Assembly: GCA_945870425.1 (NCBI GenBank)
Contig: CAMBSD010000001.1
Span: 1-64,000 of the forward strand
Direction of reading: 5' to 3'
Length of the DNA: 64,000 nucleotides
From: Chitinophaga pinensis
GTDB taxonomy: Bacteria; Bacteroidota; Bacteroidia; UKL13-3
Shown here: positions 1-64,000 of the stretch, one piece after another
Position numbering within the stretch: position 1 is the stretch's first letter
How the letters are laid out: each line of letters starts with the position of its first letter
Program-made: the position numbers and the translations under genes
The notes under the pieces: generated by a model
The model's database searches: none
The model's input: the letters and a program-made list of their open reading frames with translations, nothing else
Told to the model about the DNA's origin: nothing

Positions 1-131
1 ACATCTAAACTGTATACCTTTGAGCTTACTAATTGCTCATTCTCTAACCTCCACTCAAAGGTTGGTAGCTGCGCATATAATGTCGCGCCTAGCGTCATTA
101 ATAATGCAATTGTGGTAATGATTCTTTTCAT
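1..131 (-). CDS. Partial exported protein (N-terminus only)
   Basis: An open frame starts at the ATG at 131 and runs off the left edge after 43 codons. It begins MKRIITTIALLMTLGATLYA, a clear signal peptide with an AQ-type cleavage point. The next residues (LENEQLVSSKVYSLDV) resemble the start of the beta domain in the neighbouring protein at 252-1967 (LNDTMVSSTVYEFDV). This suggests a third member of the same exported family on the same strand. No promoter of the TAnnTTTG kind was seen in front of it, so read-through from the upstream genes is possible. Its length and C-terminal sorting signal lie outside the window. Confidence 0.75.
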   Translation of the reverse strand, partial: MKRIITTIALLMTLGATLYAQLPTFEWRLENEQLVSSKVYSLD

Positions 132-194
132 GTTTTTTTATTTGGTTTAATTGTATGTAATATTTTGAAAAATGAAATAAAAACTGATCTATAA

Positions 195-237
195 TTTAGT
201 AAAAGATGAAATAATAATTATTTCATCTTTTACTAAA
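195..237. other. Perfect 20-bp intergenic stem-loop
   Basis: Positions 195-214 and 218-237 are perfect reverse complements with a 3-nt loop. It lies 15 nt beyond the stop of the gene at 252-1967 and before the next start at 131. The stem is AT-rich. The usual U-run directly after the stem is not convincing on either strand, so it may be a terminator, an mRNA-stability or processing element, or a regulatory hairpin. Confidence 0.7.
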
Positions 238-251
238 AAAGTTTGAAAAAA

Positions 252-1967
252 TTAAGGTGTTATTGAAATAACGCCATTAGAACTGTTAACATCTATCAAT
301 GGATAATCATTGAAATCCACTGATGCATCTCCGTTTAGATCATTTGGATCATATCCTAATACGCCATCTGAACTTGCTATATCTAGAGCAGGATAGTCAT
401 TGAAATCCACAGATCCATCTTGGTTAAGATCCCCAGAAAAGATACCATAAACACCATTACCTAAATTGGCTAAGTTATTACCTATCGCTTGTGCATCTGA
501 AGAAGCAAAGCTGTAAGAGGTTGCAGCCGAAAATAAAACAGGATTAGCACTCCAAGTAGCAATTGAATTACGGTGTTTAACTACGATATAATAAGTACCA
601 CCAGATGCCTCACCTGCAAAAGTTACATTCGAAATTCCAGCTGTACTTATTGTTGATGTTTTGGAATATGCCAATACTTGAGTTGAAGCATTGCGCAACT
701 CAACAATTATGCTATCAGCAATTGAATTTGGACTAATTCCATCTGCGTTGAAAGGAGCTGAAGTCATTGTTCCAGACCCTACATACAGACCTTGTAAAAA
801 AGCAGTTAAAGCTAAATTTGTTTCTGGCAAAACCACAGTTGGGTTTGAAAGAGAATCATAATGATTAGCTTGTGTAGTTATTTCAGTTTGTTGAGCAGTT
901 GAACTATTCCAAGCAAAAATTTTGCTTGGATAGGCTTGATTTGCATTACTGTAATTCCAATCTAAGTTAATGGTACCAACAAACTTCTTTGAATTAGATA
1001 TTCTAATTCTAGCTATTAAAGTTCCATTTCCGGTTGATGAAATAATCATACCATTTGCATTAGCTGATTTTGGAGTAATACGTATATAGTTTGGTGTAGT
1101 AAGCTCCCAATATGCACGTCCAGTACCAGTATTTAAAGGAGTCGGAATTTGAGATGAACCCAAACCTGAGCCTACAACACTTACAGTAACTGTACCACCA
1201 TCTCTAGTTGAATTGGCAATTGAAAAACCACCTTGAAATTGTGACATAATCAATGGAAAATTCGCTACATTAGGATTGGTATTTTTTAAGTAAATATCAA
1301 ACTCATAAGTTGAATCATTAACTAAAGCATCGTTCTTAAGAATAGTTGTGTAATTAAATTTTGTTACATTCACAAGACTATTTACATGAGAAGCAGAATT
1401 AGTTATATCAACTTGTTGTAAAGTTGCAGAATTGTAAGCAAATATTTTTGTAGGATATGCTTGATTGGTTGAATTAAAGTTCCAAGCAATATTTGGATTA
1501 CCTGAGAAACTAACAGTATTAGTTAATCTAAATCTTGCAACACGTGTTCCGCTACCTGTTCCAGAAATCGTAGTACCTGGGGTTAAAGATTTTGGTGCAA
1601 TTCTAATATAGTTAGGGTCTGTTGTTTCCCAATAAGCCCTGCCATTTCCGGTGTTTGAAGGAGTTGGAATCTGACTTGAAGATAATCCTGAAGAACCACT
1701 TACTACAGAAACAGAAATAGTACCACTATTTCTAAAAGAAGGAGACACACTCAAACCACCTTGAAATTGCGATAGTTTAAATGGATTTGTTGTTGTATTT
1801 GAACTTGTATTTTTAACGTAAACATCAAATTCATATACAGTGCTCGATACCATGGTGTCATTTAAAATAACACATTGGTATGAGGTTGGGACTTGCGCAG
1901 CAGCCTTACCTAGTAAGACTGTTGCGAAAGTGGCCAAAATAAAAATTGATTTTATTATTGTTCTCAT
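252..1967 (-). CDS. Exported protein with two beta domains and a dockerin-like C-terminus
   Basis: 571 residues starting with a signal peptide (about 1-24, ending AAAQ). Residues about 31-205 and 206-380 are two copies of one beta-rich domain, sharing features such as SQFQGG, SSQIPTP.NTG.GRAYWE and NYIRI.PKS. A different beta domain follows (about 385-500). The last 60 residues hold two calcium-loop motifs, DLNQDGSVDFNDYPALD and DLNGDASVDFNDYPLID, spaced like a type I dockerin. I see no ordinary T9SS sorting tail; the EF-hand-like end may replace it or serve as an attachment module. It lies 40 nt downstream of the beta-helix gene at 2008-5361 and is probably cotranscribed. Function is unknown; a cell-surface or extracellular structural role is inferred. 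Confidence 0.8.
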   Translation of the reverse strand: MRTIIKSIFILATFATVLLGKAAAQVPTSYQCVILNDTMVSSTVYEFDVYVKNTSSNTTTNPFKLSQFQGGLSVSPSFRNSGTISVSVVSGSSGLSSSQIPTPSNTGNGRAYWETTDPNYIRIAPKSLTPGTTISGTGSGTRVARFRLTNTVSFSGNPNIAWNFNSTNQAYPTKIFAYNSATLQQVDITNSASHVNSLVNVTKFNYTTILKNDALVNDSTYEFDIYLKNTNPNVANFPLIMSQFQGGFSIANSTRDGGTVTVSVVGSGLGSSQIPTPLNTGTGRAYWELTTPNYIRITPKSANANGMIISSTGNGTLIARIRISNSKKFVGTINLDWNYSNANQAYPSKIFAWNSSTAQQTEITTQANHYDSLSNPTVVLPETNLALTAFLQGLYVGSGTMTSAPFNADGISPNSIADSIIVELRNASTQVLAYSKTSTISTAGISNVTFAGEASGGTYYIVVKHRNSIATWSANPVLFSAATSYSFASSDAQAIGNNLANLGNGVYGIFSGDLNQDGSVDFNDYPALDIASSDGVLGYDPNDLNGDASVDFNDYPLIDVNSSNGVISITP

Positions 1968-2007
1968 TTACTGTTTTATTACAGTGTTTGTTTAATTAAT
2001 TTAAAAT

Positions 2008-5000
2008 TTAGAAAGGTCTAATGATTTGAATAATGTTCGCTACATTATTATCTACAATATTTAAATCGACATTATCAATAACAGTATCATTGTTAACATC
2101 AGCTCCTAGATAACCAAATTGATTTTGGTTATTACTGCAATTAGCTAGATCTGAAGCATCACATAAACCATCTTGGTTAATATCACCACTGTAGATTAAA
2201 AATGCACCATTTGCTGACTTAACGTTTGCACCATAAGTATTTGCAGAAGCACATGAGAAACAAACATCAGCAGCTGGAGCTGAAACTATGTTTTTGATGG
2301 TAATAGGGTTTGCACTCCAAGTTTCGATGCTATTTCTATTTGCAAGTGCAACAAAATAAGTTTTACCTAATTCAGAAACTGGTAATTTTACACTTGCAAC
2401 ACCATTACTATTAATTGTAGTTTTGTAAGATTGAACGAATTCATAAGGAGCAGTTGATTTGTATAATTTTACTGTAACTGTATCGCTAATATGAGTCCCA
2501 GTAGCAGCGTCATATGAACCTTCAAAGAATGCTTTGATAGTTAAATTTGCATTTGAAGCTGCAGTAAAGTTAGCATTTGAGTATGAAGAATTAATTGGAT
2601 CAAAATTAGCCCAACCTGAAGTCCAATCAGATGCACCAAAAGCACCTCTGTAGGAAACCGGAGTAATAAAAGTATTGGTAGTCAATTTAGATGAACTGGT
2701 GAAACTAGCACCTGATAATTGAGCAGAACCTGAAGCAGGTATCAATGTTGCCATTGGATTGCTTAAACTAAATCCAGTTAAGCCAACCTGAGCCAATGTA
2801 GTTGTATCATTATTACGAGCAGTAAACCAAGTTCTTAAGGCAGATATGGTGTTTAAAGGAGAGGCAGCACCATCAAGTCTAAAAGGAGCGTTAGTTGCAT
2901 TAGATGCTGTCATGTGAGCAAAGGTATTGTTACGGAATTCTGATGAATCTGAATTTTGTCCAACAGCAGTAGAAAGATCATTTATTAAAAGACCTACACC
3001 CCATCCTGAAAAAACTGAATTAAATAAACTTAATTGAGATCCTCTACGAATACGAACACCTTTACCACCATCACCATTAGTTAATCCATTGTAACCAGAT
3101 GCTAATGTACCGGTGAAATTAGTGCGTGGACCAACAGATGTTATATTTGTAAAAATCGCCTTAGTACGTGGTGTTGTATAATAGGTAGGGAAAACACCAT
3201 TAGCTATGTTATCATTGTTATCAGATTCAAAACTTTCAGAAGTTGAAATTGAAGGATTATCTGCAACTGATGGATCACGCATACTTACACCAAATTGAAC
3301 CGTACCAGAATAACCATTATCAGTATCAAAATCATCATCTAATGTGCGGTATACAATTAAGTTACGGCAATTTACAGTACCGCCAAACCATTCGATTCCA
3401 TCATCACCAGAATAAGAAGTTTGAACGTACTCAACTGTAGTACCATTACCCACACCAGCTAATGTTAATCCATTGGTTTCGTTGTTTGGAGCAAATGCAA
3501 TACCTGAAAATTCAATACGCACGTAACGTAAGATACCTGAGTTATCTGTTGGCACATTACCACCAAACAAACCAGAAGCACCAAATAATCCACCTTCAAC
3601 TTGACCAAATCCAATTGGGAAATTAACTGGAGCACGACCACAAATAATTACACCACCCCAATCGCCTGCAGCTCTTGCACCTGAAGCTTGATCAGAAGTA
3701 AAAACAATAGGTTGAACTGCTGAACCATCAGCAATAATTTTAGCTCCTCTTCTTATGATTAATACCGCTTTGTTAGAATTGTTCTTGATACCTTGAACAA
3801 CAGTACCAGGTTGGATAGTTAAAGTAAAACCTGAGTCAACATTTACTTGACCACTGATTTTCCAAATTTTATCATTAGTCCAGGTAGTGTTTGAAGAAAT
3901 ATTACCAGAAACAGTTTGGGTTGTAGGTTTAATAGATGTATTATAATCGGCATTAATAGGATTAAAACTTGCCCAACCAGCAGTCCAGTCAGTTGAACCG
4001 AAAGCACCTCTATATGATACAGGAGTTAAGAATGAATTAGAAGTTAATTTTGAAGAACTTGTAAAGTTAGCACCTGACAATTGAACTGAACCTGTAGCAG
4101 GAATAACAGTAGCCATAGGATTACTTAAACTAAAACCAGTTAAACCAACTTGAGCCAAAGTAGCTGTATCATTACTACGAGCAGAATACCAAGATCTTAA
4201 GGCAGATATGGTGTTTAAAGGAGAGGCTGCGCCATCAACTCTAAAAGGAGCATTAGTTGCATTAGATGCCGTCATGTGAGCAAAGGTATTGTTACGGAAT
4301 TCTGATGAATCTGAATTTTGTCCAACAGCAGTCGAAAGATCATTTATTAATAGACCTACACCCCATCCTGAAAAAACTGAATTGAATATACTTAATTGAG
4401 ATCCTCTACGAATACGAGCGCCTTTACCACCATCACCATTAGTTAATCCTTGGTAACCTGAAGCTAATGTACCAGTGAAATTAGTACGAGGACCAACAGA
4501 CGTAACATTTGAGAATATCGCTTTAGTACGCGGGGCAGTGTAATAGGTAGGGAAAACGCCATTAGCTATGTTATCATTGTTATCAGACTCAAAACCTTCA
4601 GAAGTTGAAATTGAAGGATTATCCGCCACTGATGGATCACGCATACTTAAAGCAAATTGAACCGTTCCAGAGTAGCCATTATCAGTGTCAAAATCATCAT
4701 CTAATGTACGATATACAATTAAATTACGGCAATTAACTGTACCACCAAACCACTCAATACCATCATCACCAGAATAAGAAGTTTGAACATACTCAACAGT
4801 TGTACCATTACCTACACCTGCCAATGTTAAACCATTGGTTTCGTTGTTTGGAGCAAATGCAATACCTGAAAATTCAATACGCACATAACGTAAGATACCT
4901 GAGTTGTCTGCTGTTACATTACCACCAAACAAACCAGCAGTTCCAAATAAACCACCTTCAACTTGGCCAAATCCAATTGGGAAATTAACTGGAGCACGAC

Positions 5001-5361
5001 CACAAATAATTACACCACCCCAATCGCCAGGAGCTCTTGCACCTGAAGCTTGATCCGAAGTAAAAACGATAGGTTGTGAAGGAGAAGCATTTGCAATAAT
5101 TTGTGCACCTCTTTTAACAATCAACACCGCTTTGTTAAAGTTGTTTTTAATACCTTTAATAATGGTACCAGGTTGGATGGTTAAAGCATAACCACTGTCA
5201 ATGTTAACTTGACCGCTAATAAAATAAACGGTGTCGTTGTAGAGAATTCTGTTTTGATAGTTACCTGCATTTAAGGTACTAGTCGGTGATTGAGCGTTAG
5301 CGATTGTGCCAAATAACACAAATGCGACTAAAGCTGTGATTTGTAAAATTGTTTTTTTCAT
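2008..5361 (-). CDS. Exported beta-helix-like protein with large internal duplication and dockerin-like end
   Basis: 1117 residues with an N-terminal signal peptide (about 1-23). Two near-identical blocks, offset by exactly 454 residues, contain motifs such as ISGQVN.DSG, LTIQPGT, QPIVFTSDQASGAR and YSGDDGIEWFGGTVNCRN, typical of right-handed beta-helix (pectin-lyase-like) exported proteins of Bacteroidota. A beta domain resembling the one in the gene at 252-1967 (RNSIETWSANP is shared in form) follows at about 945-1055. The last 61 residues hold dockerin-like loops (DINQDGLCDASDL, DVNNDTVIDNVDL). A TAnnTTTG element stands about 57 nt before the start. Probably a secreted, calcium-binding surface protein; enzymatic activity cannot be claimed. 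Confidence 0.82.
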   Translation of the reverse strand: MKKTILQITALVAFVLFGTIANAQSPTSTLNAGNYQNRILYNDTVYFISGQVNIDSGYALTIQPGTIIKGIKNNFNKAVLIVKRGAQIIANASPSQPIVFTSDQASGARAPGDWGGVIICGRAPVNFPIGFGQVEGGLFGTAGLFGGNVTADNSGILRYVRIEFSGIAFAPNNETNGLTLAGVGNGTTVEYVQTSYSGDDGIEWFGGTVNCRNLIVYRTLDDDFDTDNGYSGTVQFALSMRDPSVADNPSISTSEGFESDNNDNIANGVFPTYYTAPRTKAIFSNVTSVGPRTNFTGTLASGYQGLTNGDGGKGARIRRGSQLSIFNSVFSGWGVGLLINDLSTAVGQNSDSSEFRNNTFAHMTASNATNAPFRVDGAASPLNTISALRSWYSARSNDTATLAQVGLTGFSLSNPMATVIPATGSVQLSGANFTSSSKLTSNSFLTPVSYRGAFGSTDWTAGWASFNPINADYNTSIKPTTQTVSGNISSNTTWTNDKIWKISGQVNVDSGFTLTIQPGTVVQGIKNNSNKAVLIIRRGAKIIADGSAVQPIVFTSDQASGARAAGDWGGVIICGRAPVNFPIGFGQVEGGLFGASGLFGGNVPTDNSGILRYVRIEFSGIAFAPNNETNGLTLAGVGNGTTVEYVQTSYSGDDGIEWFGGTVNCRNLIVYRTLDDDFDTDNGYSGTVQFGVSMRDPSVADNPSISTSESFESDNNDNIANGVFPTYYTTPRTKAIFTNITSVGPRTNFTGTLASGYNGLTNGDGGKGVRIRRGSQLSLFNSVFSGWGVGLLINDLSTAVGQNSDSSEFRNNTFAHMTASNATNAPFRLDGAASPLNTISALRTWFTARNNDTTTLAQVGLTGFSLSNPMATLIPASGSAQLSGASFTSSSKLTTNTFITPVSYRGAFGASDWTSGWANFDPINSSYSNANFTAASNANLTIKAFFEGSYDAATGTHISDTVTVKLYKSTAPYEFVQSYKTTINSNGVASVKLPVSELGKTYFVALANRNSIETWSANPITIKNIVSAPAADVCFSCASANTYGANVKSANGAFLIYSGDINQDGLCDASDLANCSNNQNQFGYLGADVNNDTVIDNVDLNIVDNNVANIIQIIRPF
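2591..3860. repeat. Intragenic tandem repeat, copy encoding the second block
   Basis: Copy with a constant offset of 1362 bp from the stretch at 3953-5222. Aligned markers at 2591/3953, 2839/4201 and 3621/4983 show no net indel. Differences are scattered single bases, many at third codon positions. It encodes the second beta-helix block of the 1117-residue protein. Confidence 0.9.
3953..5222. repeat. Intragenic tandem repeat, copy encoding the first block
   Basis: Partner of the 2591-3860 copy at a fixed 1362-bp offset (454 codons). It encodes the first beta-helix block. The conserved reading frame and high identity point to a fairly recent duplication or to continuing gene conversion. Confidence 0.9.
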
Positions 5362-5417
5362 TGGAAAAAAGATTTGGGTTGTGTTTTTATTGTTGATTAA
5401 ATTGATTTTTTCGGTTT

Positions 5418-5425
5418 CAAAACTA
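5418..5425 (-). promoter_or_regulatory. Putative -7 element for the minus-strand secretion genes
   Basis: Read on the minus strand this is TAGTTTTG, a match to the Bacteroidota -7 consensus TAnnTTTG, about 57 nt before the ATG at 5361. The -33 TTG is not at the ideal distance (a TTG lies about 15 nt away). Confidence 0.4.
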
Positions 5426-5573
5426 AGTATGTAATCAAAACAAGCCTTTATCTAAACGTCATCAATAGGTTATTAAAATGTTAAGGGAATGATAAGCGAA
5501 AGTTGCCAATGTTATTAAATTGTTAAATCGCAGTTTTTAGGTTTTGCATTACAAGAGTGTAATTACTTATAAA

Positions 5574-5581
5574 TACTTTTG
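5574..5581 (+). promoter_or_regulatory. Putative -7 element for the plus-strand IPT/TIG gene
   Basis: TACTTTTG fits TAnnTTTG and lies 15 nt before the ATG at 5597, giving a very short leader. A TTG at 5544-5546 is 27 nt upstream, longer than usual, so only the -7 part is supported. With the 5418-5425 element it makes this intergenic stretch a divergent promoter region. Confidence 0.4.
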
Positions 5582-5596
5582 TGAAAATTTTAAAAA

Positions 5597-7558
5597 ATGA
5601 AAAAAATATTTACATTCTTAGCAATCATGACATCATTGATGTATGCCAAATCGCAAAATCCAGATTATCAAGTTGTTTTAAAAAACGATGTATTAGTTTC
5701 TCCTAATGTTTTAGAATTTGATTTATATATCAAAAGTATCGGGTCGGTTCCACTAGAATACTCAACCTTTCAAGCTGGAATAAAAATGAACCCACTTTTT
5801 GTAAATGGTGGTTTTCCTGCCATTGAATTGATAGGAAATTCATCAGAAATGTATCAATTGTCAGGTGGTGACACTATAAATGACCAAAGACCCAATAGTG
5901 GTCCAGTAAAAGCTGTTTTTGATACTGTTTATAATACCATAAGAATTATTTCAGGAACAATTGTAGGTGCAGGTAACGGAAAGATAATTAGCACTTCTGG
6001 CGATGGAAATAGAATAGGAAGATTTAGAGTAATTAACACAGAGAATTATGATACACTATTAGCAAAGTTTGAATTCAATTATATTTCAAATGGTTCATAT
6101 AGATCATGGAGAACAACACTATTTGCATACGTAAACAGCACTGGAACAAATATTACCGATCCAAATAAGATTGTTGTTAATGATTCAAAAGTAGTTTATG
6201 TTGAACCAACAAGTATTGCAAGTAATGCATCTGCAACAAACATTCAAACAACTTCCATGACCGTAAACATAGGTAGTAATGGAAATGGACAAAACATTTT
6301 GATACTTGCCAAAAAAGGGTCAAACCCAACCTTTATACCAACGGATGGTGACATTTACAATGCTTCTCCTTCATATAGCAATGCGCAATTACTAACTGAT
6401 AGCAGTAGAGTTGTTTATGAGGGCAAAGGAAATTCATTTGAATTAATAGGCTTGGAAGAATCATCAAAATATTTTTTCGCAGTATTTAATTACAATGGAG
6501 TTGATAGCACCAAGAATTTCCTAAACACATCTTCATTAACCTTTAATGCAACCACAAAATCACCAACCATTAACACACCTATCATTTATTCTTTCCTACC
6601 AATAAAAGGAAATATCGGAACACCTGTAACATTGCGTGGTAATAAACTATTCCCTAATGATTCAGTATTATTTAACTCAAGCAAAATAGCTGTTTCATCA
6701 AATGTTGGTGATTCAATAATTACCATATCTATACCTTCTAATGAATTATCCGGATTTATTAAAGTCTATACCAGTTTTGGTTCTTCATCAACAAATATTC
6801 CATTTACCATATTGCCTAAAATACTGAGTATAAATGAGAATCCTGCTAAAGTAGGAGATACCATCACCATTTCAGGTACAAACTTTGAAGGTGTTGACAC
6901 AGTAATCGTTTCTAATAAACTATTCAAAGTATTACAATCAAACAATACAACAATTAAAGCAATAGTTACTTACAATCCTACTGACGATTTATTATCAGTT
7001 ATTTGTAAAAACGGAACGATTACCACTACGGACAATTTCAGATACAAACCTCAAGCATTTAGTGTTTTTCCATTAATTGGTACAACCAACGACCCTATAA
7101 CAATCAAAGGAATTAATCTTAATAATGTTGATTCTGTATTGATTGGTAATGTTAAAGCAACCATCCTTAACGTATATCCTGATACAAATATTAAAATATC
7201 CATTCCACCTTTTGCAGTTAAATCAAAAGTTTCTGTTTATACAAAAAATGGAGTGGCAACTACTAAAGATAGTTTAAACATTATTTCAGGTTTGAATGAA
7301 TTGAGTTTAAAATCAAATATTATCTCGTACTTCGATATTGAGAATAATCTTACAATCTTATCTGAAAACAACAGATTACTAATTAATCAAGTTGATTTAT
7401 TCGATTTAAAAGGAAGCATACTTTATACAACTAAAGAAGATGAAAAAGGTATAGAAAAAATAACCATTCCAGCTCAAGACACAAATGACCTGAACTTTTT
7501 CGTAATGGTTATAAAAACAAATCAAGGATATTTAGCATTCAAAAAAATAAAACAATAA
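5597..7558 (+). CDS. Exported IPT/TIG-repeat protein with T9SS-type C-terminal domain
   Basis: 653 residues. A signal peptide (about 1-19) precedes a domain related to the repeated beta domain of the minus-strand neighbour (VVLKNDVLVSPNVLEFDLY). Three IPT/TIG immunoglobulin-like repeats follow at about 325-405, 406-485 and 487-565, each opening in the style of I.S..P..G..GT.VT..G. The end (about 575-653) has the make-up of a T9SS sorting domain: VDLFDLKGSILYTT, then FVMVIKTNQGYLAFKKIKQ. It should cross the outer membrane by T9SS and be anchored or released. The TonB receptor starts 19 nt downstream, so the two are probably cotranscribed and may act together in binding and uptake of a polymer or ligand that cannot be named. 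Confidence 0.8.
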   Translation: MKKIFTFLAIMTSLMYAKSQNPDYQVVLKNDVLVSPNVLEFDLYIKSIGSVPLEYSTFQAGIKMNPLFVNGGFPAIELIGNSSEMYQLSGGDTINDQRPNSGPVKAVFDTVYNTIRIISGTIVGAGNGKIISTSGDGNRIGRFRVINTENYDTLLAKFEFNYISNGSYRSWRTTLFAYVNSTGTNITDPNKIVVNDSKVVYVEPTSIASNASATNIQTTSMTVNIGSNGNGQNILILAKKGSNPTFIPTDGDIYNASPSYSNAQLLTDSSRVVYEGKGNSFELIGLEESSKYFFAVFNYNGVDSTKNFLNTSSLTFNATTKSPTINTPIIYSFLPIKGNIGTPVTLRGNKLFPNDSVLFNSSKIAVSSNVGDSIITISIPSNELSGFIKVYTSFGSSSTNIPFTILPKILSINENPAKVGDTITISGTNFEGVDTVIVSNKLFKVLQSNNTTIKAIVTYNPTDDLLSVICKNGTITTTDNFRYKPQAFSVFPLIGTTNDPITIKGINLNNVDSVLIGNVKATILNVYPDTNIKISIPPFAVKSKVSVYTKNGVATTKDSLNIISGLNELSLKSNIISYFDIENNLTILSENNRLLINQVDLFDLKGSILYTTKEDEKGIEKITIPAQDTNDLNFFVMVIKTNQGYLAFKKIKQ

Positions 7559-7577
7559 CACATACTTCAACTAATTT

Positions 7578-10373
7578 ATGATTAAGAAACTTAGTTTAAT
7601 AATGGCAGCGATTAGCTGCCATTTATTTATTTATTCAGCGGTGGCACAAAATGCTACCATCAGTGGCAAAATAAGTGATGGAAAAAATGGAGAAGAAATA
7701 ATAGGTGCGACTATTCGAGTAAAAGGTACAGCTTATGGTGCCATAAGTGATGTAAATGGTAATTACTTGATTAAGGGCATTAAACCTGCAACTTATGATA
7801 TTGAAGTAAGTTATGCAGGTTATAAGGCCCAAAGCAAAAAAGACATTTTATTAAAGCCTAGTGAGAGTAAGGTTTTAAGCTTTTCTATATTACCTGACAC
7901 TAAAGAGTTAAAAGAAGTTGTGATAGCAGCTAAAGTGGACAGACAGACAGCAAGTGGACTACTTTTACAACAAAAAAACTTGGCAAGTATTTCCGATGGT
8001 ATTTCTTCTGAAGCCATAAAAAGATCTCCAGATAGAACTACCGGAGATGCCTTAAAAAGAGTAAGTGGAGTTACCGTACAAGATAACAAATTTGTTGTTG
8101 TACGTGGATTAGCTGATAGGTATAATATTGCTTTAATTAATGGTGTAGACTTACCAACCACAGAGCCAGATAAAAAAGCATTTTCATTTGATATTATTCC
8201 ATCAGCACTAATTGATAATTTAGTTATTTATAAAACGGCATCTCCTGAATTAAGAGCTGATTTTGGAGGCGGAGCTGTCTATGTAACAACTAAAGATATT
8301 CCTGAAAAAAGAATTTTCAATATTAATATTTCAACACAGTATAACTCTTTAACAACATTTAAGCCATACAAAGATTACAATGGCGGTTCACTAGATTTTA
8401 TTGGATTAGATGATGGAACTAGGGCTCTTCCTAAAGGCCTTCCGTCAGAAGAAGATAACTCCAAACCAGTAAATCAAACTACTTTAAAGCAAGTTGAACA
8501 TACCAAACTATTTAAAAACAATTGGGGTGTAAATGAAAATGCTTCACAAACACCTGGCTATGCCATGCAGCTTATGTTTGGTAACAATTTCAAGGTTTTC
8601 AATAAAGAATCAGGAATTATCGCTTCAGTTTCACTCAACAACACACCTAAAACTTATATGATGCAAAGGTATACATATGAAGGATCAGATTTGAGACCTT
8701 TTAGGTCTTATGATGACCAAAGTAGTGAGAAGAATTACCTTACAGGAATCATGCTTAATATGGCAACCAAACTTAACTCTAATAACAAATTATCATTTAA
8801 AAACATATTAAATATCAATGGTGAAGATTTGTTAATTGATAGACATGGTACACAAAATGATGCTGGCGTATTATTATATGAAAAAGCTAGTGCCAGACAG
8901 TTTACAACCAATACTTTTTATAGCGGTCAGTTAAAGTTAGAGAATTACATCCCATCCTTAAAATTAAAGTCTAATGTTACTTTATCTCAAAATAACATTA
9001 GCCGAGAAATGCCAGACCAAAAAAGACTTCTGTATACCTCATCTAATGATACAAACTTCAGTGTAGCTATTCCATTCGGATCACCCAATCCAATTTCGTC
9101 TGGTATAACATCTAATAAATTAAGTGAAGATGGTAATGTAATTGCCATAGACTTATCAAGACAATTTAAACTGATGAATATTCGACCAACGGTTAAGGTT
9201 GGATTTTATAATTCAACAAAAAACAGAACATTTAATAGTAGAGCATTTGGATGGAGTACAGGTAAATTCAATCCTGATTTAGACATACTTCCACCCAACG
9301 CCATTTTTAATGATAGTAACATAAGCAAAGACAGGTACTTCTTAAGTGAAATTACCGGTGGGCAAGACAAGTATACAGCCAATTCATTACTAAGAGCCTA
9401 TTATATCTCATTTGACCATTATTTATTCAAAAGATTCCGTTTAAACTATGGTCTACGTTATGAGAGTTTTAACCAACAATTGATAGCCAGAGAAAAGCCA
9501 TACAATAATACCTATGAAAATTTCTTTCCTATCGCCAATATAACCTATAACATTACTGAAAAAACCAATTTGAGATTCTCTTATTCTCAAACAACCGTAA
9601 GACCTGAATTCAGAGAGATTGCGCCATTCACATTCTACGACTTTATCAATAATTCGTTAACTGTTGGAGATACTGCTCTTAAACCCATCAATATTAAAAA
9701 CTATGATTTACGCTTTGAATATTATCCAAGTGGTGGACAAGTATTTACACTAACATACTTCTATAAAACATTTAACAATGCCATTGAAAATACATTTGAG
9801 TATGGATCGGGAAATAGACTTAGGACATTCAAAAACATCAAAGATGTAAAATGTCAAGGCGTTGAATTAGAATTTAGAGTAAATCCAGGCATTGCCTTAT
9901 CATTTCCAGAAAAACATTGGTCTAGGTATTTAACATTTAGCTGCAATTCATCAATTATTGAATCAGAAGCAGATCTTTCAAATTTAGGAGTTAGCTCTGG
10001 TAGCGATACAAAAAGACCATTACAAGGGCAATCAGGATATTCAATTAATGGAGGTCTATTGATTATGCCACCAAGTAATAAATGGAGTTTAAATGTATTG
10101 TATAACCGTATCGGTCGCAGAATTGGAGATGTTGGAGGAAGAAAAGAACTACATATTTGGGAAGTACCTCGCGACTTAATTGACGCCCAAGTAAGTTATA
10201 CATTCAACAAAAACGTAACTTTGAAATTAACTGCTAGTGATTTATTAAATCAGTATTACATGATGTATAGTGATCTTGATGGAAACGGAACTTATAATGA
10301 AGTTAAAGACATTGTAGTTAACAAAGCGAAGTTTGGAACCACCTTTACCTTTGCCATTGGAATAACGCTTTAA
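7578..10373 (+). CDS. TonB-dependent receptor with carboxypeptidase-regulatory-like N-domain
   Basis: 931 residues. The signal peptide (about 1-23) is followed by a carboxypeptidase-D regulatory-like domain (about 25-110: ATISGKISDGKNGEEIIGAT, then DVNGNYLIKGI). The plug domain (about 130-235) contains GDALKRVSGVTVQDNKFVVV and RGLADRYN, and the rest is a 22-strand-type barrel ending in an aromatic-rich final strand (FGTTFTFAIGITL). It imports a substrate across the outer membrane using TonB/ExbBD energy. The substrate is unknown: this is not a clear SusC, since no SusD gene follows. The gene sits between the IPT/TIG surface protein and a membrane protein. No TonB box is evident. Confidence 0.9.
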   Translation: MIKKLSLIMAAISCHLFIYSAVAQNATISGKISDGKNGEEIIGATIRVKGTAYGAISDVNGNYLIKGIKPATYDIEVSYAGYKAQSKKDILLKPSESKVLSFSILPDTKELKEVVIAAKVDRQTASGLLLQQKNLASISDGISSEAIKRSPDRTTGDALKRVSGVTVQDNKFVVVRGLADRYNIALINGVDLPTTEPDKKAFSFDIIPSALIDNLVIYKTASPELRADFGGGAVYVTTKDIPEKRIFNINISTQYNSLTTFKPYKDYNGGSLDFIGLDDGTRALPKGLPSEEDNSKPVNQTTLKQVEHTKLFKNNWGVNENASQTPGYAMQLMFGNNFKVFNKESGIIASVSLNNTPKTYMMQRYTYEGSDLRPFRSYDDQSSEKNYLTGIMLNMATKLNSNNKLSFKNILNINGEDLLIDRHGTQNDAGVLLYEKASARQFTTNTFYSGQLKLENYIPSLKLKSNVTLSQNNISREMPDQKRLLYTSSNDTNFSVAIPFGSPNPISSGITSNKLSEDGNVIAIDLSRQFKLMNIRPTVKVGFYNSTKNRTFNSRAFGWSTGKFNPDLDILPPNAIFNDSNISKDRYFLSEITGGQDKYTANSLLRAYYISFDHYLFKRFRLNYGLRYESFNQQLIAREKPYNNTYENFFPIANITYNITEKTNLRFSYSQTTVRPEFREIAPFTFYDFINNSLTVGDTALKPINIKNYDLRFEYYPSGGQVFTLTYFYKTFNNAIENTFEYGSGNRLRTFKNIKDVKCQGVELEFRVNPGIALSFPEKHWSRYLTFSCNSSIIESEADLSNLGVSSGSDTKRPLQGQSGYSINGGLLIMPPSNKWSLNVLYNRIGRRIGDVGGRKELHIWEVPRDLIDAQVSYTFNKNVTLKLTASDLLNQYYMMYSDLDGNGTYNEVKDIVVNKAKFGTTFTFAIGITL

Positions 10374-10386
10374 AACAAATATTTTA

Positions 10387-12279
10387 ATGATGAAATTAAT
10401 AAAAAAACCACTACCGCTATGTATGATAGCGGTAGTGTTTTTATTATTAATTATTAGTATAAAAAAAGTTTTCAGTCCTGATATTGGCTTTCATCTTCAT
10501 GCAGGGCAATGGATGTTAGAACATAAGGAAATACTTAAAAGTAATCTATTTACCTATCCCCTGCTTGATAAATTATATATTGATTTACACTGGATTTATC
10601 AAATATGTCTTTATTCAATTTTCAGTATATTTTCTTATAGTGGACTGACTATATTTAACAGTTTTGTTATTCTAACCTCCGTTTTAATTCTTTGGTATGT
10701 AATAAAAAAAGAAAGTCCATATAGAGAATATTTGCTGCCAATCTTCATTCTGCTTTTTGCATTAAGTCAGAGCTTTGAAATAAGGCCGCATGTCTTTTCA
10801 TGGGTATTCTTATCCCTGCAACTTTTACTGATAAAAAAGGTATTAAATAGCAATAAATTATCCCTCTATTTGATTTTTGTAATACAAGTCATTTGGATTA
10901 ATTTTCATAGTTTAGCCATACTTGGACCAATTGTATTTCTTATATATTTTATCGGAGACTACATCGAAACAAAAAAATTTAATAAACAATTAGTTATAAT
11001 TGTTTTTGGTTCTATTTTATCTTGTTTAATCAATCCTTGGTTTATAGATGGCTTACTATTTCCTCTTAAACAGTTTGGATTGATTCAGAATAACAATAAT
11101 TTACAAAATATTTATATTGGAGAGTTCCAATCCCTTTTTAGTGCAAAAAATTTCAAAGAGGATTTACTAAGCTATGGTGGTTTGTTTCCCTTTGCACCAA
11201 GTTTCTACATGTATTTGTTCAACGCATTGGCATTATTTAGTATACCAAATATCATTTCGAAAAAGAAATATACTGAATTATTGTTACTTATAGCATTTAG
11301 TTATATAGGCATTCTTGCAGTAAAGAATTTCGGATTCCAATTTTTTGCAATTGCGCCAATTATAATTAGTAACTTACCTATCCCAACTTTTATTAGAAAC
11401 AAATTCAATATGCAGGTTGGGAAAAAGTCAAGCATTAATTTGGTCACATTAAATAAATTTCTGCAATACTATTTTATTACTATCGGCATTATTAGTGTAT
11501 TATCAATATTCTCGGTCATAAATGGCGGATATTACATTGCTTCAAAACAACCATTTTCATATGGACTGGGCGCAGATAATAATTTATTACCTATTGCACC
11601 TTCACAGTTTATTGCAAATAATAAATTAGATAGCAAATGCATTAATTTTTTAGGCTTTGGAGGACAATTGAGTTTTGAGCTAGATAAGCCTGTATTTGCG
11701 GATGGACGTTTGGAATTAATGGGAGATTTTTTTAATACATACCTCAAATCATTTGAACCTAATATGTTTCCAAAAGTTTGCGATTTTTATCAAGCCAATA
11801 TTGCTGTCTTTCCATATGTAAAAACAGGAATGTATGGCAATTGGTGGATATCTATTCTACAAAATAAACAGGATTGGAAACTTGTTTATTTTGATCAACT
11901 AAGTGTTATTTATGTTAAAAGAAATGACTATCCAAAAGTACCAGAACTAACAGAAGAAAGAGTCATTCATAATGAGTTTATGCATGAATATAGTGAACAA
12001 GAGATTTTCGAAATACTTAATAAAGATACTAAGCAAAACTATTTTTTAGGCTTTGTAAATAGCCTATTTTTCAGCCAACAAAATCAAAATACAAGTGATC
12101 AGAATAAGGCCATTTTCTGTTTTACGTGTGGATTCAATAAAGCTGCTTTGAATTTTTCAGCAAGGGCAATTGATAAAAGTACTGTAAAGTCAAAAATTGT
12201 ATATGAAAATCTATCCCAATATTTTAAAGAAATAGGCAATTTCAATTTATCAAAGAAAATGTTACAAGTAGCCAGATAA
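10387..12279 (+). CDS. Polytopic membrane protein, GT-C glycosyltransferase-like
   Basis: 630 residues with about ten to twelve hydrophobic segments and a soluble C-terminal part (about 400-630). The stretch DIGFHLHAGQWMLEH, followed by a distant FTYPL and LHWIYQ, matches the loop pattern (D.. .HL..G.W...H.. F.Y...... W..Q) seen in GT-C-fold lipid-linked sugar transferases and related membrane proteins. That loop usually holds the catalytic acid, so transfer of a sugar to a periplasmic acceptor is plausible but not proved. The start is ATG at 10387 or 10390, 13 nt after the TonB receptor. A strong terminator-like hairpin lies inside codons 8-17; a later ATG at 10423 inside that hairpin is a less likely start. 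Confidence 0.65.
   Translation: MMKLIKKPLPLCMIAVVFLLLIISIKKVFSPDIGFHLHAGQWMLEHKEILKSNLFTYPLLDKLYIDLHWIYQICLYSIFSIFSYSGLTIFNSFVILTSVLILWYVIKKESPYREYLLPIFILLFALSQSFEIRPHVFSWVFLSLQLLLIKKVLNSNKLSLYLIFVIQVIWINFHSLAILGPIVFLIYFIGDYIETKKFNKQLVIIVFGSILSCLINPWFIDGLLFPLKQFGLIQNNNNLQNIYIGEFQSLFSAKNFKEDLLSYGGLFPFAPSFYMYLFNALALFSIPNIISKKKYTELLLLIAFSYIGILAVKNFGFQFFAIAPIIISNLPIPTFIRNKFNMQVGKKSSINLVTLNKFLQYYFITIGIISVLSIFSVINGGYYIASKQPFSYGLGADNNLLPIAPSQFIANNKLDSKCINFLGFGGQLSFELDKPVFADGRLELMGDFFNTYLKSFEPNMFPKVCDFYQANIAVFPYVKTGMYGNWWISILQNKQDWKLVYFDQLSVIYVKRNDYPKVPELTEERVIHNEFMHEYSEQEIFEILNKDTKQNYFLGFVNSLFFSQQNQNTSDQNKAIFCFTCGFNKAALNFSARAIDKSTVKSKIVYENLSQYFKEIGNFNLSKKMLQVAR
10409..10445 (+). terminator. Intrinsic-terminator-like hairpin inside the start of a coding region
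   Basis: Positions 10409-10420 (CACTACCGCTAT) and 10426-10437 (ATAGCGGTAGTG) pair perfectly over 12 bp with a 5-nt loop and are followed by TTTTTATT. An A-run precedes the stem. It lies 36 nt after the TonB receptor stop but within codons 8-17 of the next gene. It could end most transcripts of the upstream pair or act as an attenuator. Confidence 0.75.
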
Positions 12280-12282
12280 AAA

Positions 12283-12660
12283 ATGAAAACACTTAATCTA
12301 TTGCTGCTTTTCATATTCGTAATGATTATCTCAACTTCATGTCCTAAATAAAAAAATGAATTAGAATCCTAATCCTGTCATAAAAATAGATTCAATAAGT
12401 TTTTCTAGGAACATAAATCCTAAACTTAATAGCAATTGTTCAGACCAAATTGTTATAATGAAATGGGGACTTATGATAATTTAATTGCTCAAGCTAAGCC
12501 ATTAGTAGCAATAGATCTTTCTCAGTCTTTTCACTTTATCAATGAAATTATATAACAAAAATTCATCAAGGTAAAGTGAGCCTATTGGACTCAACTATTA
12601 AACAAATTGGATACAGGATTATGGAGTTGCTTTAATTTATTAGTTATCAAAAAATATAAT
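12283..12660 (+). pseudogene. Decayed lipoprotein gene
   Basis: An ATG at 12283 opens a 22-codon frame that is a complete lipoprotein signal sequence (MKTLNLLLLFIFVMIISTSC), then stops at 12349-12351. Downstream, protein-like stretches continue in different frames: FSRNINPKLNSNCSDQIVIM, then GTYDNLIAQAKPLVAIDLSQ, then IHQGKVSLLDSTIKQIGYRI. This pattern fits a lipoprotein gene broken by several frameshifts. It starts 3 nt after the stop of the membrane protein gene and is otherwise the only content of this 400-nt gap. The original product is not recognisable. Confidence 0.5.
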
Positions 12661-12677
12661 ACTATTACTTAAGCTAC

Positions 12678-13292
12678 TTAATCATCTATTCGCATACTAT
12701 CCAACCATTCATTCATCTCATCAAAGTCTTTAATTCCTGGCTTTTCTTCATTACCTCCTGAAACATTTAGGGCAAAAGGATTATAGGTATCAACAATGTT
12801 TTTTGTGTTATATAGGTCTAAGGGTAAGCCCCAAATGATTAAATTATTTACACAAAGCTCTTTCAAAGTATCTCTATCAAAATCATCTTTCCCTGAACTA
12901 GAAAATAAATGAAAGGCGTGACAAGTAGCCTTATAAGTTTCAATTTCAAAGGATAGGGAATCCATATCAAATTCATCCAAATCAATTTTCTTAATGAGGG
13001 GTATTTGGAAAGTAGATAATTCATCAGGTAGAATTGAATTGAAAATTTCAATAAAATCTACGCTTAACAATTCACTAATATCTTTTATTTCATCAATACT
13101 TTGCTCACCAAACTCAGCCACTATAATGGTGCCACTTGTCCATTCAAAGATTTCTTTTGCCTTAACAGGAGGTATATAACTAACATCATTCGTATCAAAA
13201 CAAAAACCAATATAATCGATTCCAACAGCAGCAGCAAAGCGGGCATCACTCAGGTTGGTTATGTTAGATAATTTAATCTTGCTTGTGTACAT
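12678..13292 (-). CDS. TrpF-like (phosphoribosylanthranilate isomerase family) protein lacking the catalytic Cys
   Basis: 204 residues with the layout of the TrpF (beta/alpha)8 barrel. The start IKLSNITNLSDARFAAAVGI corresponds to the K-I-C-G-I-T start of true TrpF, and NVSGGNEEKPGIKD near the end corresponds to the phosphate-binding SSGVE..PG.KD. The catalytic Cys is replaced by Ser, and the Q-L-H-G strand motif reads EIFN, so normal isomerase activity is doubtful. No other trp genes are nearby. The next gene upstream on the same strand (DUF2480) ends 48 nt away, then pyk. It is probably a repurposed paralogue with an unknown ligand. Confidence 0.65.
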   Translation of the reverse strand: MYTSKIKLSNITNLSDARFAAAVGIDYIGFCFDTNDVSYIPPVKAKEIFEWTSGTIIVAEFGEQSIDEIKDISELLSVDFIEIFNSILPDELSTFQIPLIKKIDLDEFDMDSLSFEIETYKATCHAFHLFSSSGKDDFDRDTLKELCVNNLIIWGLPLDLYNTKNIVDTYNPFALNVSGGNEEKPGIKDFDEMNEWLDSMRIDD

Positions 13293-13339
13293 GGGTATTC
13301 TATTTATCGTTTAGCTGCTTATTGATGATTGACAAGGTT

Positions 13340-13855
13340 CTAATTGGACTTTTTATATATAGGCACATTGCTACAAGCTTCACCATACATAATACTTTTA
13401 ACCAAGGGTAAAAGTTTATTGGTGATTTCAACATACGCACTAACAGGAACATTTTGGTCTGAACAACCCTTTACAATGACCCTTTTATCTCTTAATTCTT
13501 CGGTATTTATATTAGAGATGGCATCATAAAACAAGGTACTTTCTAATGATTGTAAATCACCAAAAACATACCTATTAGCAAAAGGCTGAATAGCCTTTGC
13601 CAATAGCATATAAGCCCAAGTGGGAACTATGGCATCAGTGGAACAAATAAAGGCAATATTTTGACCTTGATATTGGCTCCAATCATGTGTTTTTATGTAT
13701 TCGCGGAAATCTTTTTCCTTTAATATCATTTCTCGAAATAGCAATGACTTTATATCAAACAAAATTCTATGCCCAGGATGATGCAAGGTTTCCAAATCAA
13801 AGGTAACCAAACCACTGTTGAGTACTTTATTCTCTATTTCCAATTGATCTTCCAT
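13340..13855 (-). CDS. DUF2480 family protein
   Basis: 171 residues, the usual size for DUF2480, a Bacteroidota family of unknown function. Recognisable features are VTFDLETLHHPGHRILFDIK, FREYIKTHDWSQYQGQ, STDAIVPTWAYMLLA and VKGCSDQNVPVSAYVE. There is no signal peptide or membrane segment, so it should be cytoplasmic. It starts 8 nt after the pyk stop and is probably cotranscribed with pyruvate kinase. The conserved Cys in KGCSD and the Cys and Asp in CSTDAIVP could be functional residues, but no activity is known to me. Confidence 0.8.
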   Translation of the reverse strand: MEDQLEIENKVLNSGLVTFDLETLHHPGHRILFDIKSLLFREMILKEKDFREYIKTHDWSQYQGQNIAFICSTDAIVPTWAYMLLAKAIQPFANRYVFGDLQSLESTLFYDAISNINTEELRDKRVIVKGCSDQNVPVSAYVEITNKLLPLVKSIMYGEACSNVPIYKKSN

Positions 13856-13863
13856 AAAACAAA

Positions 13864-15324
13864 TTACTTTATTTCACTTATCTTTATTGTATTGGTTCTA
13901 GACCTTTCGATGATGGGCATGCTAGCTGTATTGATTATAATATCACCTGTATGAACATAACCATTAGCAGCAAGTGTATTATTTACATCTTGAATACTAT
14001 CATCTGTGCTTTCAAAACCGCGATATAAAAATCCTCTAACCCCCCAAACCAAACTCAATGTATTTATCAAACGAGGATTTGTAGTGAAGATAAAAATGTT
14101 TGCTTTTGGGCGATATGATGAAAGTCTATAGGCAGAATAGCCTGAAAATGTCATACCCACAATAGCTGTAGCTTTCATATGATCTGAAATTCTAACTGCA
14201 GTAAAACAAATCTCATCAGAAAAGAAGGTACTTGAATTTAAATCAGGTCGTGTGCCTTTAAAATAGGGGGCATTGGTTTTGGTTTCCACTTCAAAAATCG
14301 TCTTACGCATAGCCCTAACAGCCAAATGAGGATAAGCACCTACGGAGGTTTCAGCACTTAACATAACCGCATCAGCACCATCCATAACAGCATTGGCCAC
14401 ATCATTCACTTCAGCCCTGGTTGGAACAGCACTTGTAATCATGCTTTCCATCATTTGCGTTGCAATAATAACGGGTTTAGAAGCTTCAATACACTTTTTA
14501 ACAATCATTTTTTGAATGACAGGAACTTGTTCCATTGGCATTTCAACACCCAAATCGCCACGCGCAACCATAACTCCATCCGTTACCGCAATAATTTTAT
14601 CAATAAATTCAACCGCCTCTGGCTTTTCGATTTTGGCAATCACTCTAGGCTTCCAATCATTCAATTCGATAATATTTTTCAAGAAAATAACATCAGCTTC
14701 CGTGCGCACAAATGAAAGTCCAACCCATTCTACTTTATTTTGAATCCCAAATTTCAAGTCGTCCAAATCTTTTTGGGTCATACTAGGTATCGACAGTTTG
14801 GTATCTGGAAGATTAAATCCTTTTTTATTTGAAAGCCAACCACCCACAATTACCTCAGCTTTAATAATATTCTTTTTGTTTGTTTCGGTAACCCTTAACT
14901 CTAGTTTTCCATCATCTAGAAGGATACGTTCACCTTTAGCAACATCCTTTGGAAGTGAATCAAAGTTTATATAAACCTTATTCGCAGTTCCAACACATTT
15001 TTCGGTGGTAACATCAATTATCTCTCCTTTTATCAACTCAACTTTGCCATTTTCCATTTCGCCAACTCGCAGTTTAGGACCTTGTAAATCCAAAAGCATG
15101 GCGACATTGGTTCCTAAATCTTCATTTAATTGATTAATGGTATCTATGATTTTTTGGTGATCGTCATAGCTTCCATGAGAAAAGTTAAGCCTACATACGT
15201 CTACTCCTTCCTCAAATAATTGTTTTAAATTTTCATAGCTGCTGCAGGCAGGACCCATTGTGGCAACAATTTTAGTTCTGTTGAATTCTTTTCTGATTTT
15301 GGAAATTGATATATTGTCTTTCAT
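13864..15324 (-). CDS. pyk: Pyruvate kinase
   Basis: Catalyses phosphoenolpyruvate + ADP to pyruvate + ATP, the last step of glycolysis. The start RTKIVATMGPACSS, the substrate motifs LRLNFSHG-like (CRLNFSHGSY), DLQGPKLRVG and MVARGDLGVEMP, and IIATQMMESM are all present, followed by the C-terminal allosteric-type domain (about 360-486). The frame is open back to 15390, but the ATG at 15324 (MKDNISISK) gives the normal N-terminus, 486 residues. DUF2480 and the TrpF-like gene follow closely on the same strand. Confidence 0.95.
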   Translation of the reverse strand: MKDNISISKIRKEFNRTKIVATMGPACSSYENLKQLFEEGVDVCRLNFSHGSYDDHQKIIDTINQLNEDLGTNVAMLLDLQGPKLRVGEMENGKVELIKGEIIDVTTEKCVGTANKVYINFDSLPKDVAKGERILLDDGKLELRVTETNKKNIIKAEVIVGGWLSNKKGFNLPDTKLSIPSMTQKDLDDLKFGIQNKVEWVGLSFVRTEADVIFLKNIIELNDWKPRVIAKIEKPEAVEFIDKIIAVTDGVMVARGDLGVEMPMEQVPVIQKMIVKKCIEASKPVIIATQMMESMITSAVPTRAEVNDVANAVMDGADAVMLSAETSVGAYPHLAVRAMRKTIFEVETKTNAPYFKGTRPDLNSSTFFSDEICFTAVRISDHMKATAIVGMTFSGYSAYRLSSYRPKANIFIFTTNPRLINTLSLVWGVRGFLYRGFESTDDSIQDVNNTLAANGYVHTGDIIINTASMPIIERSRTNTIKISEIK

Positions 15325-15558
15325 GTCAAATGATACTTTATCATAACTTGCGTTTAGGTAACAAACCGACCAAGTCAAATGAGGCTGCAAGTTAAGAATT
15401 TATGTACAAGTGACAACGTAAATAATTAATAAATTTAACTTTAAAACACAAAAACAAAAATATAAATGTTTCATAATCAATATTAAAAACGAACCAAATG
15501 ACAAATGGTTTAGAAAATTAATTTCGTTTAATATATTTACGACTTAAATGATAAAAAT

Positions 15559-15981
15559 ATGAAAAAATTCTTCACAATTATTGCTGTAGTTGCAAGCATG
15601 CTTGCATTTACTTCATCAGCTAAAGCTGATGCTTACACAATTGATGACAATGCTGTTGAAGCAGCATTTCAAGCAAGTGTTTCTGCTCCTATTTCTATGG
15701 ATGTAATCAATGCTGCAATTCCTAGTGGTGTTAACAATGAAGCTAAAGTATCTGGTAGTTCAAATGCTGTTGTTGCCTTCGTTTTATGTTGGTTTTTAGG
15801 CACACTAGGAGTTCATCGATTTTACATGGGTACTGCTGTGTTAACAGGAGTTGGCTATATATTAACTATTGGTGGTTGTGGTATTGTAACAACTATTGAT
15901 TGGGTAGTATTACTTATCGCTCTTATTCAAGGTGGTGATGTCAGCAAATATGAAGACAACACAAAATTCTTTATGTGGTAG
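15559..15981 (+). CDS. TM2-domain membrane protein with signal peptide
   Basis: 140 residues. A signal peptide (about 1-23, ending AKA) is followed by a short linker and a TM2 domain (about 70-130). The two hydrophobic segments are AVVAFVLCWFLGTLGVHRFY and GVGYILTIGGCGIVTTIDW, with the diagnostic G..G.HRFY.G and the acidic D of TIDW between or after them. TM2 proteins are small inner-membrane proteins of mostly unknown role. The gene stands alone with a bidirectional terminator right after it. The upstream AT-rich gap presumably carries its promoter, but I saw no exact consensus. Confidence 0.85.
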   Translation: MKKFFTIIAVVASMLAFTSSAKADAYTIDDNAVEAAFQASVSAPISMDVINAAIPSGVNNEAKVSGSSNAVVAFVLCWFLGTLGVHRFYMGTAVLTGVGYILTIGGCGIVTTIDWVVLLIALIQGGDVSKYEDNTKFFMW

Positions 15982-15997
15982 AAAACCACAAACTGAT

Positions 15998-16029
15998 AAA
16001 AAAACCGAACTTAACGTTCGGTTTTTTTT
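15998..16029. terminator. Bidirectional intrinsic terminator
   Basis: ACCGAAC (16004-16010) and GTTCGGT (16016-16022) form a stem with a 5-nt loop, flanked by an A-run on the left and a T-run on the right. It serves the TM2 gene and the convergent minus-strand gene, whose stop codon (16028-16030) overlaps the T-run. Confidence 0.9.
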
Positions 16030-16828
16030 ATGGCATTTCTAAAATAATATTTTTTACATTGGACTTAAAGTCGGAATAAAATTGCTCATTGTAACGCAAA
16101 ACTGCTGTTTCAGCATACCCCATTCCTCCTTCATAAAACATATATCCCACAAAAAACCCAGAAAATAAAGCAGTTGCATAATAGCCGTTAAATAAATTAT
16201 AGGTACCCCAAGATAAACCTGTAAGGATAAGGCTAGCATTTAGTATTCCATGAAGTCGCTCTCCAGCATAAAACTGACCGCTTCCTGGAGCGAAAGTCGA
16301 CAATCTCATAGCGGTTTTAACATTTTTAGCCTTGTATTTTAGTACTATTTCATACAAAGAATCAACATTATAGTTTAATTTCCTTGTTGTTGAAAATTGT
16401 TTAAAAAACTCTTTGGCTTGCATCCAATGCCCATTTTCATTATTTACCAATACCGCTAACTGAAGCACGCCATTCAAACGCTTATCATCTTTAAAAAATG
16501 AAAATAGTTTTTGGAGAGCAAGATCAGATTCAGCGAAATTATTGTTTAAATAATTTATTAATGCAAATTCATAGAGATATGCAAACTTCAAAGAATCACT
16601 CATTGAAAGTTCGTCCATTCGGTACAATGTTTTATAGGCATCTACGAAATTTTTTTGACTTTTATAATTTACATATTTATTAAACAGCAATTGATTTTTA
16701 AGCAGTAAATCTCCATTAGAAAACACCTCATACTCTAACTGTAAAAGGCTTTCAGGGTTTGATGCTTGTTGGGCACTAGTACCTAAAATAGTTGCGTAAA
16801 GCAAGGTGCATATTAACAATAACTTCAT
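16028..16828 (-). CDS. Exported/membrane protein with PGSGQFYAG motif
   Basis: 266 residues. The signal peptide (about 1-19, ending SAQQ) precedes a helical region that looks TPR-like (about 25-160). A short membrane domain with FAPGSGQFYAGERLHGI and two or three hydrophobic segments follows (about 175-240). This P-G-x-G-Q-x-Y motif is common in small Bacteroidota envelope proteins of unknown role. Its first 53 nt overlap the end of the gene upstream, which has the same design (helical region then PGLGKAYAKKPYEG). The two look like diverged paralogues in one operon with the exported YidD-like gene. Confidence 0.7.
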   Translation of the reverse strand: MKLLLICTLLYATILGTSAQQASNPESLLQLEYEVFSNGDLLLKNQLLFNKYVNYKSQKNFVDAYKTLYRMDELSMSDSLKFAYLYEFALINYLNNNFAESDLALQKLFSFFKDDKRLNGVLQLAVLVNNENGHWMQAKEFFKQFSTTRKLNYNVDSLYEIVLKYKAKNVKTAMRLSTFAPGSGQFYAGERLHGILNASLILTGLSWGTYNLFNGYYATALFSGFFVGYMFYEGGMGYAETAVLRYNEQFYSDFKSNVKNIILEMP

Positions 16829-17627
16829 CCTTTATTTTTTTTTTCATCAAACTCGAATATCTGTTGGAAGCTAGGGCACTCCCCCAAATGTTTCCTCCAT
16901 AAAACAACCCGAAGACTGTTCCAAAAAAATAAAACCTACCTGAGTTTAAACCGGCCAATCTGTAATTTTCAAAAGCAATAAACCCAAAAACAGAGGTCTG
17001 CAAAAATCCTGATAAGCCCTCATAGGGTTTCTTTGCATAGGCCTTACCCAATCCCGGAATTATTGCACTCAAGCCACCACCAATAAATGAGGATTTATAT
17101 TTTAATTGCTTAGCCTTGACAGAAATCACTCCCAGATTTTCACAAACAAGACTTAACAAATAAGAATCCTTATTTTTTATCAATCCCAAAACACTATCCG
17201 ATTTGCTTATTTTTTTTTCAAGCATGTAAATTGAAGCATGATAAATATTTTTCAAGTCGTTTATAAGTAAATCGGTGGTATCAATCAAACCTAAAAATTG
17301 TCTAGCACTGTCAAACTCGTTTTTATAAACAAAACAAAATGCCACTTGAAATTTATCCTTTTGGTTCAACTCACCTAATTGATGATAATAAGCGATGCTA
17401 GAATCTATCTTTTTCTCATTAAAATAAATGTCGATTAACTGATGTAGAATAGTTTCTTTTTGTTGAACATCGGCATCTTTTAAGTTCAACTGCAAATAGT
17501 TTTTAGCCTGTCCATTTAGCTTTTCATTAATCAAGTAATTAGCAAAATTAAAGTCATATTTAATTTGGGCAAAGACATTATTTAATATACCCAACCAAAT
17601 CAGCAAAATGATTTTAGTGATGTTCAT
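16776..17627 (-). CDS. Exported/membrane protein with PGLGKAYA motif, paralogue of next gene
   Basis: The frame is open to 17696, but the ATG at 17627 (MNITKIILLIWLGILNNVFA) gives a clean signal peptide and 283 residues. The middle is alpha-helical and TPR-like (pairs such as SIAYYHQLG and DSARQFLGLI). The C-terminal membrane part has IIPGLGKAYAKKPYEGLSGF and further hydrophobic segments. The start overlaps the stop of the YidD-like gene by 14 nt and its end overlaps the start of the following gene by 53 nt, so expression is coupled. Its membership of an envelope complex is inferred from that coupling only. Confidence 0.7.
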   Translation of the reverse strand: MNITKIILLIWLGILNNVFAQIKYDFNFANYLINEKLNGQAKNYLQLNLKDADVQQKETILHQLIDIYFNEKKIDSSIAYYHQLGELNQKDKFQVAFCFVYKNEFDSARQFLGLIDTTDLLINDLKNIYHASIYMLEKKISKSDSVLGLIKNKDSYLLSLVCENLGVISVKAKQLKYKSSFIGGGLSAIIPGLGKAYAKKPYEGLSGFLQTSVFGFIAFENYRLAGLNSGRFYFFGTVFGLFYGGNIWGSALASNRYSSLMKKKIKDEVIVNMHLALRNYFRY

Positions 17628-18072
17628 AGATATATTTGTACTGTGATATAGGGTCAGATACTCTTGGATTGCTAAAATCTGTAATATCAAATGCACTGAT
17701 TCGAGTGCATCTTTGTAATCTATCTGCTGTTAAAAATAAACCTTTAACCAGACCATATTCTTTGATACACTTTTTGCTAAATTCAGAACAAGATGGATTA
17801 TAAATACAACTTGCATTTATTTGGCTAGAAATTACATTTTGATAAACAAATAACAGGCTAGAAAAAGTAAGGTTTATGGGATTAATTTTATGAATGAAGG
17901 ACTTTCTTTGCGATTTGTTTAATGGGGTATAAGCCCTGCCCTTCTTCTTTTTATGGTATGTTTTAATTTCTGCTTTATTCTTTATTAGCCCAATATCACT
18001 ATTTGATAATTGCGCTCTAGTTGATTCACAGTATAATAAAACACAAAACAAAAATAATATTGAAATCCTCAT
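17614..18072 (-). CDS. YidD-like protein with an N-terminal signal peptide
   Basis: 152 residues. The core (about 72-130) has the YidD pattern: FVYQNVISSQINASCIYNPS, then CSEFSKKCIKEYGLVKGL and the basic RLQRCTR. Canonical YidD (here at 55121-55348, 75 residues) aids insertion of membrane proteins and lacks a signal peptide. This one starts [20 protein letters not shown], which looks like a cleaved export signal, and has a basic linker (KKKKGRAY). The conserved Cys pair is kept. It overlaps its neighbours on both sides, in an operon with a possible LolA-like protein and two PGxG membrane proteins. A periplasmic function is inferred. Confidence 0.7.
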   Translation of the reverse strand: MRISILFLFCVLLYCESTRAQLSNSDIGLIKNKAEIKTYHKKKKGRAYTPLNKSQRKSFIHKINPINLTFSSLLFVYQNVISSQINASCIYNPSCSEFSKKCIKEYGLVKGLFLTADRLQRCTRISAFDITDFSNPRVSDPISQYKYIYEHH

Positions 18073-18809
18073 TTGATTAACTTGGCATTTGAAGGAATAA
18101 TAAAATCAAAATAGCTATTATTTGCTTCGTTATTTAACTTGATATTTGAATAGCTTGTCTTCTCTATACTTGAATCACCTTTATCGTTAAAATAAATATT
18201 TGTAATCGTTTCAGGAAAACTCAAGTTATAGAATTTCTTGTAATTATAGTAGTACGACTTCTTGAGCACTTTGGAATTTGGGCCAATGAACTTTATATAA
18301 ACTGGAACATTCTGCTTGAATACCAATTCTACCGATGAGAAATATTTCATATACTCTACTGAAGGAAGCCAATTAGTAATTAGATATTCTTTATCAATTT
18401 TAGATGAGTTAAGTTTAAAACCTAATGCCTTTAGTCCTAAATCATTTGAATTTCCATTCAAGAAATAGTAGATGGAGGAATTTTCGGTACTGTAGGTATA
18501 ATTAAATTTTTGAGCAACCGTATTTTCCTTAGGATTATAAATATTTAAATCCCCCTTGGTATTATTTATAACCACAATATCTACTGGGTGATTAAACTTG
18601 GTAATCATTCTACCACTTTGTTGAAAGTATATTGAAGCTTTAACTTGTGTAAGCTTACCCGCCTCAGTCTTTCTTGTGTCCATATCCATACTTATTTTCT
18701 CTAAAGTATTTTGATGAATATGAAACCCAGAAATCAAAAAAAAGGTTGTAATACCAACCAACCCAATGAGTGATAATATTACAACCTTCTTCATATTATT
18801 ATTTTGCAA
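18069..18809 (-). CDS. Exported protein, possibly LolA-like
   Basis: 246 residues. A hydrophobic N-terminus ([20 protein letters not shown]) acts as a signal or anchor; the ATG at residue 6 is an equally good start. The rest is beta-rich. The segment [19 protein letters not shown], then [14 protein letters not shown], resembles the central strands of LolA/LolB-type lipoprotein carriers, which run from a sugar- or lipid-binding concave sheet. The similarity is by pattern only. It overlaps rny by 11 nt upstream and the YidD-like gene by 4 nt downstream, so all are probably one transcript. Confidence 0.55.
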
Positions 18810-20340
18810 AATTAACTGATCTTCTCTCTCTGATAACCGTGATTTTAATTTGACCTGGGTAGGTCATTTCAGTTTGGATACGAGTTGATAGGTTCAATGA
18901 AATAAGTTCTGCTTGTTCATCACTTATTTTATCGCTTTCTACCATCACACGTAATTCACGACCAGCTTGAATCGCAAAGGCTTTTTCAACACCATTAAAA
19001 CTCATCGCCATATTCTCAAGGTCTTTCAAGCGCTTCATATAGTTTTCACTATCTTCGCGTCTTGCGCCTGGTCTTGCACCACTGATGGCATCACAAGCTT
19101 GAATGATTGGCGAAATCATTGACGTCATTTCTACCTCATCATGATGCGCACCAATAGCATTAACTACTTCAGGATGTTCTTTGTATTTCTCAGCCAATTT
19201 CATACCTAACAATGCATGTGGTGTTTCAGCATCGTCATCAGGTACTTTTCCAATATCATGCAACAAACCTGCACGTTTAGCTAATTTTACATTTAAACCA
19301 AACTCAGCTGCCATGGTAGCGCACAAGTTGGCTACTTCACGGCTATGTTGCAATAAATTTTGACCATAACTCGAACGGTAACGCATTCTACCAACCATTC
19401 TTATCAATTCAGGGTGCAAACCATGAATTCCTAAATCAATAGCAGTACGCTCACCTATCTCTACAATCTCTTCTTCAATTTGTTTTTTTGTTTTGTTTAC
19501 TACCTCTTCGATACGAGCAGGGTGAATACGACCATCAGCCACCAAGCGGTGCATTGACAAACGAGCTATCTCGCGTCTGATAGGATCAAAACAAGATAGG
19601 ATGATTGCTTCTGGAGTATCATCGACAATAATTTCAACACCAGTAGCTGCTTCTAAAGCACGGATATTTCTACCTTCTCTACCAATGATTCTGCCTTTCA
19701 TTTCATCATTATCAATATTAAAAACTGATACCGAATTCTCAATGGCATGCTCAGCTGCTGTCCTTTGAATAGTGCTTAGAACAATTTTCTTAGCCTCTTT
19801 GCTTGCTGTTAATTTTGCCTCGTCAACAATCTCTTTAATACGACTTAATGCTTCAGTTTTGGCTTCCTCTTGAAAAGTTTCAACCATTTGATTTTTAGCC
19901 TCTGCTGCTGTTAGTCCTGCGATTTTTTCGAGTTGTTTAACTTGATTTTGAACTATTTTATCAACCTCAGATTGCTTGGATTTTACCGTTTCTAATTGGC
20001 TATTCAAGGACTGCTTAACTGTATCAAGTTCTTGGTCTTTTTTAGTAACTGCATCCGTTTTTTGCTTCAGCGTGTTTTCCATTTGCTTCAGCTTGTTCTC
20101 GTTTTGAATGATTTGTGCATTGCGAGATTGCACTTCTTTTTCGTGTTCGGCTTTAAGAGACAAGAATTTTTCTTTTGCCTCAAGCATTTTGTCTTTTTTT
20201 GTAATTTCAGCTTGGGTTTCGGCATCTTTTATTATTCTGTCTGCTTTGCTTTTTAACATGCTATTGTTCAGCACAAACATGGCAATAATACCTCCTCCGA
20301 ATGCTAACATTACAAAAATTACTACTAAGTAAATTTCCAT
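18799..20340 (-). CDS. rny: Ribonuclease Y
   Basis: Membrane-anchored endoribonuclease that starts mRNA decay. 513 residues, normal length. N-terminal membrane helix (about 4-26), a long coiled coil rich in E/K/Q (about 30-190), a KH domain with [20 protein letters not shown] (about 215-235), and an HD domain with [25 protein letters not shown] and IGAHHDEVE (about 330-420), which supplies the metal-binding His and Asp. It overlaps the following envelope gene by 11 nt. zapA and a coiled-coil gene lie upstream. Confidence 0.95.
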
Positions 20341-20426
20341 TATGGTTTAAAATTAATAAATGATACAAAGTTTACAATGAAATGATATCATTTGTAAACA
20401 CAACAATTGAAGTTGTAAGTGAGGCC

Positions 20427-20717
20427 TTAGGTAGTTTGTACGTCTTTCAGTAGCTCATTTAACTGAGCCAATTGGGTTTCTATTTGCTTATTCTCATTAT
20501 TCAATTGAGCCATAAGCTTTTCATATTGTGTAGCGATTTCAATGGCAAACATGGCCAGTCCGTCCTGATTATCGCGTAATGAAAACTGCTCGGCATAGCT
20601 TTGCAATTTATCGTTCACCAATTTGCCTGCTGCTCTAACCATTTCCTCTTCGTCAACATTGATTTCAAGGGGATAGATGCGCCCGGCTATATTTATATTT
20701 ACTGATAGTTCGTTCAA
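20427..20717 (-). CDS. zapA: Cell division protein ZapA
   Basis: 96 residues. ZapA binds FtsZ and cross-links protofilaments at the division ring. The start LSVNINIAGRIYPLEINVDE matches the ZapA beta hairpin, EEEMVRAAGKLVNDKL the first helix, and the C-terminal half (about 45-92) is a coiled coil. The upstream 97-residue coiled-coil gene ends 12 nt away, and pheT lies just above that. The pheT-coiled coil-zapA-rny order is common in Bacteroidota. Confidence 0.9.
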   Translation of the reverse strand: MNELSVNINIAGRIYPLEINVDEEEMVRAAGKLVNDKLQSYAEQFSLRDNQDGLAMFAIEIATQYEKLMAQLNNENKQIETQLAQLNELLKDVQTT

Positions 20718-20729
20718 CTTATTAAGTCC

Positions 20730-21023
20730 TTAATCGCTTAACAACCTGATACACTCATCGAGCTCTCGGATATATTGGTTAATTTTTAATTTTAACTCTT
20801 TTTTATCCTCGCCCGTTGAATCTATTTCACTGGCAATTTTAAGCAATTTATTCTTTTCTGCTAAATTGGCAATGGTATTTTTATGTATTTCTATGTTTTG
20901 TTCAAGTTCTTGCGTGTGTTTCAGGGCTTCTAAATATCTTTTTTTTAGCTCATCGCGCTCTTTTAGCAGTTTTACCACTTTCAGTTCGATATTTAAAAAA
21001 ATATATTTGGTATCTGAATCCAT
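20730..21023 (-). CDS. Small coiled-coil protein, possibly ZapB-like
   Basis: 97 residues, almost entirely coiled coil (for example LKVVKLLKERDELKKRYLEA and LEQNIEIHKNTIANLAEKNK). It has no signal peptide. It lies directly upstream of zapA with a 12-nt gap and 45 nt below pheT. A partner role with ZapA in division is suggested by position and shape. The sequence itself is too low in complexity to prove homology to ZapB. Confidence 0.65.
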   Translation of the reverse strand: MDSDTKYIFLNIELKVVKLLKERDELKKRYLEALKHTQELEQNIEIHKNTIANLAEKNKLLKIASEIDSTGEDKKELKLKINQYIRELDECIRLLSD

Positions 21024-21068
21024 GCATTCAATAAAAATTTTTACTATTTAAAAGGTTGAAAATAATAT

Positions 21069-23498
21069 CTATCCCCTCAAAACAGCACCAACTTCTTTTT
21101 CGTAGTTTTTGATCAGTTTTTGCATCACCATATCAATAACCTCATCAGTCAAAGTTTTGGTTTCATCTTGTAAAATAAAACTCAAGGCATAACTCTTTTT
21201 ACCTTGCTCAATTTTATCGCCCTTGTATACATCAAAAACATTTACTTTTTTAATAAGTTTATTTTCTGATTTCAAGGCAATTTTCTCCAACTGCTGGTAT
21301 TTAACACTTTCATCAATTAACAAAGCTAAATCCCTGCGAACAGAAGGAAATACTGAAACAGGCTGCAACTTAAATTTCTCTTGTTTGCTTAATTCTAATA
21401 ACAAATCAAAATCAATATCCGCAAACCACACTTCGGTATCAATATCAAAAGGTTTTAGTAAGTTTGATTTCACTGATCCGAAGCTAACAAGTGTTTTATT
21501 TTTTACCACATAACTGCTTGCATAATCAAGACTTGTATTCTCATTGAATGCCAATTCATATTTGCTAATTTTAGCTTTGTGCAACAACATTTCTAATGAT
21601 GCTTTCAAAGTAAAATAATTAACATCATCGCCTTTGGTATTCCAACCTTCAGGTTCTTTTCGCCCACAAATAGCTATCATCAAATGGCTTTGCTCATTGG
21701 CAATACTGCCTTTTGTTTGTTGTCTATTGTCTGAATCAAACTTAGTATAAGTTTTACCAAATTCATAAAACTTCAAATCCAAGTTTCTACGGTTACGATT
21801 GTATTGAATGGCTTCGAGCATACTCGGCAACATGTTCATACGCATCACATCCAAGTCACTACTCAATGGATTTAGAATTTTGATGGCTTGCTCCAATTCA
21901 GCTTCGCTATAGTATCCAAATTTAGTGAGTGTATTTGTAGCAATTTCGTTAAAATCATTTGCACTTAAATAATTGGCCAATGCGTTTTTCAATTTCACCT
22001 TGGTTTCTGTTTCGCTGAATGCCATGGTTGACTTAATATCATTGCCAATCTCAATATTATTTAAACCATAGATACGCAAGATCTCTTCTGTTACATCCGC
22101 AGGGCGGGTGACATCCACACGGTAGGGCGGCACTGACAAAGTCAATAAATCTCCTTTGGCTTCAATCACCACAATTTCCAATGCTTTTAGGATATTTAGC
22201 ACGCGTTCGCTTGGAATTTCTTTACCAATCAATTCATTTGATTTACTTAGCGAAAATTCAATCTTTGTATGAGCAATAGGTGTTGGGTACACGTCAATAA
22301 TTTCGGATGTAAGTTCACCACCTGCAATTTCTAAAATAATTGAAGCCACTCTTTTGATGGCTCTAATAGTCATATTTGGGTCGGTGCCTCTCTCAAATCT
22401 AAAACTCGCATCTGTACTTAATCCATGAGCCTTAGCAGTTTTGCGAGTGGATACCGAATCGAAACATGCACTTTCTAAGAAAATGTTTTTGGTATTTGCA
22501 GATATACCCGAATCCAAGCCACCAAATACCCCTGCCAATGCCAATGGATGCTGAGCATCGCAAATTAAACATTCATGTCCTTTTAGGATTCGTTCTACTT
22601 TATCTAGGGTAGTAAATTTGGCTCCCTCTGTGGCTTTTTTCACTACAATGGTGTTGCCCACAATTTTATCTGCATCAAAAGCATGAAGGGGTTGACCCAA
22701 CTCATGAAGCACATAATTGGTAGCATCCACAATATTGTTGATTGGGTTTAGTCCAATGGCCTTTAAACTATTTTGCAACCAATCAGGAGAAGCCTTCACT
22801 TCAACACCTGAGATGCTTAGTCCTGTATAACGTTTACAACCCTCAGCATCATCAATCTTAATCATTATTGGCTGATTGTTGCTAGCAGCTGGCAATTCGT
22901 AATTATTAATTCTTAATTCACAATTCGTAATAGCTTTTAAGTCACGCGCTGCACCTAAATGACTAGCAGCATCTCCCCTATTGGCGGTTAAGCCAATTTC
23001 AAAAACAGCATCTGTATAAACTGGGAAATAAGCAGAAGCAGGTTTTCCTACTTCATAAATATCTGGTAAAATCAAAATACCGTCATGGCTTTCGCCCAAT
23101 CCTATTTCATCTTCAGCGCAAATCATACCTTCGCTCACTTCGCCTCTAATTTTTGATTTACTAATTTTAAATGGCTCACCATTGCTAGGATATAGAGTAG
23201 CTCCTACTGTGGCGACCAATACTTTTTGACCTGCTGCTACATTAGGTGCACCACACACGATTTGCTTGTCTTCTCCAATACCAATATCCACCTTACACAC
23301 ACTTAATTTATCAGCATTGGGGTGCTTTTCTCTTTCTTTCACAAAACCTACCACTATGCCTTCCAAGCCACCTTTAAGACTTTGGTAATGCTCTAAATGC
23401 TCCACTTCCAAACCACACCCTGTAAGCATACTGCTTACTTCATCAGCTGTGGCATCCAGTGCTATCAGGTCTTTTAACCAATTGTATGATATCTTCAT
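21069..23498 (-). CDS. pheT: Phenylalanine-tRNA ligase beta subunit
   Basis: 809 residues, the usual length. Charges tRNA-Phe as an (alpha-beta)2 enzyme with PheS, which is not in this window. Order: tRNA-binding OB domain (about 40-155, HPNADKLSVCKVDIG and CGAPNVAAGQKV), B3/4 editing domain (about 215-390, NPINNIVDATNYVLHELGQP and RFERGTDP), B5 domain (about 405-480), catalytic-like core, and the FDX-ACB anticodon-binding domain at the end (about 712-808, FPSVRRDLALLIDE). It starts MKISYNWLKDLI, typical of PheT. Confidence 0.96.
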   Translation of the reverse strand: MKISYNWLKDLIALDATADEVSSMLTGCGLEVEHLEHYQSLKGGLEGIVVGFVKEREKHPNADKLSVCKVDIGIGEDKQIVCGAPNVAAGQKVLVATVGATLYPSNGEPFKISKSKIRGEVSEGMICAEDEIGLGESHDGILILPDIYEVGKPASAYFPVYTDAVFEIGLTANRGDAASHLGAARDLKAITNCELRINNYELPAASNNQPIMIKIDDAEGCKRYTGLSISGVEVKASPDWLQNSLKAIGLNPINNIVDATNYVLHELGQPLHAFDADKIVGNTIVVKKATEGAKFTTLDKVERILKGHECLICDAQHPLALAGVFGGLDSGISANTKNIFLESACFDSVSTRKTAKAHGLSTDASFRFERGTDPNMTIRAIKRVASIILEIAGGELTSEIIDVYPTPIAHTKIEFSLSKSNELIGKEIPSERVLNILKALEIVVIEAKGDLLTLSVPPYRVDVTRPADVTEEILRIYGLNNIEIGNDIKSTMAFSETETKVKLKNALANYLSANDFNEIATNTLTKFGYYSEAELEQAIKILNPLSSDLDVMRMNMLPSMLEAIQYNRNRRNLDLKFYEFGKTYTKFDSDNRQQTKGSIANEQSHLMIAICGRKEPEGWNTKGDDVNYFTLKASLEMLLHKAKISKYELAFNENTSLDYASSYVVKNKTLVSFGSVKSNLLKPFDIDTEVWFADIDFDLLLELSKQEKFKLQPVSVFPSVRRDLALLIDESVKYQQLEKIALKSENKLIKKVNVFDVYKGDKIEQGKKSYALSFILQDETKTLTDEVIDMVMQKLIKNYEKEVGAVLRG

Positions 23499-23596
23499 GT
23501 ATTATTCACGCTTCCTAATCTGCTAGAAACTGTGGGCGAAAATAATAAAATTTATGGAAGCTTACGCCTCTGGATTGGTCGCTTTGAAAGCAGCAA

Positions 23597-23632
23597 AAAA
23601 AATCCTTGTGAGTTACACACTAACAAGGATTT
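23597..23632 (-). terminator. Intrinsic terminator of the OmpA-domain gene
   Basis: On the minus strand a stem AAATCCTTGT / ACAAGGATTT (23623-23632 with 23600-23609) with a 13-nt loop is followed by a T-run (the A-run at 23595-23602 on the plus strand). It lies 19 nt past the stop of the gene at 23651. Confidence 0.85.
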
Positions 23633-23650
23633 AAATAAAGATGAAGAATC

Positions 23651-26089
23651 TTACTTTATTATCTGAAACTCCACCCTACGATTTCTTTGACGACCTTCAG
23701 CTTTTTTGTTATCTGCCACTGGTTTTTTGGAACCAAATCCCATAGCAAACAATCTTGGCTTATCAACTCCTTTTGAAACCAGAAAATCTCTAACAGCATT
23801 TGCCCTTGTTTGGCTCAACTTCAGATTGGCTGCAGCTTTACCTACATTGTCAGTAAATCCCGAGATTCTTAATTTGTATTCAGGTTTGGTGCTAAGCAAT
23901 TCAGCCAATTCAGTTAAACTTTCTAATGAACTCGCTTTTATTTTTGAAGTACCTGTTTCAAACTCAAGGTTACTAAATGCTTCATTAATAACTTTCTTTT
24001 CTTCAACTGTTAACACAACCAAATTAGTATCTACCACTGCAGGGCAGCCTTGATTGGCAGCAGTACCAAACTCTTGAGGGCATTTATCCTCCTTGTCCAT
24101 TACCTCATCTCCATCAGAATCAGGGCAACCATTTAAGCTAGCAGGACCTTTTTCAAACATACAAGAATCAAGCTTATCCATTACGCCATCTTCATCTATA
24201 TCTGGGCAGCCTTTAAATCTTTTTAATCCTCTCTCTGTAGGGCATTCATCGTCCATATCAAGAATGCCGTCACCATCGGTATCAGGGCAACCTTTGTTGG
24301 CTATGCTTCCAGGTTCTTTAGGACAAGCATCCTCATTGTCCATGATACCATCACTATCCGAATCAGGACAGCCATCAAATTTAGCTAATCCAAATACACC
24401 AGGGCAATTATCGTATTTATCTGCAATGCCATCTTTGTCTTTATCTGGGCAACCATTTAATCGAACACTTCCAGAATCATTCACACAAGAATCTTTGTAA
24501 TCAGCAACGCAATCTTTATCTGCATCAGGGCAGCCATTGGTACAACGTTTTCCTTTTTCCTTCACACATTCATCTTTATCATCAGAAATACCGTCTTTAT
24601 CGGTATCAGGACAACCTTTCATTTCTATGCTGCCATATTTTTTCCAGCATTTGTCCTTTTCATTAGGTATTCCATCTCCATCTCTATCTGGGTTGCGTCC
24701 AAAATTCCAGTTAATACCTGTTCTCACATTTATGAACTTAGCATCATCATAATTTATTGCGGCTACCAAATTATCGCTAAACAAATAAGTTTGGAAAGTG
24801 CCTAGGTTTAATGAGAATCCAAGACCGGCATTATTAAAGGTTTTGTTATAGTAAGTTCCGCTTACTCTAATATCCATTATCGACCAAATTTTCTTGGTAA
24901 AAGCCAAGCTTAAGGCAGGGTTAAACTGCTTGGAACCGAAATTATTGAAGAACACAAAATCAAAGGTATTGTTATAGTTAAAGGCATATTGAGCACCTAA
25001 ATATAGCTTGGCATTTAGGTAAGTTGTATAAGCTTCATTAGACTCTTTAGGAACAAAAACTTTTTGCTTTAAAGAGTCTGTTAATTCATTAAGCCTGTTA
25101 TTTATAAAATCTTTATTATTTAATGAATCAATGCTAATATCCTGCCCTTTATAATTAAAGACAGTAGTTGGCATATTAAAAGAGTTGTTATTTTTATTCC
25201 AATTGATATAACCCAAATCAATCAAACTAGCCGAAAGAGAAGTATGCTGATTAAACTTATAATTAGCTCCCATATCAATACCCCAACCTGATCCAGAAAC
25301 AATACCGCGGTTACTAATATAACTCATGATATCTCCAATGCTGGCATTATACCCAGTAGGGGCTTTTTGTCCATTATTGCTTGCTCCGAACACCAAATCA
25401 TTGATATTTCCAGCTTTTCTAAAATCTTCCGCACCAGCAGTATTTGCTTTAAAACCAGCTTTCACGTACAACGAATCCGAATTGGTTGATAACTGCAAAG
25501 TGCTTTCCTCAACATTCGCATTAAACAATCCTTGGAGGTATTTTAGTCGAATACCAACGCTTAGTTTTTTGTTTATTTCTCGGGTATAACCAATATGATA
25601 AGCAGTCCACGCGGTAGTATTAAAATCCAAATTACCCAAACTTATTTGGCGGTTTAATGAATTTTGAAAAAAGGTTGAACCTTGCGTTAGACCAAATATA
25701 TCCTTAGGCGGACTTCCATAAAAATCAAAATTAAGTTGGGCACCAAAACTGAAGTAATTTTTCTTAATGGCGAATCCTACAAATAATGGGTCGAATACAA
25801 AAGAAATACCGGTGTTGTTAAACGACAAATTATCATCTCGAACAATGCGCTTGATGGTTGAATCTGGATTTTCGCCTTTATTAAAAATATCGTTTATGGT
25901 CATATTAGGCGACTGTGCACTGAAATATATTCCAGGTATACCAACAGTAACATTTGCCTGGGGACGTATTCCAGGGTTAATTAAATTGCTTTGACCTACA
26001 TTTCTAAAATTGTAGAGGTTAAGATTGGTTTGTGATTTAACTATGCTAATAAAGCTCAGGAGTAATAATGATATATAAAGTTTCTTCAT
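23651..26089 (-). CDS. Outer-membrane DUF5723-type barrel with TSP3 repeats and OmpA domain
   Basis: 812 residues. Signal peptide about 1-19. Residues about 20-465 look like an outer-membrane barrel of the DUF5723 type (NLYNFRNVGQSNLINPG at the start). Seven or so calcium-binding thrombospondin type 3 repeats follow (about 470-690; DRDGDGIPNEKDKC, DTDKDGISDDKDEC, GCPD). The OmpA peptidoglycan-binding domain closes the protein (about 700-812; LRISGFTDNVGKAAANLKLS, QRNRRVEF). It should tie the outer membrane to the cell wall. The lipoprotein gene 31 nt upstream on the same strand is a likely partner. Confidence 0.88.
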   Translation of the reverse strand: MKKLYISLLLLSFISIVKSQTNLNLYNFRNVGQSNLINPGIRPQANVTVGIPGIYFSAQSPNMTINDIFNKGENPDSTIKRIVRDDNLSFNNTGISFVFDPLFVGFAIKKNYFSFGAQLNFDFYGSPPKDIFGLTQGSTFFQNSLNRQISLGNLDFNTTAWTAYHIGYTREINKKLSVGIRLKYLQGLFNANVEESTLQLSTNSDSLYVKAGFKANTAGAEDFRKAGNINDLVFGASNNGQKAPTGYNASIGDIMSYISNRGIVSGSGWGIDMGANYKFNQHTSLSASLIDLGYINWNKNNNSFNMPTTVFNYKGQDISIDSLNNKDFINNRLNELTDSLKQKVFVPKESNEAYTTYLNAKLYLGAQYAFNYNNTFDFVFFNNFGSKQFNPALSLAFTKKIWSIMDIRVSGTYYNKTFNNAGLGFSLNLGTFQTYLFSDNLVAAINYDDAKFINVRTGINWNFGRNPDRDGDGIPNEKDKCWKKYGSIEMKGCPDTDKDGISDDKDECVKEKGKRCTNGCPDADKDCVADYKDSCVNDSGSVRLNGCPDKDKDGIADKYDNCPGVFGLAKFDGCPDSDSDGIMDNEDACPKEPGSIANKGCPDTDGDGILDMDDECPTERGLKRFKGCPDIDEDGVMDKLDSCMFEKGPASLNGCPDSDGDEVMDKEDKCPQEFGTAANQGCPAVVDTNLVVLTVEEKKVINEAFSNLEFETGTSKIKASSLESLTELAELLSTKPEYKLRISGFTDNVGKAAANLKLSQTRANAVRDFLVSKGVDKPRLFAMGFGSKKPVADNKKAEGRQRNRRVEFQIIK

Positions 26090-26120
26090 GGTTTATAATT
26101 AAAAAAATGGTACAAAAAAA

Positions 26121-28220
26121 TTATTGAACGCTAACCCTTCCAATAATTCCCAAACTTATTTTCAAATCATAATCACTGTAAATCCTTACTACTTTGCCTC
26201 CTTGGTTTTCGGTGGCCAAAGTAGTAACCAATTTTATTTTATTCACTTTGTTTGTATTCAATGTAGCAATGCGGGCTTCATTAAAAGGTAATTCAAATTT
26301 AGAAATACCTCTTTGCACGGTTCTGCCATTGGCATCTGTAATAGAACTCATCAATAAATTATCTACTACCACTGAATCTACTGCCTTATTTGCAGTATCT
26401 AAAAACACCATATTGATTTTGGTTCCAAATGGAAATCCATTGTCAACCCTAGCCATAATAGAGGCTTGCTTGAAATTGTTGAACACATCCAATCCAAATT
26501 CAAAAGTGTCTACCAAGGTTAAATTATTTGCATAAAATCCAGCAGGCAAATCCATTGACATATTTACACTCAAAGCCGATTTAGAACTAATGTATTGTGT
26601 TTCGCTAGGTGAATGCCCAACATTGGTTAATACATTTCCAGAACATGTTATTTTATTTGGTGCCAAGGCAACAAAATCAACTATTTTAGAGTTCGTTTTA
26701 TCAACGACTTGGGTGGTTTTCCTTGTTTCACTTGAAGTACCTATATCTATAACTTGTGGGTAAGCCAACTCAAATGAAGGCATTTGCATAGGTTGTGTTT
26801 TTTTAGAATTACTATTACTACCTATAAAATCATAATTAAACTTTATTGGCACACCAATAGATGAATAAATATCTAAGGCCAATTTAGGATCATCTAATTT
26901 CAAACCTTCCGAAATTTTATCAAAGAAAGAAATATCAATTGGCTGTATACTATCACCTGCTACTTTTATATCACCAAAGTAACCTTCAGCGTAATCAACT
27001 GAAATACCCGATGTTAAAACCTGTAAATCCACATAGTTTGAAGAATCAAAATTTTCAATGTTATTAGAGGGTAGTAATTTAATGGTATAAGCTATTGGTA
27101 AATTATTGTATGGTTTTAAGGTATTTCTGGTTAAATCAAATTGCACCCCACTTATATCTATGGAATCAAGAATAGAATTATTTGGCCCAGTTGTAGGAAT
27201 GGAAATATTTTGTGATGGAAAAGTATTACCATTCTTTGTAGCATTAGGAAATGAAATGGAGAGTTGAATATCGGTACTAACTGTAGATTTAGCGACAAAT
27301 CTCAAACTTCCATTAGTTATTTTCAACTTCCTTATTTGCTGAGTTAGGTCACTTGTAGTCAAATCCAGATAAGTACTTTGGCTTGTGACGTCCTGAGAGG
27401 GAAAAACAGCAAATCCAGAAATGGCTTTCAATTGACGTCCAAACATAGTAATTATAATAGAGTCATTAGAATTAATGAAAACAGGTGTGACACTTGAAGC
27501 AGAGTTATAAATAGGCATGGTATATCCCATGTCACTGCTTATTTGCTTATTGTTGATTTGAATTGAATCAGATTTTACAGTGCCTTTTAAAATATTCAAA
27601 AAGTTAAATGTACCTAATAAAGTTTGAGTAGGAGTTAGATTGTACAAATTCAATCTAATTTGATTGATGTTAACAGGAAGCTTATTGGTAATGCTTAAAA
27701 CCAACCAACCTTTAGAAAATTTGATAGAGCTAAACTCACTAATAGAACCAAACGAGGTAACATTGCTAATATTTTCATTAACAGCAGGGAATACATTGGT
27801 GGTATTTTCTATCAAATTGAAATTTGCTTTAACAGCAGGACTAAAGCCTTGCGACAATTCACCTAAGGTCAGCTGCTTTCGAGTGGTCACATCATCAATA
27901 GAAATTTCTCCTATTGACTTATAAATGGAGGTACCGGATTGTTGGTCCAACTTAAACAAATCGCCTAAGTTGTAATTAATAATACTGTCTTCTCTTATAG
28001 TAAATCTGATTAAACCATCATTATCTGTTTTGATATTTTCAGGATTATTTTTGGTTAAATCCTTGATGCCTAGCGTAGCATTAACGAGTGGTATACCAAA
28101 TTCGGGGTTAGGGGTATATCCATTGAATTTATTAAAATCAAGGTTGTCTTTCTTACAAGCAAAAATGAAACAAGTAAAAGAGAAACACGCAAACCAAAGT
28201 ATATTTTTTTTAATTTTCAT
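26121..28220 (-). CDS. Large lipoprotein, partner of the DUF5723/OmpA protein
   Basis: 699 residues. The N-terminus MKIKKNILWFACFSFTCFIF, then ACKKD, is a lipoprotein signal with the acylated Cys at about 22. The rest is beta-rich, exported, with no enzyme motif. The opening (YTPNPEFGIPLVNATLGIKD) is typical of a Bacteroidota lipoprotein family found next to DUF5723 outer-membrane barrels. The barrel gene follows after 31 nt, so the two are probably one transcript and one complex. Function unknown; gliding, adhesion or envelope organisation would be guesses. Confidence 0.75.
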   Translation of the reverse strand: MKIKKNILWFACFSFTCFIFACKKDNLDFNKFNGYTPNPEFGIPLVNATLGIKDLTKNNPENIKTDNDGLIRFTIREDSIINYNLGDLFKLDQQSGTSIYKSIGEISIDDVTTRKQLTLGELSQGFSPAVKANFNLIENTTNVFPAVNENISNVTSFGSISEFSSIKFSKGWLVLSITNKLPVNINQIRLNLYNLTPTQTLLGTFNFLNILKGTVKSDSIQINNKQISSDMGYTMPIYNSASSVTPVFINSNDSIIITMFGRQLKAISGFAVFPSQDVTSQSTYLDLTTSDLTQQIRKLKITNGSLRFVAKSTVSTDIQLSISFPNATKNGNTFPSQNISIPTTGPNNSILDSIDISGVQFDLTRNTLKPYNNLPIAYTIKLLPSNNIENFDSSNYVDLQVLTSGISVDYAEGYFGDIKVAGDSIQPIDISFFDKISEGLKLDDPKLALDIYSSIGVPIKFNYDFIGSNSNSKKTQPMQMPSFELAYPQVIDIGTSSETRKTTQVVDKTNSKIVDFVALAPNKITCSGNVLTNVGHSPSETQYISSKSALSVNMSMDLPAGFYANNLTLVDTFEFGLDVFNNFKQASIMARVDNGFPFGTKINMVFLDTANKAVDSVVVDNLLMSSITDANGRTVQRGISKFELPFNEARIATLNTNKVNKIKLVTTLATENQGGKVVRIYSDYDLKISLGIIGRVSVQ

Positions 28221-28293
28221 GACATTAAAAATTAGGGTTACAATATACGAAGCTAAATTAATTAATTAACTATTTTTCTTGAGATTACATAAA

Positions 28294-28330
28294 AAAGCCC
28301 TTACATTTCATGTTTGAAAATAAGGGCTTT
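28294..28330 (-). terminator. Intrinsic terminator of the acyl-CoA dehydrogenase gene
   Basis: TAAGGGCTTT (28321-28330) pairs with AAAGCCCTTA (28294-28303), with a second inner stem (TTTCA/TGAAA) in the loop. Read on the minus strand the T-run follows the stem (plus-strand A-run at 28291-28296). It lies about 70 nt after the stop at 28399. Confidence 0.85.
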
Positions 28331-28398
28331 GAGATTTATTTAACTCTATTTATTGATGAATTGACCAATAAAATTGGTGTTATAAATATAAGAAGATA

Positions 28399-29538
28399 TT
28401 ATCTCAATATTTCTCTTGAAATAACAATACGTTGTACTTCACTTGTACCTTCATAAATTTGGGTAATTTTGGCATCACGCATCAATCGCTCTACATGGTA
28501 TTCTTTCACAAAACCATATCCACCATGGATTTGCACTGCCTCAACAGTTGTGCGCATAGCCACTTCAGAAGAGAAAACCTTTGCCATAGAACTTGCCATA
28601 GCATAATCTAGATGATTGTCCTTAAGCCAAGCAGCTTTTAAGCAAAATAAGCGCGCTGCTTCAATTTCTGTAGCCATATCAGCCAATTTAAATTGAATGG
28701 CTTGGTGATGCATAATTTCTTTACCGAATGCTTTTCGTTGTTTCGAATAAGCCAAAGACAACTCATAAGCACCGCTTGCTATTCCCAGTGCTTGCGCAGC
28801 AATACCTATACGTCCACCTGTAAGAGTTTTCATAGCGAACTTAAATCCAAAACCATCTTCGCCAATTCTATTTTCTTTAGGCACCTTTACGTCAGTAAAC
28901 ATGATTGAATGTGTATCGCTACCTCTGATGCCTAATTTGTTTTCTTTATTTCCAACAGTTACTCCAGGAGAATCCTTTTCAACGATGAAAGCATTGATAC
29001 CCTTATGTCCTTTATCTACATGGGTTTGGGCAATAACGATATAGTACTTTGCGGTATTCCCATTGGTAATCCAGTTTTTTGTTCCGTTCAAAAGGTAATA
29101 ATCTCCTTTGTCTTCAGCCGTTGTTCTTTGGCTTGTAGCATCGCTACCTGCCTCTGGCTCTGATAATAAGAAAGCGCCCCAGCATTGACCCGAAGCCATT
29201 GGAACCAAATATTTTTGTTTTTGATCTTCGTTAGCAAAGGTTTCTAAACCCCAGCAAACCAAACTATTGTTAACTGAAACAACTACCGAAGTAGAAGCAT
29301 CTACTTTTGATAATTCTTCCATGGCCAGCACATAGCTAACTGAATCCATGCCGCTTCCGCCATATTTTGGGTCAACCATCATACCTAAGAACCCTAATTC
29401 ACCCAATTTTTTCACTTGTTCCATGGGGAATTTTTGGTGCTCATCGCGCTCTATTACACCGGGTAATAATTCAGTTTGAGCAAAATCTCTAGCAGCTTGC
29501 TGCACATTTAATTGTTCTTCTGTAAGTTGGAAATTCAT
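28399..29538 (-). CDS. Acyl-CoA dehydrogenase (short-chain, Bcd-like)
   Basis: 379 residues, normal for a single-domain FAD acyl-CoA dehydrogenase. It oxidises acyl-CoA to the trans-2-enoyl form and passes electrons to ETF. Seen: the N-terminal helical domain starting FQLTEEQLNVQQAARDFA, the FAD-contact stretches LLSEPEAGSDA and YLLNGTKNWITN, GGRIGIAAQALG, and QIHGGYGFVKEY. The catalytic base Glu is at about 363 in IYEGTSEVQR, the position used by short- and medium-chain enzymes. Stands alone with its own terminator; likely beta-oxidation or amino-acid breakdown. Confidence 0.93.
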   Translation of the reverse strand: MNFQLTEEQLNVQQAARDFAQTELLPGVIERDEHQKFPMEQVKKLGELGFLGMMVDPKYGGSGMDSVSYVLAMEELSKVDASTSVVVSVNNSLVCWGLETFANEDQKQKYLVPMASGQCWGAFLLSEPEAGSDATSQRTTAEDKGDYYLLNGTKNWITNGNTAKYYIVIAQTHVDKGHKGINAFIVEKDSPGVTVGNKENKLGIRGSDTHSIMFTDVKVPKENRIGEDGFGFKFAMKTLTGGRIGIAAQALGIASGAYELSLAYSKQRKAFGKEIMHHQAIQFKLADMATEIEAARLFCLKAAWLKDNHLDYAMASSMAKVFSSEVAMRTTVEAVQIHGGYGFVKEYHVERLMRDAKITQIYEGTSEVQRIVISREILR

Positions 29539-29864
29539 AACTTGGATATTATAATGCGAATATATTTTTTAATGAATATAAAACAATGACAACTGACTAA
29601 AGTTTGTTGGTAGCGAAAATTTCGAGCAATAAATACTGACAAGAAGTATGTTAGAGAGTTGACACAGTATATAAACGAAGCGATTAAATATATTGAAAGG
29701 TAAATTATTCTGATTGGGAAGGCGCTAATATCGTGTTTTAAAAAGAATTAAAATTGAAATGTCGGAGACTGAAGCCAGAAAAAATTAAACTCAGCAAATT
29801 ATCTTTAAACAATGCTATTAAAAAACTATGATAATTATTTGAAAAGCAAACTTGTTTAAATCAC
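29539..29864. other. 326-nt gap without a recognisable gene
   Basis: AT-rich stretch between the acyl-CoA dehydrogenase start and the pntB stop. A short plus-strand open stretch near 29640 (reading KKYVRELTQYINEAIKYIER) looks protein-like but has no start signal and stops quickly. It could be a relic. Otherwise nothing is supported beyond the promoter region of the dehydrogenase gene. Confidence 0.4.
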
Positions 29865-31280
29865 CTACCCCAAAGCCTTAATTTCACTTACCAATTGGGT
29901 AAGGGCTTTTTTGGCATCACCAAATAACATGCTGGTTTTAGGTTTGTAGAACAATTCGTTTTCAATACCCGCGTATCCTGCTTTCATGCTTCGTTTGTTT
30001 ACAATCACATTGGTAGCATTTTCTACATCCAATATTGGCATACCATAAATAGGTGAATTAGGGTCGGTTTTAGCAGCAGGGTTCACAACGTCATTAGCCC
30101 CTACAACCAATACCACATCAGTAGTGGCAAATTCAGGATTCACTTCTTCCATCTCCACCAATTTATCATAGCTTACATTACTTTCAGCAAGCAATACATT
30201 CATATGGCCAGGCATACGACCTGCTACAGGGTGAATGGCATATTTAACCTCTACTCCTTCGCTTTCAAGCAATAATTCCAAATCGTGAACAATATGCTGT
30301 GCTTGGGCTACAGCCAGTCCATAACCAGGAACGATGATTACTTTTTTAGCATATTTCATCAAAATAGCGGCATCGCTGGCTGTAACTTCTTTGATACTTC
30401 CTGCAAAAGAAGAAGAAGTAGCAGCCTCTCCAGTTGAGCCTCCACCAAAGTTACCTATTAATACATTTACCAATGAACGGTTCATGGCTTTGCACATCAC
30501 AATGGTTAGCAAGGTACCTGCAGAACCTACTAGAATACCACCTACCAACATTACTTTATTGTCATATAAGAAACCACCGCAAGCCGCAGCCACACCTGTA
30601 AATGAGTTGAGCAAAGAAATTACAACAGGCATATCAGCACCACCAATAGGCAATACGAATAGGATTCCATAAAGCAATGACAAGATAAATACGATATAGA
30701 ACAACTCAATGGTATAAGTTCCATCTCCAAAAATCATCATACCTGAAAGAACAAGGATTACTGCCAACAAACCAATATTAATAAGCTGTTGCATGCCCAA
30801 TGATTTGTCTTTTACATTTCCGCTCAATTTACCCCAAGCGATGATACTACCTGCAAAGGAAACCGAACCAATTATCAGACCCAATACAATGGTTAGCAAA
30901 TGACCAGGAGCTACTAAAGACAGGTCTGTATCGCTTAAGTGTCTGAACTCAATAACGGAAATAAGCATGGCACAAGCGCCACCCATACCGTTGAACAAAC
31001 TCACCATTTCAGGCATGGCTGTCATTTGCACTTTTTTGGCCACTATCCAACCGATGATAGTACCTACGATAAGTGCACCAAAAATGAAACCTAGGTTGTG
31101 CAAATGCTCACCCGTTTCTGTGGTGTAAAGAAAAATGGTTCCGAAAATGGCAAGCACCATACCGAATGCTGCAATTAAATTTCCCTGACGAGCTGTAGCA
31201 GGGTTTCCTAAAAATTTTAATCCTCCGATAAATGTTACCGAAGCTATTAAATAAATAATTTGTAATATGTGTTGTTGCAT
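29865..31280 (-). CDS. pntB: NAD(P) transhydrogenase subunit beta
   Basis: 471 residues. Part of the inner-membrane pump that uses the proton gradient to reduce NADP+ with NADH. About eight to nine membrane helices (about 1-270) are followed by the NADP(H)-binding domain III (about 300-471), with IIVPGYGLAVAQAQH, HPVAGRMPGHMNVLLAE, VLVVGANDVVNPAA and FGDAKKAL. It is the last gene of the pnt operon, separated by 102 nt from the alpha-2 subunit gene. The intervening DNA has T/G-rich near-repeats (TTGGATTGT) but no clear regulatory element. Confidence 0.95.
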   Translation of the reverse strand: MQQHILQIIYLIASVTFIGGLKFLGNPATARQGNLIAAFGMVLAIFGTIFLYTTETGEHLHNLGFIFGALIVGTIIGWIVAKKVQMTAMPEMVSLFNGMGGACAMLISVIEFRHLSDTDLSLVAPGHLLTIVLGLIIGSVSFAGSIIAWGKLSGNVKDKSLGMQQLINIGLLAVILVLSGMMIFGDGTYTIELFYIVFILSLLYGILFVLPIGGADMPVVISLLNSFTGVAAACGGFLYDNKVMLVGGILVGSAGTLLTIVMCKAMNRSLVNVLIGNFGGGSTGEAATSSSFAGSIKEVTASDAAILMKYAKKVIIVPGYGLAVAQAQHIVHDLELLLESEGVEVKYAIHPVAGRMPGHMNVLLAESNVSYDKLVEMEEVNPEFATTDVVLVVGANDVVNPAAKTDPNSPIYGMPILDVENATNVIVNKRSMKAGYAGIENELFYKPKTSMLFGDAKKALTQLVSEIKALG

Positions 31281-31382
31281 GTTTGCTTTTGTTGGATTGT
31301 TATTATTGTTGGATTGTCATATTGTTTGATCTATTGCTTAAAGACTTAATTCTAAAAACAACTTAACAGCTAAACCAATCAA

Positions 31383-31676
31383 CTATTTTTTCTTTTTAAA
31401 CATCTCGAGCATTCTATCCGTTACCACAAAACCCCCTACTACATTCAAGGTTCCTAATACCACAGCCAAAAAGCCCAAAATTAATGATACCATTTGAGTA
31501 GCTTGTCCCATTACTATAATAGACCCAATGATAACCACACCATGAATGGCATTTGCTCCACTCATAAGGGGTGTATGCAATACAGATGGCACATGACCTA
31601 TTAGTTCAATACCAACAAATACCATCAAAATAATGAGGTAAAACATTTCGATGTGTTGTGTTATAAATTCAAGCAT
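31383..31676 (-). CDS. pntAB: NAD(P) transhydrogenase subunit alpha part 2
   Basis: 97 residues with three hydrophobic segments, the membrane part of the alpha subunit encoded separately, as in many bacteria with three-gene transhydrogenases. Features: GVELIGHVPSVLHTPLMSGA, then NAIHGVVIIG, the conserved loop next to the second helix, and a basic end (MFKKKK). The HepT toxin gene of the inserted MntA/HepT pair ends 6 nt before its start, so this subunit depends on read-through of the toxin-antitoxin pair or on a promoter inside it. Confidence 0.93.
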   Translation of the reverse strand: MLEFITQHIEMFYLIILMVFVGIELIGHVPSVLHTPLMSGANAIHGVVIIGSIIVMGQATQMVSLILGFLAVVLGTLNVVGGFVVTDRMLEMFKKKK

Positions 31677-31682
31677 AATTTT

Positions 31683-32021
31683 TTAGTTATTTGAGTTATA
31701 AATATTATTCATTTGTTCTTGTAAAACTGGAATTTCTTTTTCTAAAATTTCCCAAAGCAATGGAAAATCTATTATGTTATAATCGTGCACTAGTATGTGA
31801 CGAGTTCCTGCTATTTGTTTCCATTTAACATCGTTATATTTTTCTTTGGTTTCAGGGTTAATTTTTATACAAGCTTCACCAATTATTTCAACAAGTTTAA
31901 CCAACGCCCATTTTGCTGCTAAATCGCTTACAAAAGCATCATAATTTAGCTTTACTTTTATCTTGCTAATTTGTTCTATTGCATCTATAATATGGCCTAC
32001 TCTTTCTTTATCTTTATCCAT
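31683..32021 (-). CDS. hepT: HepT-like HEPN ribonuclease toxin (DUF86)
   Basis: 112 residues with the HEPN active-site motif R-x4-H-x-Y in RHILVHDY (about residues 75-82). HepT toxins cut RNA and are silenced by the partner nucleotidyltransferase MntA, which AMPylates the Tyr of that motif. The start overlaps the mntA stop by 8 nt, the standard arrangement. The pair lies between pntA (alpha 1) and pntAB (alpha 2), in the same direction, with gaps of only 5 and 6 nt to the pnt genes. Confidence 0.88.
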   Translation of the reverse strand: MDKDKERVGHIIDAIEQISKIKVKLNYDAFVSDLAAKWALVKLVEIIGEACIKINPETKEKYNDVKWKQIAGTRHILVHDYNIIDFPLLWEILEKEIPVLQEQMNNIYNSNN

Positions 32022-32310
32022 TTTTTTGAAACACTAACTGCTTGTCTTTTTCAATGTATGGTTTTAATCTTTGCGATAAACCGCCAACAGAAACCAAATC
32101 AATTTTCACTCCAATCGTTTCTTCTAAATCCAATTTCATATCTACAAAATCGAATAATGAAATCTTACTTGAGTAATCAATATCTACTAATATATCAATA
32201 TCATTATAATTAGGTTCATCTCTGGCAAATGAGCCAAAAATATAAACCTTGTTTACTGGTTTATTAATAAAATATTTTTTTATAGTTGATATAATTTCAA
32301 ATCTATTCAT
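32014..32310 (-). CDS. mntA: MntA-like nucleotidyltransferase antitoxin
   Basis: 98 residues, minimal nucleotidyltransferase. The signature GS..........DxD is present as GSFARDEPNYNDIDILVD (about 26-43), with a further Asp in GVKIDLVS, the third catalytic carboxylate. It is expected to AMPylate and silence the HepT toxin encoded next. The start is 5 nt after the pntA stop. Such pairs are often mobile or horizontally acquired; here it interrupts a metabolic operon without breaking any gene. Confidence 0.88.
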   Translation of the reverse strand: MNRFEIISTIKKYFINKPVNKVYIFGSFARDEPNYNDIDILVDIDYSSKISLFDFVDMKLDLEETIGVKIDLVSVGGLSQRLKPYIEKDKQLVFQKNG

Positions 32311-32315
32311 TCGTA

Positions 32316-33419
32316 TTATTTCAAAATCTTACCTTCATGAGTAATTAGCGTTCCTTTGGTAATTTCTTCTTCCATTTCCCATTTAAAGCCATCTTTTGTT
32401 GCCAATAAAGCTAATAAATTCTGAATGTTTTTGGCATATAATTCACTTGCATTTTGAGGTAATGTACTTGGCAAATTGCTTTGTCCAACTAAAGTAACTC
32501 CATGTTTAACCACCACTTTATCTAACTCACTTAATTCACAATTTCCTCCTTGCTCAACAGCCATATCCACTATTACAGAGCCTAGTTTCATTTGCTTCAC
32601 TTGTTCTTCAGTAATCAATACAGGGGCTTTTTTACCCATTACCAAAGCCGTAGTTATTACTAAATCCGCTTGAAATAGGCTTTTATTAACCGCTTCTTTT
32701 TGTTTTTGTAAATAATCAGCAGAAACCTCTTTGGCATATCCGCCTTCTACTTTGGCGGCTTCAGCATCTTTCACTTCAATGTATTTTCCACCCAATGATT
32801 CCACTTGTTCTTTGGTTTCAGGGCGAACGTCTGTTACTTCTACAATGGCACCAAGTCTTTTGGCTGTAGCTACTGCCTGTAAACCCGCTACACCAGCACC
32901 GTAAATCAACACGCGGCTTGGGGCAATGGTTCCAGCGCTTGTCATCAACAATGGAAATATTTTAGCCATATGGTTTGATCCTAAAACTACTGCCTTATAT
33001 CCTGCTAAATTATTCTGAGAACTCAAAGCATCCATGTTTTGCGCACGGCTTATACGTGGTATGGCATCCATACTGATGGCGCTCACCCCTTGCTCGGCTA
33101 ATTTGGCTGTCAAATCAGGATTAAAAGCATGGTATAAATATGATATGGTAATCGTACCCTTTTTCATCAATGAAATTTCATCCATGCTTGGGGCATTTAC
33201 TTTCAATACAATTACGGCATTACTAATCAACGCATTTTTATCAGATGACAATTCGCAACCCGCATTTTTGTAAGCTTCATCACTAAAATTTGAAGCATAT
33301 CCTGCATTATTTTCAATACTAACTTCATAGCCAAGTTTAATTAATGCTTGAGCAACTGTAGGAGAAAGAGCCACACGATTCTCGTTGGCTTTGGTTTCTT
33401 TGATAACAACTATCTTCAC
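32316..33419 (-). CDS. pntA: NAD(P) transhydrogenase subunit alpha part 1
   Basis: 367 residues, the soluble NAD(H)-binding domain I of transhydrogenase, related to alanine dehydrogenase. Seen: the start MKIVVIKETKANENRVALSP, the dehydrogenase motif VLIYGAGVAGLQAVATAKRL followed by DVRPETKEQVESLGGK, and VIVDMAVEQGGNCEL. It is the first gene of the operon. The usual next gene (pntAB) is displaced by the MntA/HepT pair. A TACTTTAG element at about 33445-33452 (minus) is a weak -7 candidate. Confidence 0.95.
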   Translation of the reverse strand: MKIVVIKETKANENRVALSPTVAQALIKLGYEVSIENNAGYASNFSDEAYKNAGCELSSDKNALISNAVIVLKVNAPSMDEISLMKKGTITISYLYHAFNPDLTAKLAEQGVSAISMDAIPRISRAQNMDALSSQNNLAGYKAVVLGSNHMAKIFPLLMTSAGTIAPSRVLIYGAGVAGLQAVATAKRLGAIVEVTDVRPETKEQVESLGGKYIEVKDAEAAKVEGGYAKEVSADYLQKQKEAVNKSLFQADLVITTALVMGKKAPVLITEEQVKQMKLGSVIVDMAVEQGGNCELSELDKVVVKHGVTLVGQSNLPSTLPQNASELYAKNIQNLLALLATKDGFKWEMEEEITKGTLITHEGKILK

Positions 33420-33606
33420 TTTATGTGGGTTATTAAATATCTGCTAAAGTAAATTTTTTTTTTATTGCGCAATTATTTTTGACAAAAAACATATTTGAAA
33501 CAGCTCTAAAACAGAAAATTGAAAGGATAATACTAGGGACAAAAACATTTTTTATTTCGAAATATTTCTCCTTACTTTGAATATCAATTAACTAACACAT
33601 ACTTTT

Positions 33607-34383
33607 ATGAAAACCCTGAACAATGTTTTAAAACCCATATTTATTGTGGCCATCATTCTGACAATTGGATTCTCAGGATGCAAAAAGAATTGGTTTAATT
33701 TTGAAGAAAACTCAGGTGGAAAGGGAAGTGGAGGTAGCACCAATACGGGTAATATCATTTATGCTAAGGGTACTATAGTTAATTTCGAATGCGGCAAAAG
33801 CATTTACAATGATGGCAACAATTTGTGGATCAAATTGGATGATGGTCAAATGTTACAACCATGTGAGCAAACCTTTAAAACCACTGCTACCATTGTGTTA
33901 CATGATGGAGATAAAGTTGAACTGAAATACCACAAATATGCAGGTAGCATCACAGGATTTGAGTTTTATTGCAAAATAGCCAACTTCAACTACACAAGAG
34001 CAAGTATTGATTATATTGGAACAATTGGCACAAGGACCACCACTAGTTGCCCTAATGTAATCATGGCAAAAGATTATGACAAACAAACTAGCGCTAGTGC
34101 AAATATGTTAGATGCTAAACTTGTGGGCATGGAGTTGCAGCTAAACATTGGTTATAGTGGATGTTCTAAAAACCCAAAACGATTTGGAATGATTGCTAAA
34201 TTATTACCAACCGCTGGACCTTTGCCAGTGTATGAAATAAAATTGATAGACAATGCACCTGAAATGTGTATGGCTGCATTTACAGATAATGTATGCTATG
34301 ATTTGTCGGCACTTAAAAATCTAAGCAATAGCAGTAAAATAAGTGTTGTTATAAAAGGCACAAACACTCAGTTTTCATTGTAG
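33607..34383 (+). CDS. Lipoprotein of unknown function
   Basis: 258 residues. Lipoprotein signal with IILTIGFSGC as the lipobox (Cys at about 25), then a Gly/Ser linker (GGKGSGGSTNTG). The mature part has many Cys (for example NFECGKS, MLQPCEQTF, TTSCPNV, YSGCSKN, MCMAAF, NVCYDL), which suggests disulphides in an exported domain. No family is recognised. It stands alone at the left edge of the accessory island, convergent with the truncated DUF4159 copy. Confidence 0.7.
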   Translation: MKTLNNVLKPIFIVAIILTIGFSGCKKNWFNFEENSGGKGSGGSTNTGNIIYAKGTIVNFECGKSIYNDGNNLWIKLDDGQMLQPCEQTFKTTATIVLHDGDKVELKYHKYAGSITGFEFYCKIANFNYTRASIDYIGTIGTRTTTSCPNVIMAKDYDKQTSASANMLDAKLVGMELQLNIGYSGCSKNPKRFGMIAKLLPTAGPLPVYEIKLIDNAPEMCMAAFTDNVCYDLSALKNLSNSSKISVVIKGTNTQFSL

Positions 34384-34391
34384 TAATTTAT

Positions 34392-34429
34392 AGTATGTGT
34401 TTGTTAAAATCAATTAGCAAACACATACT
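34392..34429. other. Hairpin at the island's left junction
   Basis: AGTATGTGTTTG (34392-34403) and CAAACACATACT (34418-34429) are perfect complements. The right arm belongs to the duplicated DUF4159 gene end (codons of QYVFAN), so the left arm is in effect a short inverted copy of that end. It could terminate the lipoprotein gene, or mark the recombination junction. Confidence 0.6.
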
Positions 34430-34616
34430 GCAAAATATTTGCGCCCATTTTTAGTGCTTGTTGACGAATGTTTTCAGGGTCATTGTAGATATCTTGGTCT
34501 TCCCATCCGTTTCCTAAATCGCACTCATAAGTATAAAAGCAAACCAATCTGCCTTTGTACATTAATCCGAAGCCTTGTGCGGGTTTTCCATCATGCTCAT
34601 ATACCTTGGGTAAGCC
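34410..34616 (-). pseudogene. Duplicated 3' fragment of the DUF4159 gene
   Basis: Encodes 68 residues plus stop, matching residues 152-219 of the intact DUF4159 protein at 39133-39792 (GKPAQGFGL, YKGRLVCFYTYECDLGNGWE, NILQYVFAN). The two DNA copies align without indels at a fixed offset of 4723 bp; differences are scattered and mostly silent. Upstream of 34616 the similarity stops abruptly next to a REP-like hairpin, and the open frame that continues beyond it is unrelated. There is no proper start, so this is a gene fragment. With the intact gene it forms a direct repeat enclosing the island. Confidence 0.85.
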
Positions 34617-34620
34617 ACTG

Positions 34621-34663
34621 TTCGGAGTCTTGTGTGCTGGGCAATAGCGTAGCTGACTCCGAA
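34621..34663. repeat. REP-like hairpin at the gene breakpoint
   Basis: TTCGGAGTC (34621-34629) and GACTCCGAA (34655-34663) are perfect inverted repeats around a GC-richer middle containing GCAATAGCGTAGC. It lies 5 nt from the point where the DUF4159 fragment loses similarity. Composition is unlike the surrounding AT-rich DNA. Confidence 0.6.
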
Positions 34664-34710
34664 TAAATAAATGAAAAATGAGTTTGCAACTCATCTATTC
34701 TTATAGGTTT

Positions 34711-34824
34711 CCACCAACAACATTTAACCCCAAGCCCATAAACCACCCCACCACCAAACACCACACAAAAACGAATATTCATACCCATTTTATGGCAATA
34801 TAAACAGAAATATAACTTGCTTTT
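34711..34824 (+). promoter_or_regulatory. Conserved upstream region, copy 1 of 3
   Basis: About 115 nt shared with 36449-36564 and 37336-37448. Landmarks in order are CCACCAACAACATTTAACCCC, a C/A-rich stretch (CCACCCCACCACC), ACAAAAACGAATA, and the end AAATATAACTTGCTTTT. The last element looks like a core promoter, about 50 nt before the lipoprotein start at 34874. Confidence 0.6.
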
Positions 34825-34873
34825 GTACAAGTAATTCCCGAACCTTTGTTAAAACTAAAATTAAACCTTCATT

Positions 34874-35506
34874 ATGAAAATAAAACTACTACCATTACTA
34901 TTTATGTGTTTTATGCTAATACAGAGCTGCGTTAGACCTTACGACCCTGATTGCCCTAAATTCAGCACTAAATACACAACATTAACGCCCGAAGCCATTA
35001 AGCAAACACCCTATTTTACCAACCCAGATTTTGATACCATTAGCTATGCAAGCGATAAAGGAGATACTGTAACTTTTGTAAAAACTAAGACCGACACTAG
35101 CTGGTATTGCGAAAATGAATACCCAAGTGGACCAGATTGTGGACCTCAAACAAAGTGTTACCAAATACTACATAGTACCTATGCAACTATTAAAGGTAGT
35201 GGGAGTTTTGATGTGAAGCATGTCTTACGGACTAACAATTTAGTTACAAATGAAGTTCAAATAACATTCAATGAATTAATTTTTAAGCCAACCGATTATA
35301 GAATAGGAACATCAAATGGATCAACATTAGGGGTAACATTTTTTGAGACCATTAATTTAAATAATAATACCTATAAAAAAGTAAATAAATATTATCATGA
35401 ATTAAACCAATCTGATATGGGTATTTGTTTCATAAATGTTAATTACGGATTAATTAGACTAATAGACATTGAAAATAATTTAACATTTGATTTAATAATA
35501 AAATAA
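34874..35506 (+). CDS. Lipoprotein, first member of a repeated family
   Basis: 210 residues. Lipobox FMLIQSC puts the lipid-anchored Cys at about 19. The mature part shares landmarks with the gene fragments downstream: L T.EA....P Y......D T.SYA..KGDT..F.....DSSWYC....P, then SGSFDVKHVL. Several Cys in the region of about 75-95 (WYCENEYPSG, CGPQTKCYQI) suggest disulphides. The end NYGLIRLIDIENNLTFDLII is recognisable in the third copy. The next gene follows after 6 nt, so the two form an operon. Function unknown. Confidence 0.7.
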   Translation: MKIKLLPLLFMCFMLIQSCVRPYDPDCPKFSTKYTTLTPEAIKQTPYFTNPDFDTISYASDKGDTVTFVKTKTDTSWYCENEYPSGPDCGPQTKCYQILHSTYATIKGSGSFDVKHVLRTNNLVTNEVQITFNELIFKPTDYRIGTSNGSTLGVTFFETINLNNNTYKKVNKYYHELNQSDMGICFINVNYGLIRLIDIENNLTFDLIIK

Positions 35507-35512
35507 TTAATT

Positions 35513-36376
35513 ATGAAATACTTATCAATTGTACTGTTCTTTATAATATTGATTACTAAAAATTCATACGCTCAGCCATGCACAGACATAGAAGAACTAT
35601 TTAGGAAACGACATCAGGTAGATGGTATGACATACGGTCACCCATACACTACCTTCGATAGACACAATGAAAACTACATTGATTTGGATTATACCTTAGA
35701 GAAAATTAGGAAAAGAATCATTCAAGAGTCTCCTGACGATGTAAAAGGTCCAATCTTCAAAGCCTATCAAACATTATATTCCAAAGCAGTCGAATCTATG
35801 CCTGGCGACAACGGAATGCCAAAAGATGGTATTAGCAACCTAGCCCTTTGGTCTAAAAACAATGCCTTTGTTTTTTTGGTTGGGCTAGATGGAGATGGAA
35901 ACTATATGGACACACATATCTATTCTGGACACACCACAGCTTCATTCGATAAAAGAAACGAATTTAGAGATCGTGCAGTTAATGCCTTCGACCATTTAAT
36001 AGGCGAAATAGACAAAGCCCCAACCAACCCTTGGCTGTTGGCTATACCCATTGTTGGCGCTCATGTGTATGCTGCTACTTATTTAAATGACGAACAAGAT
36101 TATTTAGGAAAAATACAGAACCAGTGCCGCAGCCTCACCCTTTGGCTACAAAGCTATGATTTGATTAAAGCCGAATATGCTTCAAATGATTTACGCTTTG
36201 GCATTGCACCACGCTGTAAATGGGGCTTTGGCGACTATGACAGAAACGATTATAACTGTAGCCCACGTAATAAAATGCGACAACTTACCAAAGACTTGTA
36301 CTATTATAGCAAAGGTAACTTCGGCATTGTAGAACACAAATACGGATGGAAAAAGAACCGCTACTCGACATGTTAG
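35513..36376 (+). CDS. Exported protein of unknown function, C-terminus ending in a REP-like hairpin
   Basis: 287 residues with a signal peptide (MKYLSIVLFFIILITKNSYA). The mature part is soluble, contains three to five Cys, DGDGNYMDTHIYSGHTTASF in the middle and a weakly hydrophobic stretch (NPWLLAIPIVGAHVYAATYL, about 172-191). No family is recognised. The last codons (Tyr-Ser-Thr-Cys, then TAG) come from the REP-like hairpin at 36362-36394, so the original C-terminus may have been lost or altered. A second, heavily truncated copy of the gene start stands at 37212. Cotranscribed with the lipoprotein gene upstream. Confidence 0.65.
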   Translation: MKYLSIVLFFIILITKNSYAQPCTDIEELFRKRHQVDGMTYGHPYTTFDRHNENYIDLDYTLEKIRKRIIQESPDDVKGPIFKAYQTLYSKAVESMPGDNGMPKDGISNLALWSKNNAFVFLVGLDGDGNYMDTHIYSGHTTASFDKRNEFRDRAVNAFDHLIGEIDKAPTNPWLLAIPIVGAHVYAATYLNDEQDYLGKIQNQCRSLTLWLQSYDLIKAEYASNDLRFGIAPRCKWGFGDYDRNDYNCSPRNKMRQLTKDLYYYSKGNFGIVEHKYGWKKNRYSTC

Positions 36377-36394
36377 CGCAGCGCATGTAGAGTA
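36362..36394. repeat. REP-like hairpin overlapping a gene end
   Basis: TACTC-g-ACATG (36362-36372) pairs with CATGT-a-GAGTA (36384-36394), with one mismatch and a GC-rich loop containing AGCGCAGCG. It contains the stop codon of the gene at 35513. Confidence 0.6.
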
Positions 36395-36448
36395 ACAGAT
36401 AAAAAAGGATTTGAATCCTCATTACGTCCGTTCATTACTTATAGGTCC

Positions 36449-36564
36449 CCACCAACAACATCTAACCCCATGCCCAAAAACCACCCCACCCCCATACACC
36501 GCACAAAAACAAATACTAATACCTATTTTATGGTTATATAAACAAAAATATAACTTGCTTTTAT
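36449..36564 (+). promoter_or_regulatory. Conserved upstream region, copy 2 of 3
   Basis: Second copy of the 115-nt region seen at 34711-34824, about 80-85% alike by eye, ending in AAATATAACTTGCTTTTAT. It precedes the lipoprotein at 36609 by about 45 nt. Confidence 0.6.
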
Positions 36565-36608
36565 GCTATTGTATTTTTAATATATGTTAAACACTTAAAC
36601 ACTACATT

Positions 36609-37196
36609 ATGAAAACAAAACTACTGTACATTTCCATTATTAGCTTGCTTTTTATTATACAAGCCTGCAAAAGAACTGAACCCGATTGTGGTGACCTTAG
36701 CGATGTTATTACCAACTACAATATTTCTGATGCAGATAAAGCTAAAATACCCTATACCGGCACAGATACTCTAGTGTTTATTAGCGATGCCAATGATACT
36801 GCAACCCTTATAGGGCAAGGCAAAAACTCATATTATGAAACTATAAAAACCAATATTAGTGGTGGTGATTGCCCCAGAACAAAAGTGGATAAAAACGAAA
36901 CAATTGATATTGAATATAGTGGAAATAACAACGATTTGCATACCATCAAGTATAATATCCATAATAGTAAAGACAAAACTTCTATAGAATACTATATTAA
37001 TAATATATATGGACAAGATTATCCATACTACTTAAATACAACCTCTTTTTATATTGACTCTGTAGCAATACATGGAAAGTATTTTACAGGAACATCAATA
37101 ATTTTACCTGATGTATTAAATGCTGTATATAACTATAATTATGGATTTCTAAAAATACAGTTTATTGGCGGTAAAACCTGGTATTTGAAACTTTGA
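36609..37196 (+). CDS. Lipoprotein, second member of the repeated family
   Basis: 195 residues. Lipobox LLFIIQAC (Cys at about 20). The start (RTEPDCGDLSDVITNYNISD, then DKAKIPY) parallels the first and third copies (VRPYDPDCPKFSTKYTTLTP, then EAIKQTPY), but the middle has diverged strongly and the WYC motif is missing. It is preceded by the same upstream region and followed after 15 nt by a truncated copy of the signal-peptide gene, so the whole two-gene unit was duplicated. Function unknown. Confidence 0.65.
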   Translation: MKTKLLYISIISLLFIIQACKRTEPDCGDLSDVITNYNISDADKAKIPYTGTDTLVFISDANDTATLIGQGKNSYYETIKTNISGGDCPRTKVDKNETIDIEYSGNNNDLHTIKYNIHNSKDKTSIEYYINNIYGQDYPYYLNTTSFYIDSVAIHGKYFTGTSIILPDVLNAVYNYNYGFLKIQFIGGKTWYLKL

Positions 37197-37211
37197 TAAA
37201 CAAATTAATAT

Positions 37212-37295
37212 ATGGAAAAATTATTTACTGTTTTGTTACTCCTATTAATTTTTAATTCCAAAGTATATCCCCCGCAGTCGCTAGCGTCTCGCTAG
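37212..37295 (+). pseudogene. Truncated second copy of the signal-peptide gene
   Basis: 27 codons from ATG at 37212: MEKLFTVLLLLLIFNSKVYP, then residues derived from a REP-like hairpin and a TAG stop. Its position after the second lipoprotein copy and its signal peptide match the start of the gene at 35513 (MKYLSIVLFFIILITKNSYA). The body of the gene is gone. Confidence 0.55.
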
Positions 37296-37301
37296 TGAAC
37301 T
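37276..37301. repeat. REP-like hairpin at the truncation point
   Basis: AGTCGCTAGCG (37276-37286) and CGCTAGTGAACT (37290-37301) form an imperfect stem around TCT. It sits exactly where the truncated gene at 37212 stops resembling its paralogue. Confidence 0.55.
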
Positions 37302-37335
37302 TATTGATTAGCCTCTGGCTGTTTTCATGATCTTG

Positions 37336-37448
37336 CCACCACCAACATTTAACCCCATGCCCAAAAACCACTCCATCATCAAACATCACAAAAAAACGAA
37401 TACTTATACCAATATTTTGGCTGAGTATCAAAAATATAACTTGCTTTT
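37336..37448 (+). promoter_or_regulatory. Conserved upstream region, copy 3 of 3
   Basis: Third copy of the 115-nt region. It keeps CCACCACCAACATTTAACCCC, the C/A-rich part and the AAATATAACTTGCTTTTAT end, and stands about 40 nt before the lipoprotein start at 37487. Confidence 0.6.
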
Positions 37449-37486
37449 ATGCAGGTAATTAATTAATCTTTGTTAAACTTGAATTT

Positions 37487-38129
37487 ATGAAAAAATTAGC
37501 TCAACTATTAATATTAATAACAATTTCGACCTTGTTTTTAAGATGTCAAGATAAAAGCAATGTCCATTGTAAGCCTCAAGAGTATTCCTACCTCACCATA
37601 ACTGATGAGGCCAAAAGCAAAGTGCCATATTTGAAACCGTCATTTGATACTTTGAGCTATGCAAATAATAAAGGGGATACCTTAGTTTTTGCGCGTCAAC
37701 CTAAAGATAGTAGTTGGTATTGCACACCCTCATATCCAAATACTGACTGCTTACCTGATTACTATTGTTACGAAAATTATGGAGCAAAATATACCTGCAT
37801 AAAGGGTAATGGTAAGTTTGAGTTCAAGCATGCATTAAAAGCAGAATTAACAGTTGGTTTACCACCAAGTACAAAGGTATATAACAGAATAGTTTGCTTT
37901 ACTTTTTCTAATATGAACCTTTGGTTAAATGACTATTCTGTAGGTAAAAAGGAATATATATTATATAAATTCTATTACAATAAATAATAAAATTTTTAAC
38001 GATGTAATATATACTTATAATAATGATAACGACACAACTAGTGGCAAAGGTTATTATAATAGTGAATATGGTTTATTTTCGATTGAAGATAGAGAAAATA
38101 ATACAAATTGGATTTTAATAAGTAAATAA
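37487..38129 (+). pseudogene. Frameshifted third member of the lipoprotein family
   Basis: The frame from 37487 gives 166 residues: lipobox TLFLRC, then PSFDTLSYANNKGDTLVFAR and DSSWYC, very close to the first copy. It stops at 37985-37987. In the next frame the family's C-terminal part goes on from about 37990 (NKIFNDVIYTYNNDND, then YYNSEYGLFSIEDRENNTNW), matching YGLIRLIDIENNLTFDL of the first copy, and ends at 38127-38129. A single frameshift near 37970-37990 explains this. The product would lack its last 45-50 residues. Confidence 0.7.
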
Positions 38130-38146
38130 TATGAAAATACCCCCAT

Positions 38147-38172
38147 GCTGGTGCGAGCGTCCGCTCGTTCCA
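38147..38172. repeat. Left inverted repeat of the RAYT element
   Basis: 26 nt beginning GCTGGTGCGAGCG, the exact reverse complement of 38775-38800. GC-rich against the AT-rich background. Confidence 0.9.
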
Positions 38173-38195
38173 ATTAGTAATAGCTATAAATTGTA

Positions 38196-38747
38196 ATGAG
38201 CAGAAAATATAAATTTTTAGACCAATCGAAACTCTATTTTGTGAGTTTTGCAACAGTTTATTGGATAGATGTTTTTACGAGAGAGCTATACAAGCAAATC
38301 TTAATTGATAGTTTAAAGTACTGTCAGCAAAAAAAAGGATTAGAGATTTTTGCATGATGTATAATGACAAATCATGTTCATTTAATTATTGGTACAGAAG
38401 GAAATAAAATGGAAGATATTTTGAGGGATTTTAAATCATTTACCTCAAGAGAATTGAAAGAAGTAATAAAAAACAATATTCAAGAAAGCCGAAAAGAGTG
38501 GATGGTATGGATGATGGAACGAGCAGGTAAACTTAACAACCAAAACGCAAATTGGCAGCTATGGCAGCAACACAATAAACCAATTGAATTATTTACATAT
38601 TCAGTTATAAAACAAAAGTTAGACTACATACATAACAACCCAGTAGAAGCAGGTTTTGTTACAAATGCAATTGATTGGAATTATAGCAGTGCCATTGATT
38701 ATGCAGGTGAGAAAGGGCTTTTGGATGTAAAATTATTGGACGAATAA
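38196..38747 (+). pseudogene. REP-associated tyrosine transposase (RAYT) broken by one in-frame TGA
   Basis: From the ATG at 38196 the frame reads MSRKYKFLDQSKLYFVSFAT and on to KKGLEIFA, then TGA at 38355-38357, then CIMTNHVHLIIG and on to the stop at 38745-38747. In RAYT proteins this site is a Trp (A-W-C-I-M), so one TGG-to-TGA change explains the stop. The HVH metal motif and the Tyr of DYIHNNPVEAG are intact downstream. RAYTs handle REP hairpin DNA as single strands. The downstream part could start again at the ATG at 38364 but would lack the N-terminal strand. Confidence 0.85.
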
Positions 38748-38774
38748 ATTAATAGGAACCTAACGAAATTTGAA

Positions 38775-38800
38775 TGGAACGAGCGGACGCTCGCACCAGC
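38775..38800. repeat. Right inverted repeat of the RAYT element
   Basis: 26 nt ending CGCTCGCACCAGC, the exact reverse complement of 38147-38172; it lies 28 nt after the transposase stop. Confidence 0.9.
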
Positions 38801-38813
38801 TAGGGGCAAACAT

Positions 38814-38995
38814 ATAGCAAAGCTGAATTGAGAATCACCAATGTTTTAGGTCAAGAAGTCTATATCCAAAGACTAAACAGACCTAGGGACAAAGTTCAAA
38901 TAGATGGTTCTGCATTGCATGATGGTTTGTATTACTATTCTTTAATTGTGGATGGTGCTGTGAAACTAACTAAGTCCATGAGTGTGATTAGGTAG
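38814..38995 (+). pseudogene. Orphan T9SS C-terminal sorting domain fragment
   Basis: An open stretch without start reads SKAELRITNVLGQEVYIQRL, then DGSALHDGLYYYSLIVDGAV and KLTKSMSVIR, stop at 38993-38995. This is the typical end of a T9SS type A sorting domain (V.N.LGQ.V, L..G.Y.Y.L...G....K...V.R). The rest of the gene is missing; the RAYT element begins just upstream. It shows that a T9SS cargo gene once stood here. Confidence 0.75.
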
Positions 38996-39132
38996 AATAG
39001 TAGGAGCGAATCAAATTTCACCCATAATAATGACATTTGAATTGCTTTCTGAACTAGGGTTGTTACATCGTTATTGGCGTTAAGATACTGAAACAAATCA
39101 TTACTAATTATTTTGCCACCATAAAATAATGA

Positions 39133-39792
39133 TCAATTAGCAAACACATACTGCAAAATATTTGCACCCATTTTTAGTGCTTGTTGGCGTATGTTTTCAG
39201 GGTCGTTATAAATATCTTGATCTTCCCATCCGTTTCCTAAATCGCACTCATAAGTGTAAAAGCAAACCAATCTACCTTTGTACAACAATCCGAAGCCTTG
39301 TGCGGGTTTTCCATCATGTTCATGTACTTTGGGTAAACCTTTATCGAAATTATATTTTTGATGATAAATAGGATGAGAAAATGGTAGTTCTACAAAATCG
39401 GCTTCTGGAAAAACTTTCTTCATTTCTTTCCTAAAGAATTTATCCAAACCATAATTATCATCTGCATGCAAAAAGCCTCCTCCAATAAGGTAATTGCGAA
39501 GGTTTTCGGCTTCTTGTTTAGAGAAAACAATATTTCCATGACCTGTTAAATGAACAAAAGGATAATTAAACAAATCGGCACTACCCACTTCTACAATGTC
39601 TTCTTCCGCTTGAATATTAACATCAATGTTTCGTCTGCAAAAGGCAATCAAATTAGGCAATGATGTTTTATTGGCATACCAATCTCCGCCCCCGTTGTAT
39701 TTGAGTTTAGCTATTTTTATTCCTGCCGGATAATTAAACCCACTTAGAACAATAAACGCGGCAATAAGAGCTGTATAAACTATCTTCTTCAT
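39133..39792 (-). CDS. DUF4159 family exported protein
   Basis: 219 residues with a signal peptide (about 1-23). The body matches DUF4159: AKLKYNGGGDWYANKTSLPN, FVHLTGHGNIVFSKQEAENL, then GGGFLHADDNYGLD, and the end QALKMGANILQYVFAN. The flavodoxin/GATase-like fold suggested for the family has no proven activity. The 3' 207 bp are duplicated at 34410-34616. The gene lies 9 nt after the stop of the T9SS cargo gene at 39802-41310 and is probably cotranscribed with it. Confidence 0.85.
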   Translation of the reverse strand: MKKIVYTALIAAFIVLSGFNYPAGIKIAKLKYNGGGDWYANKTSLPNLIAFCRRNIDVNIQAEEDIVEVGSADLFNYPFVHLTGHGNIVFSKQEAENLRNYLIGGGFLHADDNYGLDKFFRKEMKKVFPEADFVELPFSHPIYHQKYNFDKGLPKVHEHDGKPAQGFGLLYKGRLVCFYTYECDLGNGWEDQDIYNDPENIRQQALKMGANILQYVFAN

Positions 39793-39801
39793 TTCTTAAA
39801 A

Positions 39802-41310
39802 TTAATGTTTCAGCACTATTTTATTAGTAAAACACTTGTCAAAGGTATAACATCTAACAATATACAAACCATCTCCAAATTCTGAAAGATCCAATTCATT
39901 GTTATTCTCTTCCTTTAAAACAAGTTTACCGGTATTATCAAGCACTTCAATTCTTTCCATTTTCAAATTCCCCATATCTATACGCACTTTGCTAGTTGTT
40001 GGGTTAGGGTAAATCAAAATAGAATTAGATAATGAGACTTCAATAATATGAGATACAGGTTTATTTTTACCTATGTATCCACTATCATTAGCAAAGACAA
40101 TGTATGACTGAAATCCTCTATTGGGGTTACTATTATCAAATAAAAATTCTTTACCTCCAACCAATAAGAAATCGCCATTTGAATTTTGCACAAGCGCTTG
40201 AGCTACTTGCCTAGTGCCATCATACCAACCTTGGTTATTGGCAAAATATGTTTGGCCGTTATCATACACATTTGCCCAAAGCATTTTACCATCCTTGTCA
40301 ACTTTAATGATAGCTGCTGCTTCACATCCTAAATAGTTAATACCAGAATTTATTTTTCGAGTAATGCTTCCACACAATGCATAATTGCCGTCTTTGCATT
40401 TTGTTATACTCGTTAAGTTATCACCGTACCAAGGGTTATAAGGGCTATAATATTTTGTCCAAATGGGAATAAACAATGTATCCATTTTTATGAGAAAGGC
40501 TTTGTCAGGCGCACCGCTCATAACTGTATCATTACCAACTCCCATGCATAAAAGGTTTCTATTATCAAACATGAAATCAAAAAGATTGTAAGAACGATTG
40601 CTTATTATGCTTTTAGACAAGAGGATTTCTCCTTTTAAACTTAACTTCATAAAATTAGCTTGGTACTTGTATAAACCGAGCTTTTCACTTGCAATTAAAC
40701 AGATATTGCCTTGCTCATCCATCAATGCTTTTCTTATGTATGCATTGCTAAAAGAAGTGTCTTTTAATTGCCAAGCCAATGAAAAATCCTTGTTAAATTT
40801 TGTTAGTGTGCTTGCAAAACCATTGGTAGTATTGCTGTAATTGGTAAATAAAAACGAGCTATCAGAATTTTGAATAAAAGATAAAAAGTAATCAGTACTT
40901 GCTTGGGTTTTATATGTTGGCTTAATGTCATTTATTATATTCCCAATGCTATCTAACTCAAGTAATCTTAGTGATGTTATGTAGCTTGCATTGGTATCAA
41001 TACCAGCCATCATAAAATGACCATTATTCAATCGTATCATCTTGGCCCCATCAAAACCATAGAACTTAGTCCAAAGCGAATCTCCTTTGGGAGATAGTTT
41101 CAGCATAAATGCACCCTTATTGTTGTTATTCCCCTTATCGCTGCCCCCAACCACAAATGAATTATCTGATAAGACAAAGGCAGAGTGTAAAAAATCACCT
41201 TCGTATAACACATTGTTTGCTCCAATATGCATCACTCGTTCAAAATAATTTTGAGCTTGTACCTGATTACAACAAAGTATTACGAAAACGAAAAAAACAC
41301 GTTTTATCAT
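39802..41310 (-). CDS. T9SS cargo protein with type A sorting domain
   Basis: 502 residues. Signal peptide about 1-19 (ending VQAQ). The body (about 25-415) has repeated strands such as DGNYALCGS, NGDFLLVGG and NGHFMMAG, the pattern of a beta-propeller-like delta-60 or WD-type repeat protein. The C-terminus (about 425-502) is a classic T9SS sorting domain: SILIYPNPTTSKVRIDM, then VLDNTGKLVL and GDGLYIVRCY, ending KIVLKH. It should be secreted by T9SS and attached to the cell surface. A TATTTTTG element (minus, 41315-41322) just before the start is a -7 candidate. Confidence 0.85.
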   Translation of the reverse strand: MIKRVFFVFVILCCNQVQAQNYFERVMHIGANNVLYEGDFLHSAFVLSDNSFVVGGSDKGNNNNKGAFMLKLSPKGDSLWTKFYGFDGAKMIRLNNGHFMMAGIDTNASYITSLRLLELDSIGNIINDIKPTYKTQASTDYFLSFIQNSDSSFLFTNYSNTTNGFASTLTKFNKDFSLAWQLKDTSFSNAYIRKALMDEQGNICLIASEKLGLYKYQANFMKLSLKGEILLSKSIISNRSYNLFDFMFDNRNLLCMGVGNDTVMSGAPDKAFLIKMDTLFIPIWTKYYSPYNPWYGDNLTSITKCKDGNYALCGSITRKINSGINYLGCEAAAIIKVDKDGKMLWANVYDNGQTYFANNQGWYDGTRQVAQALVQNSNGDFLLVGGKEFLFDNSNPNRGFQSYIVFANDSGYIGKNKPVSHIIEVSLSNSILIYPNPTTSKVRIDMGNLKMERIEVLDNTGKLVLKEENNNELDLSEFGDGLYIVRCYTFDKCFTNKIVLKH

Positions 41311-41365
41311 TCACCAAAAATAAGAAAGGCATTGAATAAAAACACCAATGAAGTTTAAAACAAAA

Positions 41366-42190
41366 TTACTTGTATAATGAATCTATCAAGATTTTTACAA
41401 ATAGAATACAAATGAACAATCCATATACTAAACGTATGGTTTGAGGTTTGCTTGCATGAGCGGTTTTAACACCCAAAGGAGAAAATAGGAAAGAAGCCAA
41501 TATGATGGGCGAAATCACTGGAAAGCAAATATATCCCAATTGAAAAGGACTAATCATTGTCGATGGCTGTTGAAACATGTAGTAGATACTAATGGGTAAA
41601 GCAAAAAGAGGAATTACACCAGTAGAAATAGAACTGGCTTTTTTGATATTTAGTTTTAATCCATCTGTAAAGGCTGGTATCATTACCACACCTCCACCTA
41701 ATCCTGACAAAGAAGACACTATACCAGTTAAGGCACCAATGATATTGTAGTATTTTCTAGGAATCTCGTCTTTAGCATCCCTTTCGACCAGCTTTTTGCC
41801 AAAGAAAGTTTTGAAGATTAATGGTAGTAATAACGCTCCAAAAACAAGGTTAAAAAGTCCCTTGGAATACCAAGTGCCCATTTCTATTAAACTTGACATG
41901 AGAAGGGAGCTAACAATACCAGGAATGGCGGTAGCCAAGACCTCCTTCGGATAAAAATTCCCTAATCTATATTGTTTAAAACTGATGGTACCACCTGTAA
42001 AAATGATGGCAAAAAGAGAATTTGCTAAGACTGCCTTCACCAGCACCTCGTCCGCATAACCCAATCTAGACAAAAAATAGGTAAGAATAGGTACAAAAAT
42101 AATTCCACCTCCAACACCAATGAGTCCACTCATGAAGCCTCCAATAGCGCCTGCTGCAATTAAAAATAGATAATCAAACCACTCTAGCAT
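41366..42190 (-). CDS. TSUP family permease (TauE/SafE-like)
   Basis: 274 residues from the ATG at 42190 (MLEWFDYLFLIAAGAIGG); a TTG start at 42211 is possible but less likely. Eight or so membrane helices in two halves, each opening with the family motif: SGLIGVGGGIIFVPIL and SSLSGLGGGVVMIPAF. TSUP proteins export or import sulfite, sulfoacetate or other small anions; the substrate here cannot be named. It is divergent from kup. Between them lies the well-formed kup promoter. Confidence 0.88.
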   Translation of the reverse strand: MLEWFDYLFLIAAGAIGGFMSGLIGVGGGIIFVPILTYFLSRLGYADEVLVKAVLANSLFAIIFTGGTISFKQYRLGNFYPKEVLATAIPGIVSSLLMSSLIEMGTWYSKGLFNLVFGALLLPLIFKTFFGKKLVERDAKDEIPRKYYNIIGALTGIVSSLSGLGGGVVMIPAFTDGLKLNIKKASSISTGVIPLFALPISIYYMFQQPSTMISPFQLGYICFPVISPIILASFLFSPLGVKTAHASKPQTIRLVYGLFICILFVKILIDSLYK

Positions 42191-42275
42191 ATTACAATTT
42201 AAGATTTGCAATATATCTAAATGCTCATATTCTCAGTCTAAAAGTGGTCTGAATATGATATTAATAAATAAATTT

Positions 42276-42303
42276 TTGCATTTGATTCCAACAATTACAT
42301 TTG
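42276..42303 (+). promoter_or_regulatory. Promoter of kup
   Basis: TTG at 42276-42278 and TACATTTG at 42296-42303, 17 nt apart, match the Bacteroidota -33/-7 pattern. The kup start is 28 nt past the -7 element. Confidence 0.6.
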
Positions 42304-42331
42304 TACCCCAATTAGAAAGAAATAAATAGCT

Positions 42332-44281
42332 GTGAGCGAACATCATAATAGCCAAAGCAAACTTACTGCCGCAGGCCTTTTAGTTACCCTTGGAATCATT
42401 TATGGCGATATTGGAACTTCTCCATTATACGTGCTAAATGAAATTGTTGGTGATAGACTAATCAGTAAAGATCTGATTTTAGGAGGTTTATCTTGTATTT
42501 TTTGGACACTTACCTTACAAACCACGGTTAAATACGTTTTACTAACACTAAACGCAGATAATAATGGGGAGGGTGGGATTTTCTCCCTATACGCGCTAGT
42601 AAGAAGAAGAAGGCCCTATTTAATTTTCCCAGCCATTATAGGTGGTTGTGCCCTATTAGCCGATGGTATTATTACACCTCCCATTTCAGTTGCATCAGCT
42701 GTGGAGGGTTTGAGAATAATTCGAACGGACATACCAACAATACCCATTGTAATCACCATAATAACCGTATTATTCGTTATCCAAAGGGTGGGAAGTTCCT
42801 TGGTAGGTAAAGCATTTGGACCTATCATGTTTATTTGGTTTGGCATGTTGGCCGTTTTAGGACTTTCTAAAATTGGTTGCCATTTAGATGTATTAAACTC
42901 ACTAAATCCATATTACGCTTACAACCTATTAGCAAATTATCCTAAAGGCTTTTGGCTTTTAGGTGCAGTTTTCCTATGTACTACAGGTGCTGAAGCCCTT
43001 TATTCAGACCTTGGACATTGCGGAAAAAACAATATCCGAGTAAGTTGGATTTATGTAAAAATTGCTTTGGTGCTTAATTACTTAGGTCAAGGAGCAAACC
43101 TTTTGAACTATGAAGGAAAAACATTACAAGAAACAGGTATCAATTCATTTTACCACATCATGCCATCATGGTTTTTACCTACAGGCATTGTGATAGCTAC
43201 ATTAGCCGCTATTATTGCCAGTCAGGCATTAATAAGTGGTTCTTTTACATTGATTTCTGAGGCAATCAGACTCAATGTTTGGCCAAAAGTGTCTATCAAA
43301 TATCCAAGCAATATGAAAGGCCAACTATATGTGCCTAGTGCAAACTGGTTACTATGGGCAGGTTGTATTGGTATAGTATTGTATTTTAAAGAATCAGCCA
43401 ATATGGGCGCTGCTTATGGTCTAGCCATCACCATAGCCATGTTAATGACTACTTTCTTATTGTCAAATTATTTGAGAACAAAGAAAGTTGCCAAAATAGT
43501 TGTGTTAAGTATTTTGTTGGTTTATGGGTCCATTGAGGTTTCATTTCTTGTTGCCAATTTGCTAAAATTTCAACATGGTGGTTGGGTAAGTTTACTTATC
43601 AGCAGTGTGTTTATCTTTGTCATGTGGATTTGGTACAAAGGCCGTAAAATTAAGAACCGACTTACTGAGTTTGTGCCCCTAAAAAACTATATTCCTTTGC
43701 TTAAAGAATTGAGTAATGATACTTCAATATCGAAATACTCTACTCACCTTATTTATCTTACCAGTGCTGATACGCTGCTTGAGATTGAATCTAAAGTGAT
43801 GTATTCCATTCTACAAAAAAGACCTAAGAAAGCAGATATCTATTGGTTTGTGCATGTGCATGTAGACGACCAACCTTATAAAATGGAATACAAGGTGGAC
43901 CACATTGCAGAAAACGACATCATAAAAGTAGAATTTAAATTGGGTTTTAGGGTTGAACAAAAAGTGAATTTCTATTTCAGAAAAGTGGTTGAAGAATTGG
44001 TGAGAAATGGCGAAGTAGATGTTACCTCTCGTTACACTTCACTGAGAGAGCAAAACATCACAGGTGATTTCCGTTTTGTTGTTTTAAAACGTCACCTTTC
44101 ACATGAGAATGAGTTATCAGGCTATGAGCGTTGGATTATGGACATGTACTTCAAACTTGATAGATTAAGTTTATCTGAAGAAAGAGCTTTCGGACTAGAC
44201 ACCAGCTCTGTTACAGTTGAAACCGTGCCATTGCTTATTACCCCAGTGAAAGAATTCAAATTGAAGAGGGTTTATAAATAG
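42332..44281 (+). CDS. kup: KUP-type potassium transporter
   Basis: 649 residues. Brings in K+ with protons across the inner membrane. Starts with GTG at 42332; the upstream frame is closed by a TAA at 42323 and no ATG is available. The N-terminal signature GIIYGDIGTSPLYVLNEIVG and the later NNGEGGIFSLYALVRR are diagnostic, as are the 12 membrane helices (about 10-435) and the cytosolic C-terminal domain (about 440-649). Single-gene unit with its own promoter and terminator. c-di-AMP control is known for some KUPs elsewhere but is not visible here. Confidence 0.95.
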   Translation: MSEHHNSQSKLTAAGLLVTLGIIYGDIGTSPLYVLNEIVGDRLISKDLILGGLSCIFWTLTLQTTVKYVLLTLNADNNGEGGIFSLYALVRRRRPYLIFPAIIGGCALLADGIITPPISVASAVEGLRIIRTDIPTIPIVITIITVLFVIQRVGSSLVGKAFGPIMFIWFGMLAVLGLSKIGCHLDVLNSLNPYYAYNLLANYPKGFWLLGAVFLCTTGAEALYSDLGHCGKNNIRVSWIYVKIALVLNYLGQGANLLNYEGKTLQETGINSFYHIMPSWFLPTGIVIATLAAIIASQALISGSFTLISEAIRLNVWPKVSIKYPSNMKGQLYVPSANWLLWAGCIGIVLYFKESANMGAAYGLAITIAMLMTTFLLSNYLRTKKVAKIVVLSILLVYGSIEVSFLVANLLKFQHGGWVSLLISSVFIFVMWIWYKGRKIKNRLTEFVPLKNYIPLLKELSNDTSISKYSTHLIYLTSADTLLEIESKVMYSILQKRPKKADIYWFVHVHVDDQPYKMEYKVDHIAENDIIKVEFKLGFRVEQKVNFYFRKVVEELVRNGEVDVTSRYTSLREQNITGDFRFVVLKRHLSHENELSGYERWIMDMYFKLDRLSLSEERAFGLDTSSVTVETVPLLITPVKEFKLKRVYK

Positions 44282-44295
44282 AGGAAATCTTAAGT

Positions 44296-44335
44296 AAAAA
44301 GGCAGCTAACATAAATGATAGCTGCCTTTTTTTTT
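44296..44335 (+). terminator. Intrinsic terminator of kup
   Basis: GGCAGCTA (44301-44308) pairs with TAGCTGCC (44319-44326), with flanking A- and T-runs (nine T follow). It lies 15-20 nt after the kup stop. Confidence 0.92.
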
Positions 44336-44374
44336 ATTTGCTTTAATTTGAAATTCTAATTCAAAGAAGGCATA

Positions 44375-44673
44375 TTATTTCTCAAGCCAATTATTCTCTG
44401 GATTTAAAGACGTGTGTATAATAGCTAAAACATAAACCTTCCCTTGCTCTTCATCAATATCAAAGTGAATTAAAAAGGGAAATGGATTTGTATAGTAACA
44501 TCTAATATTATCATATCTAATTTGTAATATGGATTGGCCTTCAAAGTTTCAAAGGATTTAAAAATTGTCTTATAGAACTTTTCTCCTAATCCTTTCTGTT
44601 GCTCATTATAATAATCAACTGCTTTTTTAATATCAGTAAAAGGTTTTGGATGGATATGAATTTTAAAACCCAT
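44375..44673 (-). pseudogene. Frameshifted RelE/ParE-type toxin
   Basis: The frame from 44673 reads MGFKIHIHPKPFTDIKKAVD and so on to NPYYKL, then goes off and stops after 67 residues. In another frame the toxin continues from the same point: RYDNIRCYYTNPFPFLIHFD, then VYVLAIIHTSLNPENNW, stop at 44375-44377. One lost base near 44535-44545 explains it. The missing part includes the strands with the family's basic catalytic residues, so the toxin should be dead. The intact antitoxin gene overlaps its start by one base. Confidence 0.75.
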
Positions 44674-44882
44674 TACTTTTTTATGGTTTCTTTCACATCA
44701 TCCCAATCCAAAAATTTTGATACTTCTAAAGACTCTATTCTGTCTCTAACTATTTGTTGATGCCATTCAGGAATTATCATTTCTTCTTGCTCAACAGTAA
44801 GAAAATCTAAAGATTTTAGATACTCAATTAGCGACAAGGCTTTATTTGTGGAAGCATCCTGAATGTTTAAGGTAAGTTTCAT
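44673..44882 (-). CDS. Antitoxin of the broken RelE/ParE pair
   Basis: 69 residues. Typical size and make-up of addiction-module antitoxins paired with RelE/ParE toxins: a central stretch PEWHQQIVRDRIESLE and a C-terminal WDDVKETIKK. It overlaps the toxin start by one base (ATGA-type). Since the toxin is frameshifted, this gene may persist as an orphan. It lies 54 nt downstream of the metH stop on the same strand. Confidence 0.7.
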   Translation of the reverse strand: MKLTLNIQDASTNKALSLIEYLKSLDFLTVEQEEMIIPEWHQQIVRDRIESLEVSKFLDWDDVKETIKK

Positions 44883-44935
44883 AACAACACAAAATTAATT
44901 ATTGTTCATTGAAAAATAAAATGCCATATTTTCTT

Positions 44936-47900
44936 CTAATCATACCCCAAATTTGGAGCAAGCCATTTTTCAACCCATTCAACGCTTTCACCTTTACGAA
45001 TAGCATATTCTTCTACTTGGTCTTTGGCAATTTTACCTAAACCAAAATACTTGCTTTTTGGGTGCGCAAAATAAAAACCACTCACAGCTGCAGCAGGATA
45101 CATCGCAAAGTTTTCAGTTAGGTGCAACCCAATTCTATTTTCAGCATCAAGCAAATTAAATAAGGTACGTTTCTCAGTATGGTCAGGGCAAGCAGGATAT
45201 CCTGGCGCAGGGCGAATACCCTGGTATTCTTCTTTTATCAAATCTTCACTGCTTAAATTTTCACTAGAAGCATAACCCCAATATTCTTTACGAACAAGCT
45301 CATGCATGCGCTCTGCAAATGCCTCTGCCAATCTATCCGCAATGGCTTTAATCATGATGCTATGGTAATCGTCATGGTCTTTCTCATAAGCTTCAACCAA
45401 TGGCTCAATGCCTATGCCTGCAGTTACTGCAAATCCACCCATGTAATCCGTTTTACCTGTTTCTTTAGGTGCCACGAAATCGGCTAAACAATTGTAGTGT
45501 TGACCATCTGCTTTTTCTGATTGTTGGCGCAAGAAATGGAAGGTGTTTTCAACTCCGCTCGAACTGACATTGGTTTCGCTCGAATTGATAACCACATCAT
45601 CACTTATTGAATTGGCCTCCCAAAATCCTATGACTGCTTTGGCAGTAAGAAGCTTTTTACTAATTACTTCATCCAACATTTTATTGGCATCATCAAACAG
45701 CTTTTTAGCTTCGCTTCCAATGATGGCATCATCAAATATTTTCGGATAACGGCCTGCCAATTCCCATGTTGCAAAGAAAGGAGTCCAATCAATATAGTTT
45801 CTTAAATCTTCTAATGGATAATCTTCAAAAACTTTTGTTCCCGTAAATGTAGGCTTCACAATATTGTCAACATCCACACTCACTTTGGTTGAACGAGCCT
45901 TTTCGATGCTTACAAAATTTTTATCACGCTTTCGGTTTTTATAATCTTCACGGTACTGACTATAATCTTCTTTTAGTTTTTTATGGTAAGCCTCGCCAAA
46001 CTCTTTACTGATGAGACTTTGAACCACAGGAACACTCTTACTTGCATCAATTACATGAACAACAGAACCACTGTAGTGTGGGTCTATTTTAACAGCTGTG
46101 TGCACCCTTGAAGTAGTTGCACCTCCAATTAATAAAGGTATTTTCATACCCAATCTTTCCATCTCTTTTGCCACACCCACCATCTCATCTAAACTAGGTG
46201 TAATCAAACCACTCAAGCCAATTACATCCACTTTTTCTTCAATGGCTTTTGCTAGAATTTTATCTGTTGGCACCATCACACCCATGTCAATAATCTCGAA
46301 ATTATTGCAGGCCATTACCACGCCAACAATGTTTTTTCCAATATCATGTACATCGCCCTTCACAGTTGCCATCAGGATCTTACATGCCCCGCCTAAATCC
46401 TCCCCTGAGGGGAGGACTTTTGACTCCACATCATTCAATGATTTGAGACAAGTCAAAATCTCGATTAATACGTTATCAATATCTGCAAAAATTCTTTCGT
46501 TAACAAACCGAATAACTTTATAGCCCATGCTTTCAAGCCATTCAGTCCTTTGTTTATCCGATTCAATATTATCTGGTAATTGATGAATCTTTCCATCTAA
46601 TTCGATAACTAGTTTCTTTTTTAAACAAACAAAATCTGCTATGTATCTTCCAATAATATGTTGTCTTCTAAATTTGTATCCATCCAATTTTTTGCCTTTT
46701 AAAATATTCCATAAAATATCTTCTGCATCTGTTGGGTTGTTTCTATTTTGAAGAACAAATTCTTTTAATAATGGATAAAGAGCTGTATCCGCTGTTTCGT
46801 AGCCAAACTCCTCTTCACCCAGAGTCTCTCCCTTAGGGAGAGATTTAGAGAGGGCTTCTGCTTGTTTCCTTTTCTCTTCATCCATAAAAGGCATTAAGTA
46901 AGCTACTGCCTTTTTCATTACCCTAGCACTTTTTACTACTTGAGGTAAGAACATTTTTCCCGCACCAAATAAATCTCCAACTACATTCATTCCTGCCATC
47001 AATGGGCCTTCAATTACATCCAATGGCTTTGCAAGTTTTTGTCTTGCTTCTTCAGTATCAGCATCAATAAAATCGACAATACCTTTTACTAAGGCATGAC
47101 TTAATCGAGACTCAACAGTTCCATTGCGCCACTCTTCGTTTACTACTTCTACTTTGCCTTTTTGCTTCACAGTTTCTGCAAACTCCAACAATCGCTCTGT
47201 GGCATCCTCTCTTCTATCCAACAATACATCCTCAACTCGTTCTAACAATTCTTTCGGAATATCATCATATACCTCCAACATGGCAGGGTTAACAATACCC
47301 ATGTCCATTCCTTCTTTGATCGCATGATACAAAAATGCTGAGTGCATAGCTTCACGCACAGCATTGTTTCCTCTAAATGAAAATGACACATTAGAAACAC
47401 CGCCACTTACGTGTGCTCCAGGCAAATTAGTTCTTATCCATTTGGTAGCCCTAAAAAAGTCTAAAGCATTCTTACGATGCTCTTCCATGCCTGTTCCAAC
47501 AGGGAAAATATTAGGGTCAAAAATGATATCACCTGGATAGAATTTTACTTTCTCTACAAGGATTCGGTATGCCCTTTCACATATTTCAATTCGTCTTTCA
47601 TATGAATCGGCTTGACCAACTTCATCAAAAGCCATAATGATAACAGCAGCACCATAGCGCTTGATTAATTTGGCTTGTTGAATAAATTCTTCTTCTCCTG
47701 CTTTTAATGAAATAGAATTCACCACACATTTACCTTGTACTACTTTCAATCCTGCTTCGATGATGTGCCATTTGGATGAATCAATCATCACAGGCACTCT
47801 TGATATATCTGGCTCGGATGCTATTAAGTTTAGGAACTTGGTCATGGCTTCTGCACCATCCAACATCCCTTCATCCATGTTCACATCTATAATCTGAGCA

Positions 47901-48082
47901 CCACCTTCCACTTGGTCGCGGGCTACAGACAAAGCGCCATCATAGTCGCCTTCTTTTATTAGTTTTAAAAACTTGGCTGAACCTGTAACATTGGTGCGTT
48001 CACCCACATTGATAAAATTTGATTCGGGGGTAACAATTAGAGGTTCAAGACCTGATAATTTTAAAGTATATTCTTTTTTCAT
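44936..48082 (-). CDS. metH: Methionine synthase, folate/B12/AdoMet part, with an inserted DUF559 nuclease domain
   Basis: 1048 residues. Transfers the methyl group of methyl-tetrahydrofolate through cobalamin to homocysteine. Pterin-binding domain at about 15-290 ([26 protein letters not shown]), cap domain at about 300-405, B12-binding domain at about 570-720 with the His ligand in [14 protein letters not shown] and [14 protein letters not shown], and the AdoMet activation domain at about 740-1048 with [15 protein letters not shown]. The homocysteine domain is a separate gene, as usual in Bacteroidota. Between cap and B12 domain (about 410-565) sits an extra 156-residue block with a PD-(D/E)XK nuclease core ([27 protein letters not shown]). 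Without it the length would be about 890, normal for this half. Confidence 0.93.
46398..46416. repeat. Left palindrome of the DUF559 cassette
   Basis: TCCTCCCCT-G-AGGGGAGGA, a perfect 9-bp-arm palindrome. With its flanking CTAAA it is an inverted, diverged copy of the palindrome at 46825-46843. Confidence 0.9.
46825..46843. repeat. Right palindrome of the DUF559 cassette
   Basis: TCTCTCCCT-T-AGGGAGAGA, a perfect 9-bp-arm palindrome, followed by TTTAGAGAGGGC, the counterpart of GCCTAAATCC at the left end. Confidence 0.9.
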
Positions 48083-48092
48083 TTGTTATTTT

Positions 48093-48541
48093 ACCACTGA
48101 GTACACCGAGGTTTACACAGTGCACATAGAGTTTAATTAGCTAATCGTTTTATACCGTTTTTTAATAATGTAACATTGAAATTAATCAATAATCCAAGTT
48201 TATAATTTCCTAATTTCATGTAAGTAAGTGTTTGAGCTACATGCACATCGTTAAGAGCTTCAACAGATTTAATTTCAATTACAACTTTATTTTCAATCAA
48301 TAAATCAATTCTATATCCAACATATAATCTTACTTCTTCATAGATTAGAGGCATTGGTTTTTCTTTCTCAACGAATAGATTTTCATATTTTGTAATATGA
48401 TAAAACAAGCACTCTTTGTATGCAGATTCCAAAAGTCCGGGTCCTAATGCTTTATTAACTTGAATTGAAGCATTAATTATTTTACCTGTTATTTCATTTA
48501 TCTCCATATACTCTGTGTATAGCTCTGTGCACTCTGTGGTT
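48093..48541. mobile_element. GxxExxY cassette with inverted CTCTGTG-type repeats
   Basis: The gene at 48133-48507 is flanked on the right by three CTCTGTG units (48511, 48523, 48532) and on the left by diverged reverse-complement units (CACTGAG 48095, CACCGAG 48104, CACAGTG 48116). Together they make imperfect inverted repeats of about 38 nt. The unit fills the gap between the two metH genes. AGCTAATTAA also occurs as a direct repeat at 48133-48142 and 48540-48549 (minus strand). Confidence 0.65.
48133..48507 (-). CDS. GxxExxY protein (PD-(D/E)XK nuclease family)
   Basis: 124 residues. The family signature G-x-x-E-x-x-Y is present as GLLESAY (about 23-29). The PD-(D/E)XK core is visible as YRIDLLIENKVVIEIKSVE, with the D, E and K of the active site. 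Function of the family is not established; a DNA nuclease role is inferred from the fold. It lies between the metH halves, transcribed with them. Its start and stop abut CTCTGTG-type inverted repeats, and the spacing to metH on each side is 32-50 nt, so it behaves like a cassette added to the operon. Confidence 0.88.
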   Translation of the reverse strand: MEINEITGKIINASIQVNKALGPGLLESAYKECLFYHITKYENLFVEKEKPMPLIYEEVRLYVGYRIDLLIENKVVIEIKSVEALNDVHVAQTLTYMKLGNYKLGLLINFNVTLLKNGIKRLAN

Positions 48542-49535
48542 AATTAGCTTGCATTTTCCTAGGTTTATATTTTGCAGCTACTTCAGCAATGGCTTTGATA
48601 TGAGGAGGTGTTGTACCACAACAACCACCAATAATATTTATTAATCCTTCTTTCAAAAACTCTTCAATTTGTTGAGCCATGTATGCAGGGCTTTCATCGT
48701 AAGCACCCATTTCGTTTGGCAACCCTGCATTTGGATGTGCACTTACCATAAAGTTTGAATTGTGCGATAGCACTTGCAAATAAGGTCTAAGGGCACTTGC
48801 ACCTAATGCACAATTTAATCCCACACTAAGCAAAGGAATATGAGAAACCGAAATCAAAAAGGCTTCAGTGGTTTGTCCTGATAAAGTTCTTCCAGAAGCA
48901 TCCGTAATAGTACCACTCACCATGACAGGGTAAAGCTTGCCAATTTCATCAAACACTTCTTCAATGGCAAACAAAGCCGCTTTGGCATTCAATGTATCAA
49001 AAATGGTTTCAACCAATAACAAGTCTGCACCACCGTCTATCAATGCTCTTGCTTGCTCTTTATATGCTGTTACCAATTGATCATAAGTTACAGCTCTATA
49101 TCCAGGATCATTTACATCTGGAGATAATGAAGCCGTTCTATTGGTAGGACCCATAGAACCTGCCACAAAACGTGGTTTGTTTGGTTCGCGGGTCGTAAAC
49201 TCATCAGCTACTTCTCTTGCAATTTTGGCTGATTGAAAATTCAATTCATACACCAAATGCTCCAAATGGTAATCTGCTTGCGCAATGGTAGTGCCGCTAA
49301 AAGTATTGGTTTCAGCTATATCAGCACCAGCAGCATAGTATTGGGCATGAATATCTTTGATAATATCTGGTCGAGATAATGACAGTAAATCATTGTTGCC
49401 CTTTAGTGGATGAGGATGATTTTTTAATGCTTCAGTTCTGAAGTCTTCTTCTTCAAGCTTGTGTCGCTGAATCATGGTGCCCATTGCACCATCAAGAACA
49501 AGGATTCGTTCTTTTAAAATGTCGGTAATGTTCAT
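48540..49535 (-). CDS. metH: Methionine synthase, homocysteine-binding part
   Basis: 331 residues, the N-terminal homocysteine methyltransferase barrel of MetH as a separate protein. The zinc-binding Cys residues are seen in [10 protein letters not shown] and in [13 protein letters not shown]. The start [19 protein letters not shown] is typical, as are [19 protein letters not shown] and [19 protein letters not shown]. It acts with the 1048-residue half encoded downstream; the split form is common in Bacteroidota. The operon is headed by a SAM-I riboswitch 158 nt upstream, so expression should fall when S-adenosylmethionine is plentiful. Confidence 0.94.
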
Positions 49536-49693
49536 GTTTTCGTTATGAAATTTTTCTTTGCATCTAGGCTTCCGGAAAGCTTTGACACTTCGTTAATCGA
49601 GCCAGCATTTATTTTCCGGTAAATGAAGGCAGCATGTTTATTTGCTTAGCAGGAAAGTTTTGGATTGAAAAGTAAATAGCAGCAATGCTTTTA

Positions 49694-49798
49694 CTTATCA
49701 GCTCTTTCACACGTTGGTTCAAGATAGGTTTTGGCACCCTTTCTGTTAAGGGTTGCTAAGACATCATAGGGCCTAATCCCTCCGTCTTTCTTGATAAG
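49694..49798 (-). ncRNA. SAM-I (S-box) riboswitch
   Basis: On the minus strand the RNA starts CTTATCAAGAAAGACGGAGG, and has GAGGGATTAGGCCCTATGAT, then GCAACCC, AAGGGTGCCAAAACC and a closing GATAAG. P1 is formed by CTTATC (49793-49798) with GATAAG (49694-49699). GAGGGA, the GCAACC loop and GGTGCCAA are the conserved SAM-I core. It precedes the split metH operon. The remaining 158-nt leader shows no clear intrinsic terminator, so control may act on translation. Confidence 0.9.
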
Positions 49799-49803
49799 CA
49801 TGG

Positions 49804-49833
49804 CAAAGATAAGATTTTGAATAGATTATACAA
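49804..49833 (-). promoter_or_regulatory. Promoter of the SAM-riboswitch metH operon
   Basis: On the minus strand: TTG (49831-49833), 19 nt, TATCTTTG (49804-49811). Both the match to TAnnTTTG and the 19-nt spacing are ideal for Bacteroidota. Transcription would start at or next to the first base of the riboswitch. Confidence 0.8.
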
Positions 49834-51843
49834 CTAGGTTTTTAACATAGCCACAACCGACTGTACATTATTCTGAGGCAGGCCACAAGTCTTGTCGATA
49901 CATACATAAATTGAAAGGGCATCAGATGCAGGTTTATCTTTTAATAATGGTATTTGCGTTTCATTTTGCACCAAGGCATAAACGGCATTTGGTAAATACA
50001 TTTGATCCAATTCGTGTTGGGCAGAAATATAATCATTACCACTTAATACAATTTGATACAATCCTCTCTCTTTGTTTAACATTACTTGGAGCCAATTGCT
50101 ATAACCAGTAGGGTATTTATCTATCTTGGGCTTAATATTATGAAGCAAACCTTCCAATATATTTTCATAATCTGTATTGCTAAAATAATACATCAGCATC
50201 TGCAAACATTTTGCAAATACACTATTGGCAGAAGGTATCACGTCATCATTAAAATCAATCCTTCGGGCAATCAGGGCCTCATCATAGATGGAGGTAAAAT
50301 AGAAAAACTTTCTTTCAGCATCATAAAAATGTTGTATGCTTAGTTCCATTAAGGCATTGGCTTCCAACAAATATTTCTCTTCAAAAGTGACTTGGTACAA
50401 ATGAATAAATGCTTCTGTTAAACAAGCATAATCTTCAGCAAATGCTGATATACTAACTTTGCCATTTTTATAAATTCTATAAAGTCGTTTTTCAACTAAA
50501 AGTTTCTCAAGTATAAAATCTGCAGAGCACTTTGCCATTTTCAAAAATTCAGGTTCATCAAAAACCTGATAGGCTTTGGCGTAGCCTGAAATCATGAGTG
50601 CATTCCACGATGTAATGGCCTTATCATCCAAGCCTGGCTTGATTCTTTTACCTCTTTCGGCTAATAAAAGAACATTACATTCTTCTATCATTTTTTCAAT
50701 CTCTGATATGGGTGTTGAGGTAAGTTTTTCAAGCTCATCATTGCTTCTTGTGCGATACAAAATATTGCTTGAATGCTCCCAATTACCATAAGCATCGACC
50801 GAATAATACAAGCTAAAAAGAGGCTCATCCTTTCCTAAAACTTCCTGCAATTCTGACTTAGTCCAAATATAAAACTTCCCTTCCACCCCTTCACTATCCG
50901 CATCTAAGGCCGAATAGAACATTCCCTCTGCGGAGGTTAATTCTCTTTTTATGCATTCATGTGTATGATAAACTACTTTCTTGAAAAGTGGATTCTTTGA
51001 TTGCTGATATGCTTCAGCATACAATTGCATCAATTGCCCGTTATCATACAACATCTTCTCGAAATGTGGAGCTTTCCAAAATACATCAGTAGAGTAGCGA
51101 GCAAAGCCTCCTCCCACTTGGTCGTATATACCTCCTTCGGCCATACTTACAAGGGTTTTCATCACTGCATCATAACATTCTGTATCTTTAGTATGATAGT
51201 GGTATTGAAGAAAAAACTGCCAATTATTGGGCATAGGAAACTTAGGCGCCCAGCCAAAGCCACCAAATTTCATATCAAAATTGGCTTTCCATTGTCCAAT
51301 GATTTTTTCAATGTCAACCCTCTCCTCATTGCTTGCAGGAATGATATCCAATTTCTTTATGCCATTGGTCAAATCTGTTGCAAATTCTAATGCTTCTTCT
51401 CTTTTATGAATATAAAAATCACTCAAAGATTTTAAAGTTCTCTCCCAGTCTTGCTTAGGGAAATAGGTTCCTCCGTGAAGGGGTCTTCCATCAGGCAATA
51501 CAAAACAGTTTAAAGGCCAACCACCTCGCCCACTAAGCAGTTGCACTGCATCCATATAAATTTGGTCTATATCCGGGCGCTCTTCTCTATCCACTTTCAC
51601 ACACACAAATAATTCATTCATCAGTTGCGCGGTTTCTTCATTTTCGAAACTTTCATGCTCCATCACATGGCACCAATGACAAGCCGAATAACCAATACTA
51701 ACTATAACCAATTTATCCTCGCGTTTGGCTTTTTCAAAAGCCTCAGCCCCCCATTCATACCAATCCACAGGGTTGTGGGCATGCTGCAATAAATAAGGAC
51801 TTGATGATTGTATAAGTCGGTTAGTATGTTTGTGTGTTGTCAT
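49834..51843 (-). CDS. DUF255 thioredoxin-domain protein (YyaL/SSP411-like)
   Basis: 669 residues, full length for the family. The thioredoxin-like DUF255 domain is at about 5-165: [19 protein letters not shown], then the CxxC of [31 protein letters not shown] and [20 protein letters not shown]. An (alpha/alpha)6-barrel region follows (about 190-650) with [13 protein letters not shown] and [11 protein letters not shown]. Its substrate is unknown; a redox or epimerase/glycan role has been suggested by fold only. Its stop abuts the metH-operon promoter. Confidence 0.92.
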
Positions 51844-51925
51844 TGATTATTAATATATAGTGATACATCTAAAGTTAGTTATATGGTCCAACCTGTTGGT
51901 GCTATAGACCTAAACATCATATTTA

Positions 51926-52228
51926 CTATTTTACCTTTTTGTAAATTTTATCTGGGCTTTGCCTGCAATCCCAAATTGTAAGAATATGAATTAGGTCCTG
52001 ATTCTCCTGATAAAAAATATAATAATCTTTTACTAGCTTGCCTTTAACATTTTCGAAATCAGTAGCTATCCCAATATTTGGGTGTTCTGCAATAATTTTT
52101 ATAGCATCTATAAAAAGATTGTTTAGCCTAATGCTATATGTTTTGGATTTATTTCGATTTATCCAATAGTCTAGAATATCTTTTCTGTCTTGAAGTGCTT
52201 GCTTCGACCAAATTAGCTTTTTAGCCAT
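51926..52228 (-). CDS. RelE/ParE family toxin
   Basis: 100 residues, full length. Pattern of the ParE/RelE fold: LIWSKQALQDRKDILDYWIN at the start, a central helix AIKIIAEHPNIG, and the strand pair KLVKDYYIFYQENQDLIHIL and TIWDCRQSP near the end. It inhibits gyrase or cuts ribosome-bound mRNA depending on subfamily, which cannot be told here. It overlaps the antitoxin stop by 16 nt. Unlike the pair at 44375-44882, this toxin is intact. Confidence 0.82.
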   Translation of the reverse strand: MAKKLIWSKQALQDRKDILDYWINRNKSKTYSIRLNNLFIDAIKIIAEHPNIGIATDFENVKGKLVKDYYIFYQENQDLIHILTIWDCRQSPDKIYKKVK

Positions 52229-52449
52229 TCTTCAATTTCATTATCAGCCTCCTGATTTGTAGCAAATTCTCCGTTTTTTATTTGCTCTTGAGATAAGGAG
52301 ATAGCCATGCGTTGTTCATCCGAAAGTTTATATATTTCTATATCGTCATTTTCTATTTCCAACAAACGATACACCTCATGAAGTAATTCTTCATTGTCTG
52401 TTTTATTAATGCTATTAATAAGTTTTTCTTTTAATTCAATACCAGACAT
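52213..52449 (-). CDS. Antitoxin partner of the RelE/ParE toxin
   Basis: 78 residues, acidic, helical (LKEKLINSINKTDNEELLHE; SLSQEQIKNGEFATNQEADN). The C-terminal NEIEEWLKS is typical of antitoxins of this class. It comes first in the pair and overlaps the toxin start by 16 nt. I see no clear DNA-binding ribbon or helix-turn-helix, so autoregulation is only assumed from the family. Confidence 0.72.
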   Translation of the reverse strand: MSGIELKEKLINSINKTDNEELLHEVYRLLEIENDDIEIYKLSDEQRMAISLSQEQIKNGEFATNQEADNEIEEWLKS

Positions 52450-52554
52450 AATCTCAATTTTTTATTCAAATATATGAATTGCTTTTAAATCTATAAAAAT
52501 ATATGTGCTCTATTTTTATTACCGAGTTACAAACTCTTTTTCATTTTCGATAGG

Positions 52555-52586
52555 TAGTCGCTGCGCTTTGGCTCGGCTTCAGACTA
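52555..52586. repeat. Possible REP-like hairpin
   Basis: TAGTC (52555-52559) and GACTA (52582-52586) enclose a GC-rich stretch (GCTGCGC...GCTCGGC) in an otherwise AT-rich gap between the antitoxin and trmN6. The stem is short. Nothing else is seen in this 236-nt gap. Confidence 0.3.
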
Positions 52587-52685
52587 AGCATAGTTAGAAA
52601 TAGTATGCTACTTTATCAAACTAAAGAAGCATAAATAAAATCCCCCTTTTCAAAAATAATCCAATATTTGCTAGCATAATCAGGC

Positions 52686-53405
52686 ATGAGAAATACGCAT
52701 TTTCAGTTTAAACAATTTGCTTTGCTTCAAGACAAAGCAGCCATGAAACTAGGCACAGACAGTGTCTTGTTGGGCTGTTTTACTGAAGTTGGCGAGGTTA
52801 AATGCATATTGGATATTGGCACGGGCACGGGTATTCTTGCTCTTATGATGGCTCAAAAATCAAATGCCAAAATTGATGCCGTAGAAATAGATGAAGTAGC
52901 TTTTAAACAAGCTGAACAAAATGCCATAGAATCACCTTGGCATGATAGAATAAAAATACATCATACTGCTATTCAAAATTTTCAAGCTTTTAAAAAATAT
53001 GATATCATCATAAGTAATCCCCCTTATTACCGCAATGCAAAAAACATGGGTATTGAGGATGAGAAGCGGGCTTTAGCCCGCCACGACAAAGACCTTCCCT
53101 TTGAAGATTTATGTATAGAGGCTTATCGGTTGATGAAAGAAGAAGCATTGTTTTGGCTCATTCTACCACAAATAGAAGGACTTGAATTTATTCAAATTGC
53201 AAAACAGCATAACTTGCATTTGGATCAACTTATCCTTGTAAAACCGAAGCCAGAAAAAGATGTCAATCGCTTAATTTTAGCTTTGGGAAAATCAAACAGA
53301 TCACATACTGAAACAGGATTTACGATCTATCAATCTGATGGAACTGCCACCACCGAATATGTAAATTTGACAAAGGATTTCTACTTATGGAAAGATAGAA
53401 GTTAA
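52686..53405 (+). CDS. trmN6: tRNA1(Val) adenine-37 N6-methyltransferase
   Basis: 239 residues. Class I SAM methyltransferase of the YfiC/TrmN6 type, which methylates A37 of tRNA-Val. Start FQFKQFALLQDKAAMKLGTD fits the family. The SAM site is ILDIGTGTGILALMMAQ (about 39-55), the acidic loop VEIDEVAFKQAE, and the amino-methyltransferase motif ISNPPYY (about 112). RALARHDKDL is the family's conserved motif. Its stop overlaps that of the convergent DUF2461 gene by 4 nt. Confidence 0.92.
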   Translation: MRNTHFQFKQFALLQDKAAMKLGTDSVLLGCFTEVGEVKCILDIGTGTGILALMMAQKSNAKIDAVEIDEVAFKQAEQNAIESPWHDRIKIHHTAIQNFQAFKKYDIIISNPPYYRNAKNMGIEDEKRALARHDKDLPFEDLCIEAYRLMKEEALFWLILPQIEGLEFIQIAKQHNLHLDQLILVKPKPEKDVNRLILALGKSNRSHTETGFTIYQSDGTATTEYVNLTKDFYLWKDRS

Positions 53406-54061
53406 GCTTCAATGGCTCGGTTTAAGAAGTCATTCAAGGGTTTCATAGCTTTGAATGTTTTCACTATTTCCTTTTCAAAATTTTTCTCAAACAAAACACT
53501 ATCATCTAATTTCTTAAAACTCAAGAAACTTTTATGCTTTAGATATTCTACAGCAGGATTATCAGCCTCATAGCCTTTTGGCGGCCTTGAAAGGGTCTCT
53601 CCACTTATTGCACCAAATTCTTTTTTGTATTCCTTATGATGGATGATGGCTTTAAACTCATCTAAATTATAATCAATTTCCTGTCTGATATTGGCCAATT
53701 TATCTGATGCGGGCATATAGCAGCCACCTGCTACAAAAACATCATTGGGTCTCACTTGAAAATAATAACCACAAAAATCTAACTTCTTTCCACCTTTACT
53801 CATACTAGCCCCAAAATTGGTTTTATAAGGAGATTTATCAGCTGAAAAGCGCACATCTCTGTTAATCCTAAAAATGCAATTCTTTGGTTCCAAACCAAGT
53901 ATATCTGCATCAAAAGCACCAATTTCTGTTACCAAGCCACCAATACATTCAATCCATTCCTTCCTAAGCGTTTCGTATTCCTTTCTATTGGCGTCAAACC
54001 ATTCTTTGTTATTATTCTTTTCCAACCTTTTAAGAAAGTCGAGTAGGGCTTTGTAATTCAT
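53402..54061 (-). CDS. DUF2461 family protein
   Basis: 219 residues from the ATG at 54061 (MNYKALLDFLKRLEKNNNKE); the frame is open further up but the family starts here. Typical stretches: LKRLEKNNNKEWFDANRKEY, RINRDVRFSADKSPYKTNFG and YYFQVRPNDVFVAGGCYMP. Cytoplasmic, function unknown, widespread in bacteria and fungi. It is convergent with trmN6 and overlaps it by 4 nt at the stop codons. Confidence 0.9.
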   Translation of the reverse strand: MNYKALLDFLKRLEKNNNKEWFDANRKEYETLRKEWIECIGGLVTEIGAFDADILGLEPKNCIFRINRDVRFSADKSPYKTNFGASMSKGGKKLDFCGYYFQVRPNDVFVAGGCYMPASDKLANIRQEIDYNLDEFKAIIHHKEYKKEFGAISGETLSRPPKGYEADNPAVEYLKHKSFLSFKKLDDSVLFEKNFEKEIVKTFKAMKPLNDFLNRAIEA

Positions 54062-54171
54062 AATATTTGTTGGTTTAATAGCCAAAGTTAAACAATTGCT
54101 TATTTTTGGCAAAAAATTGATACGCAGTCAAGCTAAATCATTTGATATTTAGTAACATTGTAGCCTATAAT

Positions 54172-54948
54172 ATGTTTGACAGAGAAAGACCTAGTTTTGA
54201 AGATAGCAACAATGTAACCGTAAAACGTTGCTTTTATGCTTATGAATTTGCACGCGATTATGTAAAAGGTAAACAGACTGCTGATGTAGGCTGTGCGGAT
54301 GGATATGGCACACAATACTTAGCCGACTTCACTCAAAGTACCATTGGAGTTGACTATAGCGAAGTGACCATAGCAGACGCAAGACAAAAGCATGCAGCCA
54401 AAACAAATTTGAGTTTCAAAGCAGGAAAGGTGCCTCCTATTCCTTTGGAAGACGAGAGTGTAGATGTTCTTACCGCTTTTCAATTTATTGAACATATAGA
54501 ACCACGTTTGGCTTTTATGCAAGACGTAAAACGCGTATTAAAACCAGGTGGTATTTTTCTTTGCACCACACCCAATATCAAAATGAGCATTGCACGTAAT
54601 CCATTTCATGTGCATGAATACACTTTTGATGAAATGAAATCTGAAGCCTCTAAAGTATTTGAAAACATTGAACTTAAAGGCCTTCAAGGAAACGACAAAG
54701 TGAATACTTACTATGCCGACAATGCCAAATGGGCAAAGAAAATATTAATGTTAGATCCTTTGGGTTTACATAAAATGGTGCCTGCTTCTTGGTTGGTTAA
54801 ACCATACAATATGCTTACCTCAATGATGCGTAAAGACTTGAAAGAGCAAAATGACGATACCCTTGCAATCAGTACCCAAGATTTCTTCTTAACTCAAGAT
54901 AATTTGGATGCAACTTGGGATATTTATTTGATTGCTAAAAAAGGTTAA
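54172..54948 (+). CDS. Class I SAM-dependent methyltransferase
   Basis: 258 residues from the ATG at 54172 (MFDRERPSFEDSNN); a TTG at 54142 in the same frame is a poorer start. The SAM motif is TADVGCADGYGTQYLADFTQ, followed by GVDYSEVTIADARQ, DVLTAFQFIEHIEPRLAFMQ and LKPGGIFLCTTPN. This is a type 11/23 methyltransferase of the kind often used on quinones, lipids or sugar chains. The substrate is not clear from context: it stands alone between DUF2461 and yidD. Confidence 0.85.
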   Translation: MFDRERPSFEDSNNVTVKRCFYAYEFARDYVKGKQTADVGCADGYGTQYLADFTQSTIGVDYSEVTIADARQKHAAKTNLSFKAGKVPPIPLEDESVDVLTAFQFIEHIEPRLAFMQDVKRVLKPGGIFLCTTPNIKMSIARNPFHVHEYTFDEMKSEASKVFENIELKGLQGNDKVNTYYADNAKWAKKILMLDPLGLHKMVPASWLVKPYNMLTSMMRKDLKEQNDDTLAISTQDFFLTQDNLDATWDIYLIAKKG

Positions 54949-55120
54949 TCGGCAAAATACTACCATATAGGATTCCAATAGTGTTCATATCAATCTTTTA
55001 AAGTTTCCTCCGCATGCCGGTATTCATCAGTGCAATATAAAACTGAGAGGGTTATGCCTTAAATTAAATTCCACCTCATATGTTATGTCCTTTGTTACCA
55101 TAACAAAATTCCATAAACAG

Positions 55121-55348
55121 CTATGGCAAGGGGTCATAGCCATGTCCACCCCAAGGGTGACATCGGGCAATTCTTTTCGCACCTATAAAAATTCCTTTGA
55201 AAATACCGTATTTCTTAATGGCTTCTTCAGCATATTGACTGCAAGTGGGGTTGTAACGGCAAGCATTCGGCAGAAGGGGGGATAATACATATTTGTAAAA
55301 CCTAATCATGAGGATGAAAGGAAACTGTACCACGTTTTTAAACCGCAT
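55121..55348 (-). CDS. yidD: Membrane protein insertion efficiency factor YidD
   Basis: 75 residues, normal size. YidD helps YidC insert membrane proteins. Signature [40 protein letters not shown] and [12 protein letters not shown] all present. It overlaps the end of rnpA by 11 nt, the classic rpmH-rnpA-yidD order. A second, exported YidD-like protein is encoded at 17614-18072. Confidence 0.95.
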
Positions 55349-55715
55349 CTGCTATTTTCTTTAATGCATCGATAAATTTAGGTTTCAGAAGATTGAAATC
55401 CATTTCAGGCTTGCCTGTATAGCCAATCATTAAGGCTATTTGTTTGTCTTGGCTAGCCAGTTTTTCCAATAAAGGTTGTTTGTGCAAACGATAGAGTTCG
55501 CGCAATTGCCTTTTGATACGATTGCGGCTAATGGCAGTTTTAAAATTCCTTTTTGATACAATTATCAATACCTGACATGATGCATCTTGCTCTGCTACTG
55601 ACACAAAAGAAAAACGTAAAGGGGCTAAGTATAAACTAAAAATGCCCTTTTGGAAAAGGGCAGTTATTAATTTTTGGCTTGAAAGGCGCTCTGATTTTCG
55701 GAATGTATAATTCAT
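55338..55715 (-). CDS. rnpA: Ribonuclease P protein component
   Basis: 125 residues from the ATG at 55715 ([17 protein letters not shown]); the frame is open to 55766 but the family N-terminus starts here. Binds RNase P RNA and helps process tRNA 5' ends. The core motif [20 protein letters not shown] matches the RNR signature (normally K.AV.RN..KR..RE). It lies between rpmH and yidD, as in most bacteria. Confidence 0.93.
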
Positions 55716-55811
55716 AAAAAAAAGATTCCAGCTAAACTTTGGAATATGTATAATGGTACACACCATCTAAAAAAGGTGCATACAACAAAGCATAATCAAA
55801 TCAATGATTTA

Positions 55812-55973
55812 TTATTTTTTATGACGTTTCTCGTCAGATACGGTAAGTTTTTTTCTACCATGAGCTCTGCGAGCAGCAATTACTTTTCTTCCTGATGCAC
55901 TTTCCATTCTTGAGCGGAATCCGTGCTTGTTTCTTCTTTTGGTATTTGAAGGGTTATATGTTGGTTGTGCCAT
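55812..55973 (-). CDS. rpmH: 50S ribosomal protein L34
   Basis: 53 codons, too short for common length cut-offs. The protein starts [20 protein letters not shown], then [20 protein letters not shown] and [13 protein letters not shown]. The KR.R.HGFR.RM.S..GR.V...RR..GR..L pattern is that of L34. It is the first gene of rpmH-rnpA-yidD, with a strong promoter just upstream. Confidence 0.97.
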
Positions 55974-55995
55974 TACCTTTAAAATTTTAGGACTG

Positions 55996-56025
55996 CGAAA
56001 GTAAGGTTTTCTGTATTTAATACAA
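55996..56025 (-). promoter_or_regulatory. Promoter of rpmH-rnpA-yidD
   Basis: On the minus strand: TTG (56023-56025), 19 nt, TACTTTCG (55996-56003), one base off TAnnTTTG. The rpmH start is 23 nt downstream of the -7 element. Confidence 0.65.
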
Positions 56026-56110
56026 AAAATGTTTGAGAAAATTATGGTAGTATTCTATAAATTTCTGCTCACCTCTTCATTATCAGCCAGTACAATAAAA
56101 AATTTATTAA

Positions 56111-56146
56111 AAAAAAAGCGCTAAACATAAAGTTTAACGCTTTTTT
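56111..56146. terminator. Intrinsic terminator of the small lipoprotein gene
   Basis: AAAGCGCTAAAC pairs with GTTTAACGCTTT around ATAAA, with one mismatch, flanked by A- and T-runs, so it can act in both directions. It ends the minus-strand lipoprotein gene 20 nt upstream. Confidence 0.85.
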
Positions 56147-56166
56147 GATTGTTGCAAACTAAATAA

Positions 56167-56391
56167 TTAGTGAGCAGCTTCAGTTGAAGCAGCAGCTGTA
56201 TCAACAGCAGCTGAATCAGCAGGCATCATAGATGCTTCTAAAGCAGCTAACGAATCAGCCATTCTAGTAGATGCTTCGATTGAATCTTGAACTCTTTTTG
56301 CTTCCATTTTAGCTTTTTCTTCAGCTGAAGGACCACAAGCAACGATAGCTAACATAGCTGTAGCTGCAACGATTGATAATACTTTTTTCAT
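56167..56391 (-). CDS. Small Ala-rich lipoprotein
   Basis: 74 residues from the ATG at 56391 (MKKVLSIVAATAMLAIVACG). The lipobox is AIVAC. The mature part is helical and Ala/Glu-rich (EEKAKMEAKRVQDSIEASTR, then ADSAAVDTAAASTEAAH), a low-complexity type common in Bacteroidota lipoproteins. It has its own promoter and terminator, which suggests strong expression. No function can be assigned. Confidence 0.75.
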   Translation of the reverse strand: MKKVLSIVAATAMLAIVACGPSAEEKAKMEAKRVQDSIEASTRMADSLAALEASMMPADSAAVDTAAASTEAAH

Positions 56392-56424
56392 TTGTTTGTT
56401 ATGTTTATTTTTGAAACTCGGGCG

Positions 56425-56453
56425 CAAAATTATGCTAATTCTGTTAATATCAA
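56425..56453 (-). promoter_or_regulatory. Promoter of the small lipoprotein gene
   Basis: On the minus strand: TTG (56451-56453), 18 nt, TAATTTTG (56425-56432), an exact TAnnTTTG. It supports the start at 56391, giving a leader of about 25-30 nt. It overlaps the end region of der. Confidence 0.65.
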
Positions 56454-56464
56454 AATGTTTTCTA

Positions 56465-57778
56465 TTATTTTTTTCTCATAAATATGGTTATGGGCACTCC
56501 CGTTAGGGGGTAATGTTCTCGCATCTTGTTTTCAAGATACCTTTTATAGCTTTCGTTAACATACTGAGGGTGATTACAAAACAAAGCAAATTTCGGATTT
56601 TGACCAGGAAGCTGGGTAGCAAATTTAATTTTCACAAATTTACCTTTAATGGCTGGAGGTGGATACGCCTCAACAATCTCATGGATGAATTCATTCAATT
56701 CATGGGTAGCAATCTTACGTTTTCTATTTTCGGCCACCATGAGCGCCAATTCAACTGCTTTAAATATTCTTAATTTCTCTGTAGCTGAGATAAATAGAAT
56801 AGGCACGTCAACAAACGGCTTCATCTTTTCCAAAATAACCGTTTCAAAATTTTTGGCCGTTTTAGTATCTTTTTCTATCAAATCCCATTTGTTAACCAAA
56901 ATTACCAAGCCTTTTCCATTTTTAACTGCCAAGTGAATTAAATTGATCTCTTGAGAATCAATACCTACAACAGCATCAATCACCAAAACCACCACATCAC
57001 AATTTTCCAATGCTTTGATAGAACGCATTACAGAATAGAACTCGATATCCTCTTTTACCTTTGCTTTTCTGCGAATACCAGCTGTATCCACCAAAACAAA
57101 TTCTTTATCAAATAGCTTATAATGAGAGTGAATGGTATCTCTGGTTGTTCCAGCAATATCTGTTACAATATTTCTTTCTTCACCTAAAAGTGCATTAACC
57201 AAACTCGATTTTCCAACATTGGGTCTTCCTACTACAGCGATTTTTGGCAATGCATCCGCTACTGCATCGGTATCTTCTTCAGAAACTTCAAAATGACTAA
57301 CTACTTGATCAAGTAATTCACCTGTACCCGAGCCATTTGCAGAAGAAATCGTAAACATTTCTTTGAAACCTAAGCCCCAAAATTCATGTGATTGAAACTC
57401 CCTATTTATGTTGTCTACTTTATTTACAACAACATAAACAGGCTTTTTGGTTCTTCTTAAAATATCTGCGAAATCTTTATCAAGCTCAGTTATGCCTGCC
57501 GACACATCAACCATAAATAAAAGTACATCAGCTTCGCTTATAGCAATTTTAACCTGACTGCGTATGGCAGATTCAAAAATATCCTCACTATCTGGAACAT
57601 ATCCTCCAGTATCAATAACTGTAAACTCTTTTCCTATCCATTCAGACTTACCGTAATGTCTGTCACGCGTAACTCCACTAAAATCATCAACTATGGCTTT
57701 TCGTTGCTCAACAAGTCTATTAAAAAGTGTTGATTTTCCTACATTTGGCCTGCCTACTATGGCTACTATATTTCCCAT
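56465..57778 (-). CDS. der: Ribosome-assembly GTPase Der (EngA)
   Basis: 437 residues from the ATG at 57778 (MGNIVAIVGRPNVGKSTLFN). Needed for 50S subunit assembly. Two GTPase domains: G1 of the first in VGRPNVGKST (about 8-17) with DTGG and NKVD, and of the second in VGRPNVGKSS (about 182-191) with DTAGIRR and NKWD. The KH-like C-terminal domain is at about 350-437 (PPPAIKGKFVKIKFATQ). A TACTTTTG -7 element (minus, 57786-57793) lies directly upstream and favours this start over the longer frame to 57847. Confidence 0.96.
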   Translation of the reverse strand: MGNIVAIVGRPNVGKSTLFNRLVEQRKAIVDDFSGVTRDRHYGKSEWIGKEFTVIDTGGYVPDSEDIFESAIRSQVKIAISEADVLLFMVDVSAGITELDKDFADILRRTKKPVYVVVNKVDNINREFQSHEFWGLGFKEMFTISSANGSGTGELLDQVVSHFEVSEEDTDAVADALPKIAVVGRPNVGKSSLVNALLGEERNIVTDIAGTTRDTIHSHYKLFDKEFVLVDTAGIRRKAKVKEDIEFYSVMRSIKALENCDVVVLVIDAVVGIDSQEINLIHLAVKNGKGLVILVNKWDLIEKDTKTAKNFETVILEKMKPFVDVPILFISATEKLRIFKAVELALMVAENRKRKIATHELNEFIHEIVEAYPPPAIKGKFVKIKFATQLPGQNPKFALFCNHPQYVNESYKRYLENKMREHYPLTGVPITIFMRKK

Positions 57779-57785
57779 TTGGGCG

Positions 57786-57793
57786 CAAAAGTA
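57786..57793 (-). promoter_or_regulatory. Putative -7 element of der
   Basis: TACTTTTG on the minus strand, an exact TAnnTTTG, 8 nt before the start codon, which would give a nearly leaderless mRNA. No TTG at the right distance. Confidence 0.4.
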
Positions 57794-57901
57794 ATCTTTT
57801 AAAATCAGATTGTGTTTATATATAATGTAATACAGGTGTTTAGTCAAATATTAGCATAATGATGAAACTATTTAAAAGGCAAAATCGTCAAAAAGATAAT
57901 T

Positions 57902-58276
57902 ATGAGCGTCAATAAAATGAAAAAAACTTTGGTTATTGGCGCAAGCGCAAATCCCCAGCGATATTCATATATCTGTACAAACCTTCTGAGTGAATACAAA
58001 CATGAAGTAGTAGCCCTTGGAAATAAGCCTGGTATTATAAGTAAACATGCCATCATTACCCTTTTCCCCGAAAGCAAGGACTTTGATACAGTAACAATGT
58101 ATCTGAATGAAAACCTTCAAAAGGAATACTATGACAAGATTATTGATTTAAAACCTAAAAGGGTGATTTTCAATCCAGGAACTGAAAACCAAGAGTTTAT
58201 GGAGATATTAAAAAAAGAGGGCATACAGCCTATTGAAGCATGCACTTTGGTGCTTCTTCGTACCAATCAATTCTAG
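57902..58276 (+). CDS. CoA-binding (Rossmann) domain protein
   Basis: 124 residues; ATG at 57902 or 57917 (MKKTLVIGASANPQRYSYIC). The pattern VIGASANPQRYSY...L...GHEV fits the small CoA-binding proteins of the YccU type, as do PKRVIFNPGTENQE and EACTLVLLRT at the end. Ligand and role are unknown. It is divergent from der and precedes a TPR lipoprotein. Confidence 0.85.
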   Translation: MSVNKMKKTLVIGASANPQRYSYICTNLLSEYKHEVVALGNKPGIISKHAIITLFPESKDFDTVTMYLNENLQKEYYDKIIDLKPKRVIFNPGTENQEFMEILKKEGIQPIEACTLVLLRTNQF

Positions 58277-58358
58277 CGGTTCATATTTCTATACTTTCAC
58301 ATTTTTTATGTGGATAGTATTGTTTTTCAATAAAGTACTTTCGTGCAAAATATCAAAA

Positions 58359-58856
58359 ATGAAAAGAATTGGGATTTTGTTAATTTCAATCATGGCTTTG
58401 ATTTCTTGTCAATCGCCTAAAGAAAAACAAATAGATAGAATCAAATCATTGGAAGCGAGCGATAGCAGTTTTAATGTAAACATAATGAACGAATTGAACA
58501 ATGCGTATATTGATTTTACTGAAAAATATCCAGACGATACGCATACACCTGAGTACTTGCTTAAAGCCGCTCAACGGAGCAGTGTTTTGGGCAAACCAAA
58601 TGAGTCAATAACCTTATTTAATAAGATTATCGAAAATTATCCTAACTCAAATTTTAGTGAAGAAGCTTTGTTTTTAAAGGCATATACCTATGAAAACAAC
58701 CTGAACGAAACCGATAAGGCCAAACAAACTTATGAGGATTTTATTCATAAATACCCTAAAAGTCAGCTAGTTGAAGATGCCAAATTATCTCTGCAAAATG
58801 TAGGAAAATCTCCGGAGGAAATTATGGAAGGCATAACCGATAAGGATGAAGACTAA
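58359..58856 (+). CDS. TPR lipoprotein
   Basis: 165 residues from the ATG at 58359 (MKRIGILLISIMALISCQSP); the longer open frame upstream has no family support. Lipobox ALISC. The mature part has tetratricopeptide-like pairs (PDDTHTPEYLLKAAQRSSVL, NESITLFNKIIENYPNSNFS, KAKQTYEDFIHKYPKSQLVE), as in BamD/YbgF-type envelope proteins. TACTTTCG at 58336-58343 is a -7 candidate. Its stop overlaps that of the convergent CarH-like gene by 4 nt. Confidence 0.82.
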   Translation: MKRIGILLISIMALISCQSPKEKQIDRIKSLEASDSSFNVNIMNELNNAYIDFTEKYPDDTHTPEYLLKAAQRSSVLGKPNESITLFNKIIENYPNSNFSEEALFLKAYTYENNLNETDKAKQTYEDFIHKYPKSQLVEDAKLSLQNVGKSPEEIMEGITDKDED

Positions 58857-59770
58857 TTTTGAAGAACTAAATTCTTGGCGTTTATGGTACTTATTGAATT
58901 CACTAATTCTATGAACTCTGATATACTGTTAATAATTCGAACGTTTGCAGGACATTTCACATTGGCATTTAAAATCTGAGATCCTGTTAAAAATATTTGA
59001 CTTTCGGGCCAATTGGCAGAAAGATAATTTATCATTTCTTGTTTGTCCATCTGAAAGGTTGCGCATGTGATGGTAGAAAAAATATAGTCAACAATACCAT
59101 TATCAAAGGTTATTTTCAAGTCTTTTACAGGCACTTCTTGGCCTAGATAAATAACTTCATGACCGCGGTTACGTATGATATAGTTTGCAAACAAAAGACC
59201 TAATGAATGTTGCTCATTCTCGGGCAAAAATAGTAAGAATCTCTTTCTATGTTCAGAATAAGTTCCAATTTGGCCATCAATTGAAACATAAAGTTTTTGC
59301 TTAATTATATTAGTAACGAAATGCTCGTGTGCCGGCTGAATAGAACCAACCTGCCACAATACACCAACTTCATGTAAAAACGGAAAGATAATGTTTACCA
59401 TGGTTTGCTCTAATCCATATTGGATGATTGACTTAGACAATACCTTGTGAAAATCAAATTCGTCAAAACTCAACATAGAGACTATAAGCGATCTAATTTG
59501 AGAATTAAATTCCGTAGAGTTTGGTTTTAGATTTACAACTGCTTCCTGTATTTTATCATGGCTTAACTTAGCAATTTCAGAAATTTTGATTCCATGGTTA
59601 TTAAGGGTGACAATATTTAAAAACAACTTTAGATCCTCGTCATCATAATATCTGATATTTGTTTCAGTACGTTTTGGTGTAACAATATTATACCTCTGCT
59701 CCCACATACGTATTGTGTGACTTTTGATGCCAGTAACAGATTCAATATCTTTAATAGAAAATTTACCCAA
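58853..59770 (-). CDS. MerR-type regulator with B12-binding domain (CarH-like photoreceptor)
   Basis: 305 residues. N-terminal MerR helix-turn-helix (about 1-70: FSIKDIESVTGIKSHTIRMW, then EQRYNIVTPKR), a four-helix domain with W....(11)EH in LWQVGSIQPAHEH (the Trp, Glu and His positions used by CarH around adenosyl-cobalamin), and a cobalamin domain with E-x-H-x-x-G in PENEQHSLGLLFANYIIRNR and VIYLGQEVP. CarH/LitR proteins repress in the dark and release DNA in the light. The frame has no ATG; it begins with TTG at 59770. It is divergent from the TIGR01777 epimerase gene, a likely target. Confidence 0.85.
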   Translation of the reverse strand: MGKFSIKDIESVTGIKSHTIRMWEQRYNIVTPKRTETNIRYYDDEDLKLFLNIVTLNNHGIKISEIAKLSHDKIQEAVVNLKPNSTEFNSQIRSLIVSMLSFDEFDFHKVLSKSIIQYGLEQTMVNIIFPFLHEVGVLWQVGSIQPAHEHFVTNIIKQKLYVSIDGQIGTYSEHRKRFLLFLPENEQHSLGLLFANYIIRNRGHEVIYLGQEVPVKDLKITFDNGIVDYIFSTITCATFQMDKQEMINYLSANWPESQIFLTGSQILNANVKCPANVRIINSISEFIELVNSISTINAKNLVLQN

Positions 59771-59787
59771 AATTATTTTAACAGTTA

Positions 59788-59795
59788 TATATTTG
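59788..59795 (+). promoter_or_regulatory. Putative -7 element in the CarH/epimerase intergenic region
   Basis: TATATTTG on the plus strand matches TAnnTTTG, 49 nt before the epimerase start. The gap is only 73 nt and shared with the regulator's start, so an operator for the regulator is expected here. No TTG at the usual distance. Confidence 0.45.
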
Positions 59796-59843
59796 GTAGA
59801 AACAGAATGTGACCATTTTTGTTTTTAAGGTTAAATATAAAAT

Positions 59844-60746
59844 ATGAAAAAGATACTTGTTACAGGCGGAAGCGGTTTAGTTGGTAAACAGCTAACCCGT
59901 ATTTTAGAAGAAAATAAATCAGAAGTTTCTTGGATAGGTAGATCCAAAAAAGAAAGACCTCATCATCAAAAATACAATTGGGATGTTGAAAATGGGAGCA
60001 TTGAAACTGGATGGCTACAAAATACAGATACCATTATTCATTTGGCGGGTGCAGGGGTTGCGGACCACAAATGGTCGGATTCATACAAAAAAGAAATATA
60101 TGAAAGTCGAATAAAATCAACGAAATTATTGCATGATACACTTTCAAATAATAATCACTCGGTGAAAACTTTGGTTTGCGCATCTGCCATCGGCATATAT
60201 GGAAATAATTGTCCAAAAAGCACAGATGAAACATTCCCTGCACAAAGTAATTTTCTAGCAAAAGTTTGTGATGATTGGGAGAAAGAAGCAATCAAATTTG
60301 AATTACTTGGTATTAGGGTTGTTATTATCAGAGTAGGTATTGTTTTGGCTAAAGAAGGAGGTTTTATAAAAGCCATTTCAGCTCCAGCTAAATGGGGACT
60401 TGGTGCAGCTTTTGGCAATGGTAAAATGATAACGAGTTGGATACATATTAATGACCTCTGTGGGATTTTTATGAAAGCTGGAAATGACCCAAACATGAGA
60501 GGTTCCTATAATGCGGTTGCGCCAAATCCTGTTAGCAACAAACAAATAACCAAAGCCATTTGCCACGCTATACATCGACCCTATTTATTGCCCAATATTC
60601 CTGCATTCTTACTTAAATTAGCACTAGGTGAAATGGCTAGCATGATTCTTGCAAATCAAAATATATCATCAAAAAAAATTGTAAAGGCAGGCTATACATT
60701 TGTCTTTAATCATGTTGAAGAAGCCATAACTGATGTCATAATTTAG
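59844..60746 (+). CDS. TIGR01777 family NAD-dependent epimerase (SDR39U1-like)
   Basis: 300 residues. Rossmann start ILVTGGSGLVGKQLTRILEE, then IHLAGAGVADHKWSDSYKKE and YESRIKSTKLLHDTLSNNNH, the SDR Ser/Tyr region CASAIGIYGN, and a C-terminal DUF1731 part (about 245-300). Members are atypical short-chain dehydrogenases of unknown substrate. It is divergent from the CarH-like regulator, so light or B12 control is plausible. Confidence 0.87.
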   Translation: MKKILVTGGSGLVGKQLTRILEENKSEVSWIGRSKKERPHHQKYNWDVENGSIETGWLQNTDTIIHLAGAGVADHKWSDSYKKEIYESRIKSTKLLHDTLSNNNHSVKTLVCASAIGIYGNNCPKSTDETFPAQSNFLAKVCDDWEKEAIKFELLGIRVVIIRVGIVLAKEGGFIKAISAPAKWGLGAAFGNGKMITSWIHINDLCGIFMKAGNDPNMRGSYNAVAPNPVSNKQITKAICHAIHRPYLLPNIPAFLLKLALGEMASMILANQNISSKKIVKAGYTFVFNHVEEAITDVII

Positions 60747-60896
60747 TAAAATACCTAAATTATATTGGCTTGAATATATGCATAATGAACTAAATAAGTG
60801 GATAACGCGTCTTATGTTCAAAACATTTTAGAGATAAAACACCACAAATTATCATATTAGCATTGTTTTTGCGTTTTCAAATTAATACATACGGCT

Positions 60897-63509
60897 ATGG
60901 CAAAGGAAAAACCTATTAACTACAAATTTCGTGATTTGAAAATATTTGGAAGTACGGAATGGCTTGCAAATAATGAGAAAAAATACCGTTTAGTTTACGA
61001 TGAAATTGAGTGCAGTTTCATCTATTGTGAACTGAGTTTTTTTAATAAACTTTTCGATGAAAAAGATTGGGATATTAAGATTAGTTTGAAATGTATCAAT
61101 CAAGCTGATGGCAAAGAAATATGTAATCTTACTGCTGATAGACCTATCAAAAAAGACGAAAACATCGTCTATGTGCGCGAGGGATGGGGCGTTAAAACAC
61201 AGGGCACATACTGGAAGAAAGGGGTGTATCGATGGGAGGCCTGGGTAGATAATGTACTTGTAGGAGAAAAATTATTTTATGTAAACGATGTTGGCCTAGT
61301 TAGTGAAACCGTTAACCCATATTTCAACATCAATTCCTTGCGAGTTTACGAAGGCCCAGATAGTAATTTAGAAAAAACTGAAAGGCAGTATTTATCTGGA
61401 TTTGATTGCAAAGAAACACGTTATGTGTGGGTAGAATTAATAGGCGAAAACCATGTTTTGGATAGCGAAAACTGGCCATGTGAATTTTATTTCAATTTTA
61501 AAATACGATCTGGTCAACTTAAAGGAAGCATCGAAAAATTATTTTTTGTTACTTCTAAAGAACAACAATTTGAATGCACCATTGGATGGGGAAGCGACAT
61601 GAAAGGCACTTGGGGTAATGATAGCTATAGTGTTGACATTATTTTCATGGACAAAATAATTGCCAATGTTCCATTTGAAATAGGAGATGGCATTATTGAA
61701 GAAGGAAAGTTAATTCAGGCTCAACCAACTAAACCAAAGGCCAAAGTTGTAGAAGAAAAGCCTACAGAAACCAATGTAGATGATGTCTTGAAGGAACTGG
61801 ACGCCTTAATTGGTTTAGACTCCATCAAGAAAAAAGTAAAAGAATACACTACCTATTTGAACTTCTTAAAACTAAGAAAAGAAAAAGGTTTTGAGGATAA
61901 AGAAAAGATAAACTTACATGCAGTATTTACTGGTAATCCTGGCACAGGAAAAACAACGGTAGCCAAAATGCTAGGTAAAATTTATCAGCAATTAGGCTTA
62001 CTTAGCAAAGGGCATGTGGTGGAAGTAGATAGAAGTGATATAGTTGCTGAATACATTGGTCAAACAGCGCCAAAAACCAAAGAGGTTATTAAGAAAGCCA
62101 AAGGAGGCATTTTGTTTATAGACGAGGCTTATGCCTTAGCCAGAAAAAATGACGACTCGAAAGATTTTGGTAAGGAAGCCATTGAAATATTTCTTAAAGA
62201 AATGAGCGATGGTGATGGTGATATTTCTATAATTGTAGCTGGTTACCCAGATGAAATGACTGGATTTTTAGAATCAAATCCAGGGATGAAATCTCGTTTC
62301 CAGATGTTTTATGATTTCCCTGACTATACTCCGCAAGAGTTGATGCAAATTACAGATTATACAGCCCAAAAACGTACTATAAAATTTAGTGGTGAAGCAC
62401 GTGAAATGATGTATAAAAAATTGGTAGACGCTTACAGAAACAGAGATAGGATGTTTGGCAATGCCCGTTATGTAAACTCATTGATAGACGAGAGCAAAAT
62501 GAATATGGGATTGCGATTGATGCAAAATACCAACCCCAGCGAATTGAGCAATGAAGAATTGAGCACCATTGAATCGATTGACATTGAAAAAATATTCAAC
62601 TCTAAAACAAAAATGATTGCCGATATTCCTGTGGATGAAGAATTATTAAGATCTTCACTCAATTCATTGCATGCTATGATAGGTTTGCAAACCGTAAAAA
62701 ACGAGATTGATGAATTGGTAAAATTGGTTCGTTTTTATAAAGAAATTGGCAAGGACATTCGTCAATCCTTCTCCTTACATGCAGTGTTTACTGGTAATCC
62801 AGGAACAGGTAAAACTACTGTAGCACGATTGCTTGCTCAAATCTATAAAGCCTTAGGTATTCTAGAAAGAGGTAATTTAGTAGAGTGCGATAGACAAGCT
62901 TTAGTAGGAGGATACGTGGGTCAAACAGCCATAAAAACAAATGACATTTTAAATAGAGCCATGGGTGGTGTTTTGTTTATTGACGAAGCATATGCCCTAA
63001 GCGAAGGTGGTGAAAATGATTTTGGAAAAGAGGCTATAGAAACCATCTTGAAACGTATGGAAGATTATCGTGGTGAATTTATTGTAATTGTTGCTGGTTA
63101 TACTGAAAACATGATTCGCTTCTTGGAATCAAATCCAGGTTTGCGTTCTCGATTTGATAGAGAAATGAATTTTGCTGATTACGATGCCGCCCAATTGTTT
63201 GATATCGCTGTAAAAATGTTGGCAGCCAATAGTATCAAAGCGGATGAGGCTGCATCTAAACACTTGAAAGAATACATGGAATTTTTATCAAAAGGCAGGA
63301 ATGAATTCTTTGGAAATGCCCGTCATGTCAGGAAAATTGTGGAAGAATCAATCAAAAACCAACATTTGAGATTAGCTATTTTAGAACCAGAAAAGCGGGA
63401 CAAAGAAATGATTCACGAACTCACTTATGATGATGTAAAAGAGTTTGAAATTGATTACAGCAAAATTGTTGAAACGCGCAAACCATCAATTGGGTTTAAG
63501 TTGAATTAA
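60897..63509 (+). CDS. Double CbbX-type AAA+ ATPase with duplicated N-terminal beta domain
   Basis: 870 residues. Two AAA+ modules of the CbxX/CfqX (SpoVK/EccA-like) class: Walker A GNPGTGKTT at about 345 and 633, Walker B GILFIDEAYAL and GVLFIDEAYAL at about 403 and 691, plus the sensor-type SRF of GMKSRFQ and GLRSRFD. The first 270 residues hold two copies of a beta-sandwich-like domain, each ending in a strand pattern REGWGVKTQGTYWKKGVYRW or TIGWGSDMKGTWGNDSYSVD. I do not recognise that domain; binding of a substrate protein is likely. Single gene. Confidence 0.8.
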   Translation: MAKEKPINYKFRDLKIFGSTEWLANNEKKYRLVYDEIECSFIYCELSFFNKLFDEKDWDIKISLKCINQADGKEICNLTADRPIKKDENIVYVREGWGVKTQGTYWKKGVYRWEAWVDNVLVGEKLFYVNDVGLVSETVNPYFNINSLRVYEGPDSNLEKTERQYLSGFDCKETRYVWVELIGENHVLDSENWPCEFYFNFKIRSGQLKGSIEKLFFVTSKEQQFECTIGWGSDMKGTWGNDSYSVDIIFMDKIIANVPFEIGDGIIEEGKLIQAQPTKPKAKVVEEKPTETNVDDVLKELDALIGLDSIKKKVKEYTTYLNFLKLRKEKGFEDKEKINLHAVFTGNPGTGKTTVAKMLGKIYQQLGLLSKGHVVEVDRSDIVAEYIGQTAPKTKEVIKKAKGGILFIDEAYALARKNDDSKDFGKEAIEIFLKEMSDGDGDISIIVAGYPDEMTGFLESNPGMKSRFQMFYDFPDYTPQELMQITDYTAQKRTIKFSGEAREMMYKKLVDAYRNRDRMFGNARYVNSLIDESKMNMGLRLMQNTNPSELSNEELSTIESIDIEKIFNSKTKMIADIPVDEELLRSSLNSLHAMIGLQTVKNEIDELVKLVRFYKEIGKDIRQSFSLHAVFTGNPGTGKTTVARLLAQIYKALGILERGNLVECDRQALVGGYVGQTAIKTNDILNRAMGGVLFIDEAYALSEGGENDFGKEAIETILKRMEDYRGEFIVIVAGYTENMIRFLESNPGLRSRFDREMNFADYDAAQLFDIAVKMLAANSIKADEAASKHLKEYMEFLSKGRNEFFGNARHVRKIVEESIKNQHLRLAILEPEKRDKEMIHELTYDDVKEFEIDYSKIVETRKPSIGFKLN

Positions 63510-63631
63510 AGTATACAAATCCAATATCATATTAACTAAATTTAGAATTAACATTCATTCATGAATTCAGAATGGCAGTTATTCACTAAACATAGAAAAT
63601 ATTGCCATTCAAGTTTTCAATACAATTTTCT

Positions 63632-63639
63632 TACATTTG
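63632..63639 (+). promoter_or_regulatory. Putative -7 element of lspA
   Basis: TACATTTG, an exact TAnnTTTG, 6 nt before the lspA ATG, which would give an almost leaderless message. No TTG at the usual spacing. Confidence 0.4.
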
Positions 63640-63645
63640 CCTCAC

Positions 63646-64000
63646 ATGAACAATAAGTATATTACCCCTTTAGCCATTGTTTTGTCGATACTTGTTATAG
63701 ACCAATGGGTTAAATATTATATAAAAACACATTTCTTTTTAGGTGAAGAAGTAAATGTAATGGGTGAATGGTTTAAAATACATTTTACTGAAAATTACGG
63801 AATGGCTTTTGGCCTTGAGTTTGGCGGAAAAAGTGGTAAAATCTTTTTAACTGTTTTCAGGTTGATTGCTGTTAGTTTTATCGGTTGGTATATTCATACA
63901 CTTATAAAAAGTAATGCTCACAAAGGCTATATCACAAGTTGGACATTGATTTTAGCGGGTGCCATTGGCAATATCCTTGATAGTATTTATTATGGGGTTA
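63646..64000 (+). CDS. lspA: Lipoprotein signal peptidase (partial)
   Basis: The first 118 codons of LspA, cut by the window edge. LspA removes signal peptides from lipidated prolipoproteins in the inner membrane; this organism encodes many lipoproteins. Seen: the N-terminal helix with IDQWVKYYIKTHF, the FTENYGMAFG motif, two further membrane helices, and the start of the catalytic-Asp motif in LAGAIGNILDSIYYGV. The second catalytic Asp lies outside the window. Confidence 0.92.
   Translation, partial: MNNKYITPLAIVLSILVIDQWVKYYIKTHFFLGEEVNVMGEWFKIHFTENYGMAFGLEFGGKSGKIFLTVFRLIAVSFIGWYIHTLIKSNAHKGYITSWTLILAGAIGNILDSIYYGV

Follow-up and report, generated by a model that had tools for sequence, protein, structure and literature searches.

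In the window, which comprised the whole 64-kb stretch of DNA analysed here, a gene for a TonB-dependent receptor of 931 residues (7578-10373, + strand; Pfam TonB_dep_Rec_b-barrel, Plug and CarbopepD_reg_2) was followed on the same strand, after a gap of 13 nt, by a gene for a polytopic membrane protein of 630 residues (10387-12279) that opened with the doublet ATGATG. Behind it lay the remnant of a small lipoprotein gene (12283-12640, + strand) with a CSxPNC motif and with four TAA and two TAG codons inside. The membrane protein matched no Pfam or NCBIfam family, and its structure predicted from a two-sequence alignment had a mean pLDDT of 33.8 and was unusable. A hairpin was located within the first codons of the membrane-protein gene. 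The two arms of the stem, CACTACCGCTAT (10409-10420) and ATAGCGGTAGTG (10426-10437), formed 12 perfect pairs, six of them G-C, around the 5-nt loop GTATG (10421-10425). The T-rich tract TTTTTATTATTAATT (10438-10452, + strand) began directly 3' of the stem and also supplied the F-L-L-L-I codons of the first membrane helix; hairpin and T-run together covered 10409-10442. The stem corresponded to codons 8-17 of the frame starting at 10387 and lay 22 nt from the first ATG and 35 nt from the receptor's stop codon. An A-rich tract 5' of the stem, ATAAAAAAAC (10399-10408, + strand), was able to pair with the T-run, and by this pairing the helix could be extended to roughly codons 3-22. A G-C-containing stem with a short loop and a U-tract directly 3' of it are features of an intrinsic (Rho-independent) terminator. 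The perfect stem, the loop and the T-run in codons 8-17 had been described in an earlier note on this DNA, as had the coding of part of the first membrane helix, and both descriptions were confirmed; its further statement that the hairpin would block transcripts coming from the receptor gene agreed with the placement of the element.

A pattern scan of positions 1-20000 on both strands returned 19 terminator-like sites, compared with 9.5 ± 2.9 in shuffled sequences, and ranked this hairpin at the top. Its RNA fold had an energy of -25.1 kcal/mol (z = -8.1), and none of 200 shuffles was as good. In a recoding test in which the peptide was held fixed and the codons were drawn by their usage in the sampled genome, none of 10,000 synonymous recodings was as stable as the 81 nt of the window (-27.8), and the same result, 0 of 10,000, was obtained for the hairpin region of the ortholog in L055 described below (-23.3). 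Rare codons made up the stem, namely CTA, CCG and GCG, which account for fractions of 0.11, 0.06 and 0.07 of the codons for their respective amino acids. A 464-kb sample of this genome, consisting of the window and a further 400 kb with 380 mechanically called ORFs, contained 66 strong terminator-like sites. Fifty of them were outside ORFs or at their edges, 12 had a partial overlap with an ORF or overlapped one on the opposite strand, and four were within an ORF on the same strand. These four were the hairpin studied here, a hairpin at 7601-7623, a third in a gene with TTG as its start codon, and a fourth in an ORF whose start was judged miscalled because a typical ATG start came after its hairpin. 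Synonymous shuffles within genes gave an expectation of 2.6 ORF-internal sites per sample with at least 9 pairs and at least 4 G-C, so the count of four was not an excess, but with at least 12 pairs and at least 6 G-C the expectation was 0.1 site per sample, and it was the strength of this hairpin that exceeded chance. The first 75 nt of the membrane-protein gene had the second-lowest folding energy among the 380 ORFs, behind the miscalled one. Other origins of the element were also considered. A dispersed palindrome or mobile repeat was rejected, since the arm ACTACCGCTA occurred three times in the genome, two of these being the arms themselves, against nine times for the reversed control. 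A phage relationship was rejected as well, with weak matches alone (E of at least 0.1, among 20 of 43 records listed). An Rfam scan of the window at the gathering score gave no match at the hairpin; the sole match was a SAM riboswitch at 49692-49800 (- strand), upstream of a homocysteine methyltransferase gene.

Close orthologs of the membrane protein were searched for in 97 related genomes, where only distant relatives were found (some match in 19 of 97), and in 64 genomes of the order (some match in 15, with at most 30% identity outside the own genome). These relatives were too distant to be of use for examining the hairpin, and the best of the order-level matches, L005, had a run of unknown residues as its N-terminal stretch and was uninformative on this point. 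A scan of 84,980 species genomes revealed a single close ortholog, L055, with 79% identity over all 630 residues and the same gene order, the membrane-protein gene being directly 3' of the TonB receptor gene. The hairpin was kept in L055, with a T-run, ATTTTATTATTATTT, that started with A. Synonymous divergence between the two genes was 0.64 (240.4 of 376.5 sites), whereas the non-synonymous value (pN) was far lower, 0.11 (171.6 of 1513.5 sites). Codons 1-25 showed the opposite pattern, with no synonymous difference in 16.2 sites, where 10.3 were expected, and six non-synonymous differences. The stretch free of synonymous differences in this one ortholog pair, the window against L055, extended over codons 1-26 (10387-10464), which corresponds to the reach of the extended hairpin. 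None of 100,000 random draws of 25 codons lacked synonymous differences, and of the 606 windows of this length in the gene, the two that open at codons 1 and 2 were alone in having zero; in the TonB gene, the minimum over 817 such windows was two. Seven pairs of distant homologs of the membrane-protein gene, which shared loci and were thus not independent, served as a control for gene starts. The synonymous values of their first 25 codons and whole genes were 0.14/0.30, 0.27/0.27, 0.34/0.23, 0.28/0.30, 0.96/0.70, 0.06/0.26 and 0.37/0.56. Some starts were quieter, although more weakly than here (L008-L009, 0.14 vs 0.30; L022-L023, 0.06 vs 0.26), and in L006-L007, a pair of similar divergence, the start was not quieter (0.96 vs 0.70).

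The six substitutions that separated the first 78 nt of the two genes were distributed as two in the stem, two at the loop, one at an unpaired position and one in an outer A-U pair. Both stem substitutions led to G-U pairs in the + strand RNA (A20 to G opposite U54, and C28 to U opposite G46), whereas in the - strand RNA the same changes would disrupt pairing. The losses in L055 were the loop-closing pair, which was opened by the two loop changes, and one outer A-U pair. The L055 sequence folded with -23.3 kcal/mol on the + strand and -16.2 kcal/mol on the - strand, and the two informative stem changes mildly favoured an RNA read from the + strand. In the peptide the exchanges were K-R, P-S, M-I, I-L, F-I and I-F, mostly conservative although not beyond random expectation (P = 0.12). 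The absence of a silent change among six had a P of about 0.21, so the 6:0 ratio by itself was no proof of protein-level selection. The hairpin region thus looks to be constrained as a nucleotide sequence rather than as a peptide. The earlier note had named the loss of the stem through silent changes in relatives as the observation that would count against its proposal; in L055, the one close ortholog available, no silent change was found in codons 1-26 and the stem was retained.

The region behind the receptor gene was then compared at 30 TonB loci, comprising that of the window and the best-matching one from each of 29 other genomes, by inspecting 100 nt 3' of each stop codon for a hairpin with at least 9 pairs, at least 4 G-C and a T-rich tail. 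A strong hairpin with a T-run was present 5-35 nt past the stop in 22 of the 30 genes, the window's included, whereas the same search in 100-nt tiles within those TonB genes gave 1 in 844. With its offset of 35 nt, the hairpin of the window was at the edge of this range. The eight genes without a strong hairpin were those of L026, L028, L032, L036, L040, L044, L046 and L050. In L026 (TonB 65% identical in amino acids), the TonB stop was followed after 5 nt by the start of a small lipoprotein gene, whose signal-peptide codons contained a weaker hairpin of 9 pairs, 2 of them G-C, and a T-run. In L027 (64%), a 21-bp hairpin was located behind the TonB stop; no lipoprotein was detected there by tblastn, and the ATG at this place soon met an early stop. 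The place of the hairpin is therefore tied to the TonB gene, whereas the gene that follows differs between loci. The lipoprotein gene was intact in L055, 3' of the membrane-protein gene, and also in L026, directly 3' of the TonB gene. A search for further junctions of a TonB gene, a terminator and a lipoprotein gene, starting from the lipoprotein, gave among 30 loci only the known G008 locus with a TonB gene directly upstream. The order of the TonB and membrane-protein genes was kept in L055, where a typical terminator hairpin, read by eye, closed the series behind the lipoprotein gene, and the inner hairpin therefore need not be the operon end. At least nine of the twelve promoter matches in a scan gave no evidence of function, and sigma-70-type sites were fewer than in shuffles (80 vs 96.5) and were not used as evidence. 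The sequence TACCTTTG at 10346-10353 (TACTTTTG in L055) resembled what we take to be the Bacteroidota -7 motif; no match to an upstream box was found at the right spacing from it.

The hairpin at 7601-7623 was the second terminator-like element of this kind in the window. It had 9 pairs, 5 of them G-C, with the tail TATTTATTTATT, occupied codons 8-16 of the TonB receptor gene 42 nt past the stop of the upstream gene (5597-7558), and was equalled in stability by 57 of 5000 synonymous recodings. It was rejected as proof of a rule, as no strong hairpin was found at the start of the TonB gene in L026 or L027. Elsewhere in the genome, a terminator-like hairpin with G-U pairs (G000:C10:90946-90969) was located 55 nt into a TTG-read gene that resembled an ABC-transporter permease (function by eye), upstream of an own-genome paralog of the membrane protein.

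Taken as a whole, the hairpin is best explained as the intrinsic terminator of the TonB receptor gene itself, probably a partial one, overlapped by the codons for the N-terminal anchor of the next gene; we give this reading a probability of about two in three. The membrane-protein gene, which starts 13 nt past the receptor's stop, would read through the terminator, and the A-tract, the stem and the U-tract would double as codons of its signal anchor. Transcription would mostly end near 10443-10450, so that receptor mRNA is abundant, while the few RNA polymerases that read through would yield small amounts of membrane protein and, in L055, of the lipoprotein encoded 3' of it. Since both species compared have an intact downstream frame (79% identity, pN 0.11), that frame must be expressed at times, from which we infer that termination is partial. 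Termination itself and a role in setting the expression levels are likewise read from sequence features and should be taken as predicted. According to the available text of PMC4824070, a terminator functions well in E. coli when it lies within the first 100 bp of a coding sequence, and its efficiency is about 90% at 28 bp past a stop codon and below 10% at 5 bp. By analogy with this geometry, the hairpin should terminate well and would not be shielded by ribosomes. The terminated receptor mRNAs would carry the AUG of the next gene with no stop codon in that frame. Li et al. reported for such a construct, in the same available text, that upstream expression was halved, which was ascribed to trans-translation (PMC4824070), and a comparable effect at this junction is a prediction by analogy. 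Going further, the terminator may have been taken over as coding sequence, with selection maintaining the hairpin in the RNA and the peptide left to drift between hydrophobic residues; ribosomes stalled on the stopless ORF at the end of the receptor mRNA would call for trans-translation, which could feed back on the receptor mRNA or on the membrane protein. We regard this extension as speculative and rather improbable; if true, the junction would be a natural and conserved case of non-stop by design.

Several other explanations were weighed against a receptor terminator overlapped by the next gene. The earlier note had proposed a translation-linked attenuation. In such a device, the stem would be shielded by ribosomes that start at 10387 or are slow to leave the TonB stop, the polymerase would pass, and transcription of the membrane-protein gene would thereby depend on its own translation. 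The position of the hairpin inside the frame, 22 nt past the AUG, and the conservation of this overlap in L055 would suit such a switch. It was not supported by the E. coli data, as far as the available text of PMC4824070 goes, in which translation reduced the efficiency of a terminator 30 bp past an AUG by only about 10%, and a terminator with a stop codon 28 bp upstream reached about 90%. Moreover, the upstream frame is the receptor gene itself. No leader peptide carrying control codons was apparent, and in the three + frames over 10374-10445 no further complete short ORF starting with ATG spanned the stem; nor did the hairpin correspond to an Rfam element. We consider such a switch improbable, and the same small chance is given to a hairpin that acts on translation or RNA decay without terminating, either by hiding or slowing the start of the membrane protein or by protecting the receptor mRNA at its 3' end once it has been cleaved. 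As a rule, a stable structure near the start of a gene reduces its translation, and the extended A-U pairing reached the start codon region in some folds, but a terminator is the better fit to the U-tract directly 3' of the stem and to the repeated occurrence of such hairpins just past TonB stops.

The gene start could also be wrong, in which case the protein would begin within or behind the hairpin and the latter would be an ordinary terminator between genes. This alternative had been raised in the earlier note, and the part of it that assigns the hairpin to the upstream gene is upheld by the 22 of 30 TonB genes. A wrong start agrees with the lack of any sign of protein-level selection beyond hydrophobicity in codons 1-25 (6 non-synonymous to 0 synonymous changes) and with the distant homologs L012 and L024, where a terminator-like hairpin was seen by eye directly before the ATG. 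Against it, ATGATG at 10387 was identical in L055, and before the conserved PD motif the frame offered no inner starts other than ATG at codon 13 (ATT in L055) and GTG at codon 17, which would cut the first helix, whereas the homologs L006 and L007 had an N-terminal membrane helix of similar length before PD. In several homologs the matches began at residues 2-20. For these reasons the start at 10387/10390 was retained; a wrong start is judged unlikely, and we leave only a very small chance to a protein that begins beyond the stem. Least probable, to the point of being almost negligible, is an origin by chance, in which the choice of codons in a hydrophobic segment made a hairpin without function. 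Strong ORF-internal hairpins do arise randomly, as the expectation at the lower threshold showed, but one of this strength is expected 0.1 times per 464 kb, no recoding was as stable, and L055 had no synonymous change in the hairpin codons.

The arrangement was compared with known systems. Leader-peptide attenuators of the trp and pyrBI type also have an intrinsic terminator that overlaps or adjoins a translated sequence, but in them this sequence is a short leader ORF that precedes the structural gene, whereas the overlapping ORF here is the structural gene itself. In E. coli, the frd operon terminator serves as the attenuator of ampC, and there, too, access to a gene is governed by the terminator of the operon before it; that attenuator lies in the leader, outside the coding sequence, unlike the present one. 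In the ABC importers of Ruminiclostridium cellulolyticum, internal partial terminators behind the genes of substrate-binding proteins set the stoichiometry, as the available text of PMC9045158 describes. There, too, a stem-loop terminator stands behind a highly needed binding or receptor gene and before a membrane-protein gene, and expression is high upstream and low downstream, as is predicted here. Those stem-loops are intergenic, in regions of more than 50 bp as far as the same text goes (PMC9045158), in contrast to the 13-nt gap and the terminator inside the downstream coding sequence in the window. The tR2 terminator examined in E. coli was placed about 20-30 nt past an AUG and a few tens of nt past the upstream stop, and its terminated mRNA would be non-stop, but according to the available text it was an engineered construct (PMC4824070), whereas the present arrangement is natural and conserved. 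RNA 3' ends inside coding sequences, such as are predicted here, have been mapped in E. coli, a few of them with intrinsic-terminator scores; most were Rho-dependent or processed, and in the portion of PMC7815308 that was available none was presented as the conserved terminator of an upstream gene. Our literature searches for a natural terminator overlapping the start of a downstream gene gave nothing direct, an absence that applies within those searches. An internal terminator is of a known kind, and its overlap with the start codons of the next gene seems to be an unusual arrangement of an ordinary device.

To our knowledge, the coupling of transcription and translation has been little studied in Bacteroidota, to which the genome of the window probably belongs, and the junction, if the reading as an overlapped receptor terminator is true, would provide a natural test of terminator function just past a start codon in this group. 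Gene finders and operon callers would fail at such a place, whether they take the terminator as a border or the start codon as proof against a terminator. The junction would further suggest that U-tracts, coding for Phe, Leu and Ile, can be absorbed into N-terminal membrane anchors at little cost.

Other observations were made in the window. The block with the TonB and membrane-protein genes (7848-12642) was 81-82% identical to genome G097, compared with 67-81%, mostly 67-73%, for the other matching parts of 1-40000, and was perhaps exchanged horizontally. In a methionine synthase gene (44936-48082, - strand), a DUF559 nuclease-like domain (residues 446-546) was inserted between two B12-binding domains, and an ORF of the PDDEXK_3 family (48133-48507, - strand), which belongs to the PD-(D/E)XK nuclease superfamily, was located between two methionine synthase pieces.

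Follow-up and report, generated by a model that had tools for sequence, protein, structure and literature searches.

Between two subunit genes of the NAD(P) transhydrogenase (pnt) operon, the window, i.e., the whole stretch of 64,000 nucleotides from Chitinophaga pinensis that was analysed, carries a pair of genes resembling mntA and hepT. This pair is probably a mobile toxin-antitoxin (TA) module of type VII, a common kind in bacteria, which lodges in narrow junctions between operon genes and relies on the expression of its host operon. Comparison with relatives suggests that the pntAA-pntAB junction, as well as nuoF-nuoG of the respiratory complex I operon, has been repeatedly settled by small mobile-looking genes that were then lost or swapped, rather than holding an ancient fixed arrangement.

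The five genes of the locus are all intact and lie on the minus strand in the order pntAA, mntA, hepT, pntAB, pntB. The alpha-1 subunit gene pntAA (32316-33419) has a GTG start; its product matches Pfam AlaDh_PNT_N/C and, above the cut-off, NCBIfam NF006942. It is followed after 5 nt (32311-32315) by mntA (32014-32310), whose reading frame overlaps that of hepT (31683-32021) by 8 nt (32014-32021). A gap of 6 nt (31677-31682) precedes pntAB (31383-31676), encoding the alpha-2 (4TM) subunit (Pfam PNTB_4TM, E 1e-31). The beta subunit gene pntB (29865-31280; Pfam PNTB, E 8e-182) comes after 102 nt devoid of ORF (31281-31382), a place where relatives often carry an IVP gene. The arms of a possible relic IVP hairpin in this last gap were suggestive by eye, but the candidate was dropped (fold z -0.62).

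An earlier note on this DNA had reported an MntA/HepT pair on the same strand as the transhydrogenase genes around it, with gaps of 5 and 6 nt and without damage to either neighbour. These coordinates are exact, and the neighbours it meant, pntAA (alpha-1) and pntAB (alpha-2, 4TM), are both intact with Pfam matches. Pattern scans, which have little power, detected neither a minus-strand terminator-like site between pntAA and pntAB nor an exact Bacteroidota-type promoter in 29.8-33.6 kb. The latter interval holds three promoter hits with one mismatch, none of them sensibly placed, and the count of such hits over the whole window is at chance level.

Both genes are named from their Pfam matches, their motifs and their arrangement as a pair, because the NCBIfam equivalogs for HepT and MntA (NF047751/NF047752) match at 41.6 and 32.8 bits, below their cut-off of 60. 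The putative toxin is a HepT-like HEPN ribonuclease (PF01934, E 1.9e-22) showing the RX4HXY motif as RHILVHDY, with R, H and Y invariant across the alignment; no match to PDB sequences was found for it at 0.01. The putative antitoxin, a MntA-like minimal nucleotidyltransferase, matches NTP_transf_2 (E 3.9e-9), Polbeta (E 1.4e-11) and PADLOC PDC-S09 (1e-16), and its nearest solved chain is 1wot (E 2.4e-7). As expected for a type VII system, the PF01934 HEPN gene adjoins a PF01909 MNT gene on the same strand.

The published type VII MntA signature is GSX10DXD (PMC7641770), whereas the MntA of the window reads GSX9DXD (GSFARDEPNYNDID), its spacer being one residue shorter. The G, the S and both D of the motif are kept and are invariant in the alignment. 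Nucleotidyltransferase motifs in general allow other spacers. We take this MntA as a variant that presumably works like its family, and make no claim of strict type VII HepT/MntA membership because of the spacer of 9 instead of 10 residues. The pair resembles HepT/MntA of Shewanella oneidensis (SO_3166/SO_3165; PMC7641770) by its PF01934 and PF01909 domains, its adjacent genes and its RX4HXY and GS-DXD motifs. It differs by this spacer, by scores below the NCBIfam cut-offs and by its place inside pnt.

pntAA was found in 62 of the 64 genomes of the window's family. Both junctions were measured in 200 non-redundant pnt loci from this family and the class Bacteroidia; since these loci were picked by the similarity of their pntAA to that of the window, the rates hold for the pnt type of the window and not for the whole phylum. 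Among 196 scored pntAA-pntAB junctions, 159 are short (<=150 nt), 6 contain MntA/HepT, 13 an IVP-type gene and 18 other inserts. The pntAB-pntB junction, scored in 189 loci, is short in 163, with IVP-type genes in 19 and other inserts in 7. The IVP-type genes that were checked match PF05635 and the others were assigned by a small HMM trained on those, so that borderline calls may be misfiled (e.g., L112, unrecognised by Pfam). Searches across the family place HepT directly behind pntAA in four genomes, that of the window (G000), G062, G034 and G036. The earlier note had named one gene order throughout the phylum, i.e., an ancient linkage, as what would speak against its reading; with 6 carriers among 196 Bacteroidia loci, such an order is ruled out.

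Other contents of the pntAA-pntAB gap were also seen. A conserved ORF of ~120 aa (with YWYERSL) fills it in L283, L285, L286 and L112, and the one tested has no Pfam match. In L107 and L114/L138/L129, the ORF-less gap folds into hairpins of very high stability (z about -6 to -11).

On a pnt protein tree of 197 tips, the six carriers need 5 parsimony changes, about 5 gains. In the joint HepT+MntA tree, the pair of the window groups with that of G062 (UFBoot 95) and then with that of L145 (UFBoot 92), and the L108/L109 and L136 pairs branch elsewhere. As these three groups are separate on this tree, at least three lineages of the pair reached the pntAA-pntAB junction. The sister clade of the window has an IVP gene in this junction in 6 of 8 loci; the same is true for L137, the sister of L145.

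The joint clade of the window, G062 and L145 could also reflect a single insertion in their common ancestor, followed by vertical inheritance at pnt and many losses. This is rather unlikely. The clade is supported (UFBoot 92-95) and its three MntA have in common the rare spacer of 9 residues, which is found only in the window, L183, L145 and L078 among the 63 listed pairs with MntA. However, the most recent common ancestor of the window and G062 loci subtends 48 tips of which 2 are carriers, and that of all three subtends 75 tips with 4 carriers. Furthermore, the separate HepT and MntA trees support this grouping weakly, and L078 has the 9-residue spacer too, yet its pair lies ~4.5 kb from pntAA. 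This L078 pair, upstream of pntAA with unrelated genes in between, was judged coincidental. The pairs of the window/G062/L145 lineage may stem from one arrival, from several, or from spread by homologous recombination within the pnt genes on either side.

The earlier note had proposed that the placement stabilises the pair. It would then have been selected because a deletion risks damaging pnt, with transcription of pntAB and pntB, and with it the subunit stoichiometry, needing read-through of the pair. Such stabilisation by location is possible but unlikely: the tight gaps around the pair, the repeated hits at subunit junctions of important enzymes and the purifying selection on resident pairs agree with it, but in 159 of 196 loci the pnt genes are intact around an empty junction, and the sisters of both the window and L145 hold different (IVP) cargo in the pntAA-pntAB gap. 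The proposal was therefore not borne out, because damage-free gain, loss or replacement is common at this junction; the comparative picture points to turnover.

Resident pairs look like working modules under strong purifying selection. For the pnt-resident pair of two congeners, dN/dS is 0.04 (mntA) and 0.07 (hepT), and 0.02 for pntAA; the nuo-resident pairs give 0.08-0.09. The genes of the pair are therefore maintained, not decaying. With 25.6% GC, mntA is the lowest of the 51 ORFs of the window, hepT has 28.6%, and in all six pnt carriers the insert is lower (0.26-0.33) than the upstream pntAA (~0.40). This AT-richness is compatible with acquisition, although it is frequent in small genes anyway, and the codon usage of mntA-hepT is ordinary for the window. 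A search of plasmid DNA gave no match, and phage records gave two remote ones, both unannotated, at 28-29% identity.

Operon embedding is no rule for the MntA/HepT module, because only 5 of 52 evaluable pairs outside pnt are tightly embedded on both sides. Two of them (L209 and L217, from the same genus, in a family other than that of the window) lie between sucA and sucB, which are not adjacent in the window's family, so that this junction is unusable there as a control. Of the three others, one lies at nuoF-nuoG, one between an Fe-ADH and a kdsA-like gene, and one, flanked by a methyltransferase gene and a LolC-like permease gene, belongs to the genome of the window itself. The methyltransferase, LolC-like, Fe-ADH and kdsA-like neighbours were named by sequence inspection, not by family search.

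The nuoF-nuoG junction was scored at 43 loci of the window's family, which include 6 complete pairs, 1 mntA only and 10 other inserts. A 'hep' call at L384 was judged spurious, being a match to an ORF for a secreted protein. The pairs belong to another MntA/HepT lineage than that of the window and form one clade by MntA. The HepT of L379 falls outside the nuo clade although its MntA is of nuo type, which suggests that the toxin half of this pair was swapped. In L357, L366, L370, L379, L381 and L417, the junction is filled by MntA/HepT pairs and by small secreted-looking ORFs (MKTK...FEKE type, ~100 aa).

Since operon junctions are abundant everywhere, the pair could have landed at pnt by chance, as the free-standing state of most MntA/HepT pairs would allow. 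However, 0.04-0.07 pairs are expected per given junction in the family, against 4 observed genomes from 3 genera, counted as 3 events. A rough Poisson estimate, for which the junctions per genome and the number of conserved junctions were assumed and not counted, gives P about 1e-5 to 6e-5, or 2e-3 to 2e-2 allowing for about 300 conserved junctions, and makes chance landing very unlikely. That pairs recur at pnt, nuo and suc, all operons for NAD(P)H-linked complexes, could evoke another explanation, the domestication of the pair as a pnt regulator, with for example HepT trimming pnt mRNA in energy stress. We consider this highly improbable: several MntA/HepT lineages occur at pnt, most pnt operons have none, and unrelated cargo also enters the pnt and nuo junctions.

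The main unrelated cargo at pnt consists of single 23S_rRNA_IVP genes (PF05635), found in the pntAA-pntAB or pntAB-pntB gaps of L043, L044, L047, L049, L072, L075, L077, L137 and others. This family of four-helix 23S rRNA intervening-sequence proteins occupies the same junctions in relatives as the pair. Outside pnt, 16 of the 17 sampled IVP genes (L337-L356) with both neighbours found lie between co-directional genes; operon junctions seem to be their normal home. In the window's genome, 2 of 4 IVP genes have an in-frame stop (G000:C2:210156-210470 and G000:C8:62212-62481).

At pnt junctions, most IVP inserts have arms on both sides that are AT-rich and complementary to each other (z about -3 to -8). 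No such arms were found around the MntA/HepT inserts, which therefore do not have the structure of a hairpin-flanked (IVS-like) cassette. Because arms flank the single IVP genes and not the pairs, both probably arrive by different routes. A broader proposal is that pntAA|pntAB, pntAB|pntB and nuoF|nuoG, all in bioenergetic core operons of Bacteroidota, are true insertion hot spots, to which an undescribed route delivers compact promoter-less cassettes, either hairpin-flanked IVP genes or MntA/HepT, leaving the operon undamaged; we put it forward tentatively, as a doubtful extension.

In the favoured reading, that of a mobile TA module borrowing host expression, an intact HEPN/MNT module would have been acquired horizontally and landed in the pntAA-pntAB junction, where mntA-hepT would be transcribed with the pnt genes as one polycistronic message. 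By analogy with the family (PMC7641770), HepT would be an RNase cleaving mRNA, silenced by MntA through adenylylation of the Tyr of RX4HXY. Toxicity and neutralisation are thus expected from the family, and co-transcription from the gene spacing as well: with gaps this narrow and overlapping frames, the antitoxin would be made first, in step with the host genes. Insertion between ORFs would spare the enzyme while gaining a steady promoter, which could be the advantage of the site. A sloppy deletion would harm the cell and an exact one would be free of cost, so that the cargo of the junction could turn over. The tight pntAA|pntAB, nuoF|nuoG and sucA|sucB junctions, each between genes for subunits of a core enzyme, would in this way be recurrent settling places for HEPN/MNT modules in Bacteroidota.

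The insertion of a single HEPN-MNT module in a metabolic operon is already known. Thermus thermophilus HB8 carries one in its lysine biosynthesis operon, and it is absent from HB27 (Makarova 2009, PMC2701414). As in the case studied here, the module lies within a metabolic operon and is missing from a close relative. Unlike it, the pnt junction was entered by several pair lineages and by the IVP family, and the new point is this recurrence at one junction. In the same way, alien genes are known at fixed positions inside the histidine operons of Bacteroidota (PMC8305728). They are likewise unrelated small genes between operon genes, but this survey was restricted to his genes and its main text names no toxin or nucleotidyltransferase genes. 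Among the open-access papers searched, we found none that describes a MntA/HepT pair in an operon for transhydrogenase or complex I, or the meeting of different MntA/HepT lineages at one junction.

Empty, IVP-filled and TA-filled junctions within one family provide a tractable natural series. It bears on why chromosomal TA modules persist and on the way in which small genes can join an operon without disrupting it. If different module lineages repeatedly settle one junction, this would point towards selection on location, which is rarely measured for TA systems. For annotators, passenger genes in subunit operons of Bacteroidota should not count as functional partners.

Elsewhere in the window, a row of small lipoprotein-like genes occupies 33607-37987 on the plus strand, of which at least three (34874, 36609 and 37487) look like diverged paralogues. 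On the same strand lies an ORF (38364-38747) whose start, MTNHVHLI, is by eye typical of REP-associated tyrosine transposases and points to a putative member of this group.
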